The notes under the pieces are model-generated. The model ran no database searches, was not told the origin of the DNA, and worked only from the letters and a program-made list of their open reading frames with translations. This document shows, in pieces, positions 1 to 64,000 of a stretch of DNA of 64,000 nt. How positions within the stretch are numbered: position 1 is the stretch's first letter; each line of letters opens with the position of its first letter. Position numbers and translations under genes: made by a program. Origin of the DNA: Deltaproteobacteria bacterium. Its GTDB lineage: Bacteria; Myxococcota; JADLHZ01. The stretch lies in contig JADLHZ010000108.1 of the NCBI GenBank assembly GCA_020848545.1, positions 1 to 64,000 of the forward strand, written 5' to 3'.

Positions 1-2
1 CC

Positions 3-1178
3 GAACGCGACTTGCCGATGAGCGTGGTCCTCGGCGGCACGGCGGCGCTCCTCGTCGGCCTCATCGCCGCCCCGATGCTCGGCATCAACGTGCTCTCCGG
101 CGTGCTGATCGTCCTGTTCGGCTTCTTCTTCGTCACGGTGTCGAGCCGCATCACCGGCGAAATCGGCTCATCGTCGAACCCGATCTCCGGGATGACCGTG
201 GCGACGCTGCTCATCACCTGCTTGCTCTTCTTGCTCATCGGTTGGACCGGCGTCGGCTACCGGGCGATGGCGCTGACGATGGCCGCGGTCGTGTGCGTGG
301 CGGCGTCGAACGGCGGCGCCACCTCGCAAGATCTGAAGACCGGCTTCCTCGTCGGCGCCACACCGAAGGCGCAGCAGCTCTCGCTCTTCGTCGGCGTCGT
401 CACGAGCGCGCTGGTCATCGGCTGGACGATGCTCGGCATCAACAAGGTCTACACGACCTATCCGCCGGTCGATCACGGGAGCTTTCGCGCCGAGGTGTCG
501 AAGAACACGCAGGAGCACGACGGCGCCACCTACTACGTGGCGAACGTGCTCGAGCCGACGGAGATCGCCGGAGGCGCCACGGTGCCGACGGGCCGCTACC
601 TCGCCACGGCTGAGGGCCAGCTGAAGTTCCTGATCGATCCCGGCATCGGCGGCACCGACACCGAGCGCGACGGAAAAAAACTGCCGAAGCTCGACGCCCC
701 CAAAGCGCGGCTCTTCTCGCTGATCGTCGACGGCATCCTCACCCAAAAGCTTCCGTGGGGCCTCGTGCTCGTCGGCGTCTTGCTCGCCCTGATGATGGAG
801 CTCGTCGGCGTCTCGGCGCTGCCCTTTGCGGTCGGCGTCTACTTGCCGATCTCCACGAGCGCCCCGATCTTCATTGGCGGCGTCATCCGCCACTACGTCG
901 ACAAGAAGCGTACCGCCTCGAAGAGCACGAGCGCAGTGCAGGCGCTCGAAGAATCGTCGGACGCATCGCCCGGGATGCTGATGGCGTCGGGCTTGATCGC
1001 CGGCGGCGCGATCGCGGGGCTCCTGCAAGCGCTGCTGCTCGGCATCGGCAAGGATGCAATGTTCGACTTTTCGCAGATCGCGCTCTTCGCCACCGAGAGC
1101 GACGTCTTTGCGATGGCGATGTTCTTGGTGATGGCGGGCGTCTTGTACTTCTACGGCAAACGCCCAGCGACCGCTTAG
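3..1178 (+). CDS. OPT family transporter, C-terminal part (5' end outside window)
   Basis: The reading frame is open from the first bases, so the gene begins upstream and only about 391 codons are visible; the TTG at 12 is probably internal. The protein is very hydrophobic, with roughly eight membrane segments. It has the conserved OPT-family stretch GEIGSSSNPISGMTVATLL at about residues 51-69, and a periplasmic or cytoplasmic loop rich in charged residues in the middle. OPT proteins are secondary transporters of oligopeptides or metal chelates in the inner membrane; the substrate cannot be told from sequence. Its TAG stop overlaps the stop of the convergent gene at 1175. Confidence 0.85.
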   Translation, partial: ERDLPMSVVLGGTAALLVGLIAAPMLGINVLSGVLIVLFGFFFVTVSSRITGEIGSSSNPISGMTVATLLITCLLFLLIGWTGVGYRAMALTMAAVVCVAASNGGATSQDLKTGFLVGATPKAQQLSLFVGVVTSALVIGWTMLGINKVYTTYPPVDHGSFRAEVSKNTQEHDGATYYVANVLEPTEIAGGATVPTGRYLATAEGQLKFLIDPGIGGTDTERDGKKLPKLDAPKARLFSLIVDGILTQKLPWGLVLVGVLLALMMELVGVSALPFAVGVYLPISTSAPIFIGGVIRHYVDKKRTASKSTSAVQALEESSDASPGMLMASGLIAGGAIAGLLQALLLGIGKDAMFDFSQIALFATESDVFAMAMFLVMAGVLYFYGKRPATA

Positions 1179-2017
1179 CGGCGGCCCGGAACACCTTCGA
1201 GCACCACGCCGCCCGAGCCGACCGAGTTGATCTCGACCGTGACCGGCACAGTGAAGGTGACCTTGGCGAGCTCGTTCAACATCTTGGTGAGTGCGGTCAA
1301 CCCCGCCCAGCCGATGCCAGCTTTGGTCGCTTCGTAGTCGACGATGATCTTGTTGCCCTCGACGCGAACGTCTTCGACGTGGGTGTCGAGCTTGTAGCGC
1401 TGCAGGTCGTGCTGGCCATCGTTGTTGCGCAGGATCGCCTTCAGCATGTCCTTCGGCGGCGTCTTCTGCACGACGACCAAGGACACTTTGTAACCCTTCA
1501 GCTCCGCGACGTCGTCTCCGAGCAGGCGGAAGATCTGCGTCATCATGTTGACGCGACCGCCGACGAGCGACTTACCGGTCATGTCGAGCTTGACCTTGAC
1601 CGATTTCGTCGCGGGATCGAGCGTCGTCGTGCAGTTGTCGGGATCGAAGCCGGCTTGAGTCAACGTCTTGATGCCCTGAATGTTCGCCTGCGCCATGAGG
1701 AGGTCGAACGCGCGCTCGGCGGTCATGGGCTTCGGCGAAGCGCCCGCGGCGTTGCCGGCGGCGGCCAGTCCGTTTGACGCGTTCCCGAGCATCTCCTTGA
1801 AGACGGCCTTCACGAGCGCGGCTTGCTCGTTCGTCATGCCGGCCATGCCCGGGACCTTCTTGTTCTCGAACGCGGCGTCGACCTTCTTCGGGTCGGCCTT
1901 CGCCAAGTTCGGCATGTGTGTTTCGACGATCTCTTCGGCCGCCTTCGCTTCTGCCGGCGTCGTGTCGCCGAGCGAGACGGAGATCTGGGCAGCTTGGGTC
2001 TTCAAGGTGATGCTCAT
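1175..2017 (-). CDS. Unknown protein, 280 aa
   Basis: No family recognised. The protein has no signal peptide or membrane segment and looks soluble. The N-terminal half is Ala/Lys-rich and probably helical; the C-terminal half (about residues 130-280) alternates hydrophobic residues in a beta-like pattern. Its ATG overlaps the stop of the SCP2-like gene by four bases (2014-2017), so the two are probably translated together. That coupling hints at a shared lipid-related role, but this is inference only. Coding is well supported by the uninterrupted frame, the codon usage like its neighbours, and the tight packing. Confidence 0.7.
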   Translation of the reverse strand: MSITLKTQAAQISVSLGDTTPAEAKAAEEIVETHMPNLAKADPKKVDAAFENKKVPGMAGMTNEQAALVKAVFKEMLGNASNGLAAAGNAAGASPKPMTAERAFDLLMAQANIQGIKTLTQAGFDPDNCTTTLDPATKSVKVKLDMTGKSLVGGRVNMMTQIFRLLGDDVAELKGYKVSLVVVQKTPPKDMLKAILRNNDGQHDLQRYKLDTHVEDVRVEGNKIIVDYEATKAGIGWAGLTALTKMLNELAKVTFTVPVTVEINSVGSGGVVLEGVPGRR

Positions 2018-2370
2018 GAGGTCGATCCTTTCAGGAATTCAGAGAGCGTGAAGAAGAGCGACGCGTCGCCCTCGTGCGTGAAGCGGCCGTCTTGCATGGC
2101 CGCGGGAACGTCGAGCGTGCCGGAGAGCAAGCGCGCGAAGTCGTCGGCGCTGAGGCCGATGACGAGCGCACCGTGGGCTGAGCCGGCTTTCACCGTGCCC
2201 GCGGCGAGATCGACGGACCAGGCGCCGCCGCCCTCACCGCCGAGAACGAAGCCGATGGTGCCGAGCGCCCGTTTTCCGCCGCCGAACAACGCCGGCAACG
2301 CAGCGACGAAGAAGTCCTTCGCCGTGTACCGGTTCGTCGTGTGATTCGCTCTCAGGGCAACGAGGCGCAT
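2014..2370 (-). CDS. SCP2 sterol-transfer-like protein
   Basis: This 118-residue protein looks like a stand-alone SCP2 domain. It has a Gly-rich turn (GGEGGGAWSVDL) followed by alternating strands, an AALVIGLSADDFARLLSG-type segment, and the closing pattern in which a small cavity-lining helix follows DASLFF. SCP2 domains bind hydrophobic ligands such as fatty acyl chains. It lies 64 bases downstream of rlmN and overlaps the next gene by an ATGA. The first 15 or so residues are less convincing, so the true start may lie slightly inside. Confidence 0.7.
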   Translation of the reverse strand: MRLVALRANHTTNRYTAKDFFVAALPALFGGGKRALGTIGFVLGGEGGGAWSVDLAAGTVKAGSAHGALVIGLSADDFARLLSGTLDVPAAMQDGRFTHEGDASLFFTLSEFLKGSTS

Positions 2371-2434
2371 TCGACGGCGTTATCGGGGCCCTCTCGACCC
2401 CGGTTCCTCGATCTTCGCTCGCTTCTGGGTCCTT

Positions 2435-3487
2435 TTAGAGCATCTGAGCCGCAGCGCCGGCGAGCTGCCCGCACGCGGCGCCGACGTCGGAGCCGCCGCT
2501 GTAGCGCCGGTGGGTCGGGAAGCCTTTGTCGTGGAGCGCTTGGCGAAACACGCGCTCTTTGTCTTCACTAACGCGTTCAAACGAGTCTTTGTCGATCGCG
2601 TTGTACGCGATGACGCTGATCCGCGGCTTCTTGCCGGTCTTCGCGACGAAGTCTTTCGCACGCGCGGCCAACGCGCGCGCGTCGTCGTGTGAGTCGTTGA
2701 CCCCTTCGAGCAGCGTCACCGCCCACATCGGCGCGAGCTTCGTCTTCAGCGCGTGCTCGGCGGCCGCCGCGAGCACTTCGTCGAGCGCGTGCGCGCGTTC
2801 GATAGGCATGATCGTCTTGCGCACGCCGCTCTGCGCGCTCCCGAACGAGAGGCCCAAGCGCACCCGCGGCGCTTCGTTCGCGAGGCGGAGGATCCCGGGC
2901 GTGAGCCCCGAGGTGCAGACGGTGATGTTGCGGCCGTCGATCTGCGGGCCGCAGGGATCGCTCAAGACGGCGATCGCTTGCAACACGCGATCGAGGTTCG
3001 CCATCGGCTCGCCCATGCCTTGAAAGACGACGCCGTGCACGCGCTGCCCGGGCACCAGCGTGCGGCGCACGATGCGCACCTGCTCGACGATCTCCCACGC
3101 CTCCAAGTTGCGGATGAGCCCGAGGCGACCGGTAGCGCAGAACGCACACGCGAGCGCGCAGCCGATCTGCGAGCTGACGCAGGCGCTGAAGCGATTCTGA
3201 TTCTCGAGCGGGATGCGCACGGTCTCGATCGTCTTCTCATCGGCCGTCTGCAACGCGAATTTCACGAAGGGATCGAGCGCGCTGCGCCGTTCCTCCTTCG
3301 TCGCGAGCGCCGGCACGTGCGCGCTTTGCTGCAACGCCTCGCGCGTCTTGCGGCTCACCCCCGAACGCGGCGCGAGCACGTCCTCGTCACGGTGCACAGC
3401 GGCGACGATCTTCCGCGCCTCATCGAGCGTACACCCGGGCACGCGCTCCAGAAGCTGCTGCGGGGTGACGGCTTGAAGGGCGATCAT
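2435..3487 (-). CDS. rlmN: 23S rRNA (adenine2503-C2)/tRNA methyltransferase
   Basis: RlmN is a radical SAM enzyme that methylates C2 of A2503 in 23S rRNA and A37 in some tRNAs. The cluster motif CxxxCxxC is present at Cys110, Cys114 and Cys117, followed by GRLGLIRN. The GMGEPMANLDRV motif and the ITVCTSGLTPGI strand are also typical. Cys339 near the C-terminus (GAACGQL) matches the methyl-carrying cysteine of the family. Length (350 aa from the ATG at 3487) is normal. An ATG seven codons upstream is possible, but its residues (CYAAPA) do not look conserved. Confidence 0.95.
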   Translation of the reverse strand: MIALQAVTPQQLLERVPGCTLDEARKIVAAVHRDEDVLAPRSGVSRKTREALQQSAHVPALATKEERRSALDPFVKFALQTADEKTIETVRIPLENQNRFSACVSSQIGCALACAFCATGRLGLIRNLEAWEIVEQVRIVRRTLVPGQRVHGVVFQGMGEPMANLDRVLQAIAVLSDPCGPQIDGRNITVCTSGLTPGILRLANEAPRVRLGLSFGSAQSGVRKTIMPIERAHALDEVLAAAAEHALKTKLAPMWAVTLLEGVNDSHDDARALAARAKDFVAKTGKKPRISVIAYNAIDKDSFERVSEDKERVFRQALHDKGFPTHRRYSGGSDVGAACGQLAGAAAQML

Positions 3488-3559
3488 GGCGGGCGCGGCG
3501 TAGCACAACGAAGCGAGGATTGGCGAACGGGAAAATCCATCACTCCGCGCGAGCGGGAC

Positions 3560-5293
3560 CTATTTCTCCAACCGCTTCACCGCGGAGTTCTTGAAGTTGC
3601 TCCCGGCGTTCGCGGCGACCTTCTCGAAGAGCGCCCGCGCCTCGGCGATCTTGCCCTGCTGCGCCAGGAGGTCGGCGGCCCAGTACTGGGCGTCGTCGGT
3701 GCGGCCGTGGTCCGGGTAGTTCTTGATGAAGCTCAGGTACTCGGGGAGCGCGTTCGGCAAGCCCAAGTGGCGCTCGGCGTCGCAGATCATGAACTGCGCG
3801 TCGCCGTCGAGCGGAGCCTGCAGTTTTTTGGCCGACTGCAGCACCTGGCGATACTTGCCGGCGCTGTACGCTTCGACGAGCGCGTCGCGGTCCGGGCTCG
3901 CCACGATCTTTGGCTCGTTCTTCTTTGGCGCAGGCGCGGGCGTCGCTTCTTGTGACGCCGGCGCCGGCAAGGGCGGGATCTCTTGCGACGCCGCTTGTGC
4001 CATCTCGGTCGGCAGAGAGGCTGGGGCACTGGTCGGCTCCGAGGCGGGCTCACCCACGGCTTGCGACGCCGGCGCGCTCGCAGGCAACGACGCCGGCTCG
4101 GTCACGGTGTGCTCGTCGACCGGCGTGGGCCCGCGCAGCGACAACGCCACGAGCGCCGTGAGCAGCACGCCGGCGAAGAAGCCCGCGCCGGCGCCGAGCT
4201 GAAACGCGCGCTCCTTGATCGTGGTCCGCCAGCTCGCCTTCGGCTCGTCGGACAACACGGCCGCTGGCGCGATCGTCTTGGTGAACGCCGCGACTTGCGG
4301 CAGCGATCGGCGCGCCACGCTGCCGGCCGGCGCAGCGATCGGTGTTTGCCCCGCAGCGGGCACGGGTGCAGGCACGGGCGCGGGCGCGGTGCCGGCGTTG
4401 GCGAGCGTCGGCGCGTCGCCGAGCTGCGCAATACTCTTTTGCACCTCGTCGTCGTCGAAGAGCACGCGCCAGAGGTTCTCTTCGGTGCGCTTCAACGCAA
4501 CGCCCGAGAGCACCTCGCGCATCTGCGGATACTCGGCGAGGATCGGCGAGAACAACTCCTTGCTGAACCACAGCGTCGTCGTCTGGCCGATGCTCCACAC
4601 GCTCGCCGAGCGCTTCAGATCCTTCAGCATCGCCATCTCGCCGAAGAAACCGCCGGCCGAGATGCGCGCGACCTCTTTGTCTTCTTTCTCTTGCAGCGTG
4701 ACCTTCACTTGCCCTTCGACGAGCAAGTAGCAGCCGTCGCCGTCGTCGCCCTGCTTGATGATGCGCTCGCCGTCCTGGAAGTTCTTGTTGTCGGCGATCG
4801 CCGCGATCTTGCCGATGCCGGTGTCGTCCAAGGCTTGCAGCGCGCGGTTGTCGCGTTGAAAGCGCTTCAACACGGCGTGGAAGAACACGTGGGTCGGCGA
4901 CGCGGCCGTGAGATCGGCGCCGCTGGCCTCCTCTTCGGCGCCGAGCGGCGCGTCGAACGCGATCGACGGCATCGCGCTTTGCAGCTTCGACAGCGTCATC
5001 GGCTCGACGACGATGTTGATCCCGGGCTCTTCGTGCTGGCCCTCGTGCTCGATGAGCAGCACGATCTCGGTGCCGGGCGACTGGCTGCGCACCATGCGCG
5101 CGATGTTGTCGCCGGAGAGGCCCGGGAGGACCAGGCTGCAGATGACGACGTCCGGCATCTCTTCGAAGAAGCGCGCAAATGCGTCGCCGCCGTCCGGAGT
5201 CGCGACGACGTCGAAGCCCGCGCTATGGAGATCGGAAACCGCTTGCTTCAAGCGCTGCGTGTTGCCGTGCGCGATGAGCACCTTGAGCGCCAT
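3560..5293 (-). CDS. Degenerate receiver + cyclic-nucleotide-binding domain + TM + TPR-like protein
   Basis: Four parts are visible in 577 residues. Residues 1-118 form a receiver-like fold, but the phospho-acceptor Asp is replaced by Ser53 (ICSLVLPG) and the usual acidic pair near residue 9 is His-Gly, so it should not be phosphorylated in the usual way. Residues about 160-280 are a cNMP/Crp-type sensor with an FGEMAMLKDLKRSASV phosphate-binding cassette. A Pro/Ala-rich linker leads to one membrane segment near 368-390, then an Ala/Pro/Glu-rich stretch and a TPR-like helical C-terminus (470-577). It probably senses a cyclic nucleotide in the cytoplasm and presents a periplasmic TPR domain. 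It lies 39 bases downstream-side of the exporter gene, on the same strand. Confidence 0.8.
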   Translation of the reverse strand: MALKVLIAHGNTQRLKQAVSDLHSAGFDVVATPDGGDAFARFFEEMPDVVICSLVLPGLSGDNIARMVRSQSPGTEIVLLIEHEGQHEEPGINIVVEPMTLSKLQSAMPSIAFDAPLGAEEEASGADLTAASPTHVFFHAVLKRFQRDNRALQALDDTGIGKIAAIADNKNFQDGERIIKQGDDGDGCYLLVEGQVKVTLQEKEDKEVARISAGGFFGEMAMLKDLKRSASVWSIGQTTTLWFSKELFSPILAEYPQMREVLSGVALKRTEENLWRVLFDDDEVQKSIAQLGDAPTLANAGTAPAPVPAPVPAAGQTPIAAPAGSVARRSLPQVAAFTKTIAPAAVLSDEPKASWRTTIKERAFQLGAGAGFFAGVLLTALVALSLRGPTPVDEHTVTEPASLPASAPASQAVGEPASEPTSAPASLPTEMAQAASQEIPPLPAPASQEATPAPAPKKNEPKIVASPDRDALVEAYSAGKYRQVLQSAKKLQAPLDGDAQFMICDAERHLGLPNALPEYLSFIKNYPDHGRTDDAQYWAADLLAQQGKIAEARALFEKVAANAGSNFKNSAVKRLEK

Positions 5294-5332
5294 GGTTCAG
5301 AACAGGGATTCCACACCGGCGCCGAGTGTCAA

Positions 5333-7699
5333 TTAATTCCTGTCGGCGCCGGCGAAGGCGACCACCCATACCAGCGCGAAAAACAACGACAATCCGAGCC
5401 CGACCACGACCGCGACGCCGAGCGCTTCGATCTCGGACAGTGGTACGGCGAGCAGCGCCGAAAAGCCCGCGAGTGTCGTCAGCGTGCTCGCAAAGAGCGG
5501 CCGTAGGTGCGCGCCCAAGAGCTCCGTCGCCGAGCGTCGATACGCCGCGTGCGCGACGAGGTACACCGTCGCGTCGACGCCGATGCCGAGCACGAAAGGA
5601 AAGACGAGCACCGTCACCAGGGTGAGCCGCACGTGTAGCAAGCCGAGCGCGAACCACAGGCTCGTGAACACGAGGAGCAGCGCGCAAATGGCGATGAGCG
5701 CTTCACGCATGCCGATGCGGGCGATGACCAGCGCCGCCATGACGCCGAGCAACGCGAGCAAGGTGAGCTGCGCCGCGTCTTTTGGCAGCAGCCGCTCGAG
5801 CTCGCGATCGACGAGCAGCGGCCCCGCGAGCTCCACCGTCGCGTCTTCGATCTTAGTCGCAACGACGACGTGCCGCACGCGCGCGATCGCCGCGTCCGCA
5901 TCGCCGTCCTTCACGAAGAACGACACGAGCGCGGTGCCATCGTCGTAGGCCGCGCGGTCGGAGAAGAAGCGGGTAAACGTCGGCATCGGCGCTTCGGACA
6001 CGGTCAACGCCTTCAAGCGCTCGAGCCCGGCCGCGAACGCCGCCGTGTCGAAGCCTTCGGCCGCGATCGCCGCTTCGAGATCGCGCGCGACGATCGCCGG
6101 TGGCCGCGCGGCATAGAGCGCACGGGCGGCGGCGAGATCCGACTTCGTCGGCGCCGCCAGCGCGAAGCCTTCGACGGCGACGGACTTCTCGGCGGCGAGC
6201 GCGCGCTGCAAGGTGCGCTGCGCCCTCGCGGCCGCGTCGCGATCCTTCGCTTCGATCAACAAGAACGCGTGGCGCGACGACGCACCGAACGCCTTCTCGA
6301 AGGTCGCTTGGCCCTTGGCGCCGGCAAAGCTCGGATCGATGAGCGCGGAGAACCCGAACGCGTGCTCGGGCGGCTTGCCGAGAAAGAAGAGGACGACGAC
6401 GACGCCGACAGCGATCGCCATGAGCACCTGCGGCGGCAGCGCGCCAAGGGTCAGGCCGAAGCGCTCGATGAGGCCGCGCCGCGGATGATCTTTCGGCCAG
6501 CCGCGCGCCAGCCGGCCGCCGAGCGAGAAGCCGAGCGGCAAGACGGTGAACATGGCGATCGTGTTCGCGGCGACGCCGAGCGCGAGCAGCGCCCCGAACT
6601 GTCGGAACGCCCGCACCTCGGCCGTCGTGAACGCCAGGAAGCCGAGGAGCGCCGCCAACGCCGCGGTGGCGATCGGCTTCTTGACGCGCGCGAACGCTTC
6701 TTTCAGACGCGCCTGGAACGGCTGCTTCGAGCTCGTTTCTTTGAGCGCGGCGAACGCCTGCACGCCGGCGTCGATGCCGACCGCGGGCAGGATCGACGCA
6801 GCGCTGACCGCGAGGATCTGCAGCTCGCCAAAGAGCAGGCTCGCCGCACCGAGCGTCCAAGCCGCGGCCGCAGCGAGCGCGAGCGCGATGGCGATGAGCG
6901 CGCCGATGTCACGGAAGAGAAAGAGCCCGACGAGCACGACGAGGCCAATCGACAGCGCGCCGCTCAACGCGAGGCCGCTCTGCAAACGCCGTTGGTACTC
7001 TGCGGCGAAGATGTGCGGGCCCGTCGCAGTCACGGTCACTCCGCGAGGCAACAGTTGGTCTCGCAGGCTCTCGACTGTCGCGAAGAGCTTGCGCGCGGTG
7101 TCGGCGTCGCTCGCGGGCTTCTTCGGCTTCACGAAGACGCACGCGATCGCCGGCTCACCGACGAGCACGTAGCCGGTCGTGAAGTCGATCTTCGTCGTCG
7201 CACTGGCGAGGGTCGACGAGAGCAGCTCGACGAGACCGAGCGGATCCTTCAGCGCCTGCGCCATCATCGCCGAGCCGCCCGGCAGCACCGCGCGTGCTCG
7301 CAACGCCTGCGCCCGATCGCGCAGCCCTTCCGGACTCACGCGCCGGATGAACGCCTCTTGCGCATTCGCCGCGAGCAGCGGGTAGGCCAAGCCGAGCAAT
7401 TGCTCCGCCTCGTCCTCGGCCGCTTTGTACGCGACGGCTTCGACCTCGGGCATCCGCTGGAAACGCGACGCGACCTCACCGATCGTCCACAGCTGACTTT
7501 CGAGCGTGCCCTCGATCATCACGAGCACGATCTCCTGGCGTTCGAGCACGCCGGCGAGCTTCTTGAACGCGCGGGCGTCGGCGCTGCGATCCGGGAGCGC
7601 CGCGTGCGGGCGCATGTCGAAGCGCAGGCCGAAGACCGCGGGCAGGAGCACGGCCGAGAGCACGACGATCGCGAGCCGGACGAGGTTGCCGCGGGTCAT
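5333..7699 (-). CDS. MMPL/RND-type lipid exporter of the polyene-like cluster
   Basis: About 788 residues from the ATG at 7699, which overlaps the stop of the LolA-like gene by four bases; a longer reading of the frame would add an Arg-rich leader that is not credible. The layout is that of an RND/MMPL permease: one N-terminal membrane helix, a large periplasmic domain, a bundle of five helices, then the same again. Such proteins export lipids or polyene pigments, and paired with a LolA-like carrier they are typical of aryl-polyene and xanthomonadin clusters. It is the last gene of the unit running from 15687. Confidence 0.85.
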   Translation of the reverse strand: MTRGNLVRLAIVVLSAVLLPAVFGLRFDMRPHAALPDRSADARAFKKLAGVLERQEIVLVMIEGTLESQLWTIGEVASRFQRMPEVEAVAYKAAEDEAEQLLGLAYPLLAANAQEAFIRRVSPEGLRDRAQALRARAVLPGGSAMMAQALKDPLGLVELLSSTLASATTKIDFTTGYVLVGEPAIACVFVKPKKPASDADTARKLFATVESLRDQLLPRGVTVTATGPHIFAAEYQRRLQSGLALSGALSIGLVVLVGLFLFRDIGALIAIALALAAAAAWTLGAASLLFGELQILAVSAASILPAVGIDAGVQAFAALKETSSKQPFQARLKEAFARVKKPIATAALAALLGFLAFTTAEVRAFRQFGALLALGVAANTIAMFTVLPLGFSLGGRLARGWPKDHPRRGLIERFGLTLGALPPQVLMAIAVGVVVVLFFLGKPPEHAFGFSALIDPSFAGAKGQATFEKAFGASSRHAFLLIEAKDRDAAARAQRTLQRALAAEKSVAVEGFALAAPTKSDLAAARALYAARPPAIVARDLEAAIAAEGFDTAAFAAGLERLKALTVSEAPMPTFTRFFSDRAAYDDGTALVSFFVKDGDADAAIARVRHVVVATKIEDATVELAGPLLVDRELERLLPKDAAQLTLLALLGVMAALVIARIGMREALIAICALLLVFTSLWFALGLLHVRLTLVTVLVFPFVLGIGVDATVYLVAHAAYRRSATELLGAHLRPLFASTLTTLAGFSALLAVPLSEIEALGVAVVVGLGLSLFFALVWVVAFAGADRN

Positions 7700-8268
7700 T
7701 TGTCGATGTCGAAGGTGCCGGGGGGAACGACCGCGTCGCACGCGTCGAGCACGATGACGCTCCTATCGCCGTTCTTCTCGGCGAGCTCGAGCGACTTCGG
7801 CGCCGCGCTTCCGTTTCTTGGCGCGACGCCGAGGCGGATCTCGTCGAGAAACTGAAACGCGTCGCCCTTCGGCTTCAACACGAGCGTCGTCGCGTCGGAG
7901 CAGGCGAGCGAGAACTCCTTCTCGAGCTCCTTCAGCTTGCCGACGAAGAGGCCGGAGAACGCGCCGAGGAACGCGTTGACCTTCGGCAGCTTGTCGAGCG
8001 GCAGCGTGTCGACGTCGCCACCGTTCTTCATCTTGGCGACGCCGTCTTTGACGACGAAGGCCGACCCGGACGGCGCCAGCGTGTCGAAGCGCAGGCTGCC
8101 GGCGCTCGTCACCCACAGCTCGCCATGCGACTGCATCTTCTTCTTGAACAGCTTCGACGTCTTCGTCTGCGTGTAGCGGCAGTGCACCTGCGGCTGCGTG
8201 CTCAACGACGAGGCGATCCCCTTCGCATCGCAAGTGCCGGCCGCGACCAACAGAACGAGCGCGATCAT
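7696..8268 (-). CDS. LolA-like periplasmic lipid carrier
   Basis: 190 residues with a short signal peptide ending near AAGTCDA. The body has the LolA look: an early VHCRYTQTKTSKLFKK strand with basic residues, then LWVTSAGSLRFD, and repeated antiparallel strands. LolA-fold proteins ferry lipids across the periplasm; those beside MMPL exporters in polyene clusters are thought to accept the exported product. The ATG at 8268 overlaps the upstream stop by four bases, and its own stop overlaps the exporter start by four bases, so all three are translationally coupled. Confidence 0.8.
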   Translation of the reverse strand: MIALVLLVAAGTCDAKGIASSLSTQPQVHCRYTQTKTSKLFKKKMQSHGELWVTSAGSLRFDTLAPSGSAFVVKDGVAKMKNGGDVDTLPLDKLPKVNAFLGAFSGLFVGKLKELEKEFSLACSDATTLVLKPKGDAFQFLDEIRLGVAPRNGSAAPKSLELAEKNGDRSVIVLDACDAVVPPGTFDIDK

Positions 8269-9626
8269 TTGCCCGGGCTCCGCCAGCCGATGTCTTTGCC
8301 GAGTTCGAGCGCGACGGCGTCCTTCGGCATCGCTTGCGCCCGCTCGAAGCGGCCTTCGAACAAGGGCGCGAGCGCGATGCCCACCCACTCGCCCGAGAGG
8401 TGCGGCGCGCGGCTCACCCAGACGACGTCTTTTCCGAAGTCGGCGAAGACGCCGTGGGTCGCAATGTAACCATCGAGCGCGCGGCGATCGCCCATGGGGT
8501 AAGGCGCGCCGTCGGGCGCGAGACGATCGCGCAAGATGACGAGGGCGTCCTCCGGCTCGCGCTTGGTCGCCGCTTGCGTCACGAGCTGCGTCATCCGCTC
8601 GAAGCGCACGAGCGAGCTCGTCTTTCGCTCGAGCTCTTGGTTGCGCCGCTCGGCGCGCAGCTCCGGGTCCAAGAAGTGGTTGGCGACGGCGATGCGCCCG
8701 TTCTCGGCGCTGCGCACCACGGCCGCCACCGGCGTCTTCTCGACGACGTAGACGTGCTTCGCATCGGCGACCAAGTAGAGGTCGGCCACGCGCACGGGCA
8801 TCTGCTTGATGCGCTCGACGGCGGCTTCGGCGCTGTCCGCTTGCTCGAGCACTTGCCGGATCGCGAGCGACACCGGCACGCCGCGCGGCGCCTCGTGGTC
8901 GCTGCGCGCCGCATTCACGCTCACCCACACGCGCTTCTCGTTGATGCCGGTGACGACGCCGTTCATGCCCGGCCAGGCGACGCTCATGAAGGCGTAGCCG
9001 CTCTCGGGGCGAAACACGGTGACCGACTTCTGCTCGTCGAAGACGCGCCCGGCCTCGAAGTCGAAGTTTCTGCCGACGATGGTGCCGCCGGACGCGCTCA
9101 TCGTCGCGTCGAAGCCGAAGCCAGTGCAGGCGACGAGCGGCGACTTTTCCACCGTCTGCGCGAGGTCATGCAGCGCGAGGTAGGCCATGAAGCGCGCAAA
9201 CTTGCCGCCGCCGTCGCCGAAGGGATCGTCGTAGTGCGACATCTGGCCCACGATCTCGCGCTGGATCTCGAGCGGGATGTCGGTCGTCAGATGGCGGCCG
9301 AAGAGGCGGCCGGCAATCTCGATCGCGAAGCGGAGCGGCGCGCTCGGGATCACCTCGCGGAACGTGGCGTGCATCGTCTCGTCGATCTGGCGCATCACGT
9401 GGCCGACGAGCTTCGCCATGTCGGCGCCGCGCACCTCGGGCGGCCCGGAGAGCCAAATGAACCACACGTCGTCCGCGCGCAGCGCTTTGCCCGGGCCTTG
9501 CTTCGTCAGGTCGGCCTGAACGATCGGCGGCTTCGGCGTGGCGCGGTCCAAGAAGATGGCGAGCGTGAGCCCGCCGCACAAAGCGAGCAACGCGAAGACA
9601 GCGAGTAAGCGTCTCAAGAATCGCAT
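8265..9626 (-). CDS. C45-family Ntn-hydrolase (acyltransferase/amidase), membrane-anchored
   Basis: 453 residues. An N-terminal hydrophobic segment (about 8-26) anchors or exports it. The hallmark is Cys167 in ACTGFG, followed 20 residues later by GRNFDFE, the pattern of peptidase family C45 (isopenicillin N acyltransferase-like) in which autocleavage exposes the Cys as N-terminal nucleophile. Residues 1-166 would be the propeptide chain. C45 enzymes transfer or hydrolyse acyl groups on amines. The gene overlaps the fusion gene upstream (13 bases) and the LolA-like gene downstream (4 bases), so it belongs to the polyene-like unit. I do not know it as a standard member of such clusters. Confidence 0.8.
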   Translation of the reverse strand: MRFLRRLLAVFALLALCGGLTLAIFLDRATPKPPIVQADLTKQGPGKALRADDVWFIWLSGPPEVRGADMAKLVGHVMRQIDETMHATFREVIPSAPLRFAIEIAGRLFGRHLTTDIPLEIQREIVGQMSHYDDPFGDGGGKFARFMAYLALHDLAQTVEKSPLVACTGFGFDATMSASGGTIVGRNFDFEAGRVFDEQKSVTVFRPESGYAFMSVAWPGMNGVVTGINEKRVWVSVNAARSDHEAPRGVPVSLAIRQVLEQADSAEAAVERIKQMPVRVADLYLVADAKHVYVVEKTPVAAVVRSAENGRIAVANHFLDPELRAERRNQELERKTSSLVRFERMTQLVTQAATKREPEDALVILRDRLAPDGAPYPMGDRRALDGYIATHGVFADFGKDVVWVSRAPHLSGEWVGIALAPLFEGRFERAQAMPKDAVALELGKDIGWRSPGK

Positions 9627-10954
9627 GTGATCTCACCTAGGGCTTCGGCTTCCGGCGGCGCGTCGAACGCGATCTCGTCGTTGAGGATGTGCAGCTTGGC
9701 GCGCGTGCCGATCGTCACATCGAGCTCGTGCGGCATGTACGAGCCGTCGACGACATCGAAGGCGTTCACCTGCACCGTCAGCTCGCCCGACGCGATCGCC
9801 GAGAACGCCGGCGCGCTCTGGTGCAACGACGCGCTGACGCCGCCGCCCTCGTAGACGTTGTCGTCCCAGGCGCCGTTCTGCGGCAGCGACAATGCAGCGA
9901 GCAGCTCGGCCACGGGGAAGAACTGCACCTTTTCGCGCGCTTCCGCCAGGGTCCCAGTCGCGCTCTTGTCACGGGCGTCTACCTTGAACTTCCCGCAGCG
10001 GACGGCCACGTCGAAGGCGGTGACACCCATCGGTCCAAGCACGCGCAAGCGATAGCCCCGGCCCGGATAGACGATGAAGAGCCCGCTCGCCTTGCGCTTG
10101 TCTTTGCCGGTTTCGAACACGATCGTCTGCTGCGCCGAGAACGGCCGCGCGGCCGCCTTCAATGCCTCCTGCTGCTGCCACGCCGACGGCTTTACGACGA
10201 TGACATCGTGTTGGTCCAAACCGAGAACGTCGCCCCTGTTCACCGCCGGCGCGCAGGCAGTGAACAACGCCAGCGCCCACAAAAAGCGCGGCAGGAACAG
10301 AAAGCGCATGACGAGAAACACGATGCGCGTCGCGTCACGCGACGGCACGAAGTGGCTCACGCGCTCCCCGGGCGGCGGATAGTAGACGTCGACGTCGGCG
10401 CCGACGATCGGCCGCTTGGCGCGCTTGTGGCGAATGAGCACCTCGGTCTCGAACTCGTAGCCGGTGCCGCGAAAGTGGTGCCTGCTGACGACGCTCGCCG
10501 GATAGACGCGCAGGCCGCACTGGGTGTCCGCAAACTTCGTGCCCATCGCGAGGTTGACCCAGAAATTCGACACGGCGTTTCCGAAGCGGTTCTTCTCGGG
10601 CATCTTCTCGTAGCGGCGCTGGCCCAAGATGATCGCGTCGGGCGCGGCAGCGGCAGCCTTCACGAGCACCGGGATGTCTTTCGGCTCGTGCTGGCCGTCG
10701 CCGTCGATGGTGAGAACGTGCGTGTAGCCTTCGGCCTCGGCGGTCTTCAGCGCCGTCTTCAGCGCCTCGCCTTTGCCCTTGTTCACGTCGTGGCGAACGA
10801 TGCGCGCGCCGGCGCCCTTCGCGTTCGTCTCCGTCGCGTCCGTCGAGCCGTCGTTGACGACGAGCACCTCCGGCGCATGCGCGAGCACGCCGCGCACGAC
10901 CGCGGCGATCGATCGTTCGTTATTGTACGTGGGGATGGCGACGAGGAGCTTCAC
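9614..10954 (-). CDS. Family 2 glycosyltransferase fused to a LolB/DUF3261-like lipoprotein
   Basis: Residues 1 to about 215 are a GT-A glycosyltransferase of family GT2: VAIPTYNNERS at the start, VVNDGSTDAT, and the metal-binding TIDGDGQHEP. At residue 216 the frame runs without a stop into what looks like a complete lipoprotein: a basic-hydrophobic segment from Met216, a lipobox-like ALFTAC with Cys234, then a beta-rich domain of about 210 residues resembling the DUF3261/LolB-like lipoproteins of aryl-polyene clusters. The start is GTG at 10954, nine bases after the thioesterase. The second half may be made as part of the fusion or from the internal ATG at 10309, where I see no clear ribosome-binding site. 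Confidence 0.75.
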   Translation of the reverse strand: MKLLVAIPTYNNERSIAAVVRGVLAHAPEVLVVNDGSTDATETNAKGAGARIVRHDVNKGKGEALKTALKTAEAEGYTHVLTIDGDGQHEPKDIPVLVKAAAAAPDAIILGQRRYEKMPEKNRFGNAVSNFWVNLAMGTKFADTQCGLRVYPASVVSRHHFRGTGYEFETEVLIRHKRAKRPIVGADVDVYYPPPGERVSHFVPSRDATRIVFLVMRFLFLPRFLWALALFTACAPAVNRGDVLGLDQHDVIVVKPSAWQQQEALKAAARPFSAQQTIVFETGKDKRKASGLFIVYPGRGYRLRVLGPMGVTAFDVAVRCGKFKVDARDKSATGTLAEAREKVQFFPVAELLAALSLPQNGAWDDNVYEGGGVSASLHQSAPAFSAIASGELTVQVNAFDVVDGSYMPHELDVTIGTRAKLHILNDEIAFDAPPEAEALGEITCDS

Positions 10955-10963
10955 GTCACACGC

Positions 10964-11446
10964 TCACTCTGGGCGCGCAGCCGTGCCGAGCGCATAGGCC
11001 GTCATCGCTTCGAAGCCGGCCGCCACCGACTCCGGCACGTGGTAGAGCAGGCCGCCGTCCAAGCGCGTGAACACCTGCCGCGTGGTGCCGCGCGCGAGCA
11101 CGGTTTGCTCGCCCACCGCACGCACGATCCGAAAGTGCGTGTCGATCATGGCGCCGCGCACGCGCAGCATGGCGGCGTCGACCGCGATCGCCTCGTCAGC
11201 GCGGCCCGGCGCCTTCAGATCCATGTTCACGTTGACGACAGGCATCACGAAGCCGTGGCGCGCGAACTGGCCGAAGTGAATGTCGAAGCGCTTCAAGAGA
11301 TCGAGCCGCGTCTGATCGACGTAGCTGAAGTAGTGGCCGTGCCAAACGAGGCCCCAAGAGTCGACGTCACGAAACGGGATGCGCATCGCCACGCGGTGCC
11401 AGTGCTTGACCTCGCCGAAGGGCTCTGGCTTCCGAGCGCGGTTCAT
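10964..11446 (-). CDS. Hotdog thioesterase (4HBT/YbgC type)
   Basis: 160 residues. The conserved start RIPFRDVDSWGLVWHGHYFSY matches the active-site Asp-x-D-x-x-G-x-V-x-x-x-x-Y pattern of 4-hydroxybenzoyl-CoA-type thioesterases. These hydrolyse acyl-CoA or acyl-ACP thioesters. The ATG at 11446 shares one base with the stop of the ketosynthase-like gene (TGATG), so it is coupled to it. In aryl-polyene clusters a thioesterase of this type sits in the same neighbourhood, which supports the cluster assignment. Confidence 0.85.
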   Translation of the reverse strand: MNRARKPEPFGEVKHWHRVAMRIPFRDVDSWGLVWHGHYFSYVDQTRLDLLKRFDIHFGQFARHGFVMPVVNVNMDLKAPGRADEAIAVDAAMLRVRGAMIDTHFRIVRAVGEQTVLARGTTRQVFTRLDGGLLYHVPESVAAGFEAMTAYALGTAARPE

Positions 11447-12423
11447 CAGCGGCCCAGCGCCAGGAGCACCGCGGCCGCGCCCGAGTCCTCGTCGGCGTCG
11501 AGCACGAGCACGCGCCGCGCCTCGCCACGCCGGATCTTCGCTGCCGCCCACGCCGCCTCGATCAAGTTGCGCACGTCGAGCTCGCCGACGCGGTCGCACA
11601 GAGAGACGATCGCCGCGCCGCTCTGCGCGACGAATTTTTGCAGTGCGTGCGTGTGGCGCGGGTGCGTGACCACGAGCTCGACGCCGGCCGTCTCGGCTTG
11701 CTCCAGGCAGCTCTTCGCGGCGCTGACGAGGCCGTCGCTGGCGCCGAGGCCGTTCATCGCCACGCCGGCCACGCGGATGCCGTCGTCCTCGCCCTCTGGC
11801 GCGCGATCCAAGATGAGCGCCGCGGCGCCTTCGCCGAGCACGACCTCGGAGCGGTTCAAGAGCTCCGCCGATCGCGTGCGGCCCACGCTGTGCTCCTCGG
11901 CACCGGCGACGAGCGCGACGTCGAGGCGGCGCGAGCGCAGCGCTTCAGCCGCGACGCACACGGCGTGCAGGCCCGAGAGCCGCCCTTGGTTCAGCGCGAA
12001 CACCTCGCCCTTGAAGCCGAACTGAAACGACAAGCTCCCGGCCGGCGCCGAGATGACGAGGTTCGGAAATTCGATCGGGCTCGCCAAGCGCGCGCCCTTT
12101 TGGTGCAGCTTGTCGAGGAAGCCCATCGTGCCCGAGAAGTTCCCCTGCCCCGTGGCGAAGAACACCCCGGCGCGCTCGGCCGCGAAGGCATCGAGCTTCG
12201 CCGCTCGCATCGCTGCGCCCGCGGCGACGATGGCGAGCTCGCTCAAGCGGTCGAGCCGGCGCGGCGCTTTGTCGGCAAAGATCTCACGCATGAGCGTGGC
12301 GTGCGCCGGCACCGAAAACGGGCGCTCGGTCGCGGCGACCGCAGACGCCACGACGTCGCGCGCGGGATCGTCGCAGGCGAGGCCGTGAGCGGTCAGCGTG
12401 GCTTGCGCGCGCAGGCGGATCAT
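11446..12423 (-). CDS. Ketosynthase-like partner without catalytic Cys (chain-length-factor type)
   Basis: 325 residues with the thiolase/ketosynthase fold: GVFFATGQG, FPNLVISAPAGSLSFQFG and VLGEGAAALILD segments. Where active ketosynthases have A-C-S-S-G this protein has G-R-L-S-G, putting Arg148 in place of the nucleophilic Cys. The second catalytic His region is also poorly conserved, and the protein is shorter than a full ketosynthase. This is expected of a chain-length factor that forms a heterodimer with the active ketosynthase, which is encoded immediately upstream with a 4-base overlap. Confidence 0.8.
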   Translation of the reverse strand: MIRLRAQATLTAHGLACDDPARDVVASAVAATERPFSVPAHATLMREIFADKAPRRLDRLSELAIVAAGAAMRAAKLDAFAAERAGVFFATGQGNFSGTMGFLDKLHQKGARLASPIEFPNLVISAPAGSLSFQFGFKGEVFALNQGRLSGLHAVCVAAEALRSRRLDVALVAGAEEHSVGRTRSAELLNRSEVVLGEGAAALILDRAPEGEDDGIRVAGVAMNGLGASDGLVSAAKSCLEQAETAGVELVVTHPRHTHALQKFVAQSGAAIVSLCDRVGELDVRNLIEAAWAAAKIRRGEARRVLVLDADEDSGAAAVLLALGR

Positions 12424-13607
12424 CGCGCTGTCTCCGGTCCGCCCACGACGAGCGCAGAGTTCTGCCCGCCGAAAGCGAAGCTGTTCTTCATCAAGTAGCG
12501 GAGCTCGCGGCGAAGCGGCGCGCCCATCACGTGCTGGATCTCCGCGCACGCGGGATCGACATTGTCTGGGCTCAGCCCGTGCGTCGGATAGACGTGCTGG
12601 TCTTCGAGCATCGCGATGCACGCGGCGAGCTCGAGCGCGCCGGCCGCCCCGAGCGTGTGCCCGAGCTGTGACTTCTGCGACGACACCGGCACGTTCTTGC
12701 CGAACACCGCGGCCACGGCCTTCGCCTCCATCGCGTCGTTCTGCTGTGTCGCCGTGCCATGCGCGCTGACGGCGTCGATCGCGGTCGCGTCGAGCTTGCC
12801 GTCCTCGAGCGCGAGCCGCATCGCCCGCGCGGCACCGGCGCCCGAAGGATCCGGCTGCGTCGCGTGGAACGCCTCGCCGATGATCGCCGAGCCGGCGACG
12901 ACTCCGCGCGCGCGACGGCCGGCCCTGTGCGCGTCGTCCTTGCGCTCGACGAGGAACGCCGCGGCGCCTTCGCCGATCGTGATGCCCTTCCTCTCTTTCT
13001 GAAACGGCCGCGCGCCTTCGCCGTCGACCGCGCCGAGCGACGCGAAGCCGACGAGGGTCAGGCGGCTCAACGCATCGGCGCCGATCGCGAGCACGGTCTG
13101 ACACAAGCCGAGCTCGATCCACCGCCGTGCCAAGATCACGGCGTTCAGGCCGCTCGAGCACGCGCTCACGACGGTCGTGCGCGGACCGAACAAGCCGAGC
13201 TTGCGCGCCACGAGGTTCGTCGTCTCGCTCACCGGATGCTCCCGGGCGATGCGCGCGTCGAAGGCGGCGGTGCCGGTGTGGGGAGCGTCGAGCACCGTCG
13301 CTTCCGTCAGCGCCATGCCGCCCGTCGTGCTGCCGACGATGACGCCGATCTGCCGGCGCGCGTCTTCGGGCACTTCGGCGAGCGCTTCTTTGGCGGCGAG
13401 CAGCGCCAAGGTCGCGCTGCGCGAGTGCGGCTCGTCGGGTTGAAAGATGCCGTCTGGCACCGCGCACACCGGGTGCTGAGGGCAGCGCACGCTGTCGAGC
13501 AACGCCCAGGGCGCGAACGATCGCTTGCCCGACGCGAGCCCGTGCTTCAACGCGGAAAAGCCGAGGCCGTAGCCGCTGACCGCGCCGACGCCGCTCAACA
13601 CGATCAT
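12420..13607 (-). CDS. 3-ketoacyl-ACP synthase (FabF-like), catalytically complete
   Basis: 395 residues from the ATG at 13607, which overlaps the preceding stop by four bases. The triad is intact: Cys150 in SACSSG, His283 in AHGTATQQND, and His317 in KSQLGHTLGAAG with the conserved Lys312. The closing FAFGGQNSALV loop is also typical. It would condense malonyl-ACP with the growing chain in the cytoplasm. Its pairing with a Cys-less partner resembles type II PKS and aryl-polyene systems, where the pair sets chain length. Confidence 0.9.
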   Translation of the reverse strand: MIVLSGVGAVSGYGLGFSALKHGLASGKRSFAPWALLDSVRCPQHPVCAVPDGIFQPDEPHSRSATLALLAAKEALAEVPEDARRQIGVIVGSTTGGMALTEATVLDAPHTGTAAFDARIAREHPVSETTNLVARKLGLFGPRTTVVSACSSGLNAVILARRWIELGLCQTVLAIGADALSRLTLVGFASLGAVDGEGARPFQKERKGITIGEGAAAFLVERKDDAHRAGRRARGVVAGSAIIGEAFHATQPDPSGAGAARAMRLALEDGKLDATAIDAVSAHGTATQQNDAMEAKAVAAVFGKNVPVSSQKSQLGHTLGAAGALELAACIAMLEDQHVYPTHGLSPDNVDPACAEIQHVMGAPLRRELRYLMKNSFAFGGQNSALVVGGPETAR

Positions 13608-14053
13608 GCGGCACCCAAGTGCGCCACGACGATCTGCGCGGTGGCGATCACCGTCTCGCCGCCGTTGTCCCTGCGCACGGCTTTGGCGGCGTACCACCAC
13701 AGCTTGGCGAAGGTGCGGTGGTGCTTGACCTGCATCGTCACCATGTCCGAGCAGCGCACGTCGCCGAAGAACTCGGCGTCCTTCAGCAAGGCCAAGACGC
13801 CGCTTTGGGTGGCCTCGAAGCTCTGATGCGCGAGCACCGCCGAAGCCTGCGCCAGCGCTTCGAGGACGAAGGTACGCGGCACGATGGGATCGGCCGTGCC
13901 ATCGGCGAGGTAAGGATTGTCGGCCGAGAAGCGGGCCGCGACGACGTAGCCGTGGGCATCGCCCTGACCGGCGCCCGGGACGAAGAGGAAAGGCTCGCGA
14001 TGGGGGATGGAGACCACGTTCACGCCCCGATTACATGAGCCCGCCGTCGACAC
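13604..14053 (-). CDS. Hotdog dehydratase-like protein, active-site His missing (ApeP-like)
   Basis: Up to 149 residues. It begins like FabZ/FabA proteins (IPHREPFLFV) and has the later PRTFVLEALAQAS helix with the conserved Glu65 (numbering from the ATG). The GHFP motif is absent: by spacing, Asp51 stands where FabZ has its catalytic His. It may be a structural subunit or use a different residue. The ATG at 14053 would overlap the ketoreductase by 23 bases; a GTG at 14023, just before the IPHREPF segment, is an equally plausible start with a seven-base gap. Confidence 0.7.
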   Translation of the reverse strand: MSTAGSCNRGVNVVSIPHREPFLFVPGAGQGDAHGYVVAARFSADNPYLADGTADPIVPRTFVLEALAQASAVLAHQSFEATQSGVLALLKDAEFFGDVRCSDMVTMQVKHHRTFAKLWWYAAKAVRRDNGGETVIATAQIVVAHLGAA

Positions 14054-14759
14054 TCAAGACCGCCGCGTGCATGTAACGCGCGCGCAGCAAGAGAGCGGCA
14101 GCCGCCGAGACTTCCTCGGGTTTTCCAAAGCGTTCCATCGCGATCCTCGCGCGCAGCTCCGTCTGCACCGCCTCCGGCAGCGCCCGCACCATGTCGGTGT
14201 CGATGACGCCCGGGAGCAGCGCATTCACCCGCACGCCGGCCGCCCCCACTTCTTGGGCCAAGGTCGTCGTAAACGCGAGCAGCGCGCCCTTTGCCGCAGC
14301 ATACGCCGTTTGCCCGGGTCGCCCGCGAAAAGCCGACGGAGAGACGACGTTGATGATGCAGCCGCTGCGCTTGGCGATCATTCCCTTCAAGGTCGCCCGC
14401 ACCATGTGCATCGCGCCGAAGAGGTGCACCTGCATCAACTCTGCGCTGGCGGCTGGATCGCTGAAGAGAAAGAGCGCGTCTTTGACGAGGCCGGCGTTGT
14501 TGACGAGCACCTCGACGCGGCCACCGAGCGCTTCCTCGAGCTCCTTCACCGCGCGCTTGCAGGCCTCGGCGTCAGCGACGTCGGCCTTGGCGACGGCAAC
14601 TTTGACCGAGGTCTGCTCGCGGATCTTCGACGCCGCACGTTCCGCGGCAGCATCATCGGACGCGTAGATGAGCCCGACATCCAAGCCGTCCTTGGCGAAG
14701 CGCTCGGCGATCGCGAGGCCGATGCCGCGGGTGCCGCCGGTGATGAGCGCGGATGCCAA
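14031..14759 (-). CDS. 3-ketoacyl-ACP reductase (FabG-like SDR)
   Basis: 242 residues from a TTG start at 14759, five bases after the previous stop; this gives the normal FabG N-terminus (ASALITGGTRGIG), whereas a longer frame adds an unrelated leader. The NADPH-binding GxxxGxG, the NNAG motif, and the Ser-Tyr-Lys set (SPSAF...QTAYAAAKGA) are all present. It ends in a typical SDR tail (LSVDGGLM). Within the unit it should reduce the beta-keto group after each condensation. Confidence 0.85.
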   Translation of the reverse strand: MASALITGGTRGIGLAIAERFAKDGLDVGLIYASDDAAAERAASKIREQTSVKVAVAKADVADAEACKRAVKELEEALGGRVEVLVNNAGLVKDALFLFSDPAASAELMQVHLFGAMHMVRATLKGMIAKRSGCIINVVSPSAFRGRPGQTAYAAAKGALLAFTTTLAQEVGAAGVRVNALLPGVIDTDMVRALPEAVQTELRARIAMERFGKPEEVSAAAALLLRARYMHAAVLSVDGGLM

Positions 14760-14764
14760 GGGAA

Positions 14765-15220
14765 TCAGAGGTTGCGGAAGGCGGCGCCCCACAGCGCGAA
14801 CCAGACGACGACCGCAACGATGGTGATGACGGCCGGGATGCCGACGCCGAGGCCGACCGCAAGGCCGATGGTCTTGCCCATCGAGATCGAGCGGGCCTGC
14901 GCGCTCGTCACCTGCGCGAGGTCGATGTTGACGGGCGCGCCGCTGCCGCGGACGACGCCGGTCATCGTCGAGCCGTTCACCTGCACCGAGGAGTACTTCG
15001 CGCTCATCGCCTGGCCGTCGGCCGCTTGCACGCTGAGCTGCGTCTTCGCGTTGAACTTGACGTTGTCGCCATCGACCGAGGTGAGCATCACCGTCTGGCC
15101 TTCGCGATACCCGTTGAGCTTGTAGAGCTCCTGCGGCGCGATCATGTGGTTGTTGTAGCAAGCGCCGGTGACGGTCATGAGCAAGATGACTGCGAGCAAC
15201 ATCGAGAGGCTTTTCTTCAC
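14765..15220 (-). CDS. Small lipoprotein with C-terminal membrane helix
   Basis: 151 residues, GTG start at 15220 with a good AGGAG six bases upstream. A signal peptide ends in a lipobox-like VTGAC (Cys21). The middle is a small Ser/Val-rich domain (NVKFNAKTQLSV...), and the last 35 residues form a Gly-rich hydrophobic helix (IGLAVGLGVGIP...). No family recognised. It lies between the FabZ-like and FabG-like genes on the same strand, so it may act in export or assembly of the polyene-like product, but its role is unknown. Confidence 0.65.
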   Translation of the reverse strand: MKKSLSMLLAVILLMTVTGACYNNHMIAPQELYKLNGYREGQTVMLTSVDGDNVKFNAKTQLSVQAADGQAMSAKYSSVQVNGSTMTGVVRGSGAPVNIDLAQVTSAQARSISMGKTIGLAVGLGVGIPAVITIVAVVVWFALWGAAFRNL

Positions 15221-15255
15221 GGTGTCTCCTGTTAAGGTCGAAATCGCGGGCCCAG

Positions 15256-15687
15256 CTAGCCCGGCTGTGCACCAGGATCAATCAACTTCATACGAACGGT
15301 GAGGACTTCTTTGCCCCCGCAGGTGATCTCGCCTTTGTGCTCGGCGCCGGCTGTGATCATCACATACCCGAGCTCGTCGTTCGGGTGGGCTTCGCTGCGA
15401 AACTTCGCTTCGATCAAGTGCGCGAGCGTGCGGCGCGTGCCCGTCGAGCGTTCGTAGAGCGCGATGAGCCCCTCGATCATGATCACGCCCGGGACTACCG
15501 GACGGGCGGGAAAGTGGCCGGCGAAAAACTTTTCGTCGGCATTGAAGCGCACGCGGCAGGAACAGGTGTCCCCTGTGGTCGCGAGTGACCCTTCGACGAG
15601 GCCGATGAGCCGCGCAGGCCGCCACAACGGCTTCGCCGCCGGCGGACGCTCGGCTTTTGTCTGCTGCGTTTCGCTCGTCTCGTTCAT
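15256..15687 (-). CDS. 3-hydroxyacyl-ACP dehydratase (FabZ-like)
   Basis: 143 residues of hotdog fold. The active site is intact: FFAGHFPARPVVPGV with His58 and, 14 residues on, Glu72 in IMIEGL. FabZ-type enzymes remove water from 3-hydroxyacyl-ACP; repeated without enoyl reduction this gives a conjugated polyene. It is the first gene of the minus-strand unit that runs to 5333 and is divergent from tex, with 115 bases between them that should hold both promoters. The first 20 residues are low-complexity and probably disordered. Confidence 0.85.
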   Translation of the reverse strand: MNETSETQQTKAERPPAAKPLWRPARLIGLVEGSLATTGDTCSCRVRFNADEKFFAGHFPARPVVPGVIMIEGLIALYERSTGTRRTLAHLIEAKFRSEAHPNDELGYVMITAGAEHKGEITCGGKEVLTVRMKLIDPGAQPG

Positions 15688-15802
15688 GCGTCGTTCGTGC
15701 GTGACGGCTGCGCGCTACAACATATGCATGCCGATGCGCAACTCGTGCGCAGGCGGGCGACCCTTGACCAGGCCTGCCGCTTTCCCTTTACTTCGCGGCC
15801 TG

Positions 15803-18082
15803 ATGACCATTGCAGTCGCCTCCTCGATCGCCAAAGACCTCGCGCTCCCCGAAAAGAACGTCGCCGCAGTGCTCGCGCTCTTGCAGGCCGACGCCACGGT
15901 GCCGTTCATCGCGCGCTACCGAAAAGAAGCGACCGGCGGCCTCGATGAAGTGCAGATCCGCAGCATCGAAGAGAAGCACCAATATCAAAAGGAGATGGCC
16001 GAGCGGCGCAAGACCATCCTCGGTGAGATCGAGCAACAGGGGAAGCTGACGCCCGAGCTGCGCGCGAAGATCGAGGCGGCGGCGCTCAAGGCCGAGCTCG
16101 AGGATCTCTACCTGCCGTACAAGCCGAAGCGGCGCACGCGGGCGATGATCGCGCGCGAGAAGGGCTTGGAGCCGCTCGCGCTGCGCATCGTCGAGCAGCC
16201 GCTCGCGGGCGATCCGAAGGGCGAAGCCGCCGCTTTCGTGAACGCAGAGAAAGGCGTGGCGACGGTCGACGAAGCGCTCGCCGGCGCCCGCGACATCGTC
16301 GCCGAGATCGCCGCGGAAACGGCGCCGGTGCGGGCGTTCGTGCGCGAGCTGTTCTTGAGCGAGGGCGTGCTCGTCTGCACGAAAGCGCCGGACGTCACGC
16401 AGCCGACGAAGTTCGAGATGTACTACGACTTCCGTGAGCCGGTAAAAACGATCCCGTCGCATCGCTTCTTGGCCGTGCGCCGCGGCGAGACCGAGAACGT
16501 GTTGCGCAGCCGGTTGGAGATCGACGGCGAGCGGGCGGTCACCGGCATCGCGCAGCGCATGTTGCGCAACCGGCAGTCGCCCTTTGCCAAAGAGATGGAC
16601 GCCGCGCTCGCCGACGCATGGAACCGCCTGCTCGCGCCGAGCGTCGAGAACGAAGTGCGCGTCGAGCTGAAGCTGCAGAGCGATCGCGGCGCCGTCGAGG
16701 TCTTCGCCGACAACTTGAAGTCGCTGTTGCTCGCCGCGCCCCTCGGCGGGCAGCCGGTCATCGGCGTCGATCCCGGCCAGCGCACCGGCTGCAAGGTCGC
16801 GGTCGTCGATGCCACGGGCCGCATGCTCGAGCACACCGTCCTTTACTTGGTGCAGGGCGACGGCGCCGCCGACAAGTCGAAAAAGCTGCTCGCCGACCTC
16901 GTGAAGAAGCACAAGCCGCGCGCGGTCGCGGTCGGTAACGGCACTTACGGTCGTGAGACCGAAGACTTCGTCCGCAGCGTGTTGAAGGGCCTAGGCGCCA
17001 GCGACATCTTCGCGGTGCAGGTGAGCGAATCCGGCGCCTCGGTGTACAGCGCGTCCGACATCGCGCGCGAGGAGTTCCCAGATCTCGATCTCACCGTGCG
17101 CGGGGCCATCTCGATCGCGCGACGCTTGCAGGATCCGCTGTCCGAGCTCGTGAAGGTGGATCCCAAAGCGATCGGGGTCGGCCAGTATCAACACGACGTG
17201 TTTCAACCGCTGCTCGCGAAGAAGCTCGACGCCGTCGTCGAAGACTGCGTGAACAAGGTGGGCGTGGAGCTCAACACGGCGAGCGCCCCTTTGCTCGCCC
17301 GCGTCGCCGGCATCGGGCCCACCCTGTCGAAGCGCATCGTCGAGCACCGCGACAAGAACGGCGCCTTCAAGTCGCGCGCCGCGTTGGCGAGCGTGCACGG
17401 CTTGGGCCCGAAGACCTTCGAGCAGTGCGCGGGCTTCTTGCGCATCGCCGGCGGCGAGCATCCTTTGGACGCGTCGGCGGTGCACCCCGAGCGGTACGCG
17501 TTGGTGGAGAAGATGGCGAAGGACCTCGCGAGCGACGTCAAAGCGTTGATCGGCGACGCTGCGCTCGTCGCAAAGATCGAGTGGAAGAAGTACCTCTCGG
17601 GGGACCTCGGCGAACCGACGCTGAAGGACATCCTCGCCGAATTGAAGAAGCCCGGCCGCGATCCGCGCCAGAGCTTCGTGCCGCCGGCGTTTCGCGATGA
17701 CGTGCGTACGCTCGAAGATCTGAAGCCCGGCATGTCGCTCGAAGGCGTGGTTACCAACGTCACCGCGTTCGGCGCCTTCGTCGACGTGGGCGTGCACCAA
17801 GACGGGCTCGTGCACGTCTCGCAGCTCGCCGACAAGTTCGTCAAAACGCCGAGCGACGTGGTGAAGCCGGGCGACCGCCTGAAGGTGCGCGTGCTCGAAG
17901 TGGACCTGGTCCGAAAGCGGATCTCGTTGACCGCGCGCAGCGGCGAGACCGTGGCGGCGCAGGTGCCGGCGGGCGGCGGCAAGGCGGCTCCGCAACGGCA
18001 GAGCGGTCCGCATCAATCGGGCGGCAAGACGCCGGACTCGAAGTTCACGAACAACCCGTTCGCGAGGCTCCTGAACAAATGA
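15803..18082 (+). CDS. tex: Tex-type transcription accessory protein with S1 domain
   Basis: 759 residues from the ATG at 15803. The Tex architecture is complete: helical N-terminus with FIARYRKEATGGLDEVQIR, a YqgF-like RNase H fold around VIGVDPGQRTGCK (about residue 318), helix-hairpin-helix segments (VAGIGPTLSKRIVEHR and VHGLGPKTFEQCAGFLRI), and a C-terminal S1 RNA-binding domain (LEGVVTNVTAFGAFVDVGVHQDGLVH). Tex binds nucleic acids and interacts with the transcription machinery. Its stop overlaps the MscS gene start by four bases. Confidence 0.95.
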   Translation: MTIAVASSIAKDLALPEKNVAAVLALLQADATVPFIARYRKEATGGLDEVQIRSIEEKHQYQKEMAERRKTILGEIEQQGKLTPELRAKIEAAALKAELEDLYLPYKPKRRTRAMIAREKGLEPLALRIVEQPLAGDPKGEAAAFVNAEKGVATVDEALAGARDIVAEIAAETAPVRAFVRELFLSEGVLVCTKAPDVTQPTKFEMYYDFREPVKTIPSHRFLAVRRGETENVLRSRLEIDGERAVTGIAQRMLRNRQSPFAKEMDAALADAWNRLLAPSVENEVRVELKLQSDRGAVEVFADNLKSLLLAAPLGGQPVIGVDPGQRTGCKVAVVDATGRMLEHTVLYLVQGDGAADKSKKLLADLVKKHKPRAVAVGNGTYGRETEDFVRSVLKGLGASDIFAVQVSESGASVYSASDIAREEFPDLDLTVRGAISIARRLQDPLSELVKVDPKAIGVGQYQHDVFQPLLAKKLDAVVEDCVNKVGVELNTASAPLLARVAGIGPTLSKRIVEHRDKNGAFKSRAALASVHGLGPKTFEQCAGFLRIAGGEHPLDASAVHPERYALVEKMAKDLASDVKALIGDAALVAKIEWKKYLSGDLGEPTLKDILAELKKPGRDPRQSFVPPAFRDDVRTLEDLKPGMSLEGVVTNVTAFGAFVDVGVHQDGLVHVSQLADKFVKTPSDVVKPGDRLKVRVLEVDLVRKRISLTARSGETVAAQVPAGGGKAAPQRQSGPHQSGGKTPDSKFTNNPFARLLNK

Positions 18083-19176
18083 TGCTGAGCCACTGGGCGA
18101 GAGACACGCTGCCGTCGGTGTTCGTGACCGTGCACCTCTTCGATCTCGAGCTGTGGCAGGTGCTCACGCTCCCGGTGATGCTGCTGGCGTCGTACCTCGT
18201 GGCGCGTGTGGCCTCGAAGCTCTTTACCCGCGTTGCGCTGCGCCTGAGCGTGCTGACGACGGCGAAGTGGGACGATCTGCTGGTCGAGAACCTGGCGAGC
18301 CCGCTGCGCCTGTTCTTCACCGGCGTCTTCGCGCTGCTGCTCCTGCCCACGCTCGACGCCCACACGCGCGCGATGGCGACGCTCACCGAGATCCTGCGCA
18401 TCACCATGCTCGTCGCGGGCTTTTGGGCGGTCTTGCGCGCGGTCGACATCGGCCATGAGTCTCTGCGCACGTCGCTCTGGGTGAAGGCACGTCCAGCGAC
18501 GTTGCCAGTGTTCGCGCTCGTGCGGCGCATCTTGAAGATCGCGATCTTCGTGCTCGGCGTCGTCACCGTGCTGCAGCAGCTCGGCTACCCGATCGCGGGC
18601 ATCTTGGCCGGCCTCGGCGTCGGCGGCCTCGCCGTCGCGCTGGCCGCGCAGAAGACCTTGGAGAACTTGCTCGGCAGCGTCATGCTCAGCATCGATCAGC
18701 CGTTCCGCGTGGGCGACACCGTGCTCGTCGATGGAACGCTCGGCACCGTCGAATCGATCGGCCTGCGCTCGACGCAGATCCGCACTGCCGCGCGCACGCT
18801 CGTCACGATCCCGAACGGCAAGCTCGCCGACAGCAAGATCGAGAACCTGGCGCCGCGCGAACGCTTGCAGCTCGTGTTCACGCTCGGCCTCAATTACGCG
18901 ACGACGCGGGCGCAGCTAGAGGCGATCATCGACGGCGTCCGCGCGCTCCTCGCCGACCATCCGCACACGTTCAAGGATGGAATCTTCGTGCACCTGCGCG
19001 ACCTCGGCGACAGCGCGCTCGTGCTCGAGGTGAACACCTGGTTCACGCTGCCGGATGACGTGGATTTTCGCGAGGTGAAGCAAGGCGTGCTCCTCGGCGC
19101 GCTCGCGATCGTCGCGGCGCAAGGGGCGACACTCGCTTATCCGACGCGGACGATCGTCAGCGCGAAGGCGGCGTAG
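18079..19176 (+). CDS. MscS-family mechanosensitive channel
   Basis: 365 residues. Several membrane helices occupy the N-terminal half, followed by the pore-lining MscS signature (GLGVGGLAVALAAQKTLEN), the FRVGDTVLVDGTLGTVESIGLRSTQIR beta domain, and VTIPNGKLADSKIENL. These channels release solutes on hypo-osmotic shock. The ATG lies inside the tex stop (ATGA), so translation is coupled. It ends directly against the stop of the convergent START-domain gene. Confidence 0.9.
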   Translation: MMLSHWARDTLPSVFVTVHLFDLELWQVLTLPVMLLASYLVARVASKLFTRVALRLSVLTTAKWDDLLVENLASPLRLFFTGVFALLLLPTLDAHTRAMATLTEILRITMLVAGFWAVLRAVDIGHESLRTSLWVKARPATLPVFALVRRILKIAIFVLGVVTVLQQLGYPIAGILAGLGVGGLAVALAAQKTLENLLGSVMLSIDQPFRVGDTVLVDGTLGTVESIGLRSTQIRTAARTLVTIPNGKLADSKIENLAPRERLQLVFTLGLNYATTRAQLEAIIDGVRALLADHPHTFKDGIFVHLRDLGDSALVLEVNTWFTLPDDVDFREVKQGVLLGALAIVAAQGATLAYPTRTIVSAKAA

Positions 19177-19770
19177 TCAGAGCTTCACATCCGGGTGCGC
19201 CGCCGCATACGCGTCAAGCTCTTGCCACACGTCGCGCGCCGCATCGATCTGCGCGCCTTTGGCGAGGAACGCGGGCAAGCTGCCGGCCGGATCGCTGTGC
19301 GCGAGGTAGGTGACGAATGTGCCTCCGTCGTCGGCTGGCTCGAAGGTCCAAACACCGCTCATCTTGACGATGCGGACAAACTTCGGATCCGGCGGCGGCC
19401 CCATCGTATTGTCGGACGCGTACGTCATCTGAAACAATTTGTTCGCGCGATCGACCAGCAGCCTGATGCGCACCGTGTAGTCGCGGTCCGAGATCACCGG
19501 CGTGGCGATCTGCTCGTAGCGCACGCGCTCGGTCGGCGATTCGAAGAGCGTCTTCGACAGCTTCTTCATCCGCTCGTACTTGCCGTCCTTCTTCGTCCAC
19601 ACCGCCGCGGCCAGGTGCTCCGGTGAGAAGCGCGACTTCGTCTGCAGGCGGAGCTCCGGATAGGGCGAGCCCGCGTACGGCCGCCTCTCGATGACCACGC
19701 CCTTCTTGTTCTCGATCTCGGTCCAACCGCCGTCGGCTGCGAGCACGGCGCACAGCGTGAGGATCAGCAT
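19177..19770 (-). CDS. START-domain lipid-binding protein, exported
   Basis: 197 residues. A short signal peptide (MLILTLCAVLAADG) is followed by a START-like domain: GVVIERRPYAGSPYPELR, then SPTERVRYEQIATPVISDRDYTVR, and the late TFVTYLAHSDPAGSLPAFL strand-helix that closes the lipid cavity in this fold. Such domains bind lipids or polyketides. It is convergent with mscS with no gap. The role is unknown, although a hydrophobic cavity protein near a lipid-type cluster is worth noting. Confidence 0.8.
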   Translation of the reverse strand: MLILTLCAVLAADGGWTEIENKKGVVIERRPYAGSPYPELRLQTKSRFSPEHLAAAVWTKKDGKYERMKKLSKTLFESPTERVRYEQIATPVISDRDYTVRIRLLVDRANKLFQMTYASDNTMGPPPDPKFVRIVKMSGVWTFEPADDGGTFVTYLAHSDPAGSLPAFLAKGAQIDAARDVWQELDAYAAAHPDVKL

Positions 19771-19826
19771 CCTTCGATTGTACGCGCTCAGCGACCGATC
19801 CGCGACGTGAACACCAGCGCTCTGCT

Positions 19827-20945
19827 ATGGGCCGCCCCATGCGCATCCCGCCGTTTCGGCTCGAACAGTTCTTCGCCCGCTACGAGTTCAACGTCGCGCA
19901 CCTGCTCTGCGCGTCCGACGTGGAAGGCGTTCCCCTCGCCGAGCTGCTCGCGCTCGCCGACCCCGAGACGCGCACGCGCTACGACGGCTTGAAGCTCGGC
20001 TACACCGAGGCGTGGGGCGACCCGCTGCTGCGAGCGGAGATCGCGCGCGACTACGCGAAGATCGATCGCGAGCACGTGCTCGTGTGCGGCGCGCAGGAGG
20101 CGATCTTTCTGACGATGAACACGCTGCTCGGCCCGGGCGACCACGCGATCGTGGCATTTCCGGCGTACCAGTCGTTGTACGAAGTGGCGCGCGCGGCCGG
20201 CGCCGACGTGACCCTGCTGCGGCTCGAAGCCGGCGCCGGTTGGCAGATCGATCCGCAGGCGCTGAAGAGGGCGCTGAGGCCGACGACGAAGCTCATCGTC
20301 GTCAACTATCCGCACAACCCGAGCGGCGCGCTGATCACCCAGGAGACGCAGCGCGAAGTCGTCGCCGTCGCGCGCGAGGCCGGCGTGCACCTCTTCTTCG
20401 ACGAGGTCTATCGCTTCTTGGAGCACGACCGGAACGAGCGCCTGCCGCCGGCGGCCGATCTCTACGACAAGGCGATCAGCTATTCGGCGTTCTCAAAGGC
20501 GTACGGCCTCGCCGGGCTGCGCCTCGGCTGGCTCGCGACGGAGGATCGCGCGCTGCTCGAACGCATCTTGGCGATGAAGGACTACACGAGCATCTGCCAA
20601 AGCGCGCCGAGCGAGGCGCTCGCGTTGATCGCCCTGCGCGCCAGGGACAAGCTCGTCGCGCGATCGCTCGAGATCATCCGCACGAACCTCGAGCTCTGCG
20701 ACGCGTTCTTCGCCGAGCACGAGGACGTCTTCGCGTGGAAGAGACCCAAGGCGTCGAGCGTCGCCCTCGTGCGCTACAAGCGGCCCGAGCGCGCCGACGC
20801 GTTCGTCGAGCGCCTCGTGCAAGCGACCGGTGTGCTGCTCCTGCCGGCGAGCGCGTTCGAGCTCGACACGAACGATCTGCGCATCGGCTTCGGGCGGCGG
20901 GGCATGGCGGCGGGGCTGGAGAAGCTCGGGGCCTATCTCGTGTAG
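19827..20945 (+). CDS. PLP-dependent aminotransferase, class I/II
   Basis: 372 residues; an ATG four codons in (19839) is an alternative start. The fold-type I pattern is clear: VLVCGAQEAIF, the NYPHNPSG motif that holds PLP, FFDEVYRFLE with the PLP-nitrogen-binding Asp, and SAFSKAYGLAGLRLGW with the Schiff-base Lys near residue 225. The C-terminal Arg that binds the substrate carboxylate is likely in LRIGFGRRG. The substrate cannot be predicted. The end overlaps the convergent hydrolase gene by 13 bases. Confidence 0.88.
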   Translation: MGRPMRIPPFRLEQFFARYEFNVAHLLCASDVEGVPLAELLALADPETRTRYDGLKLGYTEAWGDPLLRAEIARDYAKIDREHVLVCGAQEAIFLTMNTLLGPGDHAIVAFPAYQSLYEVARAAGADVTLLRLEAGAGWQIDPQALKRALRPTTKLIVVNYPHNPSGALITQETQREVVAVAREAGVHLFFDEVYRFLEHDRNERLPPAADLYDKAISYSAFSKAYGLAGLRLGWLATEDRALLERILAMKDYTSICQSAPSEALALIALRARDKLVARSLEIIRTNLELCDAFFAEHEDVFAWKRPKASSVALVRYKRPERADAFVERLVQATGVLLLPASAFELDTNDLRIGFGRRGMAAGLEKLGAYLV

Positions 20946-22816
20946 CTCGCGGCCGGCACCGCGTCGAAGAGATCGAGCGCCGCGTCGATGTCGGCCTGCG
21001 AAAGCTGGTGCACGCCAGGGCCGTCGACCAAGCGGTGCTTCCAGCCCGCGCGCTCGAGCTTCGCCGAGAGCCAATATGTGTTCGGTCGCTCGCCGCCGTC
21101 GCCCTTGCTCGTGATGATCACGGTCGGGATCGCGTCGGCCTTCGCGAAGTCGAACGCGGCGCCGCCGGCGTGCGCGAGCGCCCACGCCGAGAACTCGAGC
21201 CGCGTCTTCGACAGGAGCGCCGCCGAGAGATAGCCGCCGACCGAGTAGCCGAAGAGGTAGGGCTTCTTCGCCCGCGACTCCAACGCGAGGGAGAGGTTCA
21301 TCATCACCGGTCCGAGCTCCGCCGACAGCTTCGCGACGTCCATCGTCTGCGCGTTCGTCGACGGAAAGCCGAGCCAGGCCGGCGCCGACGCCACCGCCCC
21401 GAGCACGCCCCGCGGCGCATACACGAAGTAGCCGCGCGCGCGCGCAGCGTCGACGAAGCGCTTCTCGTCGGCGAACACCCACGGTCCGCCGTGCGGATTG
21501 TAGAGCCCGTGGAGGAACAGGATGATCTTGTCCTTCTTCGTGCCGCGCGCGAGGCACAGCCCGTCGCCGACCGTCTCGTCGTAAAACGGCGGGCAGCGCC
21601 GCGCCGGATGCATGAACAGCCGCGCGCGCTCGCTCGCGTTGAACGGCGCGCCACCGCTCTGCGCCACGAGCCGTACGACGACCGTAGGCGCCGTCCCTGG
21701 CTCGCGCACGCACATCATCAGCTGGCCTCGGCTGCCGGAGTGTCCGAACGCTTCGACGTCGCTCGTTTCGAAAGATGGGCGCACGCCGTCGAGCACGCGC
21801 CGCGCGACGAGGTCCGCGAGCTGCCCCCGCTCGGCGTCATCCATGAGCGCCGCCATCTGCAGCACGAGCGCATCGACATCCTCGAAGCGGCGGCCCTTCA
21901 GCGGCGCGAGCTTCTTGCCGACCTCGAGCCCGCCGGCGACGAGGCGGGCTTCGACGACGCCGTCGTAGACGATGGCGCCGCGCTTGTAGCCCATTTCGGG
22001 AAAGAGCTCGACGCCCATGCCGTACACTTGCTGAAACGGCGCCGCCGGCTTCACCGCGTCGGCGATCCACTGCGCCGGGACCACCTGCTTGCCGCCGAAG
22101 GCACCGTTGTCGCAGAGCATCGCGCCGATCTTCGCCACGTCACGCGCGCGCAAGCTCAACCCAGCGTGCCCGTGCGTGCGGCCGCTGCGATCGGCGGTCC
22201 ACGACGGCGCCTCGATGCCGAGCGGCGAGAGGATGCGCTCCGTGACGAAGCGCGCGAGCGTCATGCCGCTCTCCTTCTGCACCACCTCCGACAAGAGCTC
22301 GAACGCCTGGTTCGAATAAATGTACGTCGAGCCCGGCGCATCCGCGAGCCGCATGCTCGCCACGAAGCGCACGCTGTCCGGCACCTCCTGCAGCTCGGCG
22401 TCGCCCATCCGCGGCTCGAGGCCGGTCATGTGCGAGAGGGCGTGGCGCAGGGTGATCGCCGCGTGAGGGCCCTTCTTCCACTCCGGGATCCAGCGCGAGA
22501 GCGGCTCGTCGACCGACGCGATCTTCTTGTCGGCGACGAGCAGCGCGATCGCGAGACCACTCAGAACTTTGGCGATCGACGCGACGTGGATCGCCTTGTC
22601 CTTGTCATGGGCCCAGTAGCGCTCGGCGGCGACCTTGCCGCCGCGCAAGATCACGACGGCGCTCGTCTTCGCGGCGCCGGCGTCACGCAAGAACGCGCGC
22701 AGCTCGTCTTCGTCGAAGTCCTGCGTCGACTCGGCGGCGGGCAGAAAGCCGGTGAGCCCCGGATCGCGCAGAGGCTCCGGCGCCGAGAGCAGCAACACGC
22801 ACAGCGACAGAATCAT
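20933..22816 (-). CDS. Fusion of class C beta-lactamase-like serine hydrolase with an alpha/beta hydrolase
   Basis: 627 residues, ATG with GGAG eight bases upstream, and a short signal peptide. Residues about 35-400 are a serine beta-lactamase-like/EstB domain: S80-I-A-K83 (SxxK), the YSN motif in IYSNQAFELL, and GHSGSRG in place of KTG. Residues about 425-620 are a separate alpha/beta hydrolase: LFLHGLYNPHGG oxyanion strand, nucleophile elbow GYSVGG, and a C-terminal His in GPGVHQL. The protein is therefore a secreted two-active-site hydrolase, probably acting on esters or peptides in the periplasm. Confidence 0.85.
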   Translation of the reverse strand: MILSLCVLLLSAPEPLRDPGLTGFLPAAESTQDFDEDELRAFLRDAGAAKTSAVVILRGGKVAAERYWAHDKDKAIHVASIAKVLSGLAIALLVADKKIASVDEPLSRWIPEWKKGPHAAITLRHALSHMTGLEPRMGDAELQEVPDSVRFVASMRLADAPGSTYIYSNQAFELLSEVVQKESGMTLARFVTERILSPLGIEAPSWTADRSGRTHGHAGLSLRARDVAKIGAMLCDNGAFGGKQVVPAQWIADAVKPAAPFQQVYGMGVELFPEMGYKRGAIVYDGVVEARLVAGGLEVGKKLAPLKGRRFEDVDALVLQMAALMDDAERGQLADLVARRVLDGVRPSFETSDVEAFGHSGSRGQLMMCVREPGTAPTVVVRLVAQSGGAPFNASERARLFMHPARRCPPFYDETVGDGLCLARGTKKDKIILFLHGLYNPHGGPWVFADEKRFVDAARARGYFVYAPRGVLGAVASAPAWLGFPSTNAQTMDVAKLSAELGPVMMNLSLALESRAKKPYLFGYSVGGYLSAALLSKTRLEFSAWALAHAGGAAFDFAKADAIPTVIITSKGDGGERPNTYWLSAKLERAGWKHRLVDGPGVHQLSQADIDAALDLFDAVPAASYTR

Positions 22817-22893
22817 GGAAACGCTCCCATCGGCGGGACGAGCGGGGCTTGAAGGAGCAGCAGGGCGACGAGCATGGCGCCCGCCGGATTAGC

Positions 22894-25800
22894 TCACTTT
22901 GACTTGCCGATCACCTTCGGGCCGACCAGCTTCGGCGCGTCGACTTGCGCCTCGACGATGTTCGCCTTCACGTTGGCGGTCACCGTCGTACCGTTGAGCG
23001 CGAAGGCGCCGTCCGGCGCGAGCTCGAAGCTGTCGATGACGACCAGCACCTCGCCCTTCGAGCCTTCGACGCGCAGGAGCCGCACACCGGCGGCGACCTG
23101 CAAGCCGCCCTTCGGCACGTAGGTCGACGTGCGCGCACGCAAGGTCATCTTGCCCTTCACGGTAGCGAAGGCGTCGCCCTGCGCGCGCTTGTAGCTCGAC
23201 ACCTCGAAGTTGCCCTCGGTGCCGGGCACGATGTTCAATTGGATGCCGCTCGGCAGCACCAGGTTGCCCGACGCCAACGCGAGCGTCAGCTTTCCGGCAG
23301 GCGTGCCGTCCGGTAGCGTGTTGCCGGCGATGATCGTGTCGGTCGGCAGGGCAACGTCGCCGAACTCCATCTCGGCGACGACCATCTCGGCCTTCGAGCC
23401 GCTGCCGATCTCGAACGCGATCGGCGTCTTCGCGCTGCCGAAGCTGCCCTTCGCGATCGACGTCGAGAGGCGCACGTCGCCGTTCAGGCGCATCGAGCTC
23501 TTCTTCGCCGACGGATCGATGTCGATCGTCAGCTTCGCAGCGCCGGCCTTCGCCGTCACCTTGCCGGTCTGCAGGTTGAAGCCCGTCATCCCGAGGTCAC
23601 CGCCGCCGGTCTCGACGTCGGCGCCCTTCAGGTAAGCGTTCACCTTCAGCGCGCCGGTCTTGTCGTCGTACTTCAGGTCGCCGTTGACCGCGCCACCGCC
23701 GATGTCGACCGGGACGGCGACGCCCGCCTTCGTGACGACCATCTGCGACGGCGCCAGCGTGCCGCTGAAGCTCGACAGCGTCGTCTTGATCGACGGCTTA
23801 CCGCCGCCCTTCGTCGTCAGAACGAAAGAGCCCTCGAGCGTCGGGCTCGTCACGTCGATGTAGCCCGCGGGCGGCGCGAAGACCGCACGCTTGGCGTCGA
23901 ACTTTCCTTTGCCGACGATCCCGACGATCATCTCCTGCGCGGCGCCGTCGCCGAAGATCTGAAAGCCGAGGCGCGCGTCGACGGTGGTCTTCAAGCCGTC
24001 GACCATGGCGTTCTCGGCGGTGATCGTCGCGTCGTTCACCTTGACGTCGCCGATGGCGGTGATGCGCCCTTGAGTGCCGACGGAGTCGACGACGATGTCG
24101 ATGGTGCTCGAGCTGTCGATGGTCACCGACGAGGTGCCGCCGAGCGCGATCGGGCTGCCGTCGAGCTTCACGTTCTTGATGTTGGCGGTGACGCCCAACT
24201 TGGCGAGCGTGTCGAGGCTGAAGCTCGGCGCCGCCGCAGGGGTGCCGCTGCCGAGACCGCCGATGCTCATCGCCATCTTGAAGATGTCGACGATGTTGCT
24301 CGGCACCTTCACCGGCTTCGCCAGCGGTGGCTTCGCTGCTTTTTGGATCGCTTCGCTCAGGTTCTTGTCCGGCCACCAGTCGAGATCGATCTTCATGGTG
24401 CCGTCGCTCTCCAAGTAGATGCCCTTGCCGTCTACCCACAACGTTTCATCGAGCACGGGCGAGAAGGTGATCTTCGTCTTGCTGTAGCTGATGTTGCCGC
24501 CGCGCACCGGACACACGAAGTGCATGTAAGTCGAGTTCGGGAACTCGTAGTCGCCGAGCTTCGTGCCCTTCTTGATCGGGATCCAGAGGTCGATGTCGCC
24601 GGAGTCGATCTTCTTGAGGATGTCCTCGGGCGCCGGCGGGACGATCGCTTTGGCCTTGCGGATGTCATCGATCTCTTTCGGCGCCGGCTTCGCCGCCGCG
24701 GGTGCGATCTTCGTCGACGCCTTGCTCCCCGGCAGCGACGGCATCGACGCGAGGTCGAGCTTGCCTTCGATGCGCACGATCTTCACCTTCACGTCGCTCT
24801 CGAGGCCGGCGATCTTGACGATATGAGGCCGCGCGGCCATCGGCACGTCCTTGTACTTCTCGGACTCGTCGGGCGCGACCGTGACGTCTTCGAGGACGAT
24901 GTGCACCTTGCCCCCGGCGCCGCTGAGCTTCGTGATCTTGACGCCCGGGCCGGTGAGCAGCTTCGGATCGACATTGGCGCCGATCGTCGCGTCGAGCTCG
25001 ACGCGACCCTTGAAGCGCGTGCCGTTCTCGTCGCGGATGACCTCGCTGACTTCGACCTTCGCGCGCGCGCCTTTGCTCACCGTCAAGCGCGTGCCGGTCG
25101 TCAGCAAGATGCTGCCGGAGTCGAGCGCCACGTCGAGCGCGCCCTTGCCCTTGAAGTCGACGCCGGCCTTGCCGAAGTTCAACGAGGTGAGGTCCAGCGT
25201 GACATTGGCGCCGGTGGCGATGTCGGCGTGGAACATGCCGCCTTTTTGCCCGACGCCGCCGTCGGCGACCGTGCCCGTGAGATGCAGATCGCCGGTGAAG
25301 CTCGCTTCGCCGTCTCTGTATCGCAGGTTGCCGCCGCCGGTGATCGTCGCCGTCGAGTAGCCGACGCGAAACGCGCCATCGCCGGTCGAGATGCCGTCGA
25401 CGTTCGCTTGCACGTCCGACGTCTTGACGTCGACCGCCATCTTGCCGGCCGCGTCGAGCGTGACCTCGCCGTCAATGAGCGCGCGCTCGATCTTCAGCGG
25501 CGTCTCGCCCGTCGGCGTCGGGATCATGATCGTCGACGGATCGAGGTCGCCCTTGACGCGGCCGACCTTCACCTCCGGGGTACCGATCGGCGCGCCCTTC
25601 AGCGCGTCGAACGAAAGCTTCACGTGTGACTTCTTCTCGCCGTCCTCGCTGTGGCCGAGGTAAGAGTCTCTGAGCGCAATCGTCGTGCCCTTGCCGTCGC
25701 TGAACGAGCCTTCGTTGACGATGGCTTCGACGTCGTTGAGCGTGACGTCGATCTTCTTGACTTCGCGCACCCACTCTTCGCCGACTTTTTTCTTCTGCAT

Positions 25801-27171
25801 GGCGACGTCGACGACGCCGGTCGTCGTCGTTGCGCCGGCCTTCAACACGAGCTCCGGTCTATCGATCTCGATGCTGTTCAGCCTGAACTGCCCGTCGATG
25901 TGCATGTGCGTCGGCGTCGCGGTCATCGTGACGACGGTGCGCTTGCTGAGATCTTCCGGCGCCGCCTTCTCCTTGGCGATCACCTTCTGCAGCTCGTCGA
26001 GCGCCTTCTTCGCGCGCTCGTGATCGTTGTCGGTCGCGGCGTCGTGGACGAGCCCGATCGCCTCGGCGATGAGCCCGCCGGCGCCGACGAGCGCGAGCGG
26101 CCACACGACCGGGCACGCGGCGCCGATCGCGATGAGCGCGAGGCACGCCAGCGCTGCGAGGATCAGCAGCAAGATGTGCCACCACTTGTAGTCGTTTGCG
26201 GCCGAGGCCTTCTTCAGCGCCTCTGGGATCGTCTCCTCGACGAGCGTGAGGACTTCGGGCGGCAGGATCGCGTGCGTCTTCGCGAGCGCGAGGGCTTCCT
26301 TCGAATAGCGTTCGAGCGCAGCCCAGTCACCACGCTGGCCGGCGTCGTGGATCTTGCGCGCCAAGAGCTGCTCCGGCGGCCGCTTGCCGCCGATGTTCAC
26401 TTTGATACTCGGATCCGGGAGCGGAAACGGACCGGGAGCGATCACGCAGTTCGTCAGCTTCAAGCGATAGGCGTCGACGTCGAAGGGCGGGCCCGTTTTG
26501 CCGGCGGTGAACTTCTTCGCCTGCTCGGCCATGATCGCGGCGCCGGTCGTGATCGTGTCGTAGAGGCCTTCCATGTCGAGCGGCAGGCTCTTTCGCGGCG
26601 GCTTCATCTTGTCGAGCGCGAGCAAGCTGTTCGTGATCACTTGATCCGACCAGCCGTTGACGCGCGCGATGAGCTGACCGTCGGCCGTGAGCTCGAACTT
26701 GGTCGTCGTGATCCAAAGGACGTTGTCGAGCGGCCGAGGGATCGTGTTCGTCGGATCCTCGGCGGCGATGAACTTCACTTCGGTCAAGCCAGGCACCAAG
26801 CGGCCGTCGCGCACTTTGGCGCGAATGACGACCTTCGTGCCTTCTTGGACCGTGAACGAGTCCGTGCCGCTGCCGTAGGTGCCGGGATTTCCGGGCAGCG
26901 TCATCTCGACGTCGCCGGACTCGACGCTTCGGAGCAGCTTGATCGGATCGAAGTCCTTCGAAACCTCAGCGGGCGGCGCGACGGCGGACGGCTTGTCGGC
27001 GGTCTTCGGCCTGGCAGGAGCGGCCATCGCGTCAGTCGTCCCGGGCCCGTTCGGCGCAACGACAGGTGGAACGATCTTGAGCGGAGCCTTGTCCAGCTTC
27101 GATGGCGTCTCGACCTGCTGAGGCGACGCGGGGGGATTTCGGAGCGGTGGCGTGCTCTTCGGTGGCGTCAC
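22894..27171 (-). CDS. Very large internally duplicated beta-rich protein, unknown function
   Basis: About 1425 residues from a GTG at 27171 preceded by GGAG at a six-base spacing; a further 22 residues upstream are possible but poorly supported. The N-terminus is Pro-rich. One hydrophobic helix pair lies near residues 331-378. The rest is rich in short beta strands with Gly/Asp turns, loosely like AsmA/TamB proteins, without a recognised domain. The protein repeats itself: SGDVEMTLP...GTK near residue 80 matches SGDIDLWIP...GTK near residue 860, and the tail ending VHIVLEDVTVAPDES (about residue 765) matches the true C-terminal LVVIDSFELAPDG. No signal peptide is evident. Confidence 0.75.
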   Translation of the reverse strand: MTPPKSTPPLRNPPASPQQVETPSKLDKAPLKIVPPVVAPNGPGTTDAMAAPARPKTADKPSAVAPPAEVSKDFDPIKLLRSVESGDVEMTLPGNPGTYGSGTDSFTVQEGTKVVIRAKVRDGRLVPGLTEVKFIAAEDPTNTIPRPLDNVLWITTTKFELTADGQLIARVNGWSDQVITNSLLALDKMKPPRKSLPLDMEGLYDTITTGAAIMAEQAKKFTAGKTGPPFDVDAYRLKLTNCVIAPGPFPLPDPSIKVNIGGKRPPEQLLARKIHDAGQRGDWAALERYSKEALALAKTHAILPPEVLTLVEETIPEALKKASAANDYKWWHILLLILAALACLALIAIGAACPVVWPLALVGAGGLIAEAIGLVHDAATDNDHERAKKALDELQKVIAKEKAAPEDLSKRTVVTMTATPTHMHIDGQFRLNSIEIDRPELVLKAGATTTTGVVDVAMQKKKVGEEWVREVKKIDVTLNDVEAIVNEGSFSDGKGTTIALRDSYLGHSEDGEKKSHVKLSFDALKGAPIGTPEVKVGRVKGDLDPSTIMIPTPTGETPLKIERALIDGEVTLDAAGKMAVDVKTSDVQANVDGISTGDGAFRVGYSTATITGGGNLRYRDGEASFTGDLHLTGTVADGGVGQKGGMFHADIATGANVTLDLTSLNFGKAGVDFKGKGALDVALDSGSILLTTGTRLTVSKGARAKVEVSEVIRDENGTRFKGRVELDATIGANVDPKLLTGPGVKITKLSGAGGKVHIVLEDVTVAPDESEKYKDVPMAARPHIVKIAGLESDVKVKIVRIEGKLDLASMPSLPGSKASTKIAPAAAKPAPKEIDDIRKAKAIVPPAPEDILKKIDSGDIDLWIPIKKGTKLGDYEFPNSTYMHFVCPVRGGNISYSKTKITFSPVLDETLWVDGKGIYLESDGTMKIDLDWWPDKNLSEAIQKAAKPPLAKPVKVPSNIVDIFKMAMSIGGLGSGTPAAAPSFSLDTLAKLGVTANIKNVKLDGSPIALGGTSSVTIDSSSTIDIVVDSVGTQGRITAIGDVKVNDATITAENAMVDGLKTTVDARLGFQIFGDGAAQEMIVGIVGKGKFDAKRAVFAPPAGYIDVTSPTLEGSFVLTTKGGGKPSIKTTLSSFSGTLAPSQMVVTKAGVAVPVDIGGGAVNGDLKYDDKTGALKVNAYLKGADVETGGGDLGMTGFNLQTGKVTAKAGAAKLTIDIDPSAKKSSMRLNGDVRLSTSIAKGSFGSAKTPIAFEIGSGSKAEMVVAEMEFGDVALPTDTIIAGNTLPDGTPAGKLTLALASGNLVLPSGIQLNIVPGTEGNFEVSSYKRAQGDAFATVKGKMTLRARTSTYVPKGGLQVAAGVRLLRVEGSKGEVLVVIDSFELAPDGAFALNGTTVTANVKANIVEAQVDAPKLVGPKVIGKSK

Positions 27172-27314
27172 TGGTGTCTCCAGTAACGTTGTCGGACAAT
27201 TTCCTAAGTAGGCGTCAAAATGTGTGGACGATGTCACCCAATGTGAACTCTGCTTGACACCTCGGGGTGCTGACGCAGGAAGTCAGGCAACTTCAGGGAG
27301 GGGTCGCGCGAGAA

Positions 27315-27767
27315 TCACTTCCGCTGCAGGCTGATCCAGGGCTCACCTTGCAGGCTGAGCTCCAAGGTGCGCGCTTCGAGCACGTACCCGAGCTCTTCCG
27401 GCAGCGCCGCTGAACCGAAGACTTCACCATCGGCCTCGACGTACTCTTGGTTGCGATCGGCGCAGCCTACGCTCGCGGAGTTCTTTTGCAGCTTCTTCAC
27501 CAAGCGGAGGGTCGCGCCCTTCGGCTCGGTCCAGGTGCCCTCGAAGCGAATGGTCACCGTGCAGCCGGCATTCGCCGATCCCGGCGCGTAGACCGCCTTC
27601 ACGTCACGGGAGAAAAGGCCGTCCGAGTGGATGACCAGCGTCTGTTTGTAGTCCTGGAAGCTCGTGAGCCCGTTCGGGGCCGAGGTCGTTTCCCAGGTGC
27701 CGGAAAGGCCGGTGCCGCAGGCGTTCAGCGCGAGAAAAAGGCTACAAAAGAGCTTCGTGGTTTTCAC
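27315..27767 (-). CDS. Small lipoprotein, unknown function
   Basis: 150 residues from a GTG at 27767. The start is chosen because it places a basic n-region and hydrophobic core directly before the lipobox LALNAC; a longer frame only adds an Arg-rich leader. The mature part (TGLSGTWETTSAPNG...) resembles small lipocalin-like or META-type beta proteins in having a GTW start and a second FEGTWTEPKG strand, but I cannot assign a family. Three later Cys could form disulfides. It is transcribed away from the arsR-type gene, sharing the 159-base region between them. Confidence 0.7.
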   Translation of the reverse strand: MKTTKLFCSLFLALNACGTGLSGTWETTSAPNGLTSFQDYKQTLVIHSDGLFSRDVKAVYAPGSANAGCTVTIRFEGTWTEPKGATLRLVKKLQKNSASVGCADRNQEYVEADGEVFGSAALPEELGYVLEARTLELSLQGEPWISLQRK

Positions 27768-27926
27768 GGCGCGCGGCTCTATACGAGCGCTAGAGACCTG
27801 GCAAGGGGCCGCTCCGAGCGTGCTTGACAAGGGCCCGAGAGGTGTGCGGAACGCGCGCGAGCGGCCCGGTCGAATCCCCCTACTTTCCGTTGACGGACCC
27901 GCTCTCATGTAGCAACTTTCTCACCT

Positions 27927-28301
27927 ATGAAAAAGTCTACGAAGCGTCTCCCCCCTTTGAGCCCGACGGGCTACGAAGAGCTCGAAAGAGGCGCTGCGAT
28001 CGCCAAATGCCTAGCCAATCCGAAGCGGCTCGGCATCATCGAGGCGCTCGCCGCCTCGGAGCGGACGGTGGGGGATCTCGCGCGCCACCTCGGCATCGCG
28101 AGCCAGGTGGTCAGCGTGGAACTGCGCATCATGAAGGAGCTCGGCGCCGTCGCCGCGCGCCGTGAGCATCCGGAAGTCTATTATAAGCTTGCCGACCCGC
28201 GCCTCTCGGACGCCGCCCGCCTGCTGCGCCAAGTCGCTGAGCAGCGCGTCAAGAACGGCGGGCCGGTGCCGTTGTCCCTGAGCCGCAACAAGACCGCCTG
28301 A
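27927..28301 (+). CDS. ArsR/SmtB-like winged-helix regulator
   Basis: 124 residues. The HTH is typical: ANPKRLGIIEALAASERTVGDLARHLGIASQVVSVELRIM, then the wing ARREHPEVYYKL. No CxC metal site (ELCVC-type) is seen, so it may answer to a ligand or redox signal and not to a metal. It begins with MKKSTKR after a short leader and precedes the amine oxidase gene by 88 bases on the same strand, so that enzyme is a candidate target. Confidence 0.85.
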   Translation: MKKSTKRLPPLSPTGYEELERGAAIAKCLANPKRLGIIEALAASERTVGDLARHLGIASQVVSVELRIMKELGAVAARREHPEVYYKLADPRLSDAARLLRQVAEQRVKNGGPVPLSLSRNKTA

Positions 28302-28389
28302 CACTCCCTCGCCTGCCCCACCCAACGTCCTATTCCGACAGCTTCTTACGCAACTTTCCGAACCCTCTGTCCGATAATCCGCGCCCAAA

Positions 28390-29868
28390 ATGCGCGTCTC
28401 TTATTCACCGCAGCGTCCCACAGCTCTCCTCGGCCCCGAAACTCTCCCCGGTCCCTTTTCGACCGCCTCGCTCCCCGGTCCGCTCCCCGGTCCCTTTTCG
28501 GGAAGCTTCCCCGGTTTCTTTTCGCGGGCGGTGGCTCCGGTGGGGATCCTGCCGCCGCAGCCGACGCGGCCGTACGATGTCATCGTCGTCGGGGCGGGCG
28601 TGGCGGGGTTGGCGGCGAGCAAGCGGCTGCGCGCCGAGGGTAAGCGGGTGCTCGTGCTCGAAGCGAGCGCGCGCGTCGGCGGCCGGGCGTTGAGCGACAA
28701 CAAGCGCTTCAGCGTGCCGATCGATCTCGGCGCCGGCTGGCTCCACGATCCGAAGAACAACCCGTTCCTGCCGTTCGTCGAAAAGGGCGGTACGGCGCCG
28801 GCCAACTCGATGTTCACCCAGTTGCTCTTCGTGAACGGAAAGCCGGCGACCGCAGAAGAGCGCAAGGCCTTCGATCGCGTCCACGACGGCCTCGAAAAGG
28901 CGCTGCAACGTGAAGCGCGCGCGGGCCACGACGTCTCGGCCGGGGCGCTGCTCGACAAGAAAGAGCGCTTCGCGAGCAGCGCCGGCGCGGTCTTCGGCGC
29001 CTTCGAGAGCGCGCGAGAGATCGACGAGACCAGCGTCATGGACGTCGGCATCTTCGGCGCCGGAGACGATCTCTTCGTCAAGAAGGGCATCGGCAACTTG
29101 ATCGAAGCGTGGGGCAAAGAAGCGCGCGTCAAGCTGCGCACGCCGGTCGACAGCATTCACTACGATGAGGGCGGCGTGGTCGTCCGCACCAAGACCGGCG
29201 AGGTGTATCAGGCGACGACGGCGATCGTGACGACCTCCACCGGCGTGCTCGCGTCCGGCGCGATCCGCTTCACGCCGAAGCTCCCAAGCGAGACGAGCGC
29301 CGCGATCAAAGCGCTGCCGATGGGCCTCATGAACAAGGTCATCTTCGAGTTCGACGATCGCGCGAACGCCGTCTTCGCGAAGATCCCAGACAACACCGGC
29401 GCCATCTTCCACGACGACGACGGCGCGCCCGTCGCGTTCGTGCTGCGCCCGCACGGAAAGAACATGGCCATCGGCTTCGTCGGTGGCGAAAACGCTTGGC
29501 GTCTCGAGAAGCTGCCGGTCAAAGACCTGAAGGCGCTGATGCTCGGCAAGCTGACGAGCGCCTACGGACCAACGCTCGCTGCATCGGTCAAAGCCTCCAC
29601 CGTCACGCAGTGGGGCAAGAATCCGTTCACGCGCGGCGCCTACTCAGCGGCGGATCCAGGCAAGGCCGACGCGCGGCAGACGCTCGCCGATCCGGTCGCG
29701 GGGCGGGTGTTCTTCGCCGGCGAAGCGGTGGCGGGGCCGGAAGACAACGGCACGCTGCGCGGCGCCTACCGATCTGGCGAAGCGGCGTCGAAGCGCGTGA
29801 TGGCGCAGTTGGCGAAGGACGCGCGCAAGGTGCGCCTGCCGCATCACCCCGCGCTCATCGCCGCGTAG
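28390..29868 (+). CDS. FAD-dependent amine oxidase with a repeat-rich N-terminus
   Basis: 492 residues. The FAD-binding Rossmann motif starts at about residue 58 (YDVIVVGAGVAGLAASKRL) and continues with LEASARVGGRAL and the aromatic-cage segment DLGAGWLHD. The C-terminal FFAGEAVAGPEDNGTLRGAYRSGEAA is the flavin-contacting motif of monoamine/polyamine oxidases. These oxidise amines to aldehydes with release of hydrogen peroxide. The first 57 residues are Pro/Gly-rich and encoded by DNA repeats (see 28444-28524). They are not a normal part of the family, and a later start cannot be excluded. Confidence 0.87.
   Translation: MRVSYSPQRPTALLGPETLPGPFSTASLPGPLPGPFSGSFPGFFSRAVAPVGILPPQPTRPYDVIVVGAGVAGLAASKRLRAEGKRVLVLEASARVGGRALSDNKRFSVPIDLGAGWLHDPKNNPFLPFVEKGGTAPANSMFTQLLFVNGKPATAEERKAFDRVHDGLEKALQREARAGHDVSAGALLDKKERFASSAGAVFGAFESAREIDETSVMDVGIFGAGDDLFVKKGIGNLIEAWGKEARVKLRTPVDSIHYDEGGVVVRTKTGEVYQATTAIVTTSTGVLASGAIRFTPKLPSETSAAIKALPMGLMNKVIFEFDDRANAVFAKIPDNTGAIFHDDDGAPVAFVLRPHGKNMAIGFVGGENAWRLEKLPVKDLKALMLGKLTSAYGPTLAASVKASTVTQWGKNPFTRGAYSAADPGKADARQTLADPVAGRVFFAGEAVAGPEDNGTLRGAYRSGEAASKRVMAQLAKDARKVRLPHHPALIAA
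28444..28524 (+). repeat. Imperfect CTCCCCGGTCCCTTTTCG repeats at the amine oxidase 5' end
   Basis: Four imperfect copies of a CTCCCCGGTCC(CTTTTCG) unit follow each other, at about 28444, 28471, 28483 and 28507. If translated from 28390 they encode LPGP/FSG-type repeats. They could equally be a regulatory leader if the gene starts later. Confidence 0.7.
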
Positions 29869-29869
29869 C

Positions 29870-31045
29870 TCACTGGACCGTGTAGAAGTCGTCGATGTTC
29901 AAGACGACCAGCAACCGCTTCTGCTGCGGCGAGAGCGTGTGCTTGCGATCGTAGCCGACGATGCCCTTGAACGGATTCTGCGCCGCCGATCCCGACGCCT
30001 GAATCCGATACTCACCGAACGCGCCGATGCGCACGTGCGACTTCTCACGATCCGGAATGCACGGGATCTCCATCGTCTTGTCGATCACGCGGAGCAGCTT
30101 GCCGTTCATCCAGATGCGCACGCAGTAGCGCGTCTTGTTGTGGATCGTCAGCATGTCCGGCCCGTCCCCAGCGCGGCCCACGAAGATCGTCGGCTCGTCG
30201 CTGTTCGGCGCGGAAGGTTGCACGGCAGGGGGCGGCGTGCTCGGCGCAGGCGCAGGGGCCGGCTGCACCGCTGCACCGCGGTTGCCCCTCGTGGGGGCAC
30301 CGACCACGATCGACGGCCGCGACTGCTGCTCCTGCGGCTGCGGTTGCTGCGGCTGGGGTTGATACGACTGTTGCGCCGGTTGCACCGATTGCTGCGGGGG
30401 CGGCGTGCTGATCGCCGGCGAGGTCGAAACCGGCCTCACGTTGCTCTGGCGCGAGGGCGCAGGCCCGGTGGCGATCGCAGGCCGAATGCCACCCGAGCCG
30501 CCGAGCAACGCGAGCACGGCGCGGCTCTTCGGCAAGTCGATCGACGCGGCGCCGTAGACCTCGGCGGTCTCGGCGTTGATCAAGCGGGCGTTCACTTTGA
30601 TCTCGCTGCCGAGGTCGGTGAGCGTGCCGGTGCACAGCGTGTCGGCGCCGAGCAGCTTGCCGATCTTCGCGGCCGTTTCGTCGTCGACGAGCTGCGACGC
30701 GCCCATCTCTTGCTCGGCGAGCACCTTCTGCAACAAGCGCCGCTCGACGACCTGCGTCTTGCGACTATTGATGACGCGCGTCGACAGCTCCTCGCTCAAG
30801 AACTTGCCGAGATCGTTGGTCTCGCCCTTCAGCGTGAGGAACTCGTTGATGCCGACCTTGGTCTTCTGGCTCTCGACCAGGCGCTCGACGATCTGCGCGG
30901 CGAGCTGATCGATCGCCCGATCGAGCTCGTCCGGTTGATTCGCCGTGCTCGCGCGCGGCGGCGGCGCGCCGGAGTTGCTGCTGCCGCCCGTGCAGGCGAA
31001 GACGAACGCTGCACATACACCTACGACTCGTCGCGCCATGGCCAT
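29870..31045 (-). CDS. FlgO/CsgG-like lipoprotein with Pro/Gln-rich linker
   Basis: 391 residues; the ATG at 31045 has GAGG upstream at a good spacing. Signal peptide with lipobox AFVFAC. Residues about 40-180 resemble the FlgO/CsgG/LpoB fold: KVGINEFLTLKGE, LSEELSTRVINS, VVERRLLQKVLAEQ and ADTLCTGTLTDLGSEIKVNARLINAETAEVYG. A long Pro/Gln/Ser-rich linker (about 185-275) leads to a C-terminal beta domain (HNKTRYCVRIWMNGKLLRVI). Proteins of this fold work at the outer membrane in secretion or cell-wall synthesis. It ends two bases from the end of the convergent oxidase gene. Confidence 0.78.
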   Translation of the reverse strand: MAMARRVVGVCAAFVFACTGGSSNSGAPPPRASTANQPDELDRAIDQLAAQIVERLVESQKTKVGINEFLTLKGETNDLGKFLSEELSTRVINSRKTQVVERRLLQKVLAEQEMGASQLVDDETAAKIGKLLGADTLCTGTLTDLGSEIKVNARLINAETAEVYGAASIDLPKSRAVLALLGGSGGIRPAIATGPAPSRQSNVRPVSTSPAISTPPPQQSVQPAQQSYQPQPQQPQPQEQQSRPSIVVGAPTRGNRGAAVQPAPAPAPSTPPPAVQPSAPNSDEPTIFVGRAGDGPDMLTIHNKTRYCVRIWMNGKLLRVIDKTMEIPCIPDREKSHVRIGAFGEYRIQASGSAAQNPFKGIVGYDRKHTLSPQQKRLLVVLNIDDFYTVQ

Positions 31046-31173
31046 TCCGTCATCCTCGCTGAAAACCCGCCCCGGAGATCCGTCCTAGAAAAAATGGCAC
31101 ACGGATCGGCCGGATGCTACCCATTTCGTCGGAGCAACCACAACGCTGACCAAACCTCAAGGAGACCGGACGC

Positions 31174-31986
31174 GTGGAAAAATATACGAGAGTATTTTCG
31201 TTCATGTTCGAAGTGTTCGGCATGGCGGGGAAGAACAAGACGCTCCTGAAGCCCATTTGGTACAATCTCGCCATCGCGGCGCCCCTGAACCTCGGCCTCG
31301 CCGTCGCTTACGGCATGATTCGGAACCCGACGCTGCAATACGTGGTCCTCGCCGTCGGCGTGACCGCGCTCTACTTCACGGACTACTTCTGCAACGCCCT
31401 CACCTGCTCGCTGATCTACGACCAAGTGACCACCGGCAACGCGACGATGGAAAAGGCGATGGCCAACACCAAGCGCTCGGCCGGCGGTATCATCACCTTC
31501 GCGGCGATTTCCGGCCTCTTCGACCTGCTCGCAAGCTACGCCAACGAGCGCGACGACATCCTCGGCAAGATCATTACTCGCGTCGTCCACGCCGTCTGGA
31601 CCACCGCGGTCTTCGTGGTGATGCCGGCGATGGTCATCGAAGGCCTGAGCTTCGGCGCCGCCTTCGGCCGCAGCAAGGAGATCATGAAGCAGGACCCGAC
31701 GAACGTCGGCACCGGCGTCATCGGCATCGGCGTCGCCAACTGGGTGCTCGGCATCGTCTGCATGGCGATCGCCTACTTCGGCCTCGGCGTGCTCTCGAAC
31801 CTGCACCCGATCGCCGGCGCGGCGTTCTTCTTCACCTTCTTCAACCTGTACTGGGCGGTCTCGGGCTTCCTGAAGATCAGCTACTTCACCTGCTTCTACA
31901 TGTGGGCGAACGAGTGCACGAAGCAGAAGAGCGCCGACGGCAAGCTCGCGCCGGCGCCGCTCGCCGCTGCGATGGGCTACAAGTAG
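31174..31986 (+). CDS. Polytopic membrane protein, DUF6159-like
   Basis: 270 residues from a GTG with AAGGAG nine bases upstream. Five or six membrane segments are visible, with the conserved-looking stretches YFTDYFCNALTCSL, MVIEGLSFGAAF and RSKEIMK. It resembles the family of unknown six-helix membrane proteins found widely in bacteria and archaea; that assignment is from overall appearance only. It is followed 32 bases later by ppsR on the same strand. Confidence 0.7.
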   Translation: MEKYTRVFSFMFEVFGMAGKNKTLLKPIWYNLAIAAPLNLGLAVAYGMIRNPTLQYVVLAVGVTALYFTDYFCNALTCSLIYDQVTTGNATMEKAMANTKRSAGGIITFAAISGLFDLLASYANERDDILGKIITRVVHAVWTTAVFVVMPAMVIEGLSFGAAFGRSKEIMKQDPTNVGTGVIGIGVANWVLGIVCMAIAYFGLGVLSNLHPIAGAAFFFTFFNLYWAVSGFLKISYFTCFYMWANECTKQKSADGKLAPAPLAAAMGYK

Positions 31987-32018
31987 ACCTGCCTTCTACG
32001 GGCTGCTAACGGGCCCGC

Positions 32019-32843
32019 ATGACCGCCTCGCCCCCAAAAAAGCTCATCTATATCGTCTCGGACGGCACCGGCGAGACCGCGGAGCGGGTCGCCAGGGCCA
32101 CCGTCTTGCAATTCTCGAACGCCCAGATCGACTTCCGGATCTTCTCGCGCGTGCTCTCGGAGATCGAGCTGCGCGAGATCCTGATGCAGGCCGAGCGCGA
32201 TCAGCCGTTCATCTTCTACACGATGGTGAGCCCCGAGCACCGTGAGCTCTTGCGCACCCTCGCCGCCGAGCGCAACATCGACACCGCCGATCTCATCGGC
32301 TCCTTGATGATGAAAGTCGCGAACTACTTGGGGCAGAAGCCGCTGCTCGAGCCGGGCCTCGGCCATCAGCTCGACGAGGATTATTTCCGCCGCGTCGAAG
32401 CGGTCGAGTTCGCGGTCAAGAACGACGACGGGCAAGAGCCGCGCAATCTCTTCAAGGCCGACATCGTGCTCGTCGGCCTCTCGCGCACCTCGAAGACGCC
32501 GCTGTCGATCTACCTTGCGCACAAGGGCTGGAAGGTGGCGAACGTGCCGCTCGTCAAGGGCATCGAGCCGCCGAACGAGCTCTACGAAGTGCCGCACACC
32601 AAAGTCTACGCGCTGGCGATCGGCCTCGACGCGCTCGTGAAGATCCGGCGCGCGCGCTTGCGTCACTTAGGGCTGCCGGAAGGCTCGGACTACGCCACCC
32701 GCGACAGCGTCGCCGAAGAAATCCGTTGGGTGCAGGAGCTCTTCGCCAAGCGCCCGGAGTGGCCCGTGTTCGACGTGACGAACCGCGCGATCGAGGAGAC
32801 GGCGGCCGAGATCTTGAAGATTCACGAATCGCGCGTGGCGTGA
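32019..32843 (+). CDS. ppsR: PEP synthase / PPDK regulatory protein (kinase-pyrophosphorylase)
   Basis: 274 residues, normal for the DUF299 family. It begins IYIVSDGTGETAERVARA, and has the P-loop GLSRTSKTP at about residues 153-161, followed by KVANVPLVKGIEPP and later DVTNRAIEETA. These bifunctional proteins phosphorylate, with ADP, and dephosphorylate a Thr in phosphoenolpyruvate synthase or pyruvate phosphate dikinase and so switch gluconeogenesis on or off. No target enzyme gene is in view. Confidence 0.92.
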   Translation: MTASPPKKLIYIVSDGTGETAERVARATVLQFSNAQIDFRIFSRVLSEIELREILMQAERDQPFIFYTMVSPEHRELLRTLAAERNIDTADLIGSLMMKVANYLGQKPLLEPGLGHQLDEDYFRRVEAVEFAVKNDDGQEPRNLFKADIVLVGLSRTSKTPLSIYLAHKGWKVANVPLVKGIEPPNELYEVPHTKVYALAIGLDALVKIRRARLRHLGLPEGSDYATRDSVAEEIRWVQELFAKRPEWPVFDVTNRAIEETAAEILKIHESRVA

Positions 32844-32851
32844 GCGCGTGA

Positions 32852-33793
32852 CTACTGCACGGTCTTCGTCGTCGCCGTGGTCGCGAAGCTGAGGCTCGCC
32901 TTGACGTCGACGCCGTTCATCGCGGCAGCGCCGGCGAACGCGCCAGTCTTCGTGCGCAGCGCGACGACGAGCGCGTAGTTCAGCGCCTTCGCCTCGGCGG
33001 CGCGCACGATCTTCTCGGCCTGCGCGCTCGTGATGATCGTCGACAGGTTGACGTCCTCACCGATCGCCACGGTGCCGCTGATCACTTCCTCCGCGGCGAT
33101 GGCGCCGTCGGCGTTGTAGTCGACGATCAGGATCACGGTCGCCGTCACGTCGTTCGTGTTCGGCGGCTGCGCGACGTTGATCGTGCCGGTGACCTGCGTT
33201 TCTTTCAGCGTGTCGATCGTCTGCTTCGACTCCATGGCCACCTGCGCGATCGTGCCCTGCTGGCCCCACGCGAGCGTGCGCCCGACGCCGCTCGGCGATA
33301 CGATCGACGCGCGCAGCGACAGCGACGCCGCGTTGTCGAAGGTCGCCGTGACGTCGACCTTCGCCGGCGCCGGGATCAACTTGAGGCCCGCGACGAGATC
33401 CTTGCCGCAGGTCGACGACGCTTCGCCCGGGATCTTCGCAAAGGTGAGCTCGCAGCCGTCGGTCTCGCTGCCATTCGTCGACAAGTTGAGCGTGGCCATG
33501 GCGTCGATGACCGTCGGCGTCGCGCTGATCGTCAGCCCGTCGGCAAACGTGGCGGGGATCGCCTGCACCGCGAGGAAGAGGGGCAAGAGCTTCGTGAGGT
33601 CGCTGCCCTCGAGGGTGAACGTCTGCTTGTTGTCCGTCGAGTCGAAGGAGGTGCCCATCGCCATCAACTCGGCCGACGGCTGCAGGGCCTTGCCGGTCGC
33701 GTTCGAGAACACCGTCGCGCTGAGCGACTTTGGCGCCGGGCCGCCGCACGCGACGAGGCAGAGGGAAAGGAAAGTGGCTGCGAGTGTCTTCAT
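32852..33793 (-). CDS. Lipoprotein, unknown function
   Basis: 313 residues from the ATG at 33793, chosen because it directly precedes a signal peptide with lipobox LCLVACGG; an upstream ATG adds only 13 polar residues. The mature protein is Thr/Ala/Val-rich and probably beta-structured. It has a paired Cys (GCELTF...STCGKDL) and a calcium-loop-like DYNADGAIAAEE near residue 220. No family recognised. It lies 35 bases after the stop of the pseudo-radical-SAM gene on the same strand. Confidence 0.72.
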   Translation of the reverse strand: MKTLAATFLSLCLVACGGPAPKSLSATVFSNATGKALQPSAELMAMGTSFDSTDNKQTFTLEGSDLTKLLPLFLAVQAIPATFADGLTISATPTVIDAMATLNLSTNGSETDGCELTFAKIPGEASSTCGKDLVAGLKLIPAPAKVDVTATFDNAASLSLRASIVSPSGVGRTLAWGQQGTIAQVAMESKQTIDTLKETQVTGTINVAQPPNTNDVTATVILIVDYNADGAIAAEEVISGTVAIGEDVNLSTIITSAQAEKIVRAAEAKALNYALVVALRTKTGAFAGAAAMNGVDVKASLSFATTATTKTVQ

Positions 33794-33828
33794 CGTCTTC
33801 TCCGTCGCTGAATGCTTCGTCACCGTCA

Positions 33829-36189
33829 TCACATCGGCGGCGGTGAGCCACCGTTGTTCATGCGCATCGTGTCGCCGCCGCGGCCGCGCCGGCGCCGGCG
33901 CTTGCGACGCCCGCCGCCGGGCTGACCTCCCCCGCTGCCCCCCGGCTGTCCGCCGCCATGGCCGCCGCCGCGGTTCTGCTGTCCCTGGTCGCGGCGCGGC
34001 GCATCGGCAGCGCGCTCTTCGAAACGTTGCTGCTGCTCGGTGGTGATGGCGCCGTGGATGTGCAGGGTGGCGAGCTGGCGCTTCAAGGGATCGCGCATCT
34101 CACGCGGAGCTTTCGCCACGAGCTGCGAGATTGGCATGAACTGCTCGGTCGCCATGGCCAAGAGATCGGCGAGCCCGACGGTGATCTCGGTCGGCGGCAT
34201 TCCCGGCGCGAGGATGTGCGGCGTTCTGTGGCCGGCGGCGCGCATCTTCAGATCTTCGCGCTGCGAGTAGCCCCAGAGCTTGTCCGCCGAGATGTCCTTC
34301 TGGCGGCGCACGAGATCGTGATCGCGCAGCTCGACTTCTTCCTTGGCGATCTCCTCGAGCACGCTCAGCTGGTACTGCAGCCAAAGCAGCTTCGCGGATT
34401 CGCTGATGCGGATGCGATCGCCTTCGCTGAGCGGCCGCGTGGGTTGGCCTGCGGCCGGACGCGCGGGCTGCGCAAACACGCGGCGGCCGAAGCGCTCGAA
34501 GCCGAGCAAGGTGTGCGCCGACGCGACGCTGCCCGCGAAGGGAAAGCGCTTCGTTTGATAGCCGACGGCCACGCGCTCCACTTCGCCGATGAGCCGCTCC
34601 TTCGCGCTGCCGGCGATCGGCTTCGGATAGTCGGCGAAGACGGAGAGCTCGTCGCCGATGAGCGCGACCGCTTGGGCGCCGTACGCAGCGGGGTTGCAGC
34701 TCAAGCGCGCACCGGGCTCACGCGAAAGCTCGACGACCGAGAAGGTGTCGATCTCTTGATGGTGGCTCCGCAGCACGTTCGTCAGCTCGCGCGCGCGCTC
34801 TTCGGTCTCGCCCGGCCAGCCGAGCATGCACGACGTCTGCACGGCGATGCCCGCATGGGCGAGCGCTTCTGCCACATGAGTCACGTCAGCGAGGCGTTGG
34901 CGATGCTCGTTCAAGCCGATGACCACGCTCGTGCAACCCGCAGCCTTCCAGCGCGCCGCCATCTCGGGCGTCAGCGGCGCGTCATCGAGCAAGAGCTCGA
35001 CCGACCAGCGCCACTTCAGGCCGCGCTCGGTGGCGACGCCTGCGAACGCGTCGACCCAGGAGGGCTCCATCAAGTCGCCGACGAACTGCACGAAGCGCGC
35101 GTTCGTCTTGTCGGCGAGCACAGCCAGGTGTCCAGCGACGATGTCGGCCGGCAAAGTACGGCGCACTTCAGCCGTTTTTTCCGTGAGGCCCCAGAACGCG
35201 AGGCCGGTGCGCGACACGTGACGCCCGCGGCTCGCGCGATAGCTGATGACCGCGTCCGGCACCGGGTAGTCCGCGAGCGCGAGGTCCGAGAGATCCGGCA
35301 CGTCGATCTTGTCGACGTCGACCGGCGCGTGGGCCTTGGCGCGGCCCGTCGTCTTCACGCCCTCCTTGAACCAGACGCCGTGCACGGGCTTCAACTTGTC
35401 TTCTTTGACGCTTTCGAGCAGCTCGACGAGCACTTGCTCGGCGTCCATCGTGAGGACGGCGTCGAAGTGCGAAAGCACGAGCTTCTTCGTTGCTTCATGC
35501 TCGCCGGCGCACCACTGCTCGACGAACGGGCCGGTGAGCACCAGCAAGGCCTCGGGCTTCGCCGCACGCACGACCGTCGCCAGCGAGAACGCCGGCAGGA
35601 ACTGGCCGGGCTCGGAGACGACGACGACGATCGCTTTGCTGTGCGAGCGCTGCGCCTCGGCGAGCACCTTGTCGTAGAGGCCGCGAAAGGGATCGATCGC
35701 CGCAAAGCGCGAGACCGCGGCCGCAGAGTAAATTCCGAACGGAGCACCGATGCCCGCGGGCGACAGCTCGAACGGGAAGCTGAGGCCGCTGAGCAAACGC
35801 AGCGCCGCCTGCACGACCTTCACCGCGTTCGTGTAGTGCTCGCGGTGAAAGAAGCGATCGGCGGTGCGGAAGGTCTCGAGCGCGAGGCCGGCGCCTTCGA
35901 CGGCCTTCGCGCCATCGGCGAAGCCTGCGCTCAACGCCAAGAGCTCTTGCTGCTCCCAGAACGAGATCGCCGGTCGCTTGGCGAGGCCCGAGATGCGCGC
36001 TTCGGCGAGCTGCACGCGCTCGCGCAGCTGCTCGGGCGCCAAGAGATCCAAGAACGCACGCAGGTTGAGATCGACGGTGTGCACGTCGAGCGCCGCTTTC
36101 TGCGCGGCGGCCTTCAGCTGCCCGAGCTCGGGCGGCGGACGGGTGAAGTCAGCAAGGGGCGGAGACAGAACAATCGCGTCGCTCATCAT
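33829..36189 (-). CDS. Radical-SAM-like protein lacking the Fe-S cysteines, with RGG-like C-terminal tail
   Basis: 786 residues; a GAAGGG lies just before two adjacent ATGs (36189 and 36186). Residues about 1-260 look like the helical/B12-binding-like front of BchE-type radical SAM proteins. Near residue 325, where such proteins read SRGC-x3-C-x2-C, this one reads SRGRHVSRTGLAFW, so none of the three cluster cysteines is present. The following barrel keeps features such as TSCMLGWPGETEERA. The last 60 residues are disordered and rich in Gly, Arg and Gln (QNRGGGHGGGQPGG, then RRKRRRRRGRGG), like an RNA-binding RGG tail. It probably does not do radical chemistry. Its function is unknown. Confidence 0.72.
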   Translation of the reverse strand: MMSDAIVLSPPLADFTRPPPELGQLKAAAQKAALDVHTVDLNLRAFLDLLAPEQLRERVQLAEARISGLAKRPAISFWEQQELLALSAGFADGAKAVEGAGLALETFRTADRFFHREHYTNAVKVVQAALRLLSGLSFPFELSPAGIGAPFGIYSAAAVSRFAAIDPFRGLYDKVLAEAQRSHSKAIVVVVSEPGQFLPAFSLATVVRAAKPEALLVLTGPFVEQWCAGEHEATKKLVLSHFDAVLTMDAEQVLVELLESVKEDKLKPVHGVWFKEGVKTTGRAKAHAPVDVDKIDVPDLSDLALADYPVPDAVISYRASRGRHVSRTGLAFWGLTEKTAEVRRTLPADIVAGHLAVLADKTNARFVQFVGDLMEPSWVDAFAGVATERGLKWRWSVELLLDDAPLTPEMAARWKAAGCTSVVIGLNEHRQRLADVTHVAEALAHAGIAVQTSCMLGWPGETEERARELTNVLRSHHQEIDTFSVVELSREPGARLSCNPAAYGAQAVALIGDELSVFADYPKPIAGSAKERLIGEVERVAVGYQTKRFPFAGSVASAHTLLGFERFGRRVFAQPARPAAGQPTRPLSEGDRIRISESAKLLWLQYQLSVLEEIAKEEVELRDHDLVRRQKDISADKLWGYSQREDLKMRAAGHRTPHILAPGMPPTEITVGLADLLAMATEQFMPISQLVAKAPREMRDPLKRQLATLHIHGAITTEQQQRFEERAADAPRRDQGQQNRGGGHGGGQPGGSGGGQPGGGRRKRRRRRGRGGDTMRMNNGGSPPPM

Positions 36190-36353
36190 GGACCCTTCTG
36201 TGCTTCAGGCGCCCGGTGCGTATCACGCGCGCGCGGCCGATGCCGGCGCATCCATCGAGGGACAAAAGGGGCGTCGCTGAAGGAACGGGAGGGGGTGCTA
36301 GCATGCGAGGCGGCGGTGGGCAACACGCGGAAATGAGCTGGTGCCAGCGAGGA

Positions 36354-38321
36354 TCAGTTCGAGCTGAACTTGATCGTCACGGTCATCGGCGGCTGCCCCG
36401 GGCTCACGAACTCATAGCGCTTCAGCCCTTCGCTGTTCGTCCACGGCCGCGGCGTACGTCCGGCGGAGATGCCGTCCTTCTTCACGATCGACCACGGCTC
36501 CGTGTTGATCTGCACCTCGACCGCGTGGTTCGGGCCCAAGCGATAAGTGAAGGTCACCTGAAACGGCGTCGTCGAGTCGCCGACCTTGATCGTGCCGATC
36601 GGCTTGTTCAAGTCGACGCGCGTCGGCGCTTGGCCGCTCGAGATGCGCGAGCTATCGCGATAGACCGGCGCGTTCGGCGTGGACAGAATGGTGAAGAATC
36701 CGCCCTGCACGGCCTCTTCCTTCTCCTTCTTCGGCGGCGGATCCTCGGTCGCCTTCGGCGGGCTGCCGTTGTCCTTGATGACGACTTGCTTCGGGCTCGA
36801 GTCTTCGCCCGGGTCGTTGCCCTTGGCGACCTTGTCTTCCTTGCCGCCCTTCTCTTCTTTGCCGCCCTTCTTGCCCTTCTTGCCACCCTTGTCGTTCTTC
36901 TCGTTGCGCTCGCGATCGGCGCGCGCCTGCGCTTCCGCCTTCTCGCGCTCGGCTTTGTCAGCCGCGTCTTTAGCGGCCTTCTCCGCGGCGAGCTTCGCCT
37001 GATCCGGCAGCGGCGGGTTCTGCTTCGGATCGAGCGTCGACGGCGGCGGATCCAAGTTGATGATCTGCGGCGTCTCCGGCTGCGTCGGCCCCGGCGGCGC
37101 GATGACCAGCGCCGCGACCACGCCGACCGTCGCGAACGCGATGATCGCCAAGATGACGTAAACGGAATTGCGCCGCTTGCGACGCCGCGCTTGCGCCCCG
37201 GACGTGCGCATGTTGGTCGCGCCGGTGAGGCCTTGCAGCGACTGCGGCGCCGGCGTTGGCTCTGGCTCGGGCTCGGCGATCGGCGCGATGTCCGTGCGGA
37301 TCGATCCCGACGCCGGGCGCGGCCGCGCCGCCGGCAGCACGTTCGTCAACGACGTGGCCGACTTCGCGAACTCCTGGATGAAGCGTTGCTCTTTTTCGAT
37401 CTGCTCTTTGAACAGCTCGAGCATCAGCTTGTTGAGCGACTTCGACGGCTTCGGCAGCTCGCCGGACAACAGCAGCTTCTGCAGATCGACCACGAGCTCG
37501 GCGCAATCTTGGTAGCGCTCGTCCGCCTTCTTCGCGAGCGCCTTCGCGACGATCGCATCGAAAGGACGAAACGACTCGTCGATCGTCGACGGCGGCGGCG
37601 GGTTCGAGCGCTGAATGGCGTCGAGCGAGAGCACGATGTTCGGCTTCTGGAACGGGTTCTCGCCGGCGAGCATCTCGTAGAGCACGATGCCGATGGAGAA
37701 GATGTCGCTCCGCTTGTCGATCTTCTCCGCCGCCGACTGCTCGGGCGACATGTAGACGAACTTGCCTTTGATCGTGCCGGTCTCGGTCTTGTGCTCGTTC
37801 GACTCGCTCTTGGCGATGCCGAAGTCGATCACCTTCACTTCGCCGCCGTAGCTGACGAGCGCGTTGTGCGGGTTGATGTCGCGGTGGATGATGTTGAGGA
37901 GGTTGCCGGCCATGTCGCTCAGGTTGTGCGCGTACCCCAAGCCGTCAGCGAGCTTCATGACCATCTCGGCGATGTGCGCGGGCTCGAGCTTCTGGTGCTT
38001 CGCGCGCGCCGCGTCGATGATGTCCTTCATCGACTTGCCGTTCACGAACTCCATCTCGATGAAGTAGGCCCCGTCGATCTCGCCCATCGTGTTGATCTTC
38101 ACGATGTTCGAGTGGCTCATCTTCGCTTGCAGGCGCGCCTCGGCGAAGAACATGTTCACGAAGTCTGGGTTGTCTGTGTGGTGGCTCAGGATGCGCTTGA
38201 TGACGCAGTACTTCTCAAAGCCCTCAGGGCCTTGTTCCTTGGCGAGATACACTTCGCCCATACCGCCGGCGGCCAGCTTGCGCATCAGCAGGTATTTTCC
38301 AAAAACCTGTGCTTCGGCCAT
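36354..38321 (-). CDS. Hanks-type Ser/Thr protein kinase, transmembrane
   Basis: 655 residues from the ATG at 38321. The kinase domain (about 8-290) is complete: AAGGMGEVYLA glycine loop, the Lys in CVIKRI, HRDINPHNAL catalytic loop (Asn present), DFGIAK, and YMSPEQSAAEKIDKRSDIFS. A Pro-rich linker and one membrane segment near 387-410 follow, then a striking Lys/Glu/Ala-rich stretch (about 430-530) and a C-terminal beta domain of about 100 residues that should be periplasmic. Such receptor kinases are abundant in Myxococcota. Neighbouring it is a second kinase on the same strand. Confidence 0.9.
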   Translation of the reverse strand: MAEAQVFGKYLLMRKLAAGGMGEVYLAKEQGPEGFEKYCVIKRILSHHTDNPDFVNMFFAEARLQAKMSHSNIVKINTMGEIDGAYFIEMEFVNGKSMKDIIDAARAKHQKLEPAHIAEMVMKLADGLGYAHNLSDMAGNLLNIIHRDINPHNALVSYGGEVKVIDFGIAKSESNEHKTETGTIKGKFVYMSPEQSAAEKIDKRSDIFSIGIVLYEMLAGENPFQKPNIVLSLDAIQRSNPPPPSTIDESFRPFDAIVAKALAKKADERYQDCAELVVDLQKLLLSGELPKPSKSLNKLMLELFKEQIEKEQRFIQEFAKSATSLTNVLPAARPRPASGSIRTDIAPIAEPEPEPTPAPQSLQGLTGATNMRTSGAQARRRKRRNSVYVILAIIAFATVGVVAALVIAPPGPTQPETPQIINLDPPPSTLDPKQNPPLPDQAKLAAEKAAKDAADKAEREKAEAQARADRERNEKNDKGGKKGKKGGKEEKGGKEDKVAKGNDPGEDSSPKQVVIKDNGSPPKATEDPPPKKEKEEAVQGGFFTILSTPNAPVYRDSSRISSGQAPTRVDLNKPIGTIKVGDSTTPFQVTFTYRLGPNHAVEVQINTEPWSIVKKDGISAGRTPRPWTNSEGLKRYEFVSPGQPPMTVTIKFSSN

Positions 38322-38425
38322 GGCCACTTAGTCGTGCGAAGAGCGCGTCGTGCCCCTTCGTCACACCCATTGGATATCATACATCGTTCGAGCCGCAAGG
38401 AAGCGGGGCGTCCGCCTACACTGTC

Positions 38426-40105
38426 CTACTTTTTGTCGAGCGTGACCTTCAGCGGCGTCGTCTCGCCGGAGGTGATCGTCACGCTGTGCTCCTGCGCGCC
38501 GTAGTCCGGATTGACCAGGCGAACCTTGTACTTTCCGGGCTGCAGCTCGATCGCGCCTTTGAACGGGGTCTGCCCGCGCTTCTCGCCGTTGACGAAGATG
38601 TCCGCCCAGATGGGGCCGGTGTTCACCTTCAAGGTGCCGGGCTCGAGCTTGCGCTTCGGCTCGACTGGCGGCGGCTGTGCCTTCGGCAGATCAGGCACGG
38701 GCAGCGCTTCGCTCGGCGCCGGCGGCGGCAGCGCATCGGTCTTTGGCGGGTCGCTCGGCGGCGTTTCGACGGGAAGCTGCGTCACCGGCGGCGGTGGTTT
38801 CGGCGCGCGGCGTTGCTGCCAGAGGAAGACGCCGGCGACGATCGCCACCGCGACGACGGCGACGATCGCGATGAGCACGCCGGATCGCGACGGCGCCGCC
38901 TTGGTCTCGCTCGTCGCCGTGACGACTTGCGTGCGCGGCGCCGTGACCACGTGCGTGCGGCTCGCCACGACGGTCTTGTCGACCGCGCGGTCGCCGAGAT
39001 CTTTGATCTGCTGCAGCGTCGTTGCCTGCGTGGCGGCGCTCGGCTGCGTCACGATCTGCGTCGTCGCCGGCACTGGGCTCACTGGCGGGTTGACCGTGAT
39101 CGGCCCGGGCTCTGTCGTCATGTCGATGCGATCGACCTGCGTCGTCTCGCCCGGCGTCCGGATCTGCACCTCGTTCAGGTTGATGTGCGTCGCCTGCGTG
39201 AAGCTGTTGAACTCCTCGGTCTGCTGCAGAAAGGTGACGAGCGCCGGCAAGGAGTCCGTGCCCGGCGCGACCTGATCGCGAATCTTCGCGAACAACGCTT
39301 CGAGCGCGGCGCCGTTCTGCGGTCGCTTCTGCGGATCGAAGGCAAAGGTGCGCTCGATCGCGTCGCACACGGCCGGCGGCAGATCCTTTCTGTGTTCGTG
39401 CACGCGCACGTGCTGGCCGCTCAGGATGCGGCTGAGCGCCTGAAAGGGATCGTCGGCTTGAAACGGCATCTTCAACGACGCCGCATAATAAAGGATGACG
39501 CCGACCGCGTAGAGATCGCTCTTTGGCCCCGCTTCTTTCGGATCGTGGATCGCTTCGGGCGCCAAGAACAGCGGCGTGCCGACGACCGAGGTGCCCATGC
39601 TCGCGAGTGACGCGCCGAGATCCACGTTCATCTGCGCGCGCGCGAGGCCGAAGTCGGTGATGACGATGCGGCCGTTCGGCTCGACGAACAAATTGTCCGG
39701 CTTGAGATCGCGGTGCACGAGGCCTTGCCCATGCGCATGCTCGAGCGCTTGGCCGAGCTGGATCGCGAGCTCGCAGAGCACCGGCCCCGAGCACACGCCG
39801 CGCGCCTCGAGCACGTCCTTCAAGGTGTGCCCGTGCAAGCGCTCCATGACGAGGTACGGCTCGGCGGCCTCTTGGCCCGAGTAGTCGTGCACCTCGACGA
39901 TGCCCGGGTGCTGCAGCTGCGCCATCGCGCGCGCTTCGCGGTGAAACCACTTCCGCACGCGCTCGTCGCCCTGCATCGTGTCTTTGATGATCTTGAGCGC
40001 GACCTCGCGGTTGAACTTCGGATCGTAGGCCAGATACACGCGGCCCATCGCGCCTTCGCCGAGCTGGCCTTTCAAGACATAGCGATCGATCTGTTGCGCG
40101 CCCAT
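38426..40105 (-). CDS. Hanks-type Ser/Thr protein kinase with C-terminal PEGA domain
   Basis: 559 residues from the ATG at 40105, two bases after the preceding stop. The kinase domain (about 7-265) has GEGAMGRVYLA, the Lys in VALKIIK, HRDLKPDN, DFGLAR and APEAIHDP. A Thr/Val-rich linker of repeated TQVVT/THVVT-like words follows, then a membrane helix near 408-430, a Pro-rich spacer, and a PEGA domain at about 495-559 (ADIFVNGEKRGQTPF). PEGA domains are typical surface-layer or periplasmic modules of signalling proteins. Together with the TPR gene it probably forms an operon. Confidence 0.9.
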   Translation of the reverse strand: MGAQQIDRYVLKGQLGEGAMGRVYLAYDPKFNREVALKIIKDTMQGDERVRKWFHREARAMAQLQHPGIVEVHDYSGQEAAEPYLVMERLHGHTLKDVLEARGVCSGPVLCELAIQLGQALEHAHGQGLVHRDLKPDNLFVEPNGRIVITDFGLARAQMNVDLGASLASMGTSVVGTPLFLAPEAIHDPKEAGPKSDLYAVGVILYYAASLKMPFQADDPFQALSRILSGQHVRVHEHRKDLPPAVCDAIERTFAFDPQKRPQNGAALEALFAKIRDQVAPGTDSLPALVTFLQQTEEFNSFTQATHINLNEVQIRTPGETTQVDRIDMTTEPGPITVNPPVSPVPATTQIVTQPSAATQATTLQQIKDLGDRAVDKTVVASRTHVVTAPRTQVVTATSETKAAPSRSGVLIAIVAVVAVAIVAGVFLWQQRRAPKPPPPVTQLPVETPPSDPPKTDALPPPAPSEALPVPDLPKAQPPPVEPKRKLEPGTLKVNTGPIWADIFVNGEKRGQTPFKGAIELQPGKYKVRLVNPDYGAQEHSVTITSGETTPLKVTLDKK

Positions 40106-40107
40106 TT

Positions 40108-40971
40108 TCAGAACGTGAAACTCGACGCGACGCCGGCGCCGTCTCGCAGCGGGATCGGCACGAAGGTCGCGCGCAGACCGCGCTCGTAGCGGGCGCGACC
40201 GCGGGTGGGCGACCACAGAAACGCGTCGAGAATGCCGACCGCGCCGAGCACGATCGCCGCAGCGCCACTTGCGGTGCGCAGGCCGTAGAACATCCAGATC
40301 TGCCGCTCGAGCTCCGCCGTCGGCGCGCTCGCGTAGGTGGCGCGCGCCTGCGTATCGAGCACCGCGCTCGCGACGTTGGCGCCGATGAGCAAGAGCTCGC
40401 CGACCAGGAACAACGAACCGCCGACGGGATCGCCGTTGGCGAACTGGCCGATGCCGAAGGGCAAGAGCTTCACCGCCGGATGCGCCGATTGGTAGAGCGG
40501 CACGACGTCGCTCGTCACGACGGGCTTCGCCGGCTCGGTCGGCAGCGTCTCGACGGGCACGGTCACGACGACCTTCGGCTTGCCGTGGCTCTCGAGCACC
40601 GCTTTTTCGGCTTCGAGCTCTTTTTGATACGCCGCTTGCTCATGCTCGAAGAAGCGCGCGAGCTCCGGGAGCAAGCCCTTCTGATCGAGCACGTAGCCTG
40701 GGTTCGCCTTGAACAGCGAACGCAGCTGGGCCTTCGCCTCGCTGTTCTTCTGCAGGCCGAAGAGCGTGAACGCGAGATACAAGAGCGTCTGTTCGCGGGT
40801 TCGCCCATCGGCGATCCCGGCCTTCAACGCGTCTTGGAAGTAAGCGGCGGCCTTGTCGAATTCGTAGTCGTCGTAGGCGAGCTTGCCCTTTTGCGCGAGC
40901 GTCTCGCCCTTCACCGGCGCCTTCGGCGCCGCGGTCGTCAGCAGAGCCACACAGAGCAAATACATTGGCAT
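40108..40971 (-). CDS. Exported TPR-like protein with C-terminal membrane segments
   Basis: 287 residues. A signal peptide (MYLLCVALLTTAAP) is followed by a TPR-like region (GKLAYDDYEFDKAAAYFQDAL; LYLAFTLFGLQKNSEAKAQL) to about residue 110, a helical Glu/Lys stretch, then a GIGQF-containing C-terminal part with two or three hydrophobic segments. That C-terminal pattern is like P13/DUF5683-type membrane proteins. It is encoded two bases upstream of the PEGA kinase, so it may be the kinase's partner or sensor. Confidence 0.75.
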   Translation of the reverse strand: MPMYLLCVALLTTAAPKAPVKGETLAQKGKLAYDDYEFDKAAAYFQDALKAGIADGRTREQTLLYLAFTLFGLQKNSEAKAQLRSLFKANPGYVLDQKGLLPELARFFEHEQAAYQKELEAEKAVLESHGKPKVVVTVPVETLPTEPAKPVVTSDVVPLYQSAHPAVKLLPFGIGQFANGDPVGGSLFLVGELLLIGANVASAVLDTQARATYASAPTAELERQIWMFYGLRTASGAAAIVLGAVGILDAFLWSPTRGRARYERGLRATFVPIPLRDGAGVASSFTF

Positions 40972-41029
40972 CGAGCGTAGCCGATTTCGATTGACGATGC
41001 GACCTCGCGCTTGCTAGCTCGGCCGCCCC

Positions 41030-41713
41030 GTGTTGGTCTTTGCCTTCGTTGTGCTGTCTGGCGCGTCCGACGTGCTGATCCAAGGAGAGGAAGATCCCGC
41101 CGCGGTCTCGGCGATCGTTCGCAGCAAGCAAGCGACGTTGCGCGCGTGCTACGAGCGGCGCTTGGCGGAGCGGCCGGAGCTCGAAGGCAGCGTGAGCGTG
41201 CGCTTCGAGATCGGCGCGAGCGGCGCCGTCGCCAGCGCGCTCGTGACCCGCTCCACCTTGAACGAGCCCGAGGTCGAGCTCTGCTTGTTGAAGACGCTGC
41301 GGTCGCTCCGCTTCAAGAAGCCGAAGTTCGGATCGGTGATCGTGAACTACCCGTTTCAATTCACGCCGAGCGGCGCGCGCAACGTGGCCGCATCGATGCC
41401 GTCGACGCGGCTCAGCCGTGGCTCGGTGACCGCGATCCTCGCGCGCGAGCGACCGCGCTTCGAACGCTGCTACGTGGCCGCGGTGGCGGCGGATCCCTTG
41501 CTGCGCGGCGAGCGCGTGACGCTGCAGTTCGCGATCGGCGACCTCGGTGAAGCGATCGACGTCGCCGTCGACGCGAGCGCCGTGCTGCCTTCCACCTTGC
41601 AGGCGTGCATGATCGCGGCGCTGTCTGCGCTTCGCTTTCCGGCGCCAGTCGCGGGCGAGAAGGCGAAGATCTCGCTGCCGTTCATTTTGTGGAGCGCGGT
41701 CTCGGCGCGCTAA
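41030..41713 (+). CDS. Protein of two AgmX/PglI C-terminal-type domains
   Basis: 227 residues from a GTG, with a short signal-like N-terminus. Two copies of the same roughly 90-residue domain are visible: the first with LRACYERRL...GSVSVRFEIG...CLLKTLRSLRF, the second with FERCYVAAV...VTLQFAIG...CMIAALSALRF. Each has one Cys near its start and one near its end, likely a disulfide. This domain, TonB-like in shape, is known mainly from Myxococcales gliding and adventurous-motility proteins. It is divergent from the TPR/kinase genes across 58 bases. Confidence 0.8.
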   Translation: MLVFAFVVLSGASDVLIQGEEDPAAVSAIVRSKQATLRACYERRLAERPELEGSVSVRFEIGASGAVASALVTRSTLNEPEVELCLLKTLRSLRFKKPKFGSVIVNYPFQFTPSGARNVAASMPSTRLSRGSVTAILARERPRFERCYVAAVAADPLLRGERVTLQFAIGDLGEAIDVAVDASAVLPSTLQACMIAALSALRFPAPVAGEKAKISLPFILWSAVSAR

Positions 41714-41791
41714 CGTTCTCCCCGACAAGAGTCATCCTTGCTGACGGCCGCGCTGTTCGCTTGTAGGCTATGATGGGGAGGGAGCGACATC

Positions 41792-43018
41792 ATGGGCGAT
41801 CCATTCGACGTCAGCATCGGCAGTGAGCGTTTCACCGGCACGGTCGACGACGCGCATCACGGCAGCGGCGAGCACCTGCACACGCACCTCGGGCAAGCGC
41901 TGCACTTTCTCTCGAACCGCGGCACTGAGCTGCAAGTCGCGCTGCCGATGCCGTACGGGACGATCACCCTCGACCACGGCGAGATCGAGCGCCTGCGCGA
42001 AGCCGACAATAGCGACGGACCGAATGGCCGGGTCGCGGTCCTCGCCGCCATGCTGCGCGATCGCGGGCCGATGAGCGCGCTCTCGGACGCCGATCGCGCG
42101 GGCATCGCCACGGTCATCCTCGCCAACATCGATCAAGCGTTCGCGACGCGCGGCGCCGACGGGCTCGAAGCGCGCCGGCGCGGCGGCCGCGGCGATGTGA
42201 TGCTCGACTTGCGGCGCGGCGGTGACGACGCGGCTTCGCGGCTGAGCGTGGTCGACTCGCCGGATACCGTCGCGCGGCCCGACCGACCGCCGGAAGAAGC
42301 GATGCGCGGGACGAGCCTGCGGCGCGGGCGGCATGCCGCCGGGCACCACGATGGGCCACGGCACGGAGCGCGGCCAGAAGCGAGACCAGAAGCGAGACCA
42401 GAAGCGCGCCCGGCACCTCGGCCCGAGCCACGCCCCGAGCCGGCGGTCGCAGCGGCCGCGCCCGATCCAGCCGCGACGCGCACAGCCGAGGACCGCGCCG
42501 TCTGTCGCGAGCTTTATGAGATCTTGCGCGCCACCCCGTTCGACGAGGCGCGCGCGTCCGCGTTTCTCTCTGCCAACGACGACGCCATCAACAGGGCGAT
42601 CGACAATGAGGCGCTCCCGGCCGATGTCCGCTCAGGCGCCTCGTACAACCGCAACGAGCTCGAGCGCAGGGTGCGCGCAAGCCGGGAAGCAGCTGTCGAC
42701 ACGGCCAACTTGCACAACTGGCTCGAGCGCGAACGAGCGGATGCGCCGCCGCCGTGCGCTTCGCCGATCCACATCCATGCCGGCCGACATTCGTTTACCG
42801 TCGACCCCGGAACGCGGATCACGAACGACCCGACGTTCAACGCGCTGCCAGATGCCGAGCAGCTTGCCGTGTTGCGGGCACTGCGCCACGGCGGCCATGA
42901 TCGGCTGCGCGCACAGAGCGTCGGCAGGCCGGCGGAGCGGATCGATGTGCACATGACAGGCATCGGCGGTCCGATCACTTCGCGCTCGCCGTCCGGGAGC
43001 TTCACCGTCACGGAGTGA
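41792..43018 (+). CDS. Unknown protein with central Arg/Pro-rich repeat region
   Basis: 408 residues; a GGGGAGGGAG lies before the ATG. No signal peptide. The first 160 residues look globular (FDVSIGSERFTGTVDDAHHG...), residues 165-230 are a disordered His/Arg/Pro stretch containing RPEA repeats, and the C-terminal 180 residues look like a second small domain (EDRAVCRELYEILRATPFDEARASAFL...) and a His-rich end. No family recognised. The His-rich N-terminus and lack of export signal would suit a substrate of a specialised secretion system, but I have no positive evidence. Confidence 0.65.
   Translation: MGDPFDVSIGSERFTGTVDDAHHGSGEHLHTHLGQALHFLSNRGTELQVALPMPYGTITLDHGEIERLREADNSDGPNGRVAVLAAMLRDRGPMSALSDADRAGIATVILANIDQAFATRGADGLEARRRGGRGDVMLDLRRGGDDAASRLSVVDSPDTVARPDRPPEEAMRGTSLRRGRHAAGHHDGPRHGARPEARPEARPEARPAPRPEPRPEPAVAAAAPDPAATRTAEDRAVCRELYEILRATPFDEARASAFLSANDDAINRAIDNEALPADVRSGASYNRNELERRVRASREAAVDTANLHNWLERERADAPPPCASPIHIHAGRHSFTVDPGTRITNDPTFNALPDAEQLAVLRALRHGGHDRLRAQSVGRPAERIDVHMTGIGGPITSRSPSGSFTVTE
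42371..42406 (+). repeat. Three 12-base tandem repeats (AGACCAGAAGCG)
   Basis: Two perfect copies of AGACCAGAAGCG follow an imperfect first copy (CGGCCAGAAGCG). They encode RPEA repeats in the disordered linker of the surrounding gene and could vary in number by slippage. Confidence 0.85.
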
Positions 43019-44635
43019 CTACGTCCCCTCGACGCTCCGCCAATACTTCGCGAACCCCACCCGCAACGGCCCCAGCGTCAGCCCCGGCTTCAACACCGCC
43101 GTCGCCTGCGTCGCGAGATAAAACCCGATCTGCCGCGTCCGCTGATCCGGATCGCCCTGCGCTATCTGATACAGGCCCATCAGCAGCGCTTCCCTCACGC
43201 TGCCTTCGAGCCCGGCGAGGAACGTCTCCGCGGCGTGCACTTCGCTCTTCTTCGGCTCCTGGAGCGCTCCGCCCGGGCGCAGCGCCGCGGTGCACAGCGC
43301 GAGCATCTGCGTCCGCGCGATCCAATCGCCGCGCAGCGTGATCAACGTCCGCGCGGGTCCGCGTGCGCTCGCTCCACCGGGGAGCGCGTCTTTCGGCGAG
43401 CCATTGGCGTCGAACACGCGATCGGCGAGCAGCACGATCTCTTCCGCCCGCAGCGGCGGCCACGTCGCCGCTCTTTGATCACCCGCCGCCGCCGGAGCCG
43501 GCGCGGCCAGCGCTCGAAACACCGAGTGCTCTGCGCACGCCGCCGGTAACGATGCCGCTGCCACCGCGTGCAGCGCTTCGGCGAGCGCACCGAGCGCCAC
43601 GAGCGCCGCAGTCACCGGCTCCGCCGTGCTGACTGTCACGCGCCGATAGACCGCGCCGGTAAAACCGCCGGACTGCTCGGAGAGATCGAGCCCGCGGTAC
43701 GCCGCCGCAGCCGCCTTCAAACAATTCGGCAGCGGCGTCGCAGCCGGTGCGTTCGCGGCGGCCGGCGCGATCCCCGCAGGCTTCGGCGCCGCCAAGGGCG
43801 CGAGCGCGGCGAGATCGCCATCGAGCGCGCGACCGGCTTGCGCGAGCTTCGTGGTCACGGCGCCGCGGTGCGTCTCGACCGCGGCGCGCACGTGCGGCGC
43901 GACTTCGGCGGCGAGCGTGAACGCCGAGTCGAGCAAGGTCCCCGCGAGCGCGTGCTCGACGGCGTCGGCCAACGGCGAGAGCAAGCGCAAGGCGTCCATG
44001 CCGAGGCCGCTCGTCGCCTTGCACGATCGCAGGGTGTCGCGAAACACGCGCTGCACCATGACGGCGTCGATGTGGCGCGTGATGCGCTCGAGCTGCAGCC
44101 CGCTCTCTTTGAAGACTTCGGTCTTCAGCGTGCCGGTTTTCACGGTCTCGGCGGATCCTTCGAGGCACTTCGCCACGAGCTCCGAGAGCTGCCGATCCTG
44201 CGTGCCGCTCGCCTGCGCTTTGAACGCGGCGCCGCCGGCCGTCGCGCGAAGCCCCTGCGCGATCTTCGGCCCGGGCGCCATCGACGAGCCCACGAGGCGC
44301 TGCGAGACCGGCGCGCCGACGGTGCGGCCCATGAGCTCGACGGCTTGGCCCTTGGGATATTTCCCCGCCTTGCACCCGTCCAAGAACTGCTGCAGCAAGC
44401 GCGCGAAGATCGCCGTGTCGGTGAGCTGGCTCGCGGTGAGGCGAATCAGATCCTCGCGCCGATCCTGGCTGCCGCCGTTCTTCATCCGCTCGAGATCCGG
44501 CGCGGTGATCGGCGCGCCGTACACCTTGATGACGGCGCCGAGCTTGGTGAGCTCCGCCGCCGCGGCGCCGCAGAGCTCGCTCGTCAAGCCCGCCGCAGGG
44601 GCCATGGGTGCCGGCTTCGGCGGCGGCAGATTCAT
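43019..44635 (-). CDS. Unknown helical protein, 538 aa
   Basis: No family recognised. The protein is rich in Ala and Leu, has no signal peptide or membrane helix, and looks almost entirely helical, with a Pro-rich start (NLPPPKPAPMAP) and an Ala/Pro-rich linker near residues 280-300. Its stop abuts that of the convergent gene at 43018 with no gap. Ten bases separate its start from the stop of nadB on the same strand, so it is probably in the nadB transcript. That association looks like simple read-through and not shared function. Confidence 0.65.
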   Translation of the reverse strand: MNLPPPKPAPMAPAAGLTSELCGAAAAELTKLGAVIKVYGAPITAPDLERMKNGGSQDRREDLIRLTASQLTDTAIFARLLQQFLDGCKAGKYPKGQAVELMGRTVGAPVSQRLVGSSMAPGPKIAQGLRATAGGAAFKAQASGTQDRQLSELVAKCLEGSAETVKTGTLKTEVFKESGLQLERITRHIDAVMVQRVFRDTLRSCKATSGLGMDALRLLSPLADAVEHALAGTLLDSAFTLAAEVAPHVRAAVETHRGAVTTKLAQAGRALDGDLAALAPLAAPKPAGIAPAAANAPAATPLPNCLKAAAAAYRGLDLSEQSGGFTGAVYRRVTVSTAEPVTAALVALGALAEALHAVAAASLPAACAEHSVFRALAAPAPAAAGDQRAATWPPLRAEEIVLLADRVFDANGSPKDALPGGASARGPARTLITLRGDWIARTQMLALCTAALRPGGALQEPKKSEVHAAETFLAGLEGSVREALLMGLYQIAQGDPDQRTRQIGFYLATQATAVLKPGLTLGPLRVGFAKYWRSVEGT

Positions 44636-44645
44636 GGCTCTTTAT

Positions 44646-46244
44646 CTACTCGCGACTCAGCACGGTGTCATGACATTCGCTCGGCACCGCGTCTGGAAAA
44701 TCGCGTGTGTAGTGCAGGCCACGGCTCTCTTTGCGCATCAACGCCGAGCGGATGATGAGGTCGCCGACGTCGGCGATGTTGCGCAGCTCCAAGAGATCGC
44801 TCGTCACCTTGAAGTTCCAGTAGTACTCGCGGATTTCGTCCTTCACGAGATCGAGGCGCGCCTTCGCCCGTTGCAGGCGCTTCGTCGTGCGCACGATGCC
44901 GACGTAGTTCCACATCGTGCTCCTGATCTCGTCCCAGTTGTGGCTGACGATGACCATCTCGTCCGAGTCGACGACGCCGCGCTCTTCCCACGCCGGCACC
45001 TTCGGCTCGTTACGCGCGCTCGCGATGTAGCCCTTCGCGTGCTTCGCGGCGCGCTCGGAGAACACCGCCGCTTCGAGCAACGAGTTCGAGGCCAAGCGGT
45101 TCGCGCCGTGCAGGCCCGTGCACGCGGTCTCCCCTGCGACGTAGAGGCCGTCGATGTTCGTGCGGCCGTCCTCATCCGAGAGCACACCGCCGCACACATA
45201 GTGCTCGGCGGGGACGACGGGGATGCCTTCCTTCGACATGTCGATGCCGTAGAGCGTGCAGCGCGCGAAGATGTTCGGAAAGCGCTGCTCCAAGAACTCG
45301 CGCGTGTGGTGCGTCATGTCGAGGTAGACACAGTCGGCGCCGGCGGCTTTGATCTCGCTGTCGATGGCGCGGGCGACGATGTCGCGCGGCGCGAGATCTT
45401 TCAACGCGTGGTACTTCGGCATGAACGCAACGCCGGCCTTCGTCTGCAGGATGCCGCCTTCGCCGCGCAGCGCCTCGCTGATGAGGAACGACTTCGCCTG
45501 CGGATGGTAGAGGCAGGTCGGGTGGAACTGGATGAACTCCATGTTCGCGACCTTGGCGCCGGCGCGATACGCCATCGCGATGCCGTCGCCGGTCGCGACG
45601 TCGGGGTTCGACGTATACAAGTACACCTTGCCGACGCCGCCGGTCGCGAGCAGCGTCGCCTTCGCCACGATCAAACGCACGCGCCCGGTCTTGCGATCGA
45701 GCACGTACGCGCCGAGGCAGCGGTTCGGCCCCGGCAGGCCGAGCTTCTGCGAGGTGATGAGATCGACGCCCATCGACTGCGCCATGAGCTGAATGCGCGG
45801 CGTCTTCTGCACGCGGTGGAGCAGCGCGCGCTCAATCTCGCGACCCGTGAAGTCGGCGGCGTGGAGGATGCGGCGCTTCGAGTGCCCGCCTTCCCTGCCG
45901 AGGTCGTAGCCGCCACCGTCGGCCTCGGTCTCCGAGCGATCGAACTCGACGCCGAGCTGATCCAAGCGTTCAATCACGCGCGGGCCGGCCTCGACGCAGA
46001 GCCGTGCAATGTTTTCTTTACATAGCCCGGCGCCGGCCGTGAGCGTGTCTTCGACGTGCTCGGCGAAGGTGTCGTCGGTCGCCGTCACGCTGGCGATGCC
46101 GCCCTGCGCCCACGCCGTCGCGCAATCGGTCGGCTCGCGCTTGGTGACGAGGACGACGTCGCTTTGCTCGGCGGCAAAGAGCGCGAAGTTCAGCCCGGCG
46201 AGCCCGCTGCCGATGACGAGATAGTCGGTGTGGACGGTGTCCAT
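44646..46244 (-). CDS. nadB: L-aspartate oxidase
   Basis: NadB oxidises L-aspartate to iminoaspartate with FAD, the first step of de novo NAD synthesis. It is 532 residues, normal for the family. It has the FAD-binding start YLVIGSGLAGLNFALFAA, the AWAQGGIA stretch, EGGHSKRRILHAAD (with the active-site region), FIQFHPT, and the C-terminal GLHGANRLASNSLLEA. The related fumarate reductase subunits lack this combination. nadA and nadC are not in the window. Its start codon lies 11 bases from that of the divergent transglycosylase gene. Confidence 0.93.
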   Translation of the reverse strand: MDTVHTDYLVIGSGLAGLNFALFAAEQSDVVLVTKREPTDCATAWAQGGIASVTATDDTFAEHVEDTLTAGAGLCKENIARLCVEAGPRVIERLDQLGVEFDRSETEADGGGYDLGREGGHSKRRILHAADFTGREIERALLHRVQKTPRIQLMAQSMGVDLITSQKLGLPGPNRCLGAYVLDRKTGRVRLIVAKATLLATGGVGKVYLYTSNPDVATGDGIAMAYRAGAKVANMEFIQFHPTCLYHPQAKSFLISEALRGEGGILQTKAGVAFMPKYHALKDLAPRDIVARAIDSEIKAAGADCVYLDMTHHTREFLEQRFPNIFARCTLYGIDMSKEGIPVVPAEHYVCGGVLSDEDGRTNIDGLYVAGETACTGLHGANRLASNSLLEAAVFSERAAKHAKGYIASARNEPKVPAWEERGVVDSDEMVIVSHNWDEIRSTMWNYVGIVRTTKRLQRAKARLDLVKDEIREYYWNFKVTSDLLELRNIADVGDLIIRSALMRKESRGLHYTRDFPDAVPSECHDTVLSRE

Positions 46245-46255
46245 AGTGCTTCCGT

Positions 46256-46969
46256 GTGATACACAAAGTGTCGGTGGTCAACGCACTCAGACATCGTAGC
46301 CGTAGCCGTAGCCGTGGCCGTGGCCGTAGCCGCTGGCCGGTCTTTCTTCTCGTCCTCCTTCATATGTCCCCCGCCCACGCCGAGATCTATCGCTACCTCG
46401 ACGAGCACGGCGTCTGGAACTTCAGCAACGTCAAGCGCGACGCCCGCTACAAGCGTTGGAGCGTCGGCCACGAGAAGTTCGAGCTCGACGACGTGATGAG
46501 CGAGGTGCTCGGCAGCGGCCCTTACGACGACATCTTCATCGAAGCCGGCCGCCGCACGTTGATCCCGCCTGCCTTGTTGAAGGCGATGGCGGCGCAGGAG
46601 TCCGGCTTCAACCCACGTGCGATCTCGCCAAAGGGCGCGCTCGGCCTCATGCAGCTGATGCCGGCGACCGCGAAGCTGCTCGGCGTCGACGCGCCCTTCG
46701 ACCCCGAGCAGTCGATCCACGGTGGCGCCCGCTTCTTGCGCATGCTGCTCGACACCTTCGCCAACAACGCCAAGCTCGCCGTCGCGGCCTACAACTGCGG
46801 CGAAGGGCCAGTGCGCCGCGCGCTCGACGTGCCGAACATCGAAGAGACGCAGGACTACGTGCGCCGCGTCTTTCGCTTCTATGCGGCCTACAGCGGCGCG
46901 CCGATCGAAGACGACATCTTGCGGCCGCCGCCAGCGTCGCAACCAGTCGAGCACGCCCGCGAACCCTGA
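46256..46969 (+). CDS. Lytic transglycosylase (SLT) with DUF4124-like N-terminus
   Basis: 237 residues from a GTG at 46256; GTGs at 46268 and 46274 are alternatives. The signal peptide has an unusual RSRSRGRGRSR basic region encoded by a hexamer repeat, then VFLLVLLHMSPAHA. After that comes a DUF4124-like strand (EIYRYLDEHGVWNFSN) and a Slt70-type catalytic domain: catalytic Glu in AQESGFNPRAISPKGALGLMQLMPATA and AVAAYNCGEGPV. It should cleave peptidoglycan in the periplasm. It is divergent from nadB with almost no intergenic space, and NtrC-type regulator gene follows 50 bases later. Confidence 0.88.
   Translation: MIHKVSVVNALRHRSRSRSRGRGRSRWPVFLLVLLHMSPAHAEIYRYLDEHGVWNFSNVKRDARYKRWSVGHEKFELDDVMSEVLGSGPYDDIFIEAGRRTLIPPALLKAMAAQESGFNPRAISPKGALGLMQLMPATAKLLGVDAPFDPEQSIHGGARFLRMLLDTFANNAKLAVAAYNCGEGPVRRALDVPNIEETQDYVRRVFRFYAAYSGAPIEDDILRPPPASQPVEHAREP
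46295..46330 (+). repeat. Six CGTAGC/CGTGGC hexamers in a signal peptide
   Basis: Six tandem copies of CGTRGC (three CGTAGC, two CGTGGC, one CGTAGC) encode alternating Arg-Ser and Arg-Gly in the basic n-region of the transglycosylase signal peptide. Changes in copy number would keep the frame and change only the charge. Confidence 0.9.
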
Positions 46970-47019
46970 ACGTTGCACGAAATCTCGAAAAGCCCCCATT
47001 CCACGCTAAGCTCCTGTGC

Positions 47020-48393
47020 ATGGCTCTGCTGATCGTCGACGATGACGAAGCGCTCGCACGCGCGTTGATGCGCGACCTGAAGGCGCTCTCCCCAGACTAC
47101 GCAGCGAACGGTCACGAAGCGCTCGCGCGTCTCGGCGAGAGTCCATACGACTGCGTCCTCGCCGATCTACGCATGCCCGGGCTCGACGGCATGTCGCCGC
47201 TCGAAAATATCCGCCGCGTCTATCCCGATCTCAGCGTCGTGCTGATGACCGGGTTCGGCAAGGTGGCCGACGCCGTGCAAGCGTTGAAGCTCGGCGCCTA
47301 CGACTTCATCGAGAAACCCTTCGATGACCTCGACGCGCTCATCGAGCTCTTGCGTCACGCCACCGACAAGACGCTGTTGAAGCGCAAGAAGGTGACGCCG
47401 ACCGAGCCCGACCCGAAAGAAGATCTGCTCTTTCGCAGCCCGGCGATGCAGAGCGTGTGGACGACGCTCGAGCAGATGGCGAAGAGCGACGCGACGACCC
47501 TGATCATCGGCGAGACCGGCACTGGCAAGGAGCTCGCGGCCAAGGCGGTGCACCGCGCGAGCAAGCGCAAGAAGGGCCCGTTCGTCGCGGTCAACTGCTC
47601 GGCGCTCACGGAGACGCTGCTCGAGAGCGAGCTCTTCGGCTACATGAAGGGAGCGTTCACCGGCGCGACCACGAACCATCAAGGCCTCTTCGAAGCCGCG
47701 AACGGCGGCACGATCTTCCTCGACGAGATCGGGCACATCACGCCGGGCTTGCAGGTGCGCCTCTTGCGCGTGTTGCAAGAAGGCGAAGTGAAGCGCGTCG
47801 GCGCCACCGAGACGCACAAGGTCGACGTGCGCGTGGTCGCAGCCACGAACGTCGATCTGCAACTCGAGGCGCAGGCTGGCCGCTTCCGCCAAGATCTCTT
47901 CTACCGCCTGAACGTGCTGCTCTTGCGCTTGCCTCCGCTACGCGAGCGCCAAGGCGACGTGAGCCTGCTCGCGAACAACTTCCTCCATCGCTTCGCCGAC
48001 AAGCAAGGCAAGAAGCTCGAAGGCTTCTCTGCGCGCGCAATGACCTTGCTCGACAAGCACAAGTGGCCGGGCAACGTGCGCGAGCTCGAGAACGTGGTGC
48101 AGCGCGCGGTCGTGCTCTCGAACGGGCCGCTCGTCGAAGCGAGCGATCTGCCGCCGGAGCTGAATGACGGCGCTGAGCCGGGCGCCGCTTCAGCAGCCGC
48201 CGCCAGCACCGAGCCGGTCCCTGCTGGGCGCTTCTCGGATCTGCGCCGCGCCCTCGTCGAGAGCTTCGAGCAGCGCTACCTCAACGAGCTGATGCGCCAG
48301 CACGACGGCAACATCTCCGCCGCTGCACGCGCGGCCGGCGTCGAGCGCTCGAACTTCAAGCGGCTCCTGCGCGAGCACGGGTTGTTGCAGTGA
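47020..48393 (+). CDS. NtrC-family sigma-54-dependent response regulator
   Basis: 457 residues from the ATG at 47020. Residues 1-120 are a receiver with Asp49 (VLADLRMPG) as likely phosphorylation site. Residues about 135-370 are the AAA+ domain with Walker A GETGTGKE, the sigma-54-contacting GAFTGA near residue 211, and Walker B-like GTIFLDEI. A Pro/Ala linker precedes a Fis-type HTH ending in FKRLLREHGL (about 415-457). It activates sigma-54 promoters. Its TGA overlaps the next gene's GTG, so it is coupled to the HisKA-receiver protein. Confidence 0.93.
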   Translation: MALLIVDDDEALARALMRDLKALSPDYAANGHEALARLGESPYDCVLADLRMPGLDGMSPLENIRRVYPDLSVVLMTGFGKVADAVQALKLGAYDFIEKPFDDLDALIELLRHATDKTLLKRKKVTPTEPDPKEDLLFRSPAMQSVWTTLEQMAKSDATTLIIGETGTGKELAAKAVHRASKRKKGPFVAVNCSALTETLLESELFGYMKGAFTGATTNHQGLFEAANGGTIFLDEIGHITPGLQVRLLRVLQEGEVKRVGATETHKVDVRVVAATNVDLQLEAQAGRFRQDLFYRLNVLLLRLPPLRERQGDVSLLANNFLHRFADKQGKKLEGFSARAMTLLDKHKWPGNVRELENVVQRAVVLSNGPLVEASDLPPELNDGAEPGAASAAAASTEPVPAGRFSDLRRALVESFEQRYLNELMRQHDGNISAAARAAGVERSNFKRLLREHGLLQ

Positions 48394-49049
48394 GCGGGCC
48401 GAAGAAGAGCCCCGTCGCGGCGCTCGCGGCCAGCGTCGCCCACGATCTCAACAACCCGCTCGCGTACATGGTGTCGAACCTGCGCTACTGCACGGAGATG
48501 CTCGCCAAACCCGGCCCAATCGCCGAAGCGCAGCTCGTCGAGCTCCGCGAAGCGCTCGCGGACGTGGGCATGGGCGTCGAAAAAATGCGCGGGATCGTCG
48601 GCGCTCTGAAGTCGCTGGCGCGCGCCGAAGAGAGCTTGGCGAGCGATCCGGCGCCCGCCGCCGCTCCCCGCGTCGCGACGAGCGGCGGGCGGGCGTCGAT
48701 CGCCGTCATCGACGACGATCCTCTGATCGGCCAGGCGATCGTGCGCACGCTCGGCGGCGAGCACGAGGTCGTCACCTTCACCGACGCGCGCGAGGCGTTG
48801 AAGTGGCTCGACACGCACCAGCCGGCGCTGATCCTTTGTGACATTCACATGCCCGAGATGAGCGGCCCCGAGCTCTACAGCCGCCTCGGCGAGACGAAGT
48901 CGTATCCGCGCGAGCGGATCGTGTTCATCACCGGCAACGCACAGGCGGAGTCGACCGCGCACTTCTTGGACTCCGTCGAGAACGCGCGCCTGTTCAAGCC
49001 CTTCGATCCGGACTCGCTGAAGGCCGTGGTCAAGACCTTCGCGCGCTGA
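48390..49049 (+). CDS. HisKA-like phosphotransfer domain fused to a receiver, no ATPase domain
   Basis: 219 residues, GTG start overlapping the previous stop (GTGA). Residues 1-75 are a histidine-kinase dimerisation domain with the H-box SVAHDLNNPLAYM (His18) and following helix. Where the HATPase should follow there is only an Ala/Pro linker, then at about 100-219 a receiver (IAVIDDDPLIG; phosphoacceptor Asp in CDIHMPEMSG; FITGNAQ; Lys in LFKPFD). It cannot autophosphorylate by itself. It may serve as a phosphotransfer relay or accept phosphate from another kinase for the coupled NtrC-type protein. Confidence 0.85.
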   Translation: MSGPKKSPVAALAASVAHDLNNPLAYMVSNLRYCTEMLAKPGPIAEAQLVELREALADVGMGVEKMRGIVGALKSLARAEESLASDPAPAAAPRVATSGGRASIAVIDDDPLIGQAIVRTLGGEHEVVTFTDAREALKWLDTHQPALILCDIHMPEMSGPELYSRLGETKSYPRERIVFITGNAQAESTAHFLDSVENARLFKPFDPDSLKAVVKTFAR

Positions 49050-49223
49050 AGCCGGGTCGCTCGCACCCCCTGCCGAGGATCTTTGTACCCCCCCGAGGCA
49101 GGCTTGCGTTCCCTACATCATCGCCGATCGCCCTGTGGCAAAAACGCAGACATTTCACGGACGAGCAGACGCTGAGACAGGGCGCCACGGACTGGCACGC
49201 GCCGTGAACAATCCTGACGCATC

Positions 49224-50021
49224 ATGCGTTCGACTCACCCTTCTTTGTTCATCCTCGCCGCGCTCGGCTTGCAGACCGCCACCGCGTTCGCAGCCCCAGC
49301 GCTCGAGACCGACGGCGGCACCCCGCTCGCTTGGCCGAAGCGCAGCGCTGTCGCCGTTGAAGTCAGCGACGCCGGCGCGGTCGCGACCTCGCCCGAGCTG
49401 GCCCGCGCGCTCGCCGACGCGCTCTCGACTTGGACGAAGACGAGCAGCGAGACGCCCGCCTTCCTTGTCGCGCCCGCGGTCGACGCGAGCGTGCAGAACA
49501 CCCGGGCGATCCACCGTGCGCAGGTGCTCGAACGCGATTGGCCGGCCGACGACACAGCGCTCGCGATCACGACGTACACGTTCAAGAAGTCGACCGGTGA
49601 GATCACCGACGCCGACATCATCGTCAACGGCACCGGCCCGTGCTTGTCGCTGTCCGACGCCACGCCGAAAGACTGCTACGACCTTCGCGCGGTGCTCGTG
49701 CACGAAGCCGGACATTTCCTCGGCCTCGCCCACGACGAGAAGAACGCGGACAGCCTGATGTACCCGACGCTCGCGCCTGGTGATGCGTCGCGGCGCACTC
49801 TCCCGGAAGTCGACGAGGACAGCCTGTTGGCTGCCTACGGTGGCGCGCGCCGTGACGAAGCCGACAAAGACTCGGACGACGCCCGCGCCGCGCTCTCGCC
49901 GCAGAACTTCGCGGTCGCCCGCGCCGGTTGCAACCAACACGCCGCGAGCCCCATCGCGTGGCTCGTGCTCGCGCTCGTCCTCTTCCTCCGAACCCGTTTC
50001 ACCAAAGGGAGCCGCTCATGA
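49224..50021 (+). CDS. Matrixin-like metzincin protease with MYXO-CTERM-like anchor
   Basis: 265 residues. Signal peptide to about residue 23. The zinc site HEAGHFLGLAHDE (HExxHxxGxxH) lies near residues 160-172, followed by the Met-turn SLMYPTL, as in matrixins. The end is a Cys (ARAGC), a polar spacer, a hydrophobic helix (IAWLVLALVLFL) and basic residues (RTRF), a layout like the MYXO-CTERM sorting signal of Myxococcota. So it is likely a cell-surface protease. Its stop overlaps the start of the response-regulator gene by four bases (ATGA), linking protease and regulator. Confidence 0.85.
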   Translation: MRSTHPSLFILAALGLQTATAFAAPALETDGGTPLAWPKRSAVAVEVSDAGAVATSPELARALADALSTWTKTSSETPAFLVAPAVDASVQNTRAIHRAQVLERDWPADDTALAITTYTFKKSTGEITDADIIVNGTGPCLSLSDATPKDCYDLRAVLVHEAGHFLGLAHDEKNADSLMYPTLAPGDASRRTLPEVDEDSLLAAYGGARRDEADKDSDDARAALSPQNFAVARAGCNQHAASPIAWLVLALVLFLRTRFTKGSRS

Positions 50022-50584
50022 AAACGATTCTCTGCATCGACGACGAGCCCATGATCTTGAAAGCCTTGAAGCGCGACCTCTCACCCTTCGCGCGCGTGCT
50101 GACCGCGGAGTCGGCGGCGGAAGGGCTGCGGATCATGGCCGAAGAGGAAGAAGTGTCGGTCGTCATCAGCGACGTGCGCATGCCGGTGATGAGCGGCGTC
50201 GAGCTGATGCAGATCCTGCGCAGCCACTACCCAGACTGCGTCCGCGTGCTGCTCACCGGCCACGCCGACGTCGAGATGACGCTGCAAGCGATCAACGACG
50301 GCCAAGTCTACCGCTTCCTGCAAAAGCCGTGGACCCGCGACGAGCTGCACGCGACGGTGAAGAAGTGCTTGGAGCAAGCCGGTCGCCTCGCCGACGCGAA
50401 GAAGGCCCACCTCGACGCCAACATGCAGCAACGCCGCATGAACGCGCTCGACGGCCTCGAGCACGCGTATCCCGGCATCTCGCAGGCGCCACGCAAGACC
50501 GGCGGCGTCATCGAGCTCGACCCGAGCCTGCTCGACGTCAGCGAAGAAGATCTGTCGAGCGACATCGCCCGCTGCCTGTCGTAA
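50018..50584 (+). CDS. Response regulator receiver protein with short C-terminal tail
   Basis: 188 residues from the ATG at 50018. The receiver (1-122) has the acidic pair IDDE, Asp52 in ISDVRMPVMSG, and the conserved Lys in LQKPW. The FLQKPWTRDEL style is typical of RpfG/HD-GYP-type receivers, but no HD-GYP or other output domain follows. The C-terminal 65 residues are a helix and a polar tail (GLEHAYPGISQ...LDPSLLDVSEEDLSSDIA). It probably acts through protein binding. Translation is coupled to the metzincin gene. Confidence 0.88.
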   Translation: MKTILCIDDEPMILKALKRDLSPFARVLTAESAAEGLRIMAEEEEVSVVISDVRMPVMSGVELMQILRSHYPDCVRVLLTGHADVEMTLQAINDGQVYRFLQKPWTRDELHATVKKCLEQAGRLADAKKAHLDANMQQRRMNALDGLEHAYPGISQAPRKTGGVIELDPSLLDVSEEDLSSDIARCLS

Positions 50585-50639
50585 GCCACCTGCAGCGTGA
50601 CGAAACGACATTTATCGCAGCAGCCGGCTTCACTCCACT

Positions 50640-50658
50640 TGGGCGACCGAGTCGCCCA
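50640..50658. repeat. Perfect 8-bp inverted repeat with 3-base loop
   Basis: TGGGCGAC, a CGA loop, then GTCGCCCA. It sits between the response-regulator stop and sucB. There is no T-run after it, so it is either a T-less terminator or an operator-type site. Confidence 0.6.
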
Positions 50659-50705
50659 GATCGCCCGCTTGAGCTTCGCCGCCGAGTGCCGCTATAGGTC
50701 GGCGC

Positions 50706-51938
50706 ATGGCACTTCAGCTCAAGGTCCCCGCGTTTGGTGAGTCCGTCGTCGAAGGCACGATCGTGCGCTGGCTCAAGCAGGTCGGCGACGGGGTCAAAAC
50801 CGACGAGCCTGTCGTCGAGATCGAGACCGACAAGATCACTGTCGAAGTTCCCGCGCCCGGCCCGGGCGTCATCACCAAGATCTCGCGCCCAGTCGGCGAC
50901 AAGGTGCAAGTCGGCGAGGTGATCGGCGAGGTCGATCCGAGCGCGGTGCCGACCTCGCCGGTGAAGGACACCGCAAAACCCGCGGCGAAGGTGGAAACGC
51001 CGCGCGCAGTCGCAAACGCGCCGGCCGCGAACGACGCCCCCGTCATGCCCGCAGCGCGCCGCCTCGCCGCCGATCAGGGCGTCGACACGAGCAGCGTGCC
51101 CGGCACCGGCCGCGGCGGTCGCGTGTTGAAGGAAGATGTCGCGCAAGCGTCGGCCTCCGGCAACGCCGCGCCGAAGCTCGCGCCGCCCGAGAAGCGCAAC
51201 GAAGCGCCGCCGAAGCCGCGCGATCCCGCCCGCGACGGCGCCCAAGAACGCCGCGTCGCCATGAGCCCGCTGCGCCAACGCATCGCCGAGCGCTTGATCG
51301 AAGCGCAGTCGAACGCCGCGATCCTGACGACGTTCAACGAATGCGACATGGGCGCGGTCATGGACTTGCGCAAGCGCTACCAGGAGAAGTTCCTCGAGCG
51401 TTACGGCATCAAGCTGGGCTTCATGTCCTTCTTCGTGAAGGCCGCGGTCGAAGCCCTGCGTGCGTTCCCGAACGTCAACGCCGAGATCGACGGCACCGAC
51501 ATCGTCTACAAGGACTACTACGACATCGGCGTCGCCGTCGGCGGCGGCAAGGGCCTCGTCGTGCCGGTGATCCGCGGCGCCGACAAGCTGGCGTTCGCGG
51601 AGATCGAAAAAGCGATCTCGGCGTATGGTCAGAAGGCGAAAGAGAACAAGCTCTCGCTCGACGACATGAAGGGCGGCACCTTCACGATTTCGAACGGCGG
51701 CATCTACGGCTCGCTCTTGTCGACGCCGATCTTGAACCCGCCGCAGTCCGGCATCTTGGGCATGCACTCGATCCAAGATCGCGCGATGGTGAAGAACGGC
51801 GAAGTCGTGGTGCGGCCGATGATGTACCTCGCGCTCTCTTACGATCACCGCCTGGTCGACGGCCGCGAAGCGGTGTCGTTCCTCGTGCGTCTCAAAGAGT
51901 GCATCGAAGATCCGGAACGTCTGCTGCTCGAGGTGTGA
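50706..51938 (+). CDS. sucB: 2-oxoglutarate dehydrogenase E2 (dihydrolipoamide succinyltransferase)
   Basis: 410 residues. One lipoyl domain (1-75) with the lipoylated Lys43 in [10 protein letters not shown], an Ala/Pro linker, a peripheral-subunit-binding domain (about 115-150, [17 protein letters not shown]), and a catalytic domain ending in [15 protein letters not shown] with the His and Asp of the active site. GVITKIS and the FGESV start favour the succinyl-transferring type over the acetyl-transferring one. The E3 gene follows four bases later; E1 (sucA) is not in the window. Confidence 0.92.
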
Positions 51939-51942
51939 TGTC

Positions 51943-53346
51943 ATGTATGATCTGATCGTGATCGGCGCCGGCCCTGGCGGCTATATCGCGGCCATCCGCG
52001 CCGCGCAGCTCGGCATGAACGTCGCCTGTGTCGAGAAGGACAAGACGCTCGGCGGCACGTGCTTGAACGTCGGCTGCATCCCGTCGAAGGCGCTCTTGGA
52101 GTCGAGCGAGCTCTACGCGCAGGCGCAGCACCGCTTCGCCGATCACGGCCTGAAGACGAGCGGCCTCGAGGTCGATCTCGCGAAGATGCTGGCGAGAAAA
52201 GACCGGATCGTCAAATCGCTGACGACAGGCGTCGAGTTCCTGTTCAAGAAGAACAAGATCGCGTGGCTGAAAGGCCACGGGCGCATCGCCTCGGCGAACG
52301 TCGTCGAAGTGACCGACAAAGAAGGCAAGACCGTGCCGCACGAGACGAAGCGGATCTTGATCGCCACCGGCAGCGCGCCGAGCACGCTGAAGGGCGTCGA
52401 GATCGACGGCGACGTCGTCGGCACGTCCACCGAAGCGATCGCCTACTCGGAGGTGCCGCCGCACCTCGCGATCATCGGCGCCGGCGTCATCGGCCTCGAG
52501 CTCGGCAGCGTCTGGGCGCGCCTCGGCTCGCGCGTGACGGTCGTCGAGTACATGCCGCAGATCCTTCCGGGCAACGACGCCGACATCGTCGCGGTCGCGC
52601 AGAAGACCTTCATGGAGCAAGGCATGGACTTCGTGCTCGGCGCCAAGGTGATGGGCGCCGTCGCGAAGACCGTGGCGAAGAAGAAGGTCGGCGAGCTCAC
52701 CTTCGAAAAAGACGGCAAGACGCAGACCATCGTCGCCGACAAGATCCTCGTGTGCGTCGGCCGAAAGCCCTACATCGACGGCCTCGGCCTCGACAAAGTG
52801 GGCGTCACCTTGAACCCGCGCGGCGCCGTCATCGTCGATCAGAACTATCAGACGAACGTGAAGGGCATCTTCGCGATCGGTGACGTCATCCCGGGCGCCA
52901 TGCTCGCGCACAAGGCGGAAGAAGAAGGCGTCGCCGCCGTCGAGTACATGCACAGCGGCCACGGGCACGTCACCTACGACGCGATCCCCGGCATCGTTTA
53001 CACGCACCCGGAGATCGCGAGCGTCGGCAAGACCGAAGAGCAGCTGAAAAAGGACGGCATCGAGTACAAGGTCGGCAAGTTCAACTTCATGCCGAACGGG
53101 CGGGCCAAGGCGCTCGGCGAGATCGTCGGCTTCGCGAAGATCCTCGCCGACAAGCGCACCGACCGCGTCCTCGGCGCGCACATCATCGGCGTGCGGGCGG
53201 GCGACATGATCGCCGAGCTGGCGATCGCCATCGAGTTCAAGGCGAGCGCCGAAGACATCGCGCGCTCGAGCCACGCGCACCCTACCCTCTCCGAGATCGT
53301 CAAAGAGGCCGCGCTCGCGGTCGACGGTCGAGCCCTCAATAGTTGA
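51943..53346 (+). CDS. lpdA: Dihydrolipoyl dehydrogenase (E3)
   Basis: 467 residues. FAD-binding start VIGAGPGGYIAAIRA, redox disulfide Cys40-Cys45 in GGTCLNVGCIPSK, NAD-binding IIGAGVIGLELGSVW, the second FAD contact IFAIGDVIPG, and the C-terminal HAHPTLSEIVKEAAL with the active-site His. It reoxidises the lipoyl groups of the E2 made by the gene just upstream, which is why they are coupled. All catalytic residues are intact. Confidence 0.94.
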   Translation: MYDLIVIGAGPGGYIAAIRAAQLGMNVACVEKDKTLGGTCLNVGCIPSKALLESSELYAQAQHRFADHGLKTSGLEVDLAKMLARKDRIVKSLTTGVEFLFKKNKIAWLKGHGRIASANVVEVTDKEGKTVPHETKRILIATGSAPSTLKGVEIDGDVVGTSTEAIAYSEVPPHLAIIGAGVIGLELGSVWARLGSRVTVVEYMPQILPGNDADIVAVAQKTFMEQGMDFVLGAKVMGAVAKTVAKKKVGELTFEKDGKTQTIVADKILVCVGRKPYIDGLGLDKVGVTLNPRGAVIVDQNYQTNVKGIFAIGDVIPGAMLAHKAEEEGVAAVEYMHSGHGHVTYDAIPGIVYTHPEIASVGKTEEQLKKDGIEYKVGKFNFMPNGRAKALGEIVGFAKILADKRTDRVLGAHIIGVRAGDMIAELAIAIEFKASAEDIARSSHAHPTLSEIVKEAALAVDGRALNS

Positions 53347-53393
53347 TGCACGTCACCTCGCTCATGCGCGGTGATCGTTTACCCTTCGTGACG

Positions 53394-53943
53394 ATGCGCA
53401 GCCTCCTGCTTTCGGTGCTGGTCCTCGCCTCCTGCTCCCGTGGCTTCAGGCGCGTCGGCGTTGCCTCGCTGCCGCCGAGCGAGCTCGCGTACGCGACGAA
53501 CCCCGCGCTCTACTTTCGCGACGTCGCGATCGCGCCAAACACGCCGAGCTACAAAGGGGAGACGGCGACGTTGTTCACCGTATCGCCGCCGTTGCCGACG
53601 GGCCTCGTGCTCGATCCGCAGACGGGCGTCATCAACGGCACGCCTACCGTCACGCTGCGCAGCACGACCTTCACCGTCACGCTCGTCAACGCGGTCGCGA
53701 CGACCACCGTGGCGCTCGGCATGGCGATCGAAGACGTGCCCCCGAGCGGGCTCTCCTACGGAGACCTTCGAAGGCATCATCGACCCCCTGCACTTCACGG
53801 GAGTCAGCGACAGCTCCATCATGTGGACGGCGGTGAACAAGGGCGGTGCGCTCTACCTCGGCGGGCGCTTTCGCACTTACCGCGGCGAGCTGACGCGCAA
53901 CTTCATGGTGATCGAGTCGTTCTCGGGGGCGCGGCTCGACTGA
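53394..53943 (+). pseudogene. Frameshifted remnant of an Ig-like/propeller lipoprotein
   Basis: Translation from the ATG at 53394 gives a lipoprotein signal (LLSVLVLASCSRG) and a putative Ig (He_PIG-like) domain: GETATLFTVSPPLPTGLVLDP, then GVINGTPTVTL. Near 53755 this frame turns into Arg/His-rich text. From there a different frame gives a sensible sequence (FEGIIDPLHFTGVSDSS...LYLGGRFRTYRGELT), like a delta-60-type propeller repeat, until the TGA at 53943. The two parts are joined by a one-base frame change, so this is either a decayed and truncated gene or a sequencing error. Confidence 0.65.
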
Positions 53944-53952
53944 GCCACAGAA

Positions 53953-54858
53953 CTACGGGCAGTAGGTGTAGACGTCCTCGTTCTCGGCTTGGCACGGATA
54001 ACCCGTGACGATCGTCTCGTCGTAGTAATCCGCGAGGTCCGGGCACGACAGCGCCGAGAGGCACGAGAACAACGGATAGACGCTCGCTGCGCACTGGAGG
54101 CCCTGCGCCTCTTCGTCGCGCAGCGCTTGCTGGCAGTCGGTCTTGCATTGAGCGAGGTCGACGCTCGGGGCGCAGCCCTTCAAGGTCGTGCAGTAGTCGG
54201 TGCAGGTGCCTTCGCGACCGCCACAAGCGATCTGAAACTCGAAGCTCTCGGCGATGCAGGTGTTCGGATCGTCGTAGGCGGCGCAGCTCGCGATGTCGCC
54301 GATGCATTGGTCGAACGCGGTGTTCTTGCCGAGACACTCGGCGCTGTAGCCGGCCGCTTGCGACGAATAGTCTTGGCAGCCCGTCGTACATGCCGCGACC
54401 GTGCCGGTGAAGGCCGGGTCGCATTGATCGTAGACCGAACAGCTGTCCGAGCACGCTTGCGTCACGGCGCTGCTCGAGCCGGTCGATCCCGTGCTGCCCG
54501 TCGAGCCGGTGCTGCCCGTCGAACCCGTGGAGCCGGTGCTGCCCGTGGAGCCAGTGGTTCCTGTCGAGCCCGTCGAACCCGTGCTGCCCGTCGAACCCGT
54601 GGAGCCGGTGCTGCCGCTCGAGCCCGTGCTGCCCGTCGAGCCAGTAGGGCCCGGCTTCGGCTTCGGCTTCGGAACCGGCGCGGCCGTTTCCTCTTCCTGC
54701 TTCTCTTCCTTGTTGTCGTTGGTGATCGTATCGGTGCCGGGGTTCGTCTGCTGGGTGGCCTTCGGCGTCTCTTTCTTCTGCTGAACCGCAGGGGTTCCGC
54801 ACCCGCTGACGACCATCGAGACGACCAAGGCACCGAAAGCGCTGACAGCGAATTTCAT
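53953..54858 (-). CDS. Collagen-like (Gly-Ser-Thr repeat) Cys-rich lipoprotein
   Basis: 301 residues from the ATG at 54858, which sits just before a signal peptide with lipobox VVSGC. After a charged Glu/Lys/Pro stretch come twenty uninterrupted Gly-X-Y triplets (mainly GST, with GPT, GTT and GSS), then a domain of about 170 residues with some 20 Cys, probably disulfide-bonded ([23 protein letters not shown]). Collagen-like GXY repeats with Thr at Y are known from bacterial surface proteins where Thr can be glycosylated. The protein should be anchored in the outer membrane, possibly as a stalk carrying the Cys-rich head. Confidence 0.82.
54472..54651 (-). repeat. Twenty 9-base GXY triplet repeats
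   Basis: 180 bases made of twenty 9-base units such as GGCTCGACG, with synonymous differences between copies. They encode the collagen-like segment of the surrounding lipoprotein. Confidence 0.9.
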
Positions 54859-55048
54859 TCCGAACTCCCGCAGAAAAGCCGTGGAATAGCGCAAGGTCGG
54901 ATGAGTTATTGATTAAGCAGGAACAATGCAAGCGAAAAATATGCACTGTTGTCGTTTTCCGCGTTACAGCAGCGGATTTCGACCCACAGCACCTCGTGAA
55001 TTCCTAATGGTCCGACCAAACGCCCCGGGTCCGTCATCAGCCAAGGAT

Positions 55049-56320
55049 CTAGAATCGCAGGCGCGCGACGGCGTGGTTCAGCCAATGAACGATGGCGACG
55101 AGGTCGTCCTTCGTTTCGCACGGCAGCTCATTCTCTAGCCAAATGTCGAGCAGGGGATCTTTGCCGAGCATCGCGCGGGCTTCCTTCTTCGCCTCGGCGA
55201 GGAGCTTCTTCGCGCTCTCAAGATCGAGCGACAACACCTCCTCGACCACGAGCACCCGCGAGCGCAGCTCGGCGGCACCTTCGCGATCGTGCTTCTGCAG
55301 CACCTCGCGCCGGTTCAGGCCGTGCATCATGTCCAAGAACTTCGACAAGTCCTCGAAGATCTCGGTGATGCGCCGCGCCGTCGTGGTCTTCTTGCCGAGC
55401 TCTTGCGCGAGCGTCTGGCGAAACTCGATGAGCGCGCGCTTGTCCGGCGCCCGCACCAACGAAAACGCGTCGCTCCGCGCGAAGCGCATCATCCGCACGA
55501 GCAGCTCCTCGAGCGCGAAGCGTTGCTCGTCCTCGTTGCCGCTCGCATGAACGGCGATGAGCGCGTTCACGTCCCGCTCCAAGCGATAGAACGCGCGACG
55601 CAAGAGGACGCTCCCCTGCTCTTCCGTCCGATAGTCACCGAGCAGCTCGGCGTCCGGCAGGTTGGTGAACGGGTGCAAGAGGCCGAGCCGCAGCGCGCCG
55701 AGCAGCTTTTGGAACTTGCCTTTGAACTCCTGCAGCTCAGCGAGCAGCATCCAGCGGCTGACGACGATCGTTTGGTTGCGCAGGCGCGTCGCGAAGCGCT
55801 GGGTCTCTTGCACCACGATGCCGGCGAGCGGCTGCAGGCTCGCTTGCACTTCCTTCCACAGCTCGTCGGGCAACTTCTTGCCGAGGTCGCGCTGGCCGGC
55901 GCCGAGCGTCGACTGCACCCAATCGTCCACTTGCTGAAATACGTTGTCGCGCACCGGCGGAGCAGCCGCCACGCTGGCGTCATCGACGAGATCGAAGGCG
56001 ACGTCGACCTCGGGCGTCTTGTCGTCGTCGGCGATCGGCGCGAGCTCGCCCATCAGCTTGCGCAGCTCGAGCAAGGCGATGAGGGCCGAGCGCACCGGCT
56101 GCGCCACTTGATCCCACATGTCGATGTCGGGCGCCGCGTAGTCGGGCTCTTCGAAGGGCTCGAGCCCGATCGCGCGCAGGCTCAAGCGCGCCAGGATCTC
56201 GGCGGTGAGCAGCTTCACGACGTCGTCCTTTAGCCGCTTGTCCTTGATCTCGCGCGTGATCGGCTCGAGCGCATCGAGCTCCTTTTTGATCTCGCTCGAC
56301 GCGACCTCTTCACCGCTCAC
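55049..56320 (-). CDS. Unknown helical protein, 423 aa, coupled to ybeY
   Basis: No family recognised. The protein is hydrophilic, without signal or membrane segments, and has heptad-like Leu spacing typical of long helices over most of its length. A short acidic linker occurs near residues 95-120. The last 30 residues (DPLLDIWLENELPCETKDD...) look conserved-type. Its ATG overlaps the ybeY stop by four bases (ATGA at 56317), so it is the third gene of an HD-ybeY operon. No function can be proposed beyond a possible link to ribosome or RNA metabolism. Confidence 0.7.
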   Translation of the reverse strand: MSGEEVASSEIKKELDALEPITREIKDKRLKDDVVKLLTAEILARLSLRAIGLEPFEEPDYAAPDIDMWDQVAQPVRSALIALLELRKLMGELAPIADDDKTPEVDVAFDLVDDASVAAAPPVRDNVFQQVDDWVQSTLGAGQRDLGKKLPDELWKEVQASLQPLAGIVVQETQRFATRLRNQTIVVSRWMLLAELQEFKGKFQKLLGALRLGLLHPFTNLPDAELLGDYRTEEQGSVLLRRAFYRLERDVNALIAVHASGNEDEQRFALEELLVRMMRFARSDAFSLVRAPDKRALIEFRQTLAQELGKKTTTARRITEIFEDLSKFLDMMHGLNRREVLQKHDREGAAELRSRVLVVEEVLSLDLESAKKLLAEAKKEARAMLGKDPLLDIWLENELPCETKDDLVAIVHWLNHAVARLRF

Positions 56321-56832
56321 GCGCGGCTCCCTGCGTCTTTGCCACGCGCCTTTGCCACTGCGGCCAGAATACGATCCTCGCGCAGAAACATCAGCTTTTC
56401 TTCACGCGGCGAGCGCTCGTGGTCGTAGCCGGCCAAGTGACAAACACCGTGGACCAGGAGGCGCGTCACCTCGGCGCTGAGTGTGTGGCCCATCTCTTTG
56501 GCTTGGCGCTGCGCGACGCCCATCGCGATGACGATGGAGCCGAGCACCTTCTCTGGCAAGGCGCGCTCCCACGCCGCGAGCTTCACCTTGCCGTTCTTGG
56601 CCTCGAACATCGGGAACGAGAGCACGTCGGTCGCTTTGTCTTTGCCGCGCTGCGAAAGGTTCAAGCGGCGGATCTTGCCATCGGGCACGAACGACACTTC
56701 CACCGTGAAGCCACGGAGGCCGAGCTCGCCGAGCGCGACGTCAAGAATCGCCGCGAGCTTTGTCGTCGTCAGCGTCTTCAGCGCGCGCCGTTCGGGCGGC
56801 CGCAGATCGCTCTTGTCGACCGAGTGCTTCAT
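56317..56832 (-). CDS. ybeY: Endoribonuclease YbeY (16S rRNA maturation)
   Basis: Up to 171 residues. The zinc site HGVCHLAGYDHE matches the family motif HGxLHLxGYDH, and RGKDKATDVLSF is the other YbeY signature. YbeY takes part in 16S rRNA 3' end processing and ribosome quality control. The ATG at 56832 lies 92 bases inside the 3' end of the HD-protein gene; the first 25 residues are not family-like, so the real start may be later, but some overlap is unavoidable because the YbeY fold begins near residue 28. The HD-protein plus ybeY order is common in bacteria. Confidence 0.9.
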   Translation of the reverse strand: MKHSVDKSDLRPPERRALKTLTTTKLAAILDVALGELGLRGFTVEVSFVPDGKIRRLNLSQRGKDKATDVLSFPMFEAKNGKVKLAAWERALPEKVLGSIVIAMGVAQRQAKEMGHTLSAEVTRLLVHGVCHLAGYDHERSPREEKLMFLREDRILAAVAKARGKDAGSRA

Positions 56833-59026
56833 GTACGACCCATAGCTTCTGTCCGTCCTCGGCGCGGCGGATCTTGGCGAGCACGCGCAGGAACGCCGCC
56901 TTGCACAGCGGCAGATCCTTCAGCGCCAGCTCGCTCTCGCTGAGCTGCCCGCGCTCGAACACCTCGCTCGTCGCCTCGTCGATGATCTGTTGCAGCTGCT
57001 CGAGGCGCAGCGCCGACTCGTCCCTGGCGCGCGCTTCGACGGCGTCGGCCAGCATCACGAGCGTCGCTTCTTTGCTGCGCGGCTTCGGTCCGTCGTAGCG
57101 CAGCGGCATCGGCGCCCGCTCGAGCGCGCGGGTGCCGTGGTGCGCGCCGACGATCTCGATGACCGCCGAGCCGAGCCGCGCTTGCCGCGCCAAGCGCACG
57201 CCGTGCGTCGCGTGGCTCTTCATCGTCTTCCACTCTTCTTCGTTGAGCAGCGACGCGCTGGCGCCGCGCACGTCGCCGCGGCGGTTCTCGACGTACAACT
57301 GCGGCGAGCCGAGCTTGCCAATGTCGTGAAAATAGGCGCCGACCTTGGCGAGCAGGGCGTTGCAGCCGATGTCCATCGCCGCCGCTTCGACCATTTGGCC
57401 CATGACGATCGAGTGGTGATAGGTGCCGGGCGCGGCCACGATGAGCTGCTTCAGCAAGGGATGATTGAGCGACGCGAGCTCCTTCAAGCGGCCTTCGGTC
57501 GTGAAGCCGAGCACCGTCTCCAAGAGCGGCGTCACGAGCCCGCAGAGGATCGCCGCCGACACGCCCGAGACGAGCGCCGCCGGCACCACCCACACCCAGT
57601 CTTGGCCGAAGAAGCGCTCGCTCAAGATCAGGTTGCACGTGACGACCAAGGCCTGCGCCAGCGCCACCTCGAGCCCGATCTGCCACCAGCGGTTGCGCTT
57701 GTGCGTAGGCGTGGCGGCGACGAGCGTGCCGGAGAGCACGTAGAGCAAGAGCACCAAGTTGCCCTGAAACATCAGCGACGCGGCGACGGCGCTGACCATG
57801 CCGACCACGAGGCCGACTTCATGCGCCAAGAACAAGCGCACGAGCAGCGCGCCCGTCGCGAACGGCGCCGCCCATAGAAACGCTTCGTATGGGATCGGCA
57901 GCGACGGCTCCCAAAACGAGAGCGCGAAGTTCAGGCCGCGCACCATCAACATCTGCAAGACGAGGACAGCGATGGCGAAGAGGCCATCGCGCACGCTCAG
58001 CGCCCGCTTCGACAAGCTGCGGGAGAAGCGCAGAGTGGCGAGCGCGAAGATCGCCAATAGCAGCGTCGTGCCGATCGCGCGCGAGGTGCCGCTGGTCTTT
58101 TGCTGCTGCGCGACGAAGCCCTTCAGGATCAACACCTGCCGCCGCGTCAGCCGGTCGCCCTTCTTGGCGATGCGCTCGCCTTGCTGAATCGGGATGACGA
58201 TCGGCTTGACGTCGTCGGCGGCGGCGAGCTTCCTGCGCTCGGTCTCGTCGCGGTTGAAGATGAGGTTCGGCTTCAACAAGCGATCGGCGACCGAGAGCAT
58301 CAGCCGGCGTTGGTTGCGCGTGAGGCCCTCGATGTCGCGGAGGCGCGACGCCATGTCGGTCCGCGCCGCGGCGATGTCGCGCAGCTCGGACAGATCGGTG
58401 ACGACCTCTTCTTTGAACTCGCGCGCGCCAGGCTGCGCGGCCACGTTGAAGTGGCGAATCGTGATGCCGCGGCTCAAGTCGGGCAAGAGGAACTGTCGAT
58501 CGGCGACGACGTAATCGAAGTACGCGGCGCGCAGGCACTCGATGATCCGCACCTCGATCTCGAGATCGAAGCGCTGCGCCCTGAGGTCGGCGAAGTCTTC
58601 GGCCTCGAGCGCGGTGCCGAGGATGCGGAAGAAGTCGGCGCGGCGCGCTTCGAACACTGCTTGCGTCGGCGGCGTCGTGTCGGGCTCAGGCTGGCGCATG
58701 AAGGCGAACGCTTCGGACAGCTTCAGCTCGAGATCGAGCGGCAGCTGCGCGTCGTGATCGTAGACGCTCCGCACCTGCGCCGCCGCGTCCTTCATCATCC
58801 AGTCGCTCGTCTCTTGATCGATGATGTCGAGCGAGCTCGGCGCGCGGATGTCGCCTTCGACGTAGCCGCCGATCTCGGGGTTCTCGAGGAACGCGGGGTC
58901 GAGGAGGCGTGGCAGAACGACGAGCGAGAGGCCGCTCAGCCCGACGAGCAAGGTGGTGAGCAACGGGAGCAGCCGTCTCGCCCACGCGCGCGCGCGCCCT
59001 GGAAACGGCTGTTCGGTGTCAGACAT
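56741..59026 (-). CDS. 7TM-HD family phosphohydrolase (PgpH-like)
   Basis: 761 residues; ATG with a strong GGGGGAG five bases upstream. One N-terminal helix is followed by an extracytoplasmic 7TMR-HDED domain (about 50-300), seven membrane helices (about 310-520), and an HD domain (about 535-700) with HDIGKLG near residue 564 and HATHGVRLAR. This is the layout of PgpH, a c-di-AMP phosphodiesterase. Whether this organism uses c-di-AMP cannot be told here. A disordered Ala/Arg/Asp tail (last 25 residues) runs over the ybeY start. Confidence 0.9.
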   Translation of the reverse strand: MSDTEQPFPGRARAWARRLLPLLTTLLVGLSGLSLVVLPRLLDPAFLENPEIGGYVEGDIRAPSSLDIIDQETSDWMMKDAAAQVRSVYDHDAQLPLDLELKLSEAFAFMRQPEPDTTPPTQAVFEARRADFFRILGTALEAEDFADLRAQRFDLEIEVRIIECLRAAYFDYVVADRQFLLPDLSRGITIRHFNVAAQPGAREFKEEVVTDLSELRDIAAARTDMASRLRDIEGLTRNQRRLMLSVADRLLKPNLIFNRDETERRKLAAADDVKPIVIPIQQGERIAKKGDRLTRRQVLILKGFVAQQQKTSGTSRAIGTTLLLAIFALATLRFSRSLSKRALSVRDGLFAIAVLVLQMLMVRGLNFALSFWEPSLPIPYEAFLWAAPFATGALLVRLFLAHEVGLVVGMVSAVAASLMFQGNLVLLLYVLSGTLVAATPTHKRNRWWQIGLEVALAQALVVTCNLILSERFFGQDWVWVVPAALVSGVSAAILCGLVTPLLETVLGFTTEGRLKELASLNHPLLKQLIVAAPGTYHHSIVMGQMVEAAAMDIGCNALLAKVGAYFHDIGKLGSPQLYVENRRGDVRGASASLLNEEEWKTMKSHATHGVRLARQARLGSAVIEIVGAHHGTRALERAPMPLRYDGPKPRSKEATLVMLADAVEARARDESALRLEQLQQIIDEATSEVFERGQLSESELALKDLPLCKAAFLRVLAKIRRAEDGQKLWVVHEALGRQERSAAARTARAEDADDDKARGDS

Positions 59027-59149
59027 TGAAGCTCCCCCGGGAATCGCGAGGTTGGCTCAGATGCGCGCGCCTGTTCACCCTCAGGGTGACGAAGGAGCCC
59101 GGCGACTGAGGGGGGCTCGACAAAGCGCAGCGATGGGCCAAGATCGCGA

Positions 59150-59635
59150 TTACCGGCGTTCGATGTAGCCGGCTTTCCAGACCTTACCGTCTTGAGCGTC
59201 CAAGCGCACGTACACGTTGTCACCCTCGGCCAAGTAATACGCGCCGGCGTTCAGCACGCTCGGCGCATCCGAGAGGTCCACGGTTTTGCCGGCGGCCTTG
59301 TAGGTCGGCACGACGATGATCTGTGCGTCTTTGGCGGCCTTGTCCTTGTTCGGGCCGTCCTCGGCAGGCTTCGTCACCTTGAGGACGAGCGCCACCTGCG
59401 GAAAGGTGCCCTTCTTGATGCTCGTCACGCGCGCCTGCACGTTCTTCTTGTCGGCCTTGCGCGTCGCCGCCGACGTATCCGGATCTTTCTTCGCGCGGAT
59501 CGATCCGCCGCCTTCGGGGTTCTCCATCGCGAGCTGATCGCCGAGGTCCTTCATCGCCGCGGCGGGATCTTTGTCTTCGGCGAAGGCGGCTGGGGCCAGC
59601 AGGAGGGCAGACAGAACGAGGGCGGTCTTCTTCAT
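59150..59635 (-). CDS. Small exported protein, unknown function
   Basis: 161 residues from the ATG at 59635, preceded by AAAGGA at a good spacing; the ATG nine codons upstream is less likely. Signal peptide KKTALVLSALLLAPAAFA. The mature part is polar and Lys/Asp-rich with VTSIKKGTFPQVALVL and ending in a small beta domain (YYLAEGDNVYVRL...VWKAGYIE), SH3-like in outline. No family recognised. It lies 32 bases after the neighbouring exported protein on the same strand. Confidence 0.7.
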   Translation of the reverse strand: MKKTALVLSALLLAPAAFAEDKDPAAAMKDLGDQLAMENPEGGGSIRAKKDPDTSAATRKADKKNVQARVTSIKKGTFPQVALVLKVTKPAEDGPNKDKAAKDAQIIVVPTYKAAGKTVDLSDAPSVLNAGAYYLAEGDNVYVRLDAQDGKVWKAGYIERR

Positions 59636-59667
59636 GTTCGATTTTCCTTTTGAGAGATTCACTACAT

Positions 59668-60210
59668 TTAGTGCGGCTGCGACGACGCTTCGACCGGCGC
59701 GCTGGCCGGCGCTTTAGGCACTCCGAGGAAGCCGACGCGCCACACCTTGAACAGGCCGGACGAGATCGGCTTGCCGACGACCCAGACTTTTTCACCGACG
59801 TGCGACTTCAAGCGCTGGGCGACCGCGGTGTCGCTCAGCTTCAGTTGCTCGGCGCCGTCGAGCTTCAGCAACACCTGATCGCCGTCGACGCGCACGATGC
59901 CGACCTCGGGCTTGGCGCCGCCCGGAAGCTCGACGATGCGATACGAAACTGCACGCACGCGCGGCAACAGCGAGCCGCCCTTTTCGCGCAGACACTTGAG
60001 CTCGAGCTTGGCGCCGCCTTCGAGCCGCGCGAGCTCGTTCCACAAGTCGCCGACGACGTCATAGCGGTGGCCGTCATCGGTCACGAGCATCAGCGCCGGC
60101 GAATAGACCGTGCCGGTGCGGACGATGTTGCCGGTGAGCGCGACCGGGCCTTCCGGCTTCGTTTCGGCCGGCGCCGCGAGGAGCAGCGCCGCCGCGTAGA
60201 GCAGCGGCAC
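59668..60210 (-). CDS. Small exported protein, unknown function
   Basis: 180 residues from a GTG that directly abuts the stop of the metalloprotease gene. Signal peptide PLLYAAALLLAAPAET. The mature domain is beta-rich (GNIVRTGTVYSPALMLVTDDGHRYDVVG; KVWVVGKPISSGLFKVWRVGFLGV), with a Pro/Ala/Ser tail. No family recognised. Abutment with the protease gene suggests co-translation and perhaps a role as its partner or inhibitor, which is inference. Confidence 0.68.
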   Translation of the reverse strand: MPLLYAAALLLAAPAETKPEGPVALTGNIVRTGTVYSPALMLVTDDGHRYDVVGDLWNELARLEGGAKLELKCLREKGGSLLPRVRAVSYRIVELPGGAKPEVGIVRVDGDQVLLKLDGAEQLKLSDTAVAQRLKSHVGEKVWVVGKPISSGLFKVWRVGFLGVPKAPASAPVEASSQPH

Positions 60211-62067
60211 CTACTTCACCTTCACGGCGGAGAGGCGCAGGTTGAAGCCGGAGTCGGCCTTCACCCGCACGATGTCGTTCGCTTTGGCGTTCTCCCAGAT
60301 GAAGCTGAAGCCGCCGGTCGCGTACATCTTGCACGAACCACCTTCGGCGTCGGCCTGCGCGCAGACCTGCAGATACCCGTCTAAGAGGCCGCCCGTACCG
60401 GAAGCATCCTTGCGCCCCGGATCATTGAGCTTGATGCCGGTCGCCTGCTTGGTCTGCGGATCGGTGCCCGGCAGCGGGTAGTTGAAGCGGCAGTCGTCTT
60501 TTAGCAGCGAGGCGTCGGCGTTGTTCTGGCTCGTGACGAGCGTGGCGAAGAAGAGCGGCATGCGCGAGTAGGTCGAGCCGCCGGCTTCGGCGAGCGCTTC
60601 GATGCCGAACTTCTGGGTCGCCATCAGCTTCTCGACGAAGGCGATGCCGCCTTGGTCGGTGATCTTGCCGTCGTCGGCGATCTTGAAGCCCTTCTGGGCG
60701 TCGAAGAGGTAGCGCAGGTACAAGTAGCCGATGCCGCGCATCCAGCCGTTTTGATTGTCGCCGTTGATGCCGTCGATGTCGACGCGCAGGCCGGCCTTCG
60801 ACGAATCGTGCAAGTACGCGTTGATGACGGCGAGGTTCGAAGAGCCGTAGCCCGTGAGATCTTCCGCGAGGTGGCTCAGCGCTTCGTTCAGGAAGGTCTC
60901 TTCCACCTTCGGCATGCCATTCACCATGATCGCGCGGGCGCGGGCCAGGTTGATCATGTGCTGGTACTCGTGCGCGAGCGTACCGGCGACGAGATCGACC
61001 GTCGGCGTCTTCGCCACGCCGTTGATCGTCGCCATCAGGCCCGGCGGCTGCGCCCACATGATGTCGGTCTGGTTGCCGTTGGCGGCGTCCGGGCCGAGCG
61101 AGGTGCCCATCGCGAGCACGTCGCGCACGTCGAAGAGGCCGACGGTGCCGGCGGTTCCGGCGCGACCCGAGAGCACGATGCCGAGCATGCCGTTGCCGTC
61201 GACGTCGAGCAGCGTACCGCTGTGATCTTCGCCCTTGTTGAAGAACAAGCGATCGCGCGGACCGGCGATCGTGTCGAACGCTTCGGCGAGCTTGTCGATG
61301 TCGGCCTGCGCGACGCTTGAATTGTCCTTGTCGAGCAGGATCGCCGTCTTGCCGACCACCTTCTTCACCGTGGTGATGACGTTGGCGTTCGCGCCGGCCG
61401 AGAACTTCAGCGGTGGCAGATCTTGGCCGACGGAGTAGCAGGTGCCCTTGTGCTTGTACTGATCGGCGGTGCAGGTGGTTTGCCGCACGGCGCCGCCTCC
61501 GCTCTCTGATGGTGCGTGGTAGAAGCTCTTCGGATCTTGGAGCGCCAGCCGCTCGCGCGCGCGCATGCCGGCTTCCATCTTGATCTTCGCCGTGAGCAAC
61601 GCCGTGAGCGCCGGATCCATCGGCAGCTCGGGCAGCTTCGGCCGGTAGACGCGCAGCTCGTCGCGACGCGCGGTTTGGAACTCGAAGGTGAGCGGCGAGA
61701 CTTCGTCGGGGACGCCGGCTTCGGCGAGCTTGTCGGCCGGCCAGTAGAGGCTGACGACGTAGTTGCCGGCCGCCGGGATGGTCAGCTCGGCTTGCAGCTT
61801 GTCGGGATCGGCCGTGACCGCGCACTTGCTCGCGACGCACATCTGGCCGAACGAGCACTCGAAGTCCTTCGTGCAGCTCGTCGCGGTCGTGGTCGCCGTC
61901 GTCGGGCCTTGCGAGCCGACGAGGCCGGTCTTGTTGTCGAGATCGCAGGGAGGAGGCAGCTCCTCGACCATCATGTTGTTATTGTTGTTGTTATTGTTGT
62001 TGCCGCCCGTGGGACAGGCGGTGAGAAGCGCGAGCGGCGGCACGACGACGAGCCAGGGGAGTCTCAT
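60211..62067 (-). CDS. M30/hyicolysin-like zinc metalloprotease lipoprotein
   Basis: 618 residues from the ATG at 62067; the longer frame has only a His/Arg-rich leader. Signal peptide with lipobox LLTAC followed by a run of nine Asn. Near residue 370 is LAHEYQHMINLARARA, matching the HExxH zinc motif of M30-type proteases, followed 20-40 residues later by a Glu-containing stretch (VEETFLNEALSHLAEDL) that could hold the third ligand. A Gly-rich C-terminal domain ends the protein. It should be a lipid-anchored, surface or periplasmic protease. It begins a three-gene unit with the two small exported proteins. Confidence 0.82.
   Translation of the reverse strand: MRLPWLVVVPPLALLTACPTGGNNNNNNNNNMMVEELPPPCDLDNKTGLVGSQGPTTATTTATSCTKDFECSFGQMCVASKCAVTADPDKLQAELTIPAAGNYVVSLYWPADKLAEAGVPDEVSPLTFEFQTARRDELRVYRPKLPELPMDPALTALLTAKIKMEAGMRARERLALQDPKSFYHAPSESGGGAVRQTTCTADQYKHKGTCYSVGQDLPPLKFSAGANANVITTVKKVVGKTAILLDKDNSSVAQADIDKLAEAFDTIAGPRDRLFFNKGEDHSGTLLDVDGNGMLGIVLSGRAGTAGTVGLFDVRDVLAMGTSLGPDAANGNQTDIMWAQPPGLMATINGVAKTPTVDLVAGTLAHEYQHMINLARARAIMVNGMPKVEETFLNEALSHLAEDLTGYGSSNLAVINAYLHDSSKAGLRVDIDGINGDNQNGWMRGIGYLYLRYLFDAQKGFKIADDGKITDQGGIAFVEKLMATQKFGIEALAEAGGSTYSRMPLFFATLVTSQNNADASLLKDDCRFNYPLPGTDPQTKQATGIKLNDPGRKDASGTGGLLDGYLQVCAQADAEGGSCKMYATGGFSFIWENAKANDIVRVKADSGFNLRLSAVKVK
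61975..62001 (-). repeat. Nine-Asn codon repeat in the protease lipoprotein
   Basis: Nine consecutive AAC/AAT codons just after the lipid-anchoring Cys encode poly-Asn, presumably a flexible spacer. Mixed codons make slippage less likely than in a pure repeat. Confidence 0.9.
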
Positions 62068-62174
62068 AAGGGGAAAAGTGTATCGGGGGTCAGGCCGGCG
62101 CGCAAGAACGCCGAGTGAATGGCGATGACGATGGTGATGGGCGATGGGCGCGTCCTTCTCGTTCGGCTTCCTGA

Positions 62175-63059
62175 CTAAGGATACGACGCGCGCAACGCGC
62201 TCAAGATCGCCCGCGTCGAGGCAGAGCGGTTCAAGGTGTAGAAGTGAATCCCCGGCGCGCCGCCTTCGAGCAGGCGCACGCACTGGTGCGTGGCATAAGC
62301 GATGCCGAGCTCACGCGTCGCGATGGGATCGCCCTGCGCGTATTCGAGCTGCGTGCGCAGCGTTTGCGGAATGCTCGCGCCGCACAGCTTGGTGAAGCGA
62401 TCGACCTGGCCGAGGTCGGTGATCGGCATGATGCCGGCGAGCACCGGCACGTAGACGCCGCGGCTGCGCAGCTTGGCGACGAAGTCGAAGTAGCGCGTCG
62501 GATCGAAGAAGAGCTGTGTGATCAGGAATTCGCACCCGGCGTGCACCTTCAAGCGCGCGTGCTCGGCGTTCATGTCGAGATCTCGGTTCTCGACGTGGCC
62601 TTCCGGGTAAATCGCGCCGCCGACGCACAGGGCGAACTCGTCGCGCACCAGGCTCGCGAGCTCGTGACCGTATTGAAAGCCGCCGCGCGTCGAGCTGAAG
62701 GTGGTCGAGCCCTTCGGCGGATCGCCGCGCAACGCGAGCACGTTCTCGATGCCCTTGTCCTTGAGCTCGGTGAGGACGCCGCGGAGATCGTCTTTGGTCG
62801 CGTCGACGCAGGTCAAGTGCGCCATCGGCACGACGCCGGCTTCGTCCTTGAGCTTCGTGACGACGTCGAGCGTGAGGCGGCGGGTGGATCCACCGGCGCC
62901 GTAGGTGACCGAGCAGAAGTCCGGGTGCAGCGAGCGCAGCGATTTGATCGTCTCGCTGAGATTGTGCGCGGCTTCTTCGGTCTTCGGAGGGAAGAATTCG
63001 AAGGAGAACACAGGCCGGTTCCGAGCTTTGGCCTGGGTGAGGATCTGGGAGATACGCAT
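62175..63059 (-). CDS. metF: 5,10-methylenetetrahydrofolate reductase
   Basis: 294 residues from the ATG at 63059 (MRISQIL). The family features are clear: FSFEFFPPKTEEA start, FCSVTYGAGGSTR, MAHLTCV, NVLALRGDPP, and GCEFLITQLFFDPTRYF, with the FAD/folate contact residues. It reduces methylene-THF to methyl-THF for methionine synthesis. It follows the SDR gene by 66 bases; the link may be only transcriptional. Confidence 0.93.
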   Translation of the reverse strand: MRISQILTQAKARNRPVFSFEFFPPKTEEAAHNLSETIKSLRSLHPDFCSVTYGAGGSTRRLTLDVVTKLKDEAGVVPMAHLTCVDATKDDLRGVLTELKDKGIENVLALRGDPPKGSTTFSSTRGGFQYGHELASLVRDEFALCVGGAIYPEGHVENRDLDMNAEHARLKVHAGCEFLITQLFFDPTRYFDFVAKLRSRGVYVPVLAGIMPITDLGQVDRFTKLCGASIPQTLRTQLEYAQGDPIATRELGIAYATHQCVRLLEGGAPGIHFYTLNRSASTRAILSALRASYP

Positions 63060-63125
63060 GGCGGCCGGGGCGTACCGCTCGGGGGCGGCGGATGGCAAGG
63101 CTCGCCGTCGCCATCGCCCTGACGA

Positions 63126-64000
63126 TCACCGATACCCGTTCGCGACGAACCAATCCCGCGCGCGCTCGATCGCCGGTTCAATCGGCGAGAACGCATACCC
63201 GAGCTCCCGCTCTGCTTTCCCGGACGCGAAGTAGTGATCCATCAACGAGAACCGCGTCTCGGCGCGCGAGAACAGCGGCCGCTTGCCACGCAACGCCGCA
63301 AGGCCCTCGACGCACGCAGCGACGAACATCGCGAGCCAACCGGGCGCAACGCCAAACGGCTTCCGCTTGCCGACGATGCCAGCGATCTTCGTCCAAAATT
63401 CGTAATAGGTGAGATTGTGCCCGGCCAAGATGTAGCGCTGGCCCGAAACGCCGCGCTCGTCGGCCAAGATGCAGCCCCGGCACACATCGAGCACGTCGAC
63501 GAAGGAGTTGCCGCCGCTCGGCGCGAGGACGCCCTTGCCGCGCATCATCTCGAGCACCATGCCCGACGAGCTCGGCTTCGAATCGTACGCGCCGATCATG
63601 AACCCCGGATTGACGATGACGCAGTCTTGGCCCGCGGCGGCAGCGGCTTTCACGCGCTCTTCCGCGGCAGTCTTCGTATCCGGATAGACGTTGTGCAGCG
63701 CGTGCAGGTTGTACGGCGTCTCTTCGTGGGCGGGCGATCCATCGGGCACAGTGCCGACGGTGTCGACGGTCGAGATGTGCACGAAGCGCTTCACGCCGGC
63801 TTGCTTCGAGAGGCGCAAGAGCACCTCGGTGCCCTCGACGTTCACGCGCTCCATCTCTTTGCGATCGCGCTCCAAGAAGCTGACGAGCGCGCCGGCGTGA
63901 AAGACGACGTCCGTGTCGGCGACCGCGCGGGCGAGCGATGCGTGATCCACCAAATCTCCGGCGAGCTTTTCGACGCCCGAAAGATCCTTCGCCGCAATCG
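63126..64000 (-). CDS. NAD-dependent epimerase/dehydratase (extended SDR), 5' end outside window
   Basis: The reading frame is open to the end of the window on the minus strand, so the N-terminal NAD-binding start is missing. What is seen begins in the strand before GDLVDHASLARAV. Then come DVVFHAGALVSF, the Ser/Thr strand VHISTVDTVG, and YPDTKTAAEE, which replaces the usual YxxxK with Y-P-D-T-K (Tyr and Lys kept). The later INPGFMIG-like VIVNPGFMIGAYD and LAGHNLTYYEFWTKIA are also typical. Such proteins act on nucleotide sugars or steroid-like and flavonoid-like substrates; the substrate cannot be named. Confidence 0.85.
   Translation of the reverse strand, partial: IAAKDLSGVEKLAGDLVDHASLARAVADTDVVFHAGALVSFLERDRKEMERVNVEGTEVLLRLSKQAGVKRFVHISTVDTVGTVPDGSPAHEETPYNLHALHNVYPDTKTAAEERVKAAAAAGQDCVIVNPGFMIGAYDSKPSSSGMVLEMMRGKGVLAPSGGNSFVDVLDVCRGCILADERGVSGQRYILAGHNLTYYEFWTKIAGIVGKRKPFGVAPGWLAMFVAACVEGLAALRGKRPLFSRAETRFSLMDHYFASGKAERELGYAFSPIEPAIERARDWFVANGYR

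Follow-up and report, generated by a model that had tools for sequence, protein, structure and literature searches.

How can an operon that resembles an aryl-polyene (APE) cluster, and that has no gene for an acyl carrier protein (ACP), make its product, and what is the place of a C45-family Ntn enzyme in it? The question is raised by the window analysed here, a 64,000-nucleotide stretch of a deep-branching, myxobacterium-like genome. Few bacterial gene clusters are as widespread as those for APEs; to our knowledge, how the polyene is attached to lipid and exported in APE systems is unsettled.

Gene content of the operon

Eleven collinear ORFs run along the minus strand from position 15687 to 5333, and all of them are open when checked in the window. 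The junctions, in operon order, are +35, +5, +7, -4, -4, -1, +9, -13, -4 and -4, assuming that DH2 starts at the GTG at 14023, so that neighbouring genes overlap by 1-13 bases at 6 of the 10 junctions. Pfam and NCBIfam give the order as FabA/FabZ-like, lipoprotein, SDR/FabG, hotdog, ketosynthase (KS), CLF-like KS, 4HBT_2, GT2, C45, LolA and MMPL. An earlier note had described eleven minus-strand genes with these enzymes and with such overlaps, and both the frames and the domain calls bear it out. The neighbours of the unit are a cNMP/response-regulator/TPR protein and, at the opposite end, a Tex-like S1 protein.

15256..15687, minus: DH1, FabZ/ApeI-like hotdog dehydratase (PF07977, 3e-10; ApeI-like model, 1e-3; ApeI, 1e-3)
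14765..15220, minus: LP1, small lipoprotein-like protein (signal peptide with Cys; hydrophobic at 4-22 and 121-139)
14031..14759, minus: KR, FabG/ApeQ/FlxB-like ketoreductase (ApeQ 34%, 5e-34; YAAAK present)
13604..14023, minus: DH2, degenerate FabZ-like hotdog protein (FabZ model, 1e-11; weakly FabZ/AfsA-like)
12420..13607, minus: KS, ApeO-like elongating ketosynthase (ApeO 34%, 1e-54; 6qsp_A, a solved ketosynthase, 1.6e-47)
11446..12423, minus: CLF, ketosynthase-like chain-length-factor candidate, no nucleophile Cys
10964..11446, minus: TE, 4HBT_2 YbgC-FadM thioesterase, ApeK-like (ApeK 36%, 4e-13)
9614..10954, minus: GT2-lipoprotein fusion (PF00535, 1e-23; N-terminal half ApeJ-like, ApeJ 7e-29)
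8265..9626, minus: C45 acyltransferase/amidase, Ntn-type (predicted N-terminal membrane anchor; invariant Cys167)
7696..8268, minus: LolA-like periplasmic carrier, ApeL (PF03548, 3e-8; ApeL 7e-9)
5333..7699, minus: MMPL/RND-type exporter, ApeM (PF03176, 1e-17; ApeM 3e-4; 11 hydrophobic segments)

The likeness to APE clusters claimed in the earlier note is supported by blastp against the ape cluster of E. coli CFT073, which was our yardstick. Matches among the E. coli Ape proteins, with roles as expected, were obtained for seven of the eleven products, those of the MMPL protein and DH1 being weak. DH2, CLF and LP1 have no clear counterpart there; for CLF, blastp gave no recognisable match to ApeC. 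Both E. coli apeA-apeR and the operon consist of overlapping genes in one direction, and they have in common KS/CLF, KR, two hotdog dehydratases, TE, GT2, LolA, MMPL and lipoproteins. However, ACP, LPLAT, ApeH, ApeB and ApeG of the E. coli cluster are absent from the operon, C45 is present, and the GT2 has a lipoprotein domain, not an acyltransferase, as its fusion partner.

The operon has an ApeO-type KS with a Cys-less KS-like partner, as well as a KR, a hotdog dehydratase pair and a TE, as looked for in an APE cluster. The KS has a Cys150-His283-His317 triad, whereas NQGRLSG of CLF aligns to ACSSG of KS, which means that the nucleophile is missing; a relative of CLF is fused to KS in the Myxococcota clusters G017 and G040. 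The catalytic motif GHFPxxPxxPGVxxIE of DH1 is intact. DH2 has lost the catalytic His motif and kept the Glu, and its start (GTG at about 14023) is a best guess. A weak relative of DH2 adjoins the ACP gene in G017, and DH2 is possibly in the ApeP role. The start of KR, a TTG at about 14759, is also a best guess and uncertain, and its matches to the TIGR01830 and FlxB models lie below the cut-offs.

In the export set, LolA and MMPL are matched, and the lipoprotein domain is present with no match to ApeN. The GT2 is joined to this domain through a lipobox-like hydrophobic segment and scores below the cut-offs of the PpgS and AglJ models. A standalone paralogue of the lipoprotein half is present in the same genome (contig C6), and a single-sequence AlphaFold model of this half has a pLDDT of 33. 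Identity of the lipoprotein half with ApeN/LolB was considered, and it is unsupported by profile comparison. LP1 has no family match in Pfam or NCBIfam.

Carrier protein, acyltransferase and starter genes in the genome

Neither within the unit nor directly beside it did gene and domain calls show a gene for an ACP, ammonia lyase, ligase or LPLAT, and a search for a hidden ACP in or adjoining the operon also found none. The absence of a carrier protein, as reported earlier, is therefore true of the unit. However, it is not true of the genome, where an ACP of the type expected inside an APE cluster is found on another contig:

C144:6931-7197: ApeE-type ACP

This ACP is 47.7% identical to E. coli ApeE over 86 residues (2e-22), whereas the FAS-type ACP gives a 33-residue match only. 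It shares 70.6% and 66.7% identity with the ACPs heading the G017 and G040 clusters, respectively, and forms a pair with a flavin oxidoreductase, an arrangement shared with the C45-APE locus L119. Other standalone ACPs considered as partners of the operon (the FAS type on C36 beside FabG, and those on C66 and C128, which belong to other gene groups) are far less ApeE-like. It appears that the operon lacks an ACP gene since that gene sits elsewhere in the same genome.

The case of the acyltransferase is similar. No LPLAT gene is present in the unit, which does have a GT2, but LPLAT genes are found on C46, C144 and C12. The gene on C46, a third contig, forms an LPLAT-KS-CLF operon that resembles C45-APE genes and has relatives in C45 loci, so the earlier claim of a missing acyltransferase is right for the unit and not for the genome. 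The genes on these contigs are assigned by homology only. The presence of the ApeE-type ACP and of the LPLAT-KS-CLF operon suggests that the pathway is probably split rather than ACP-less.

Missing parts and the lost His motif of DH2 could also be taken as signs of a degenerate or non-functional remnant whose ACP, acyltransferase and starter genes have been lost. We regard this as highly improbable, as none of the eleven frames is broken, the overlaps are tight, catalytic residues are kept in KS, KR, DH1 and C45, and relatives of the missing parts are present elsewhere in the genome.

The search for starter genes covered ammonia lyases and ApeH. The unit was confirmed to be without an ammonia lyase and an acyl-ACP ligase, as had been noted, and no tyrosine ammonia lyase was found in the genome, the sole aromatic ammonia lyase being HutH-like. 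A lyase on the contig of the window (C108:140269-141648) was rejected as a tyrosine ammonia lyase as it is closest to histidases. No relative of ApeH was found in the genome, but most C45-APE genomes are likewise silent, which makes this result uninformative.

Absence of a tyrosine ammonia lyase may leave room for a product other than an ordinary aryl polyene. Such a product could be a fatty acyl lipid, polyunsaturated or otherwise modified, without an aryl head. The KS-CLF, KR and DH enzymes of the unit would then start from a fatty acyl or acetyl group on the C144 or the housekeeping ACP, and the lipid would again go to the outer membrane. The genome has a FAS-type ACP for this, GT2, LolA and MMPL are independent of an aryl head, and neither a tyrosine ammonia lyase candidate nor an ApeH match was found in the genome. 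However, the C144 ACP is ApeE-like, and in characterised clusters it is an aryl starter that is loaded onto the ApeE ACP (PMC8253772); absence of ApeH is, moreover, common among C45-APE genomes. We therefore consider a non-aryl lipid possible, though doubtful.

The C45 enzyme and its relatives

C45 scores 160 bits against NF040521 (cut-off 85) and also matches PF03417. Cys167 is conserved in all 76 aligned C45 rows and is preceded by Gly in 64 and by Ala in 12, the window C45 among the latter. Its AlphaFold2 model (pLDDT 86) has as best PDB fold 2x1c, isopenicillin-N acyltransferase (3e-17), and the closest folds to the model (isopenicillin-N acyltransferase, NAAA and acid ceramidase) all act on N-acyl bonds. 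Family membership is thus indicated by a model score above the cut-off, a predicted Ntn fold and a nucleophile Cys at a Gly/Ala-Cys site. In the tree, the window C45 is a long branch with no close sister, and its placement is unsure.

Our comparison set comprised 76 C45 loci. GT2, LPLAT, LolA or MMPL lies near C45 in 58 of them and KS in 26; among these 26, ACP is present in 21 and LPLAT in 13. None of the sought genes is nearby in 11 of the 76 (some of which are short contigs), and hence the link between C45 and APE genes is not a strict one. In Bdellovibrionota, Planctomycetota, Bacteroidota and Myxococcota, C45 is found with genes of the APE/flexirubin type, and ACP and LPLAT are often there as well. 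Four Bdellovibrionota loci (L101, L109, L115 and L118) contain CLF-KS-ACP-LolA-MMPL-C45-GT2/LPLAT-KR. Relatives with ACP and acyltransferase nearby, which the earlier note had set against its proposal, are thus found for most KS-bearing loci, but not for all.

Related clusters show how the operon differs. Like it, the Bacteroidota flexirubin/APE clusters (F. johnsoniae, Chryseobacterium, Chitinophaga) all contain KS, a KR or dehydratase, GT2, LolA and genes of the acyltransferase type, and C45/AAT is also present in those of F. johnsoniae and Chryseobacterium (PMC5932025; PMC3992019; L107, L123). However, they hold ACP, acyltransferase and ammonia lyase in-cluster, and flexirubins use dar genes. 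The Myxococcota clusters G017 and G040 and the Bdellovibrionota C45-APE clusters keep ACP, DH, KS/CLF, C45 and in some cases TE together. In G017 and G040 the order is ACP, DH, KS-CLF fusion and then C45, with TE in between in G017. Unlike in the operon, the ACP is adjacent in all of these, KS and CLF are fused in G017 and G040, and the GT2 is fused to LPLAT in G017 and the Bdellovibrionota loci. Polyangiales (Sorangium, Polyangium and Minicystis) carry a GT2-C45-LolA triad with the same three activities side by side, but KS, KR and DH were not detected within 10 kb of it.

The earlier note had placed C45 where the acyl-transfer step might be. C45 is not an odd stand-in, given its recurrence in four phyla, often with ACP and LPLAT, and its listing as a C45/AAT gene in the APE cluster of Flavobacterium johnsoniae (PMC5932025). 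That paper names AAT/C45 in an APE cluster, while a literature search for "aryl polyene" jointly with "Ntn hydrolase" found nothing. Of the "non-standard parts and no carrier protein" described earlier, what stands is a unit without ACP. Features that are still unusual here are a GT2 fused to a lipoprotein and not to LPLAT, the absence of an ammonia lyase besides the HutH-like one, and the part played by C45.

C45 could still replace the usual acyltransferase here and form an amide bond, giving an N-acyl polyene lipid that differs from the usual ones of APE clusters; this would be the earlier note's proposal in its strong form. Its position between GT2 and LolA, repeated in the Polyangiales triad, and the N-acyl chemistry of its nearest folds are consistent with this. 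However, C45 and LPLAT occur in the same cluster in many cases (L053, L073, L101, L107, L109, L115, L118 and L119), so that C45 looks additional, and this genome also has the LPLAT-KS-CLF operon. Replacement is therefore unlikely. Only tentatively, and against the balance of probability, do we suggest that C45, with its predicted membrane anchor, is an as yet unassigned periplasmic amide-forming or amide-cleaving step of polyene/flexirubin-type outer-membrane lipids in several phyla, seen here in a variant with GT2 fused to an outer-membrane-type lipoprotein, a distant ACP and maybe a non-aryl lipid.

A probable split pathway and its meaning

The operon is likely to encode the bulk of an APE-type type II PKS/FAS pathway, with the rest at one or more further loci, probably two, and with the C144 ACP as its carrier. 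It probably makes and exports an APE-type (conjugated acyl) outer-membrane lipid. We infer that these genes work together as follows. The growing chain would be carried on the ApeE-type ACP, elongated by KS-CLF and reduced by KR. Dehydration by the DH1(-DH2) hotdog pair without enoyl reduction would give a conjugated polyene acid, which TE may edit or release. GT2, perhaps with the LPLAT of the C46 operon, would attach the chain to a sugar or glycerol lipid anchor. C45, with its predicted membrane anchor and presumed to face the periplasm, would make or break an amide bond of the lipid; an amide linkage in the product is conjectural. Transfer of the lipid to the outer membrane could then be the work of MMPL and LolA together with the two lipoprotein parts.

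In at least four phyla C45 recurs close to a glycosyltransferase gene and to genes for Lol/MMPL export, which makes a role in attachment or trimming of the polyene testable. Units without an ACP are not to be taken as carrier-free, as the genes of a pathway can be split, and searches that demand a local ACP would miss such split units.

Gene content of the unit

The genome under study is 7.99 Mb in size (163 contigs, completeness 100%), and the relatives searched are related to it at phylum level only; the phylum is taken to be Myxococcota. Pfam and NCBIfam searches support the named domains of the eleven minus-strand genes running from 15687 to 5333, as the earlier note had proposed, and the gene overlaps it described (1-13 bases) are found at 6 of the 10 junctions. 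The ketosynthase (KS) has a complete Cys-His-His triad while its chain-length-factor candidate (CLF) has lost the Cys. The first dehydratase (DH1) keeps the FabZ motif, the second (DH2) is without the catalytic His motif, and the reductase (KR) keeps YxxxK.

The suspected likeness to aryl polyene (APE) clusters is supported by blastp against the E. coli CFT073 cluster (gene roles from PMC8253772), where seven products find partners: KS with ApeO, KR with ApeQ, thioesterase (TE) with ApeK, the glycosyltransferase (GT2) with the N-terminal half of ApeJ, LolA with ApeL, MMPL with ApeM and DH1 with ApeI. Because of these partners, the gene set is APE-type as judged from sequence, with a putative product. 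At blastp sensitivity no direct Ape partner was detected in this strain for CLF (weak matches to KSs only), DH2, the small lipoprotein LP1 or the lipoprotein part of the fused GT2.

In E. coli ApeJ the GT2 half runs on into an acyltransferase, whereas in the ApeJ-like GT2 of the unit the segment that follows is lipobox-like (LFTAC) and leads to a lipoprotein domain. No other match across both halves was found at E<=1e-20 in 195 genomes of the phylum, where matches end near residue 245, and profile comparison detected no relation of the lipoprotein half to LolB/ApeN. It is possible that an internal in-frame ATG of this gene could give a separate lipoprotein product.

The window also encodes the following proteins:
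20933-22816, minus strand, serine hydrolase of the beta-lactamase family (PF00144) that seems to carry a fused alpha/beta-hydrolase-like domain
22894-27237, minus strand, 1447-aa protein with repetitive, surface-protein-like sequence and no Pfam match
53953-54894, minus strand, lipoprotein-like protein in which a long collagen-like repeat is made up of Gly, Ser and Thr

Probable pathway parts elsewhere in the genome

No acyl carrier protein (ACP), lyase, ligase or LPLAT-type acyltransferase lies inside or adjoining the unit. The claim of a missing carrier protein thus holds for the unit but not for the genome, where a PF00550 scan gave 48 matches. Many of these fall within long reading frames of PKS/NRPS-like type, and several small ACPs were found as well. 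The ACP at C144:6931-7197 resembles ApeE (47.7% to the E. coli protein, 2e-22) and matches the ACPs heading two other myxococcotal clusters, in G017 (70.6%; ACP, DH, KS-CLF fusion, TE, C45) and G040 (66.7%; ACP, DH, KS-CLF fusion, C45). The FAS-type ACP on C36, adjoining FabG, is far more distant.

Three loci on other contigs were observed:
C144:6931-8500 (L035), the ApeE-like ACP adjoining a Trp-halogenase-like flavin oxidoreductase, apart from all other polyene genes
C46 about 24075-26748 (L048:7076-9749), an operon of LPLAT, KS and a short CLF that lies downstream of RND efflux genes, likewise an operon
C6:52567-53448 (L164:8568-9449), a standalone lipoprotein that is a paralogue (30%) of the lipoprotein domain fused to GT2, with FAD reductase-like and GT2-like genes close by

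In another genome, the C45-APE cluster L119 contains relatives of both members of the C144 pair, an ACP (43%) side by side with a flavin enzyme (30%, 7e-47). From this same pairing, together with the likeness of the ACP to ApeE and to those of G017 and G040, we infer that the C144 pair would be part of the unit's pathway. The LPLAT and KS of the C46 operon have relatives in C45 loci, and it may be a further part of the unit's own polyene/lipid pathway or of a sister one. The absence of an ACP from the unit would be accounted for by the ApeE-like ACP encoded elsewhere, and the unit most likely belongs to an APE-type lipid pathway whose genes are split between loci.

The only aromatic ammonia lyase of the genome is HutH-like. 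ApeH has no match in this genome, and likewise none in most C45-APE genomes; an aryl head of the chain is putative. In X. doucetiae the APE lipid contains galactosamine-phosphate-glycerol as well as a further conjugated acyl chain, its second. Its structure has been solved (PMC8253772), and APE clusters have been reported from marine myxobacteria (PMC6226438).

The C45 enzyme

The AlphaFold model of the C45 enzyme (pLDDT 86) is closest in fold to isopenicillin-N acyltransferase, followed by NAAA and acid ceramidase. Because these enzymes act on N-acyl bonds, our best guess is that the C45 enzyme forms or cleaves an amide bond. All 76 aligned rows have Cys167. At the N terminus, residues 7-25 make up a hydrophobic segment preceded by basic residues, which suggests that the catalytic domain is membrane-anchored and periplasmic.

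Scanning of species genomes for C45 relatives gave 76 loci, whose neighbours were scored by iterative profiles within about 10 kb. GT2 was found in 37, LolA in 30, MMPL in 27 and LPLAT in 17, with at least one of the four in 58. KS is near C45 in 26 loci. These counts and those given below for the KS-bearing loci are lower bounds as some loci lie on truncated contigs; conversely, the KS/CLF, KR, ACP and GT2 profiles pick up non-APE relatives too, and the counts are uncorrected for background. The earlier note took ACP and acyltransferase as standard parts; among these 26 loci, ACP is present in 21 and LPLAT in 13, so that related loci carry them nearby often but not always. Bdellovibrionota loci are complete-looking APE-type clusters including C45, and those of Chryseobacterium are flexirubin-like, with a lyase.

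Other arrangements were also observed. MMPL and C45 share one long open frame, as a fusion, in Planctomycetota and two proteobacterial records (L073, L076, L087, L090, L094, L099, L102, L103, L108, L119). Polyangiales (Sorangium, Polyangium, Minicystis and others) have GT2-C45-LolA sets with no KS within 10 kb (L067-L069, L074, L077, L078, L080, L083, L096, L097, L112, L113, L120). In three Myxococcota (L049, L051, L054) a KS-like gene adjoins C45 and a DsbD-like gene, with no ACP, Lol or MMPL genes.

The APE cluster of F. johnsoniae lists an acyl-CoA:6-aminopenicillanic acid acyltransferase (ISME J 2018, marine Flavobacteriia; PMC5932025). This listing and the multi-phylum loci make C45 a known, recurrent member of APE-type clusters, given no function in the literature found. 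A C45 step common to several phyla is a testable point.
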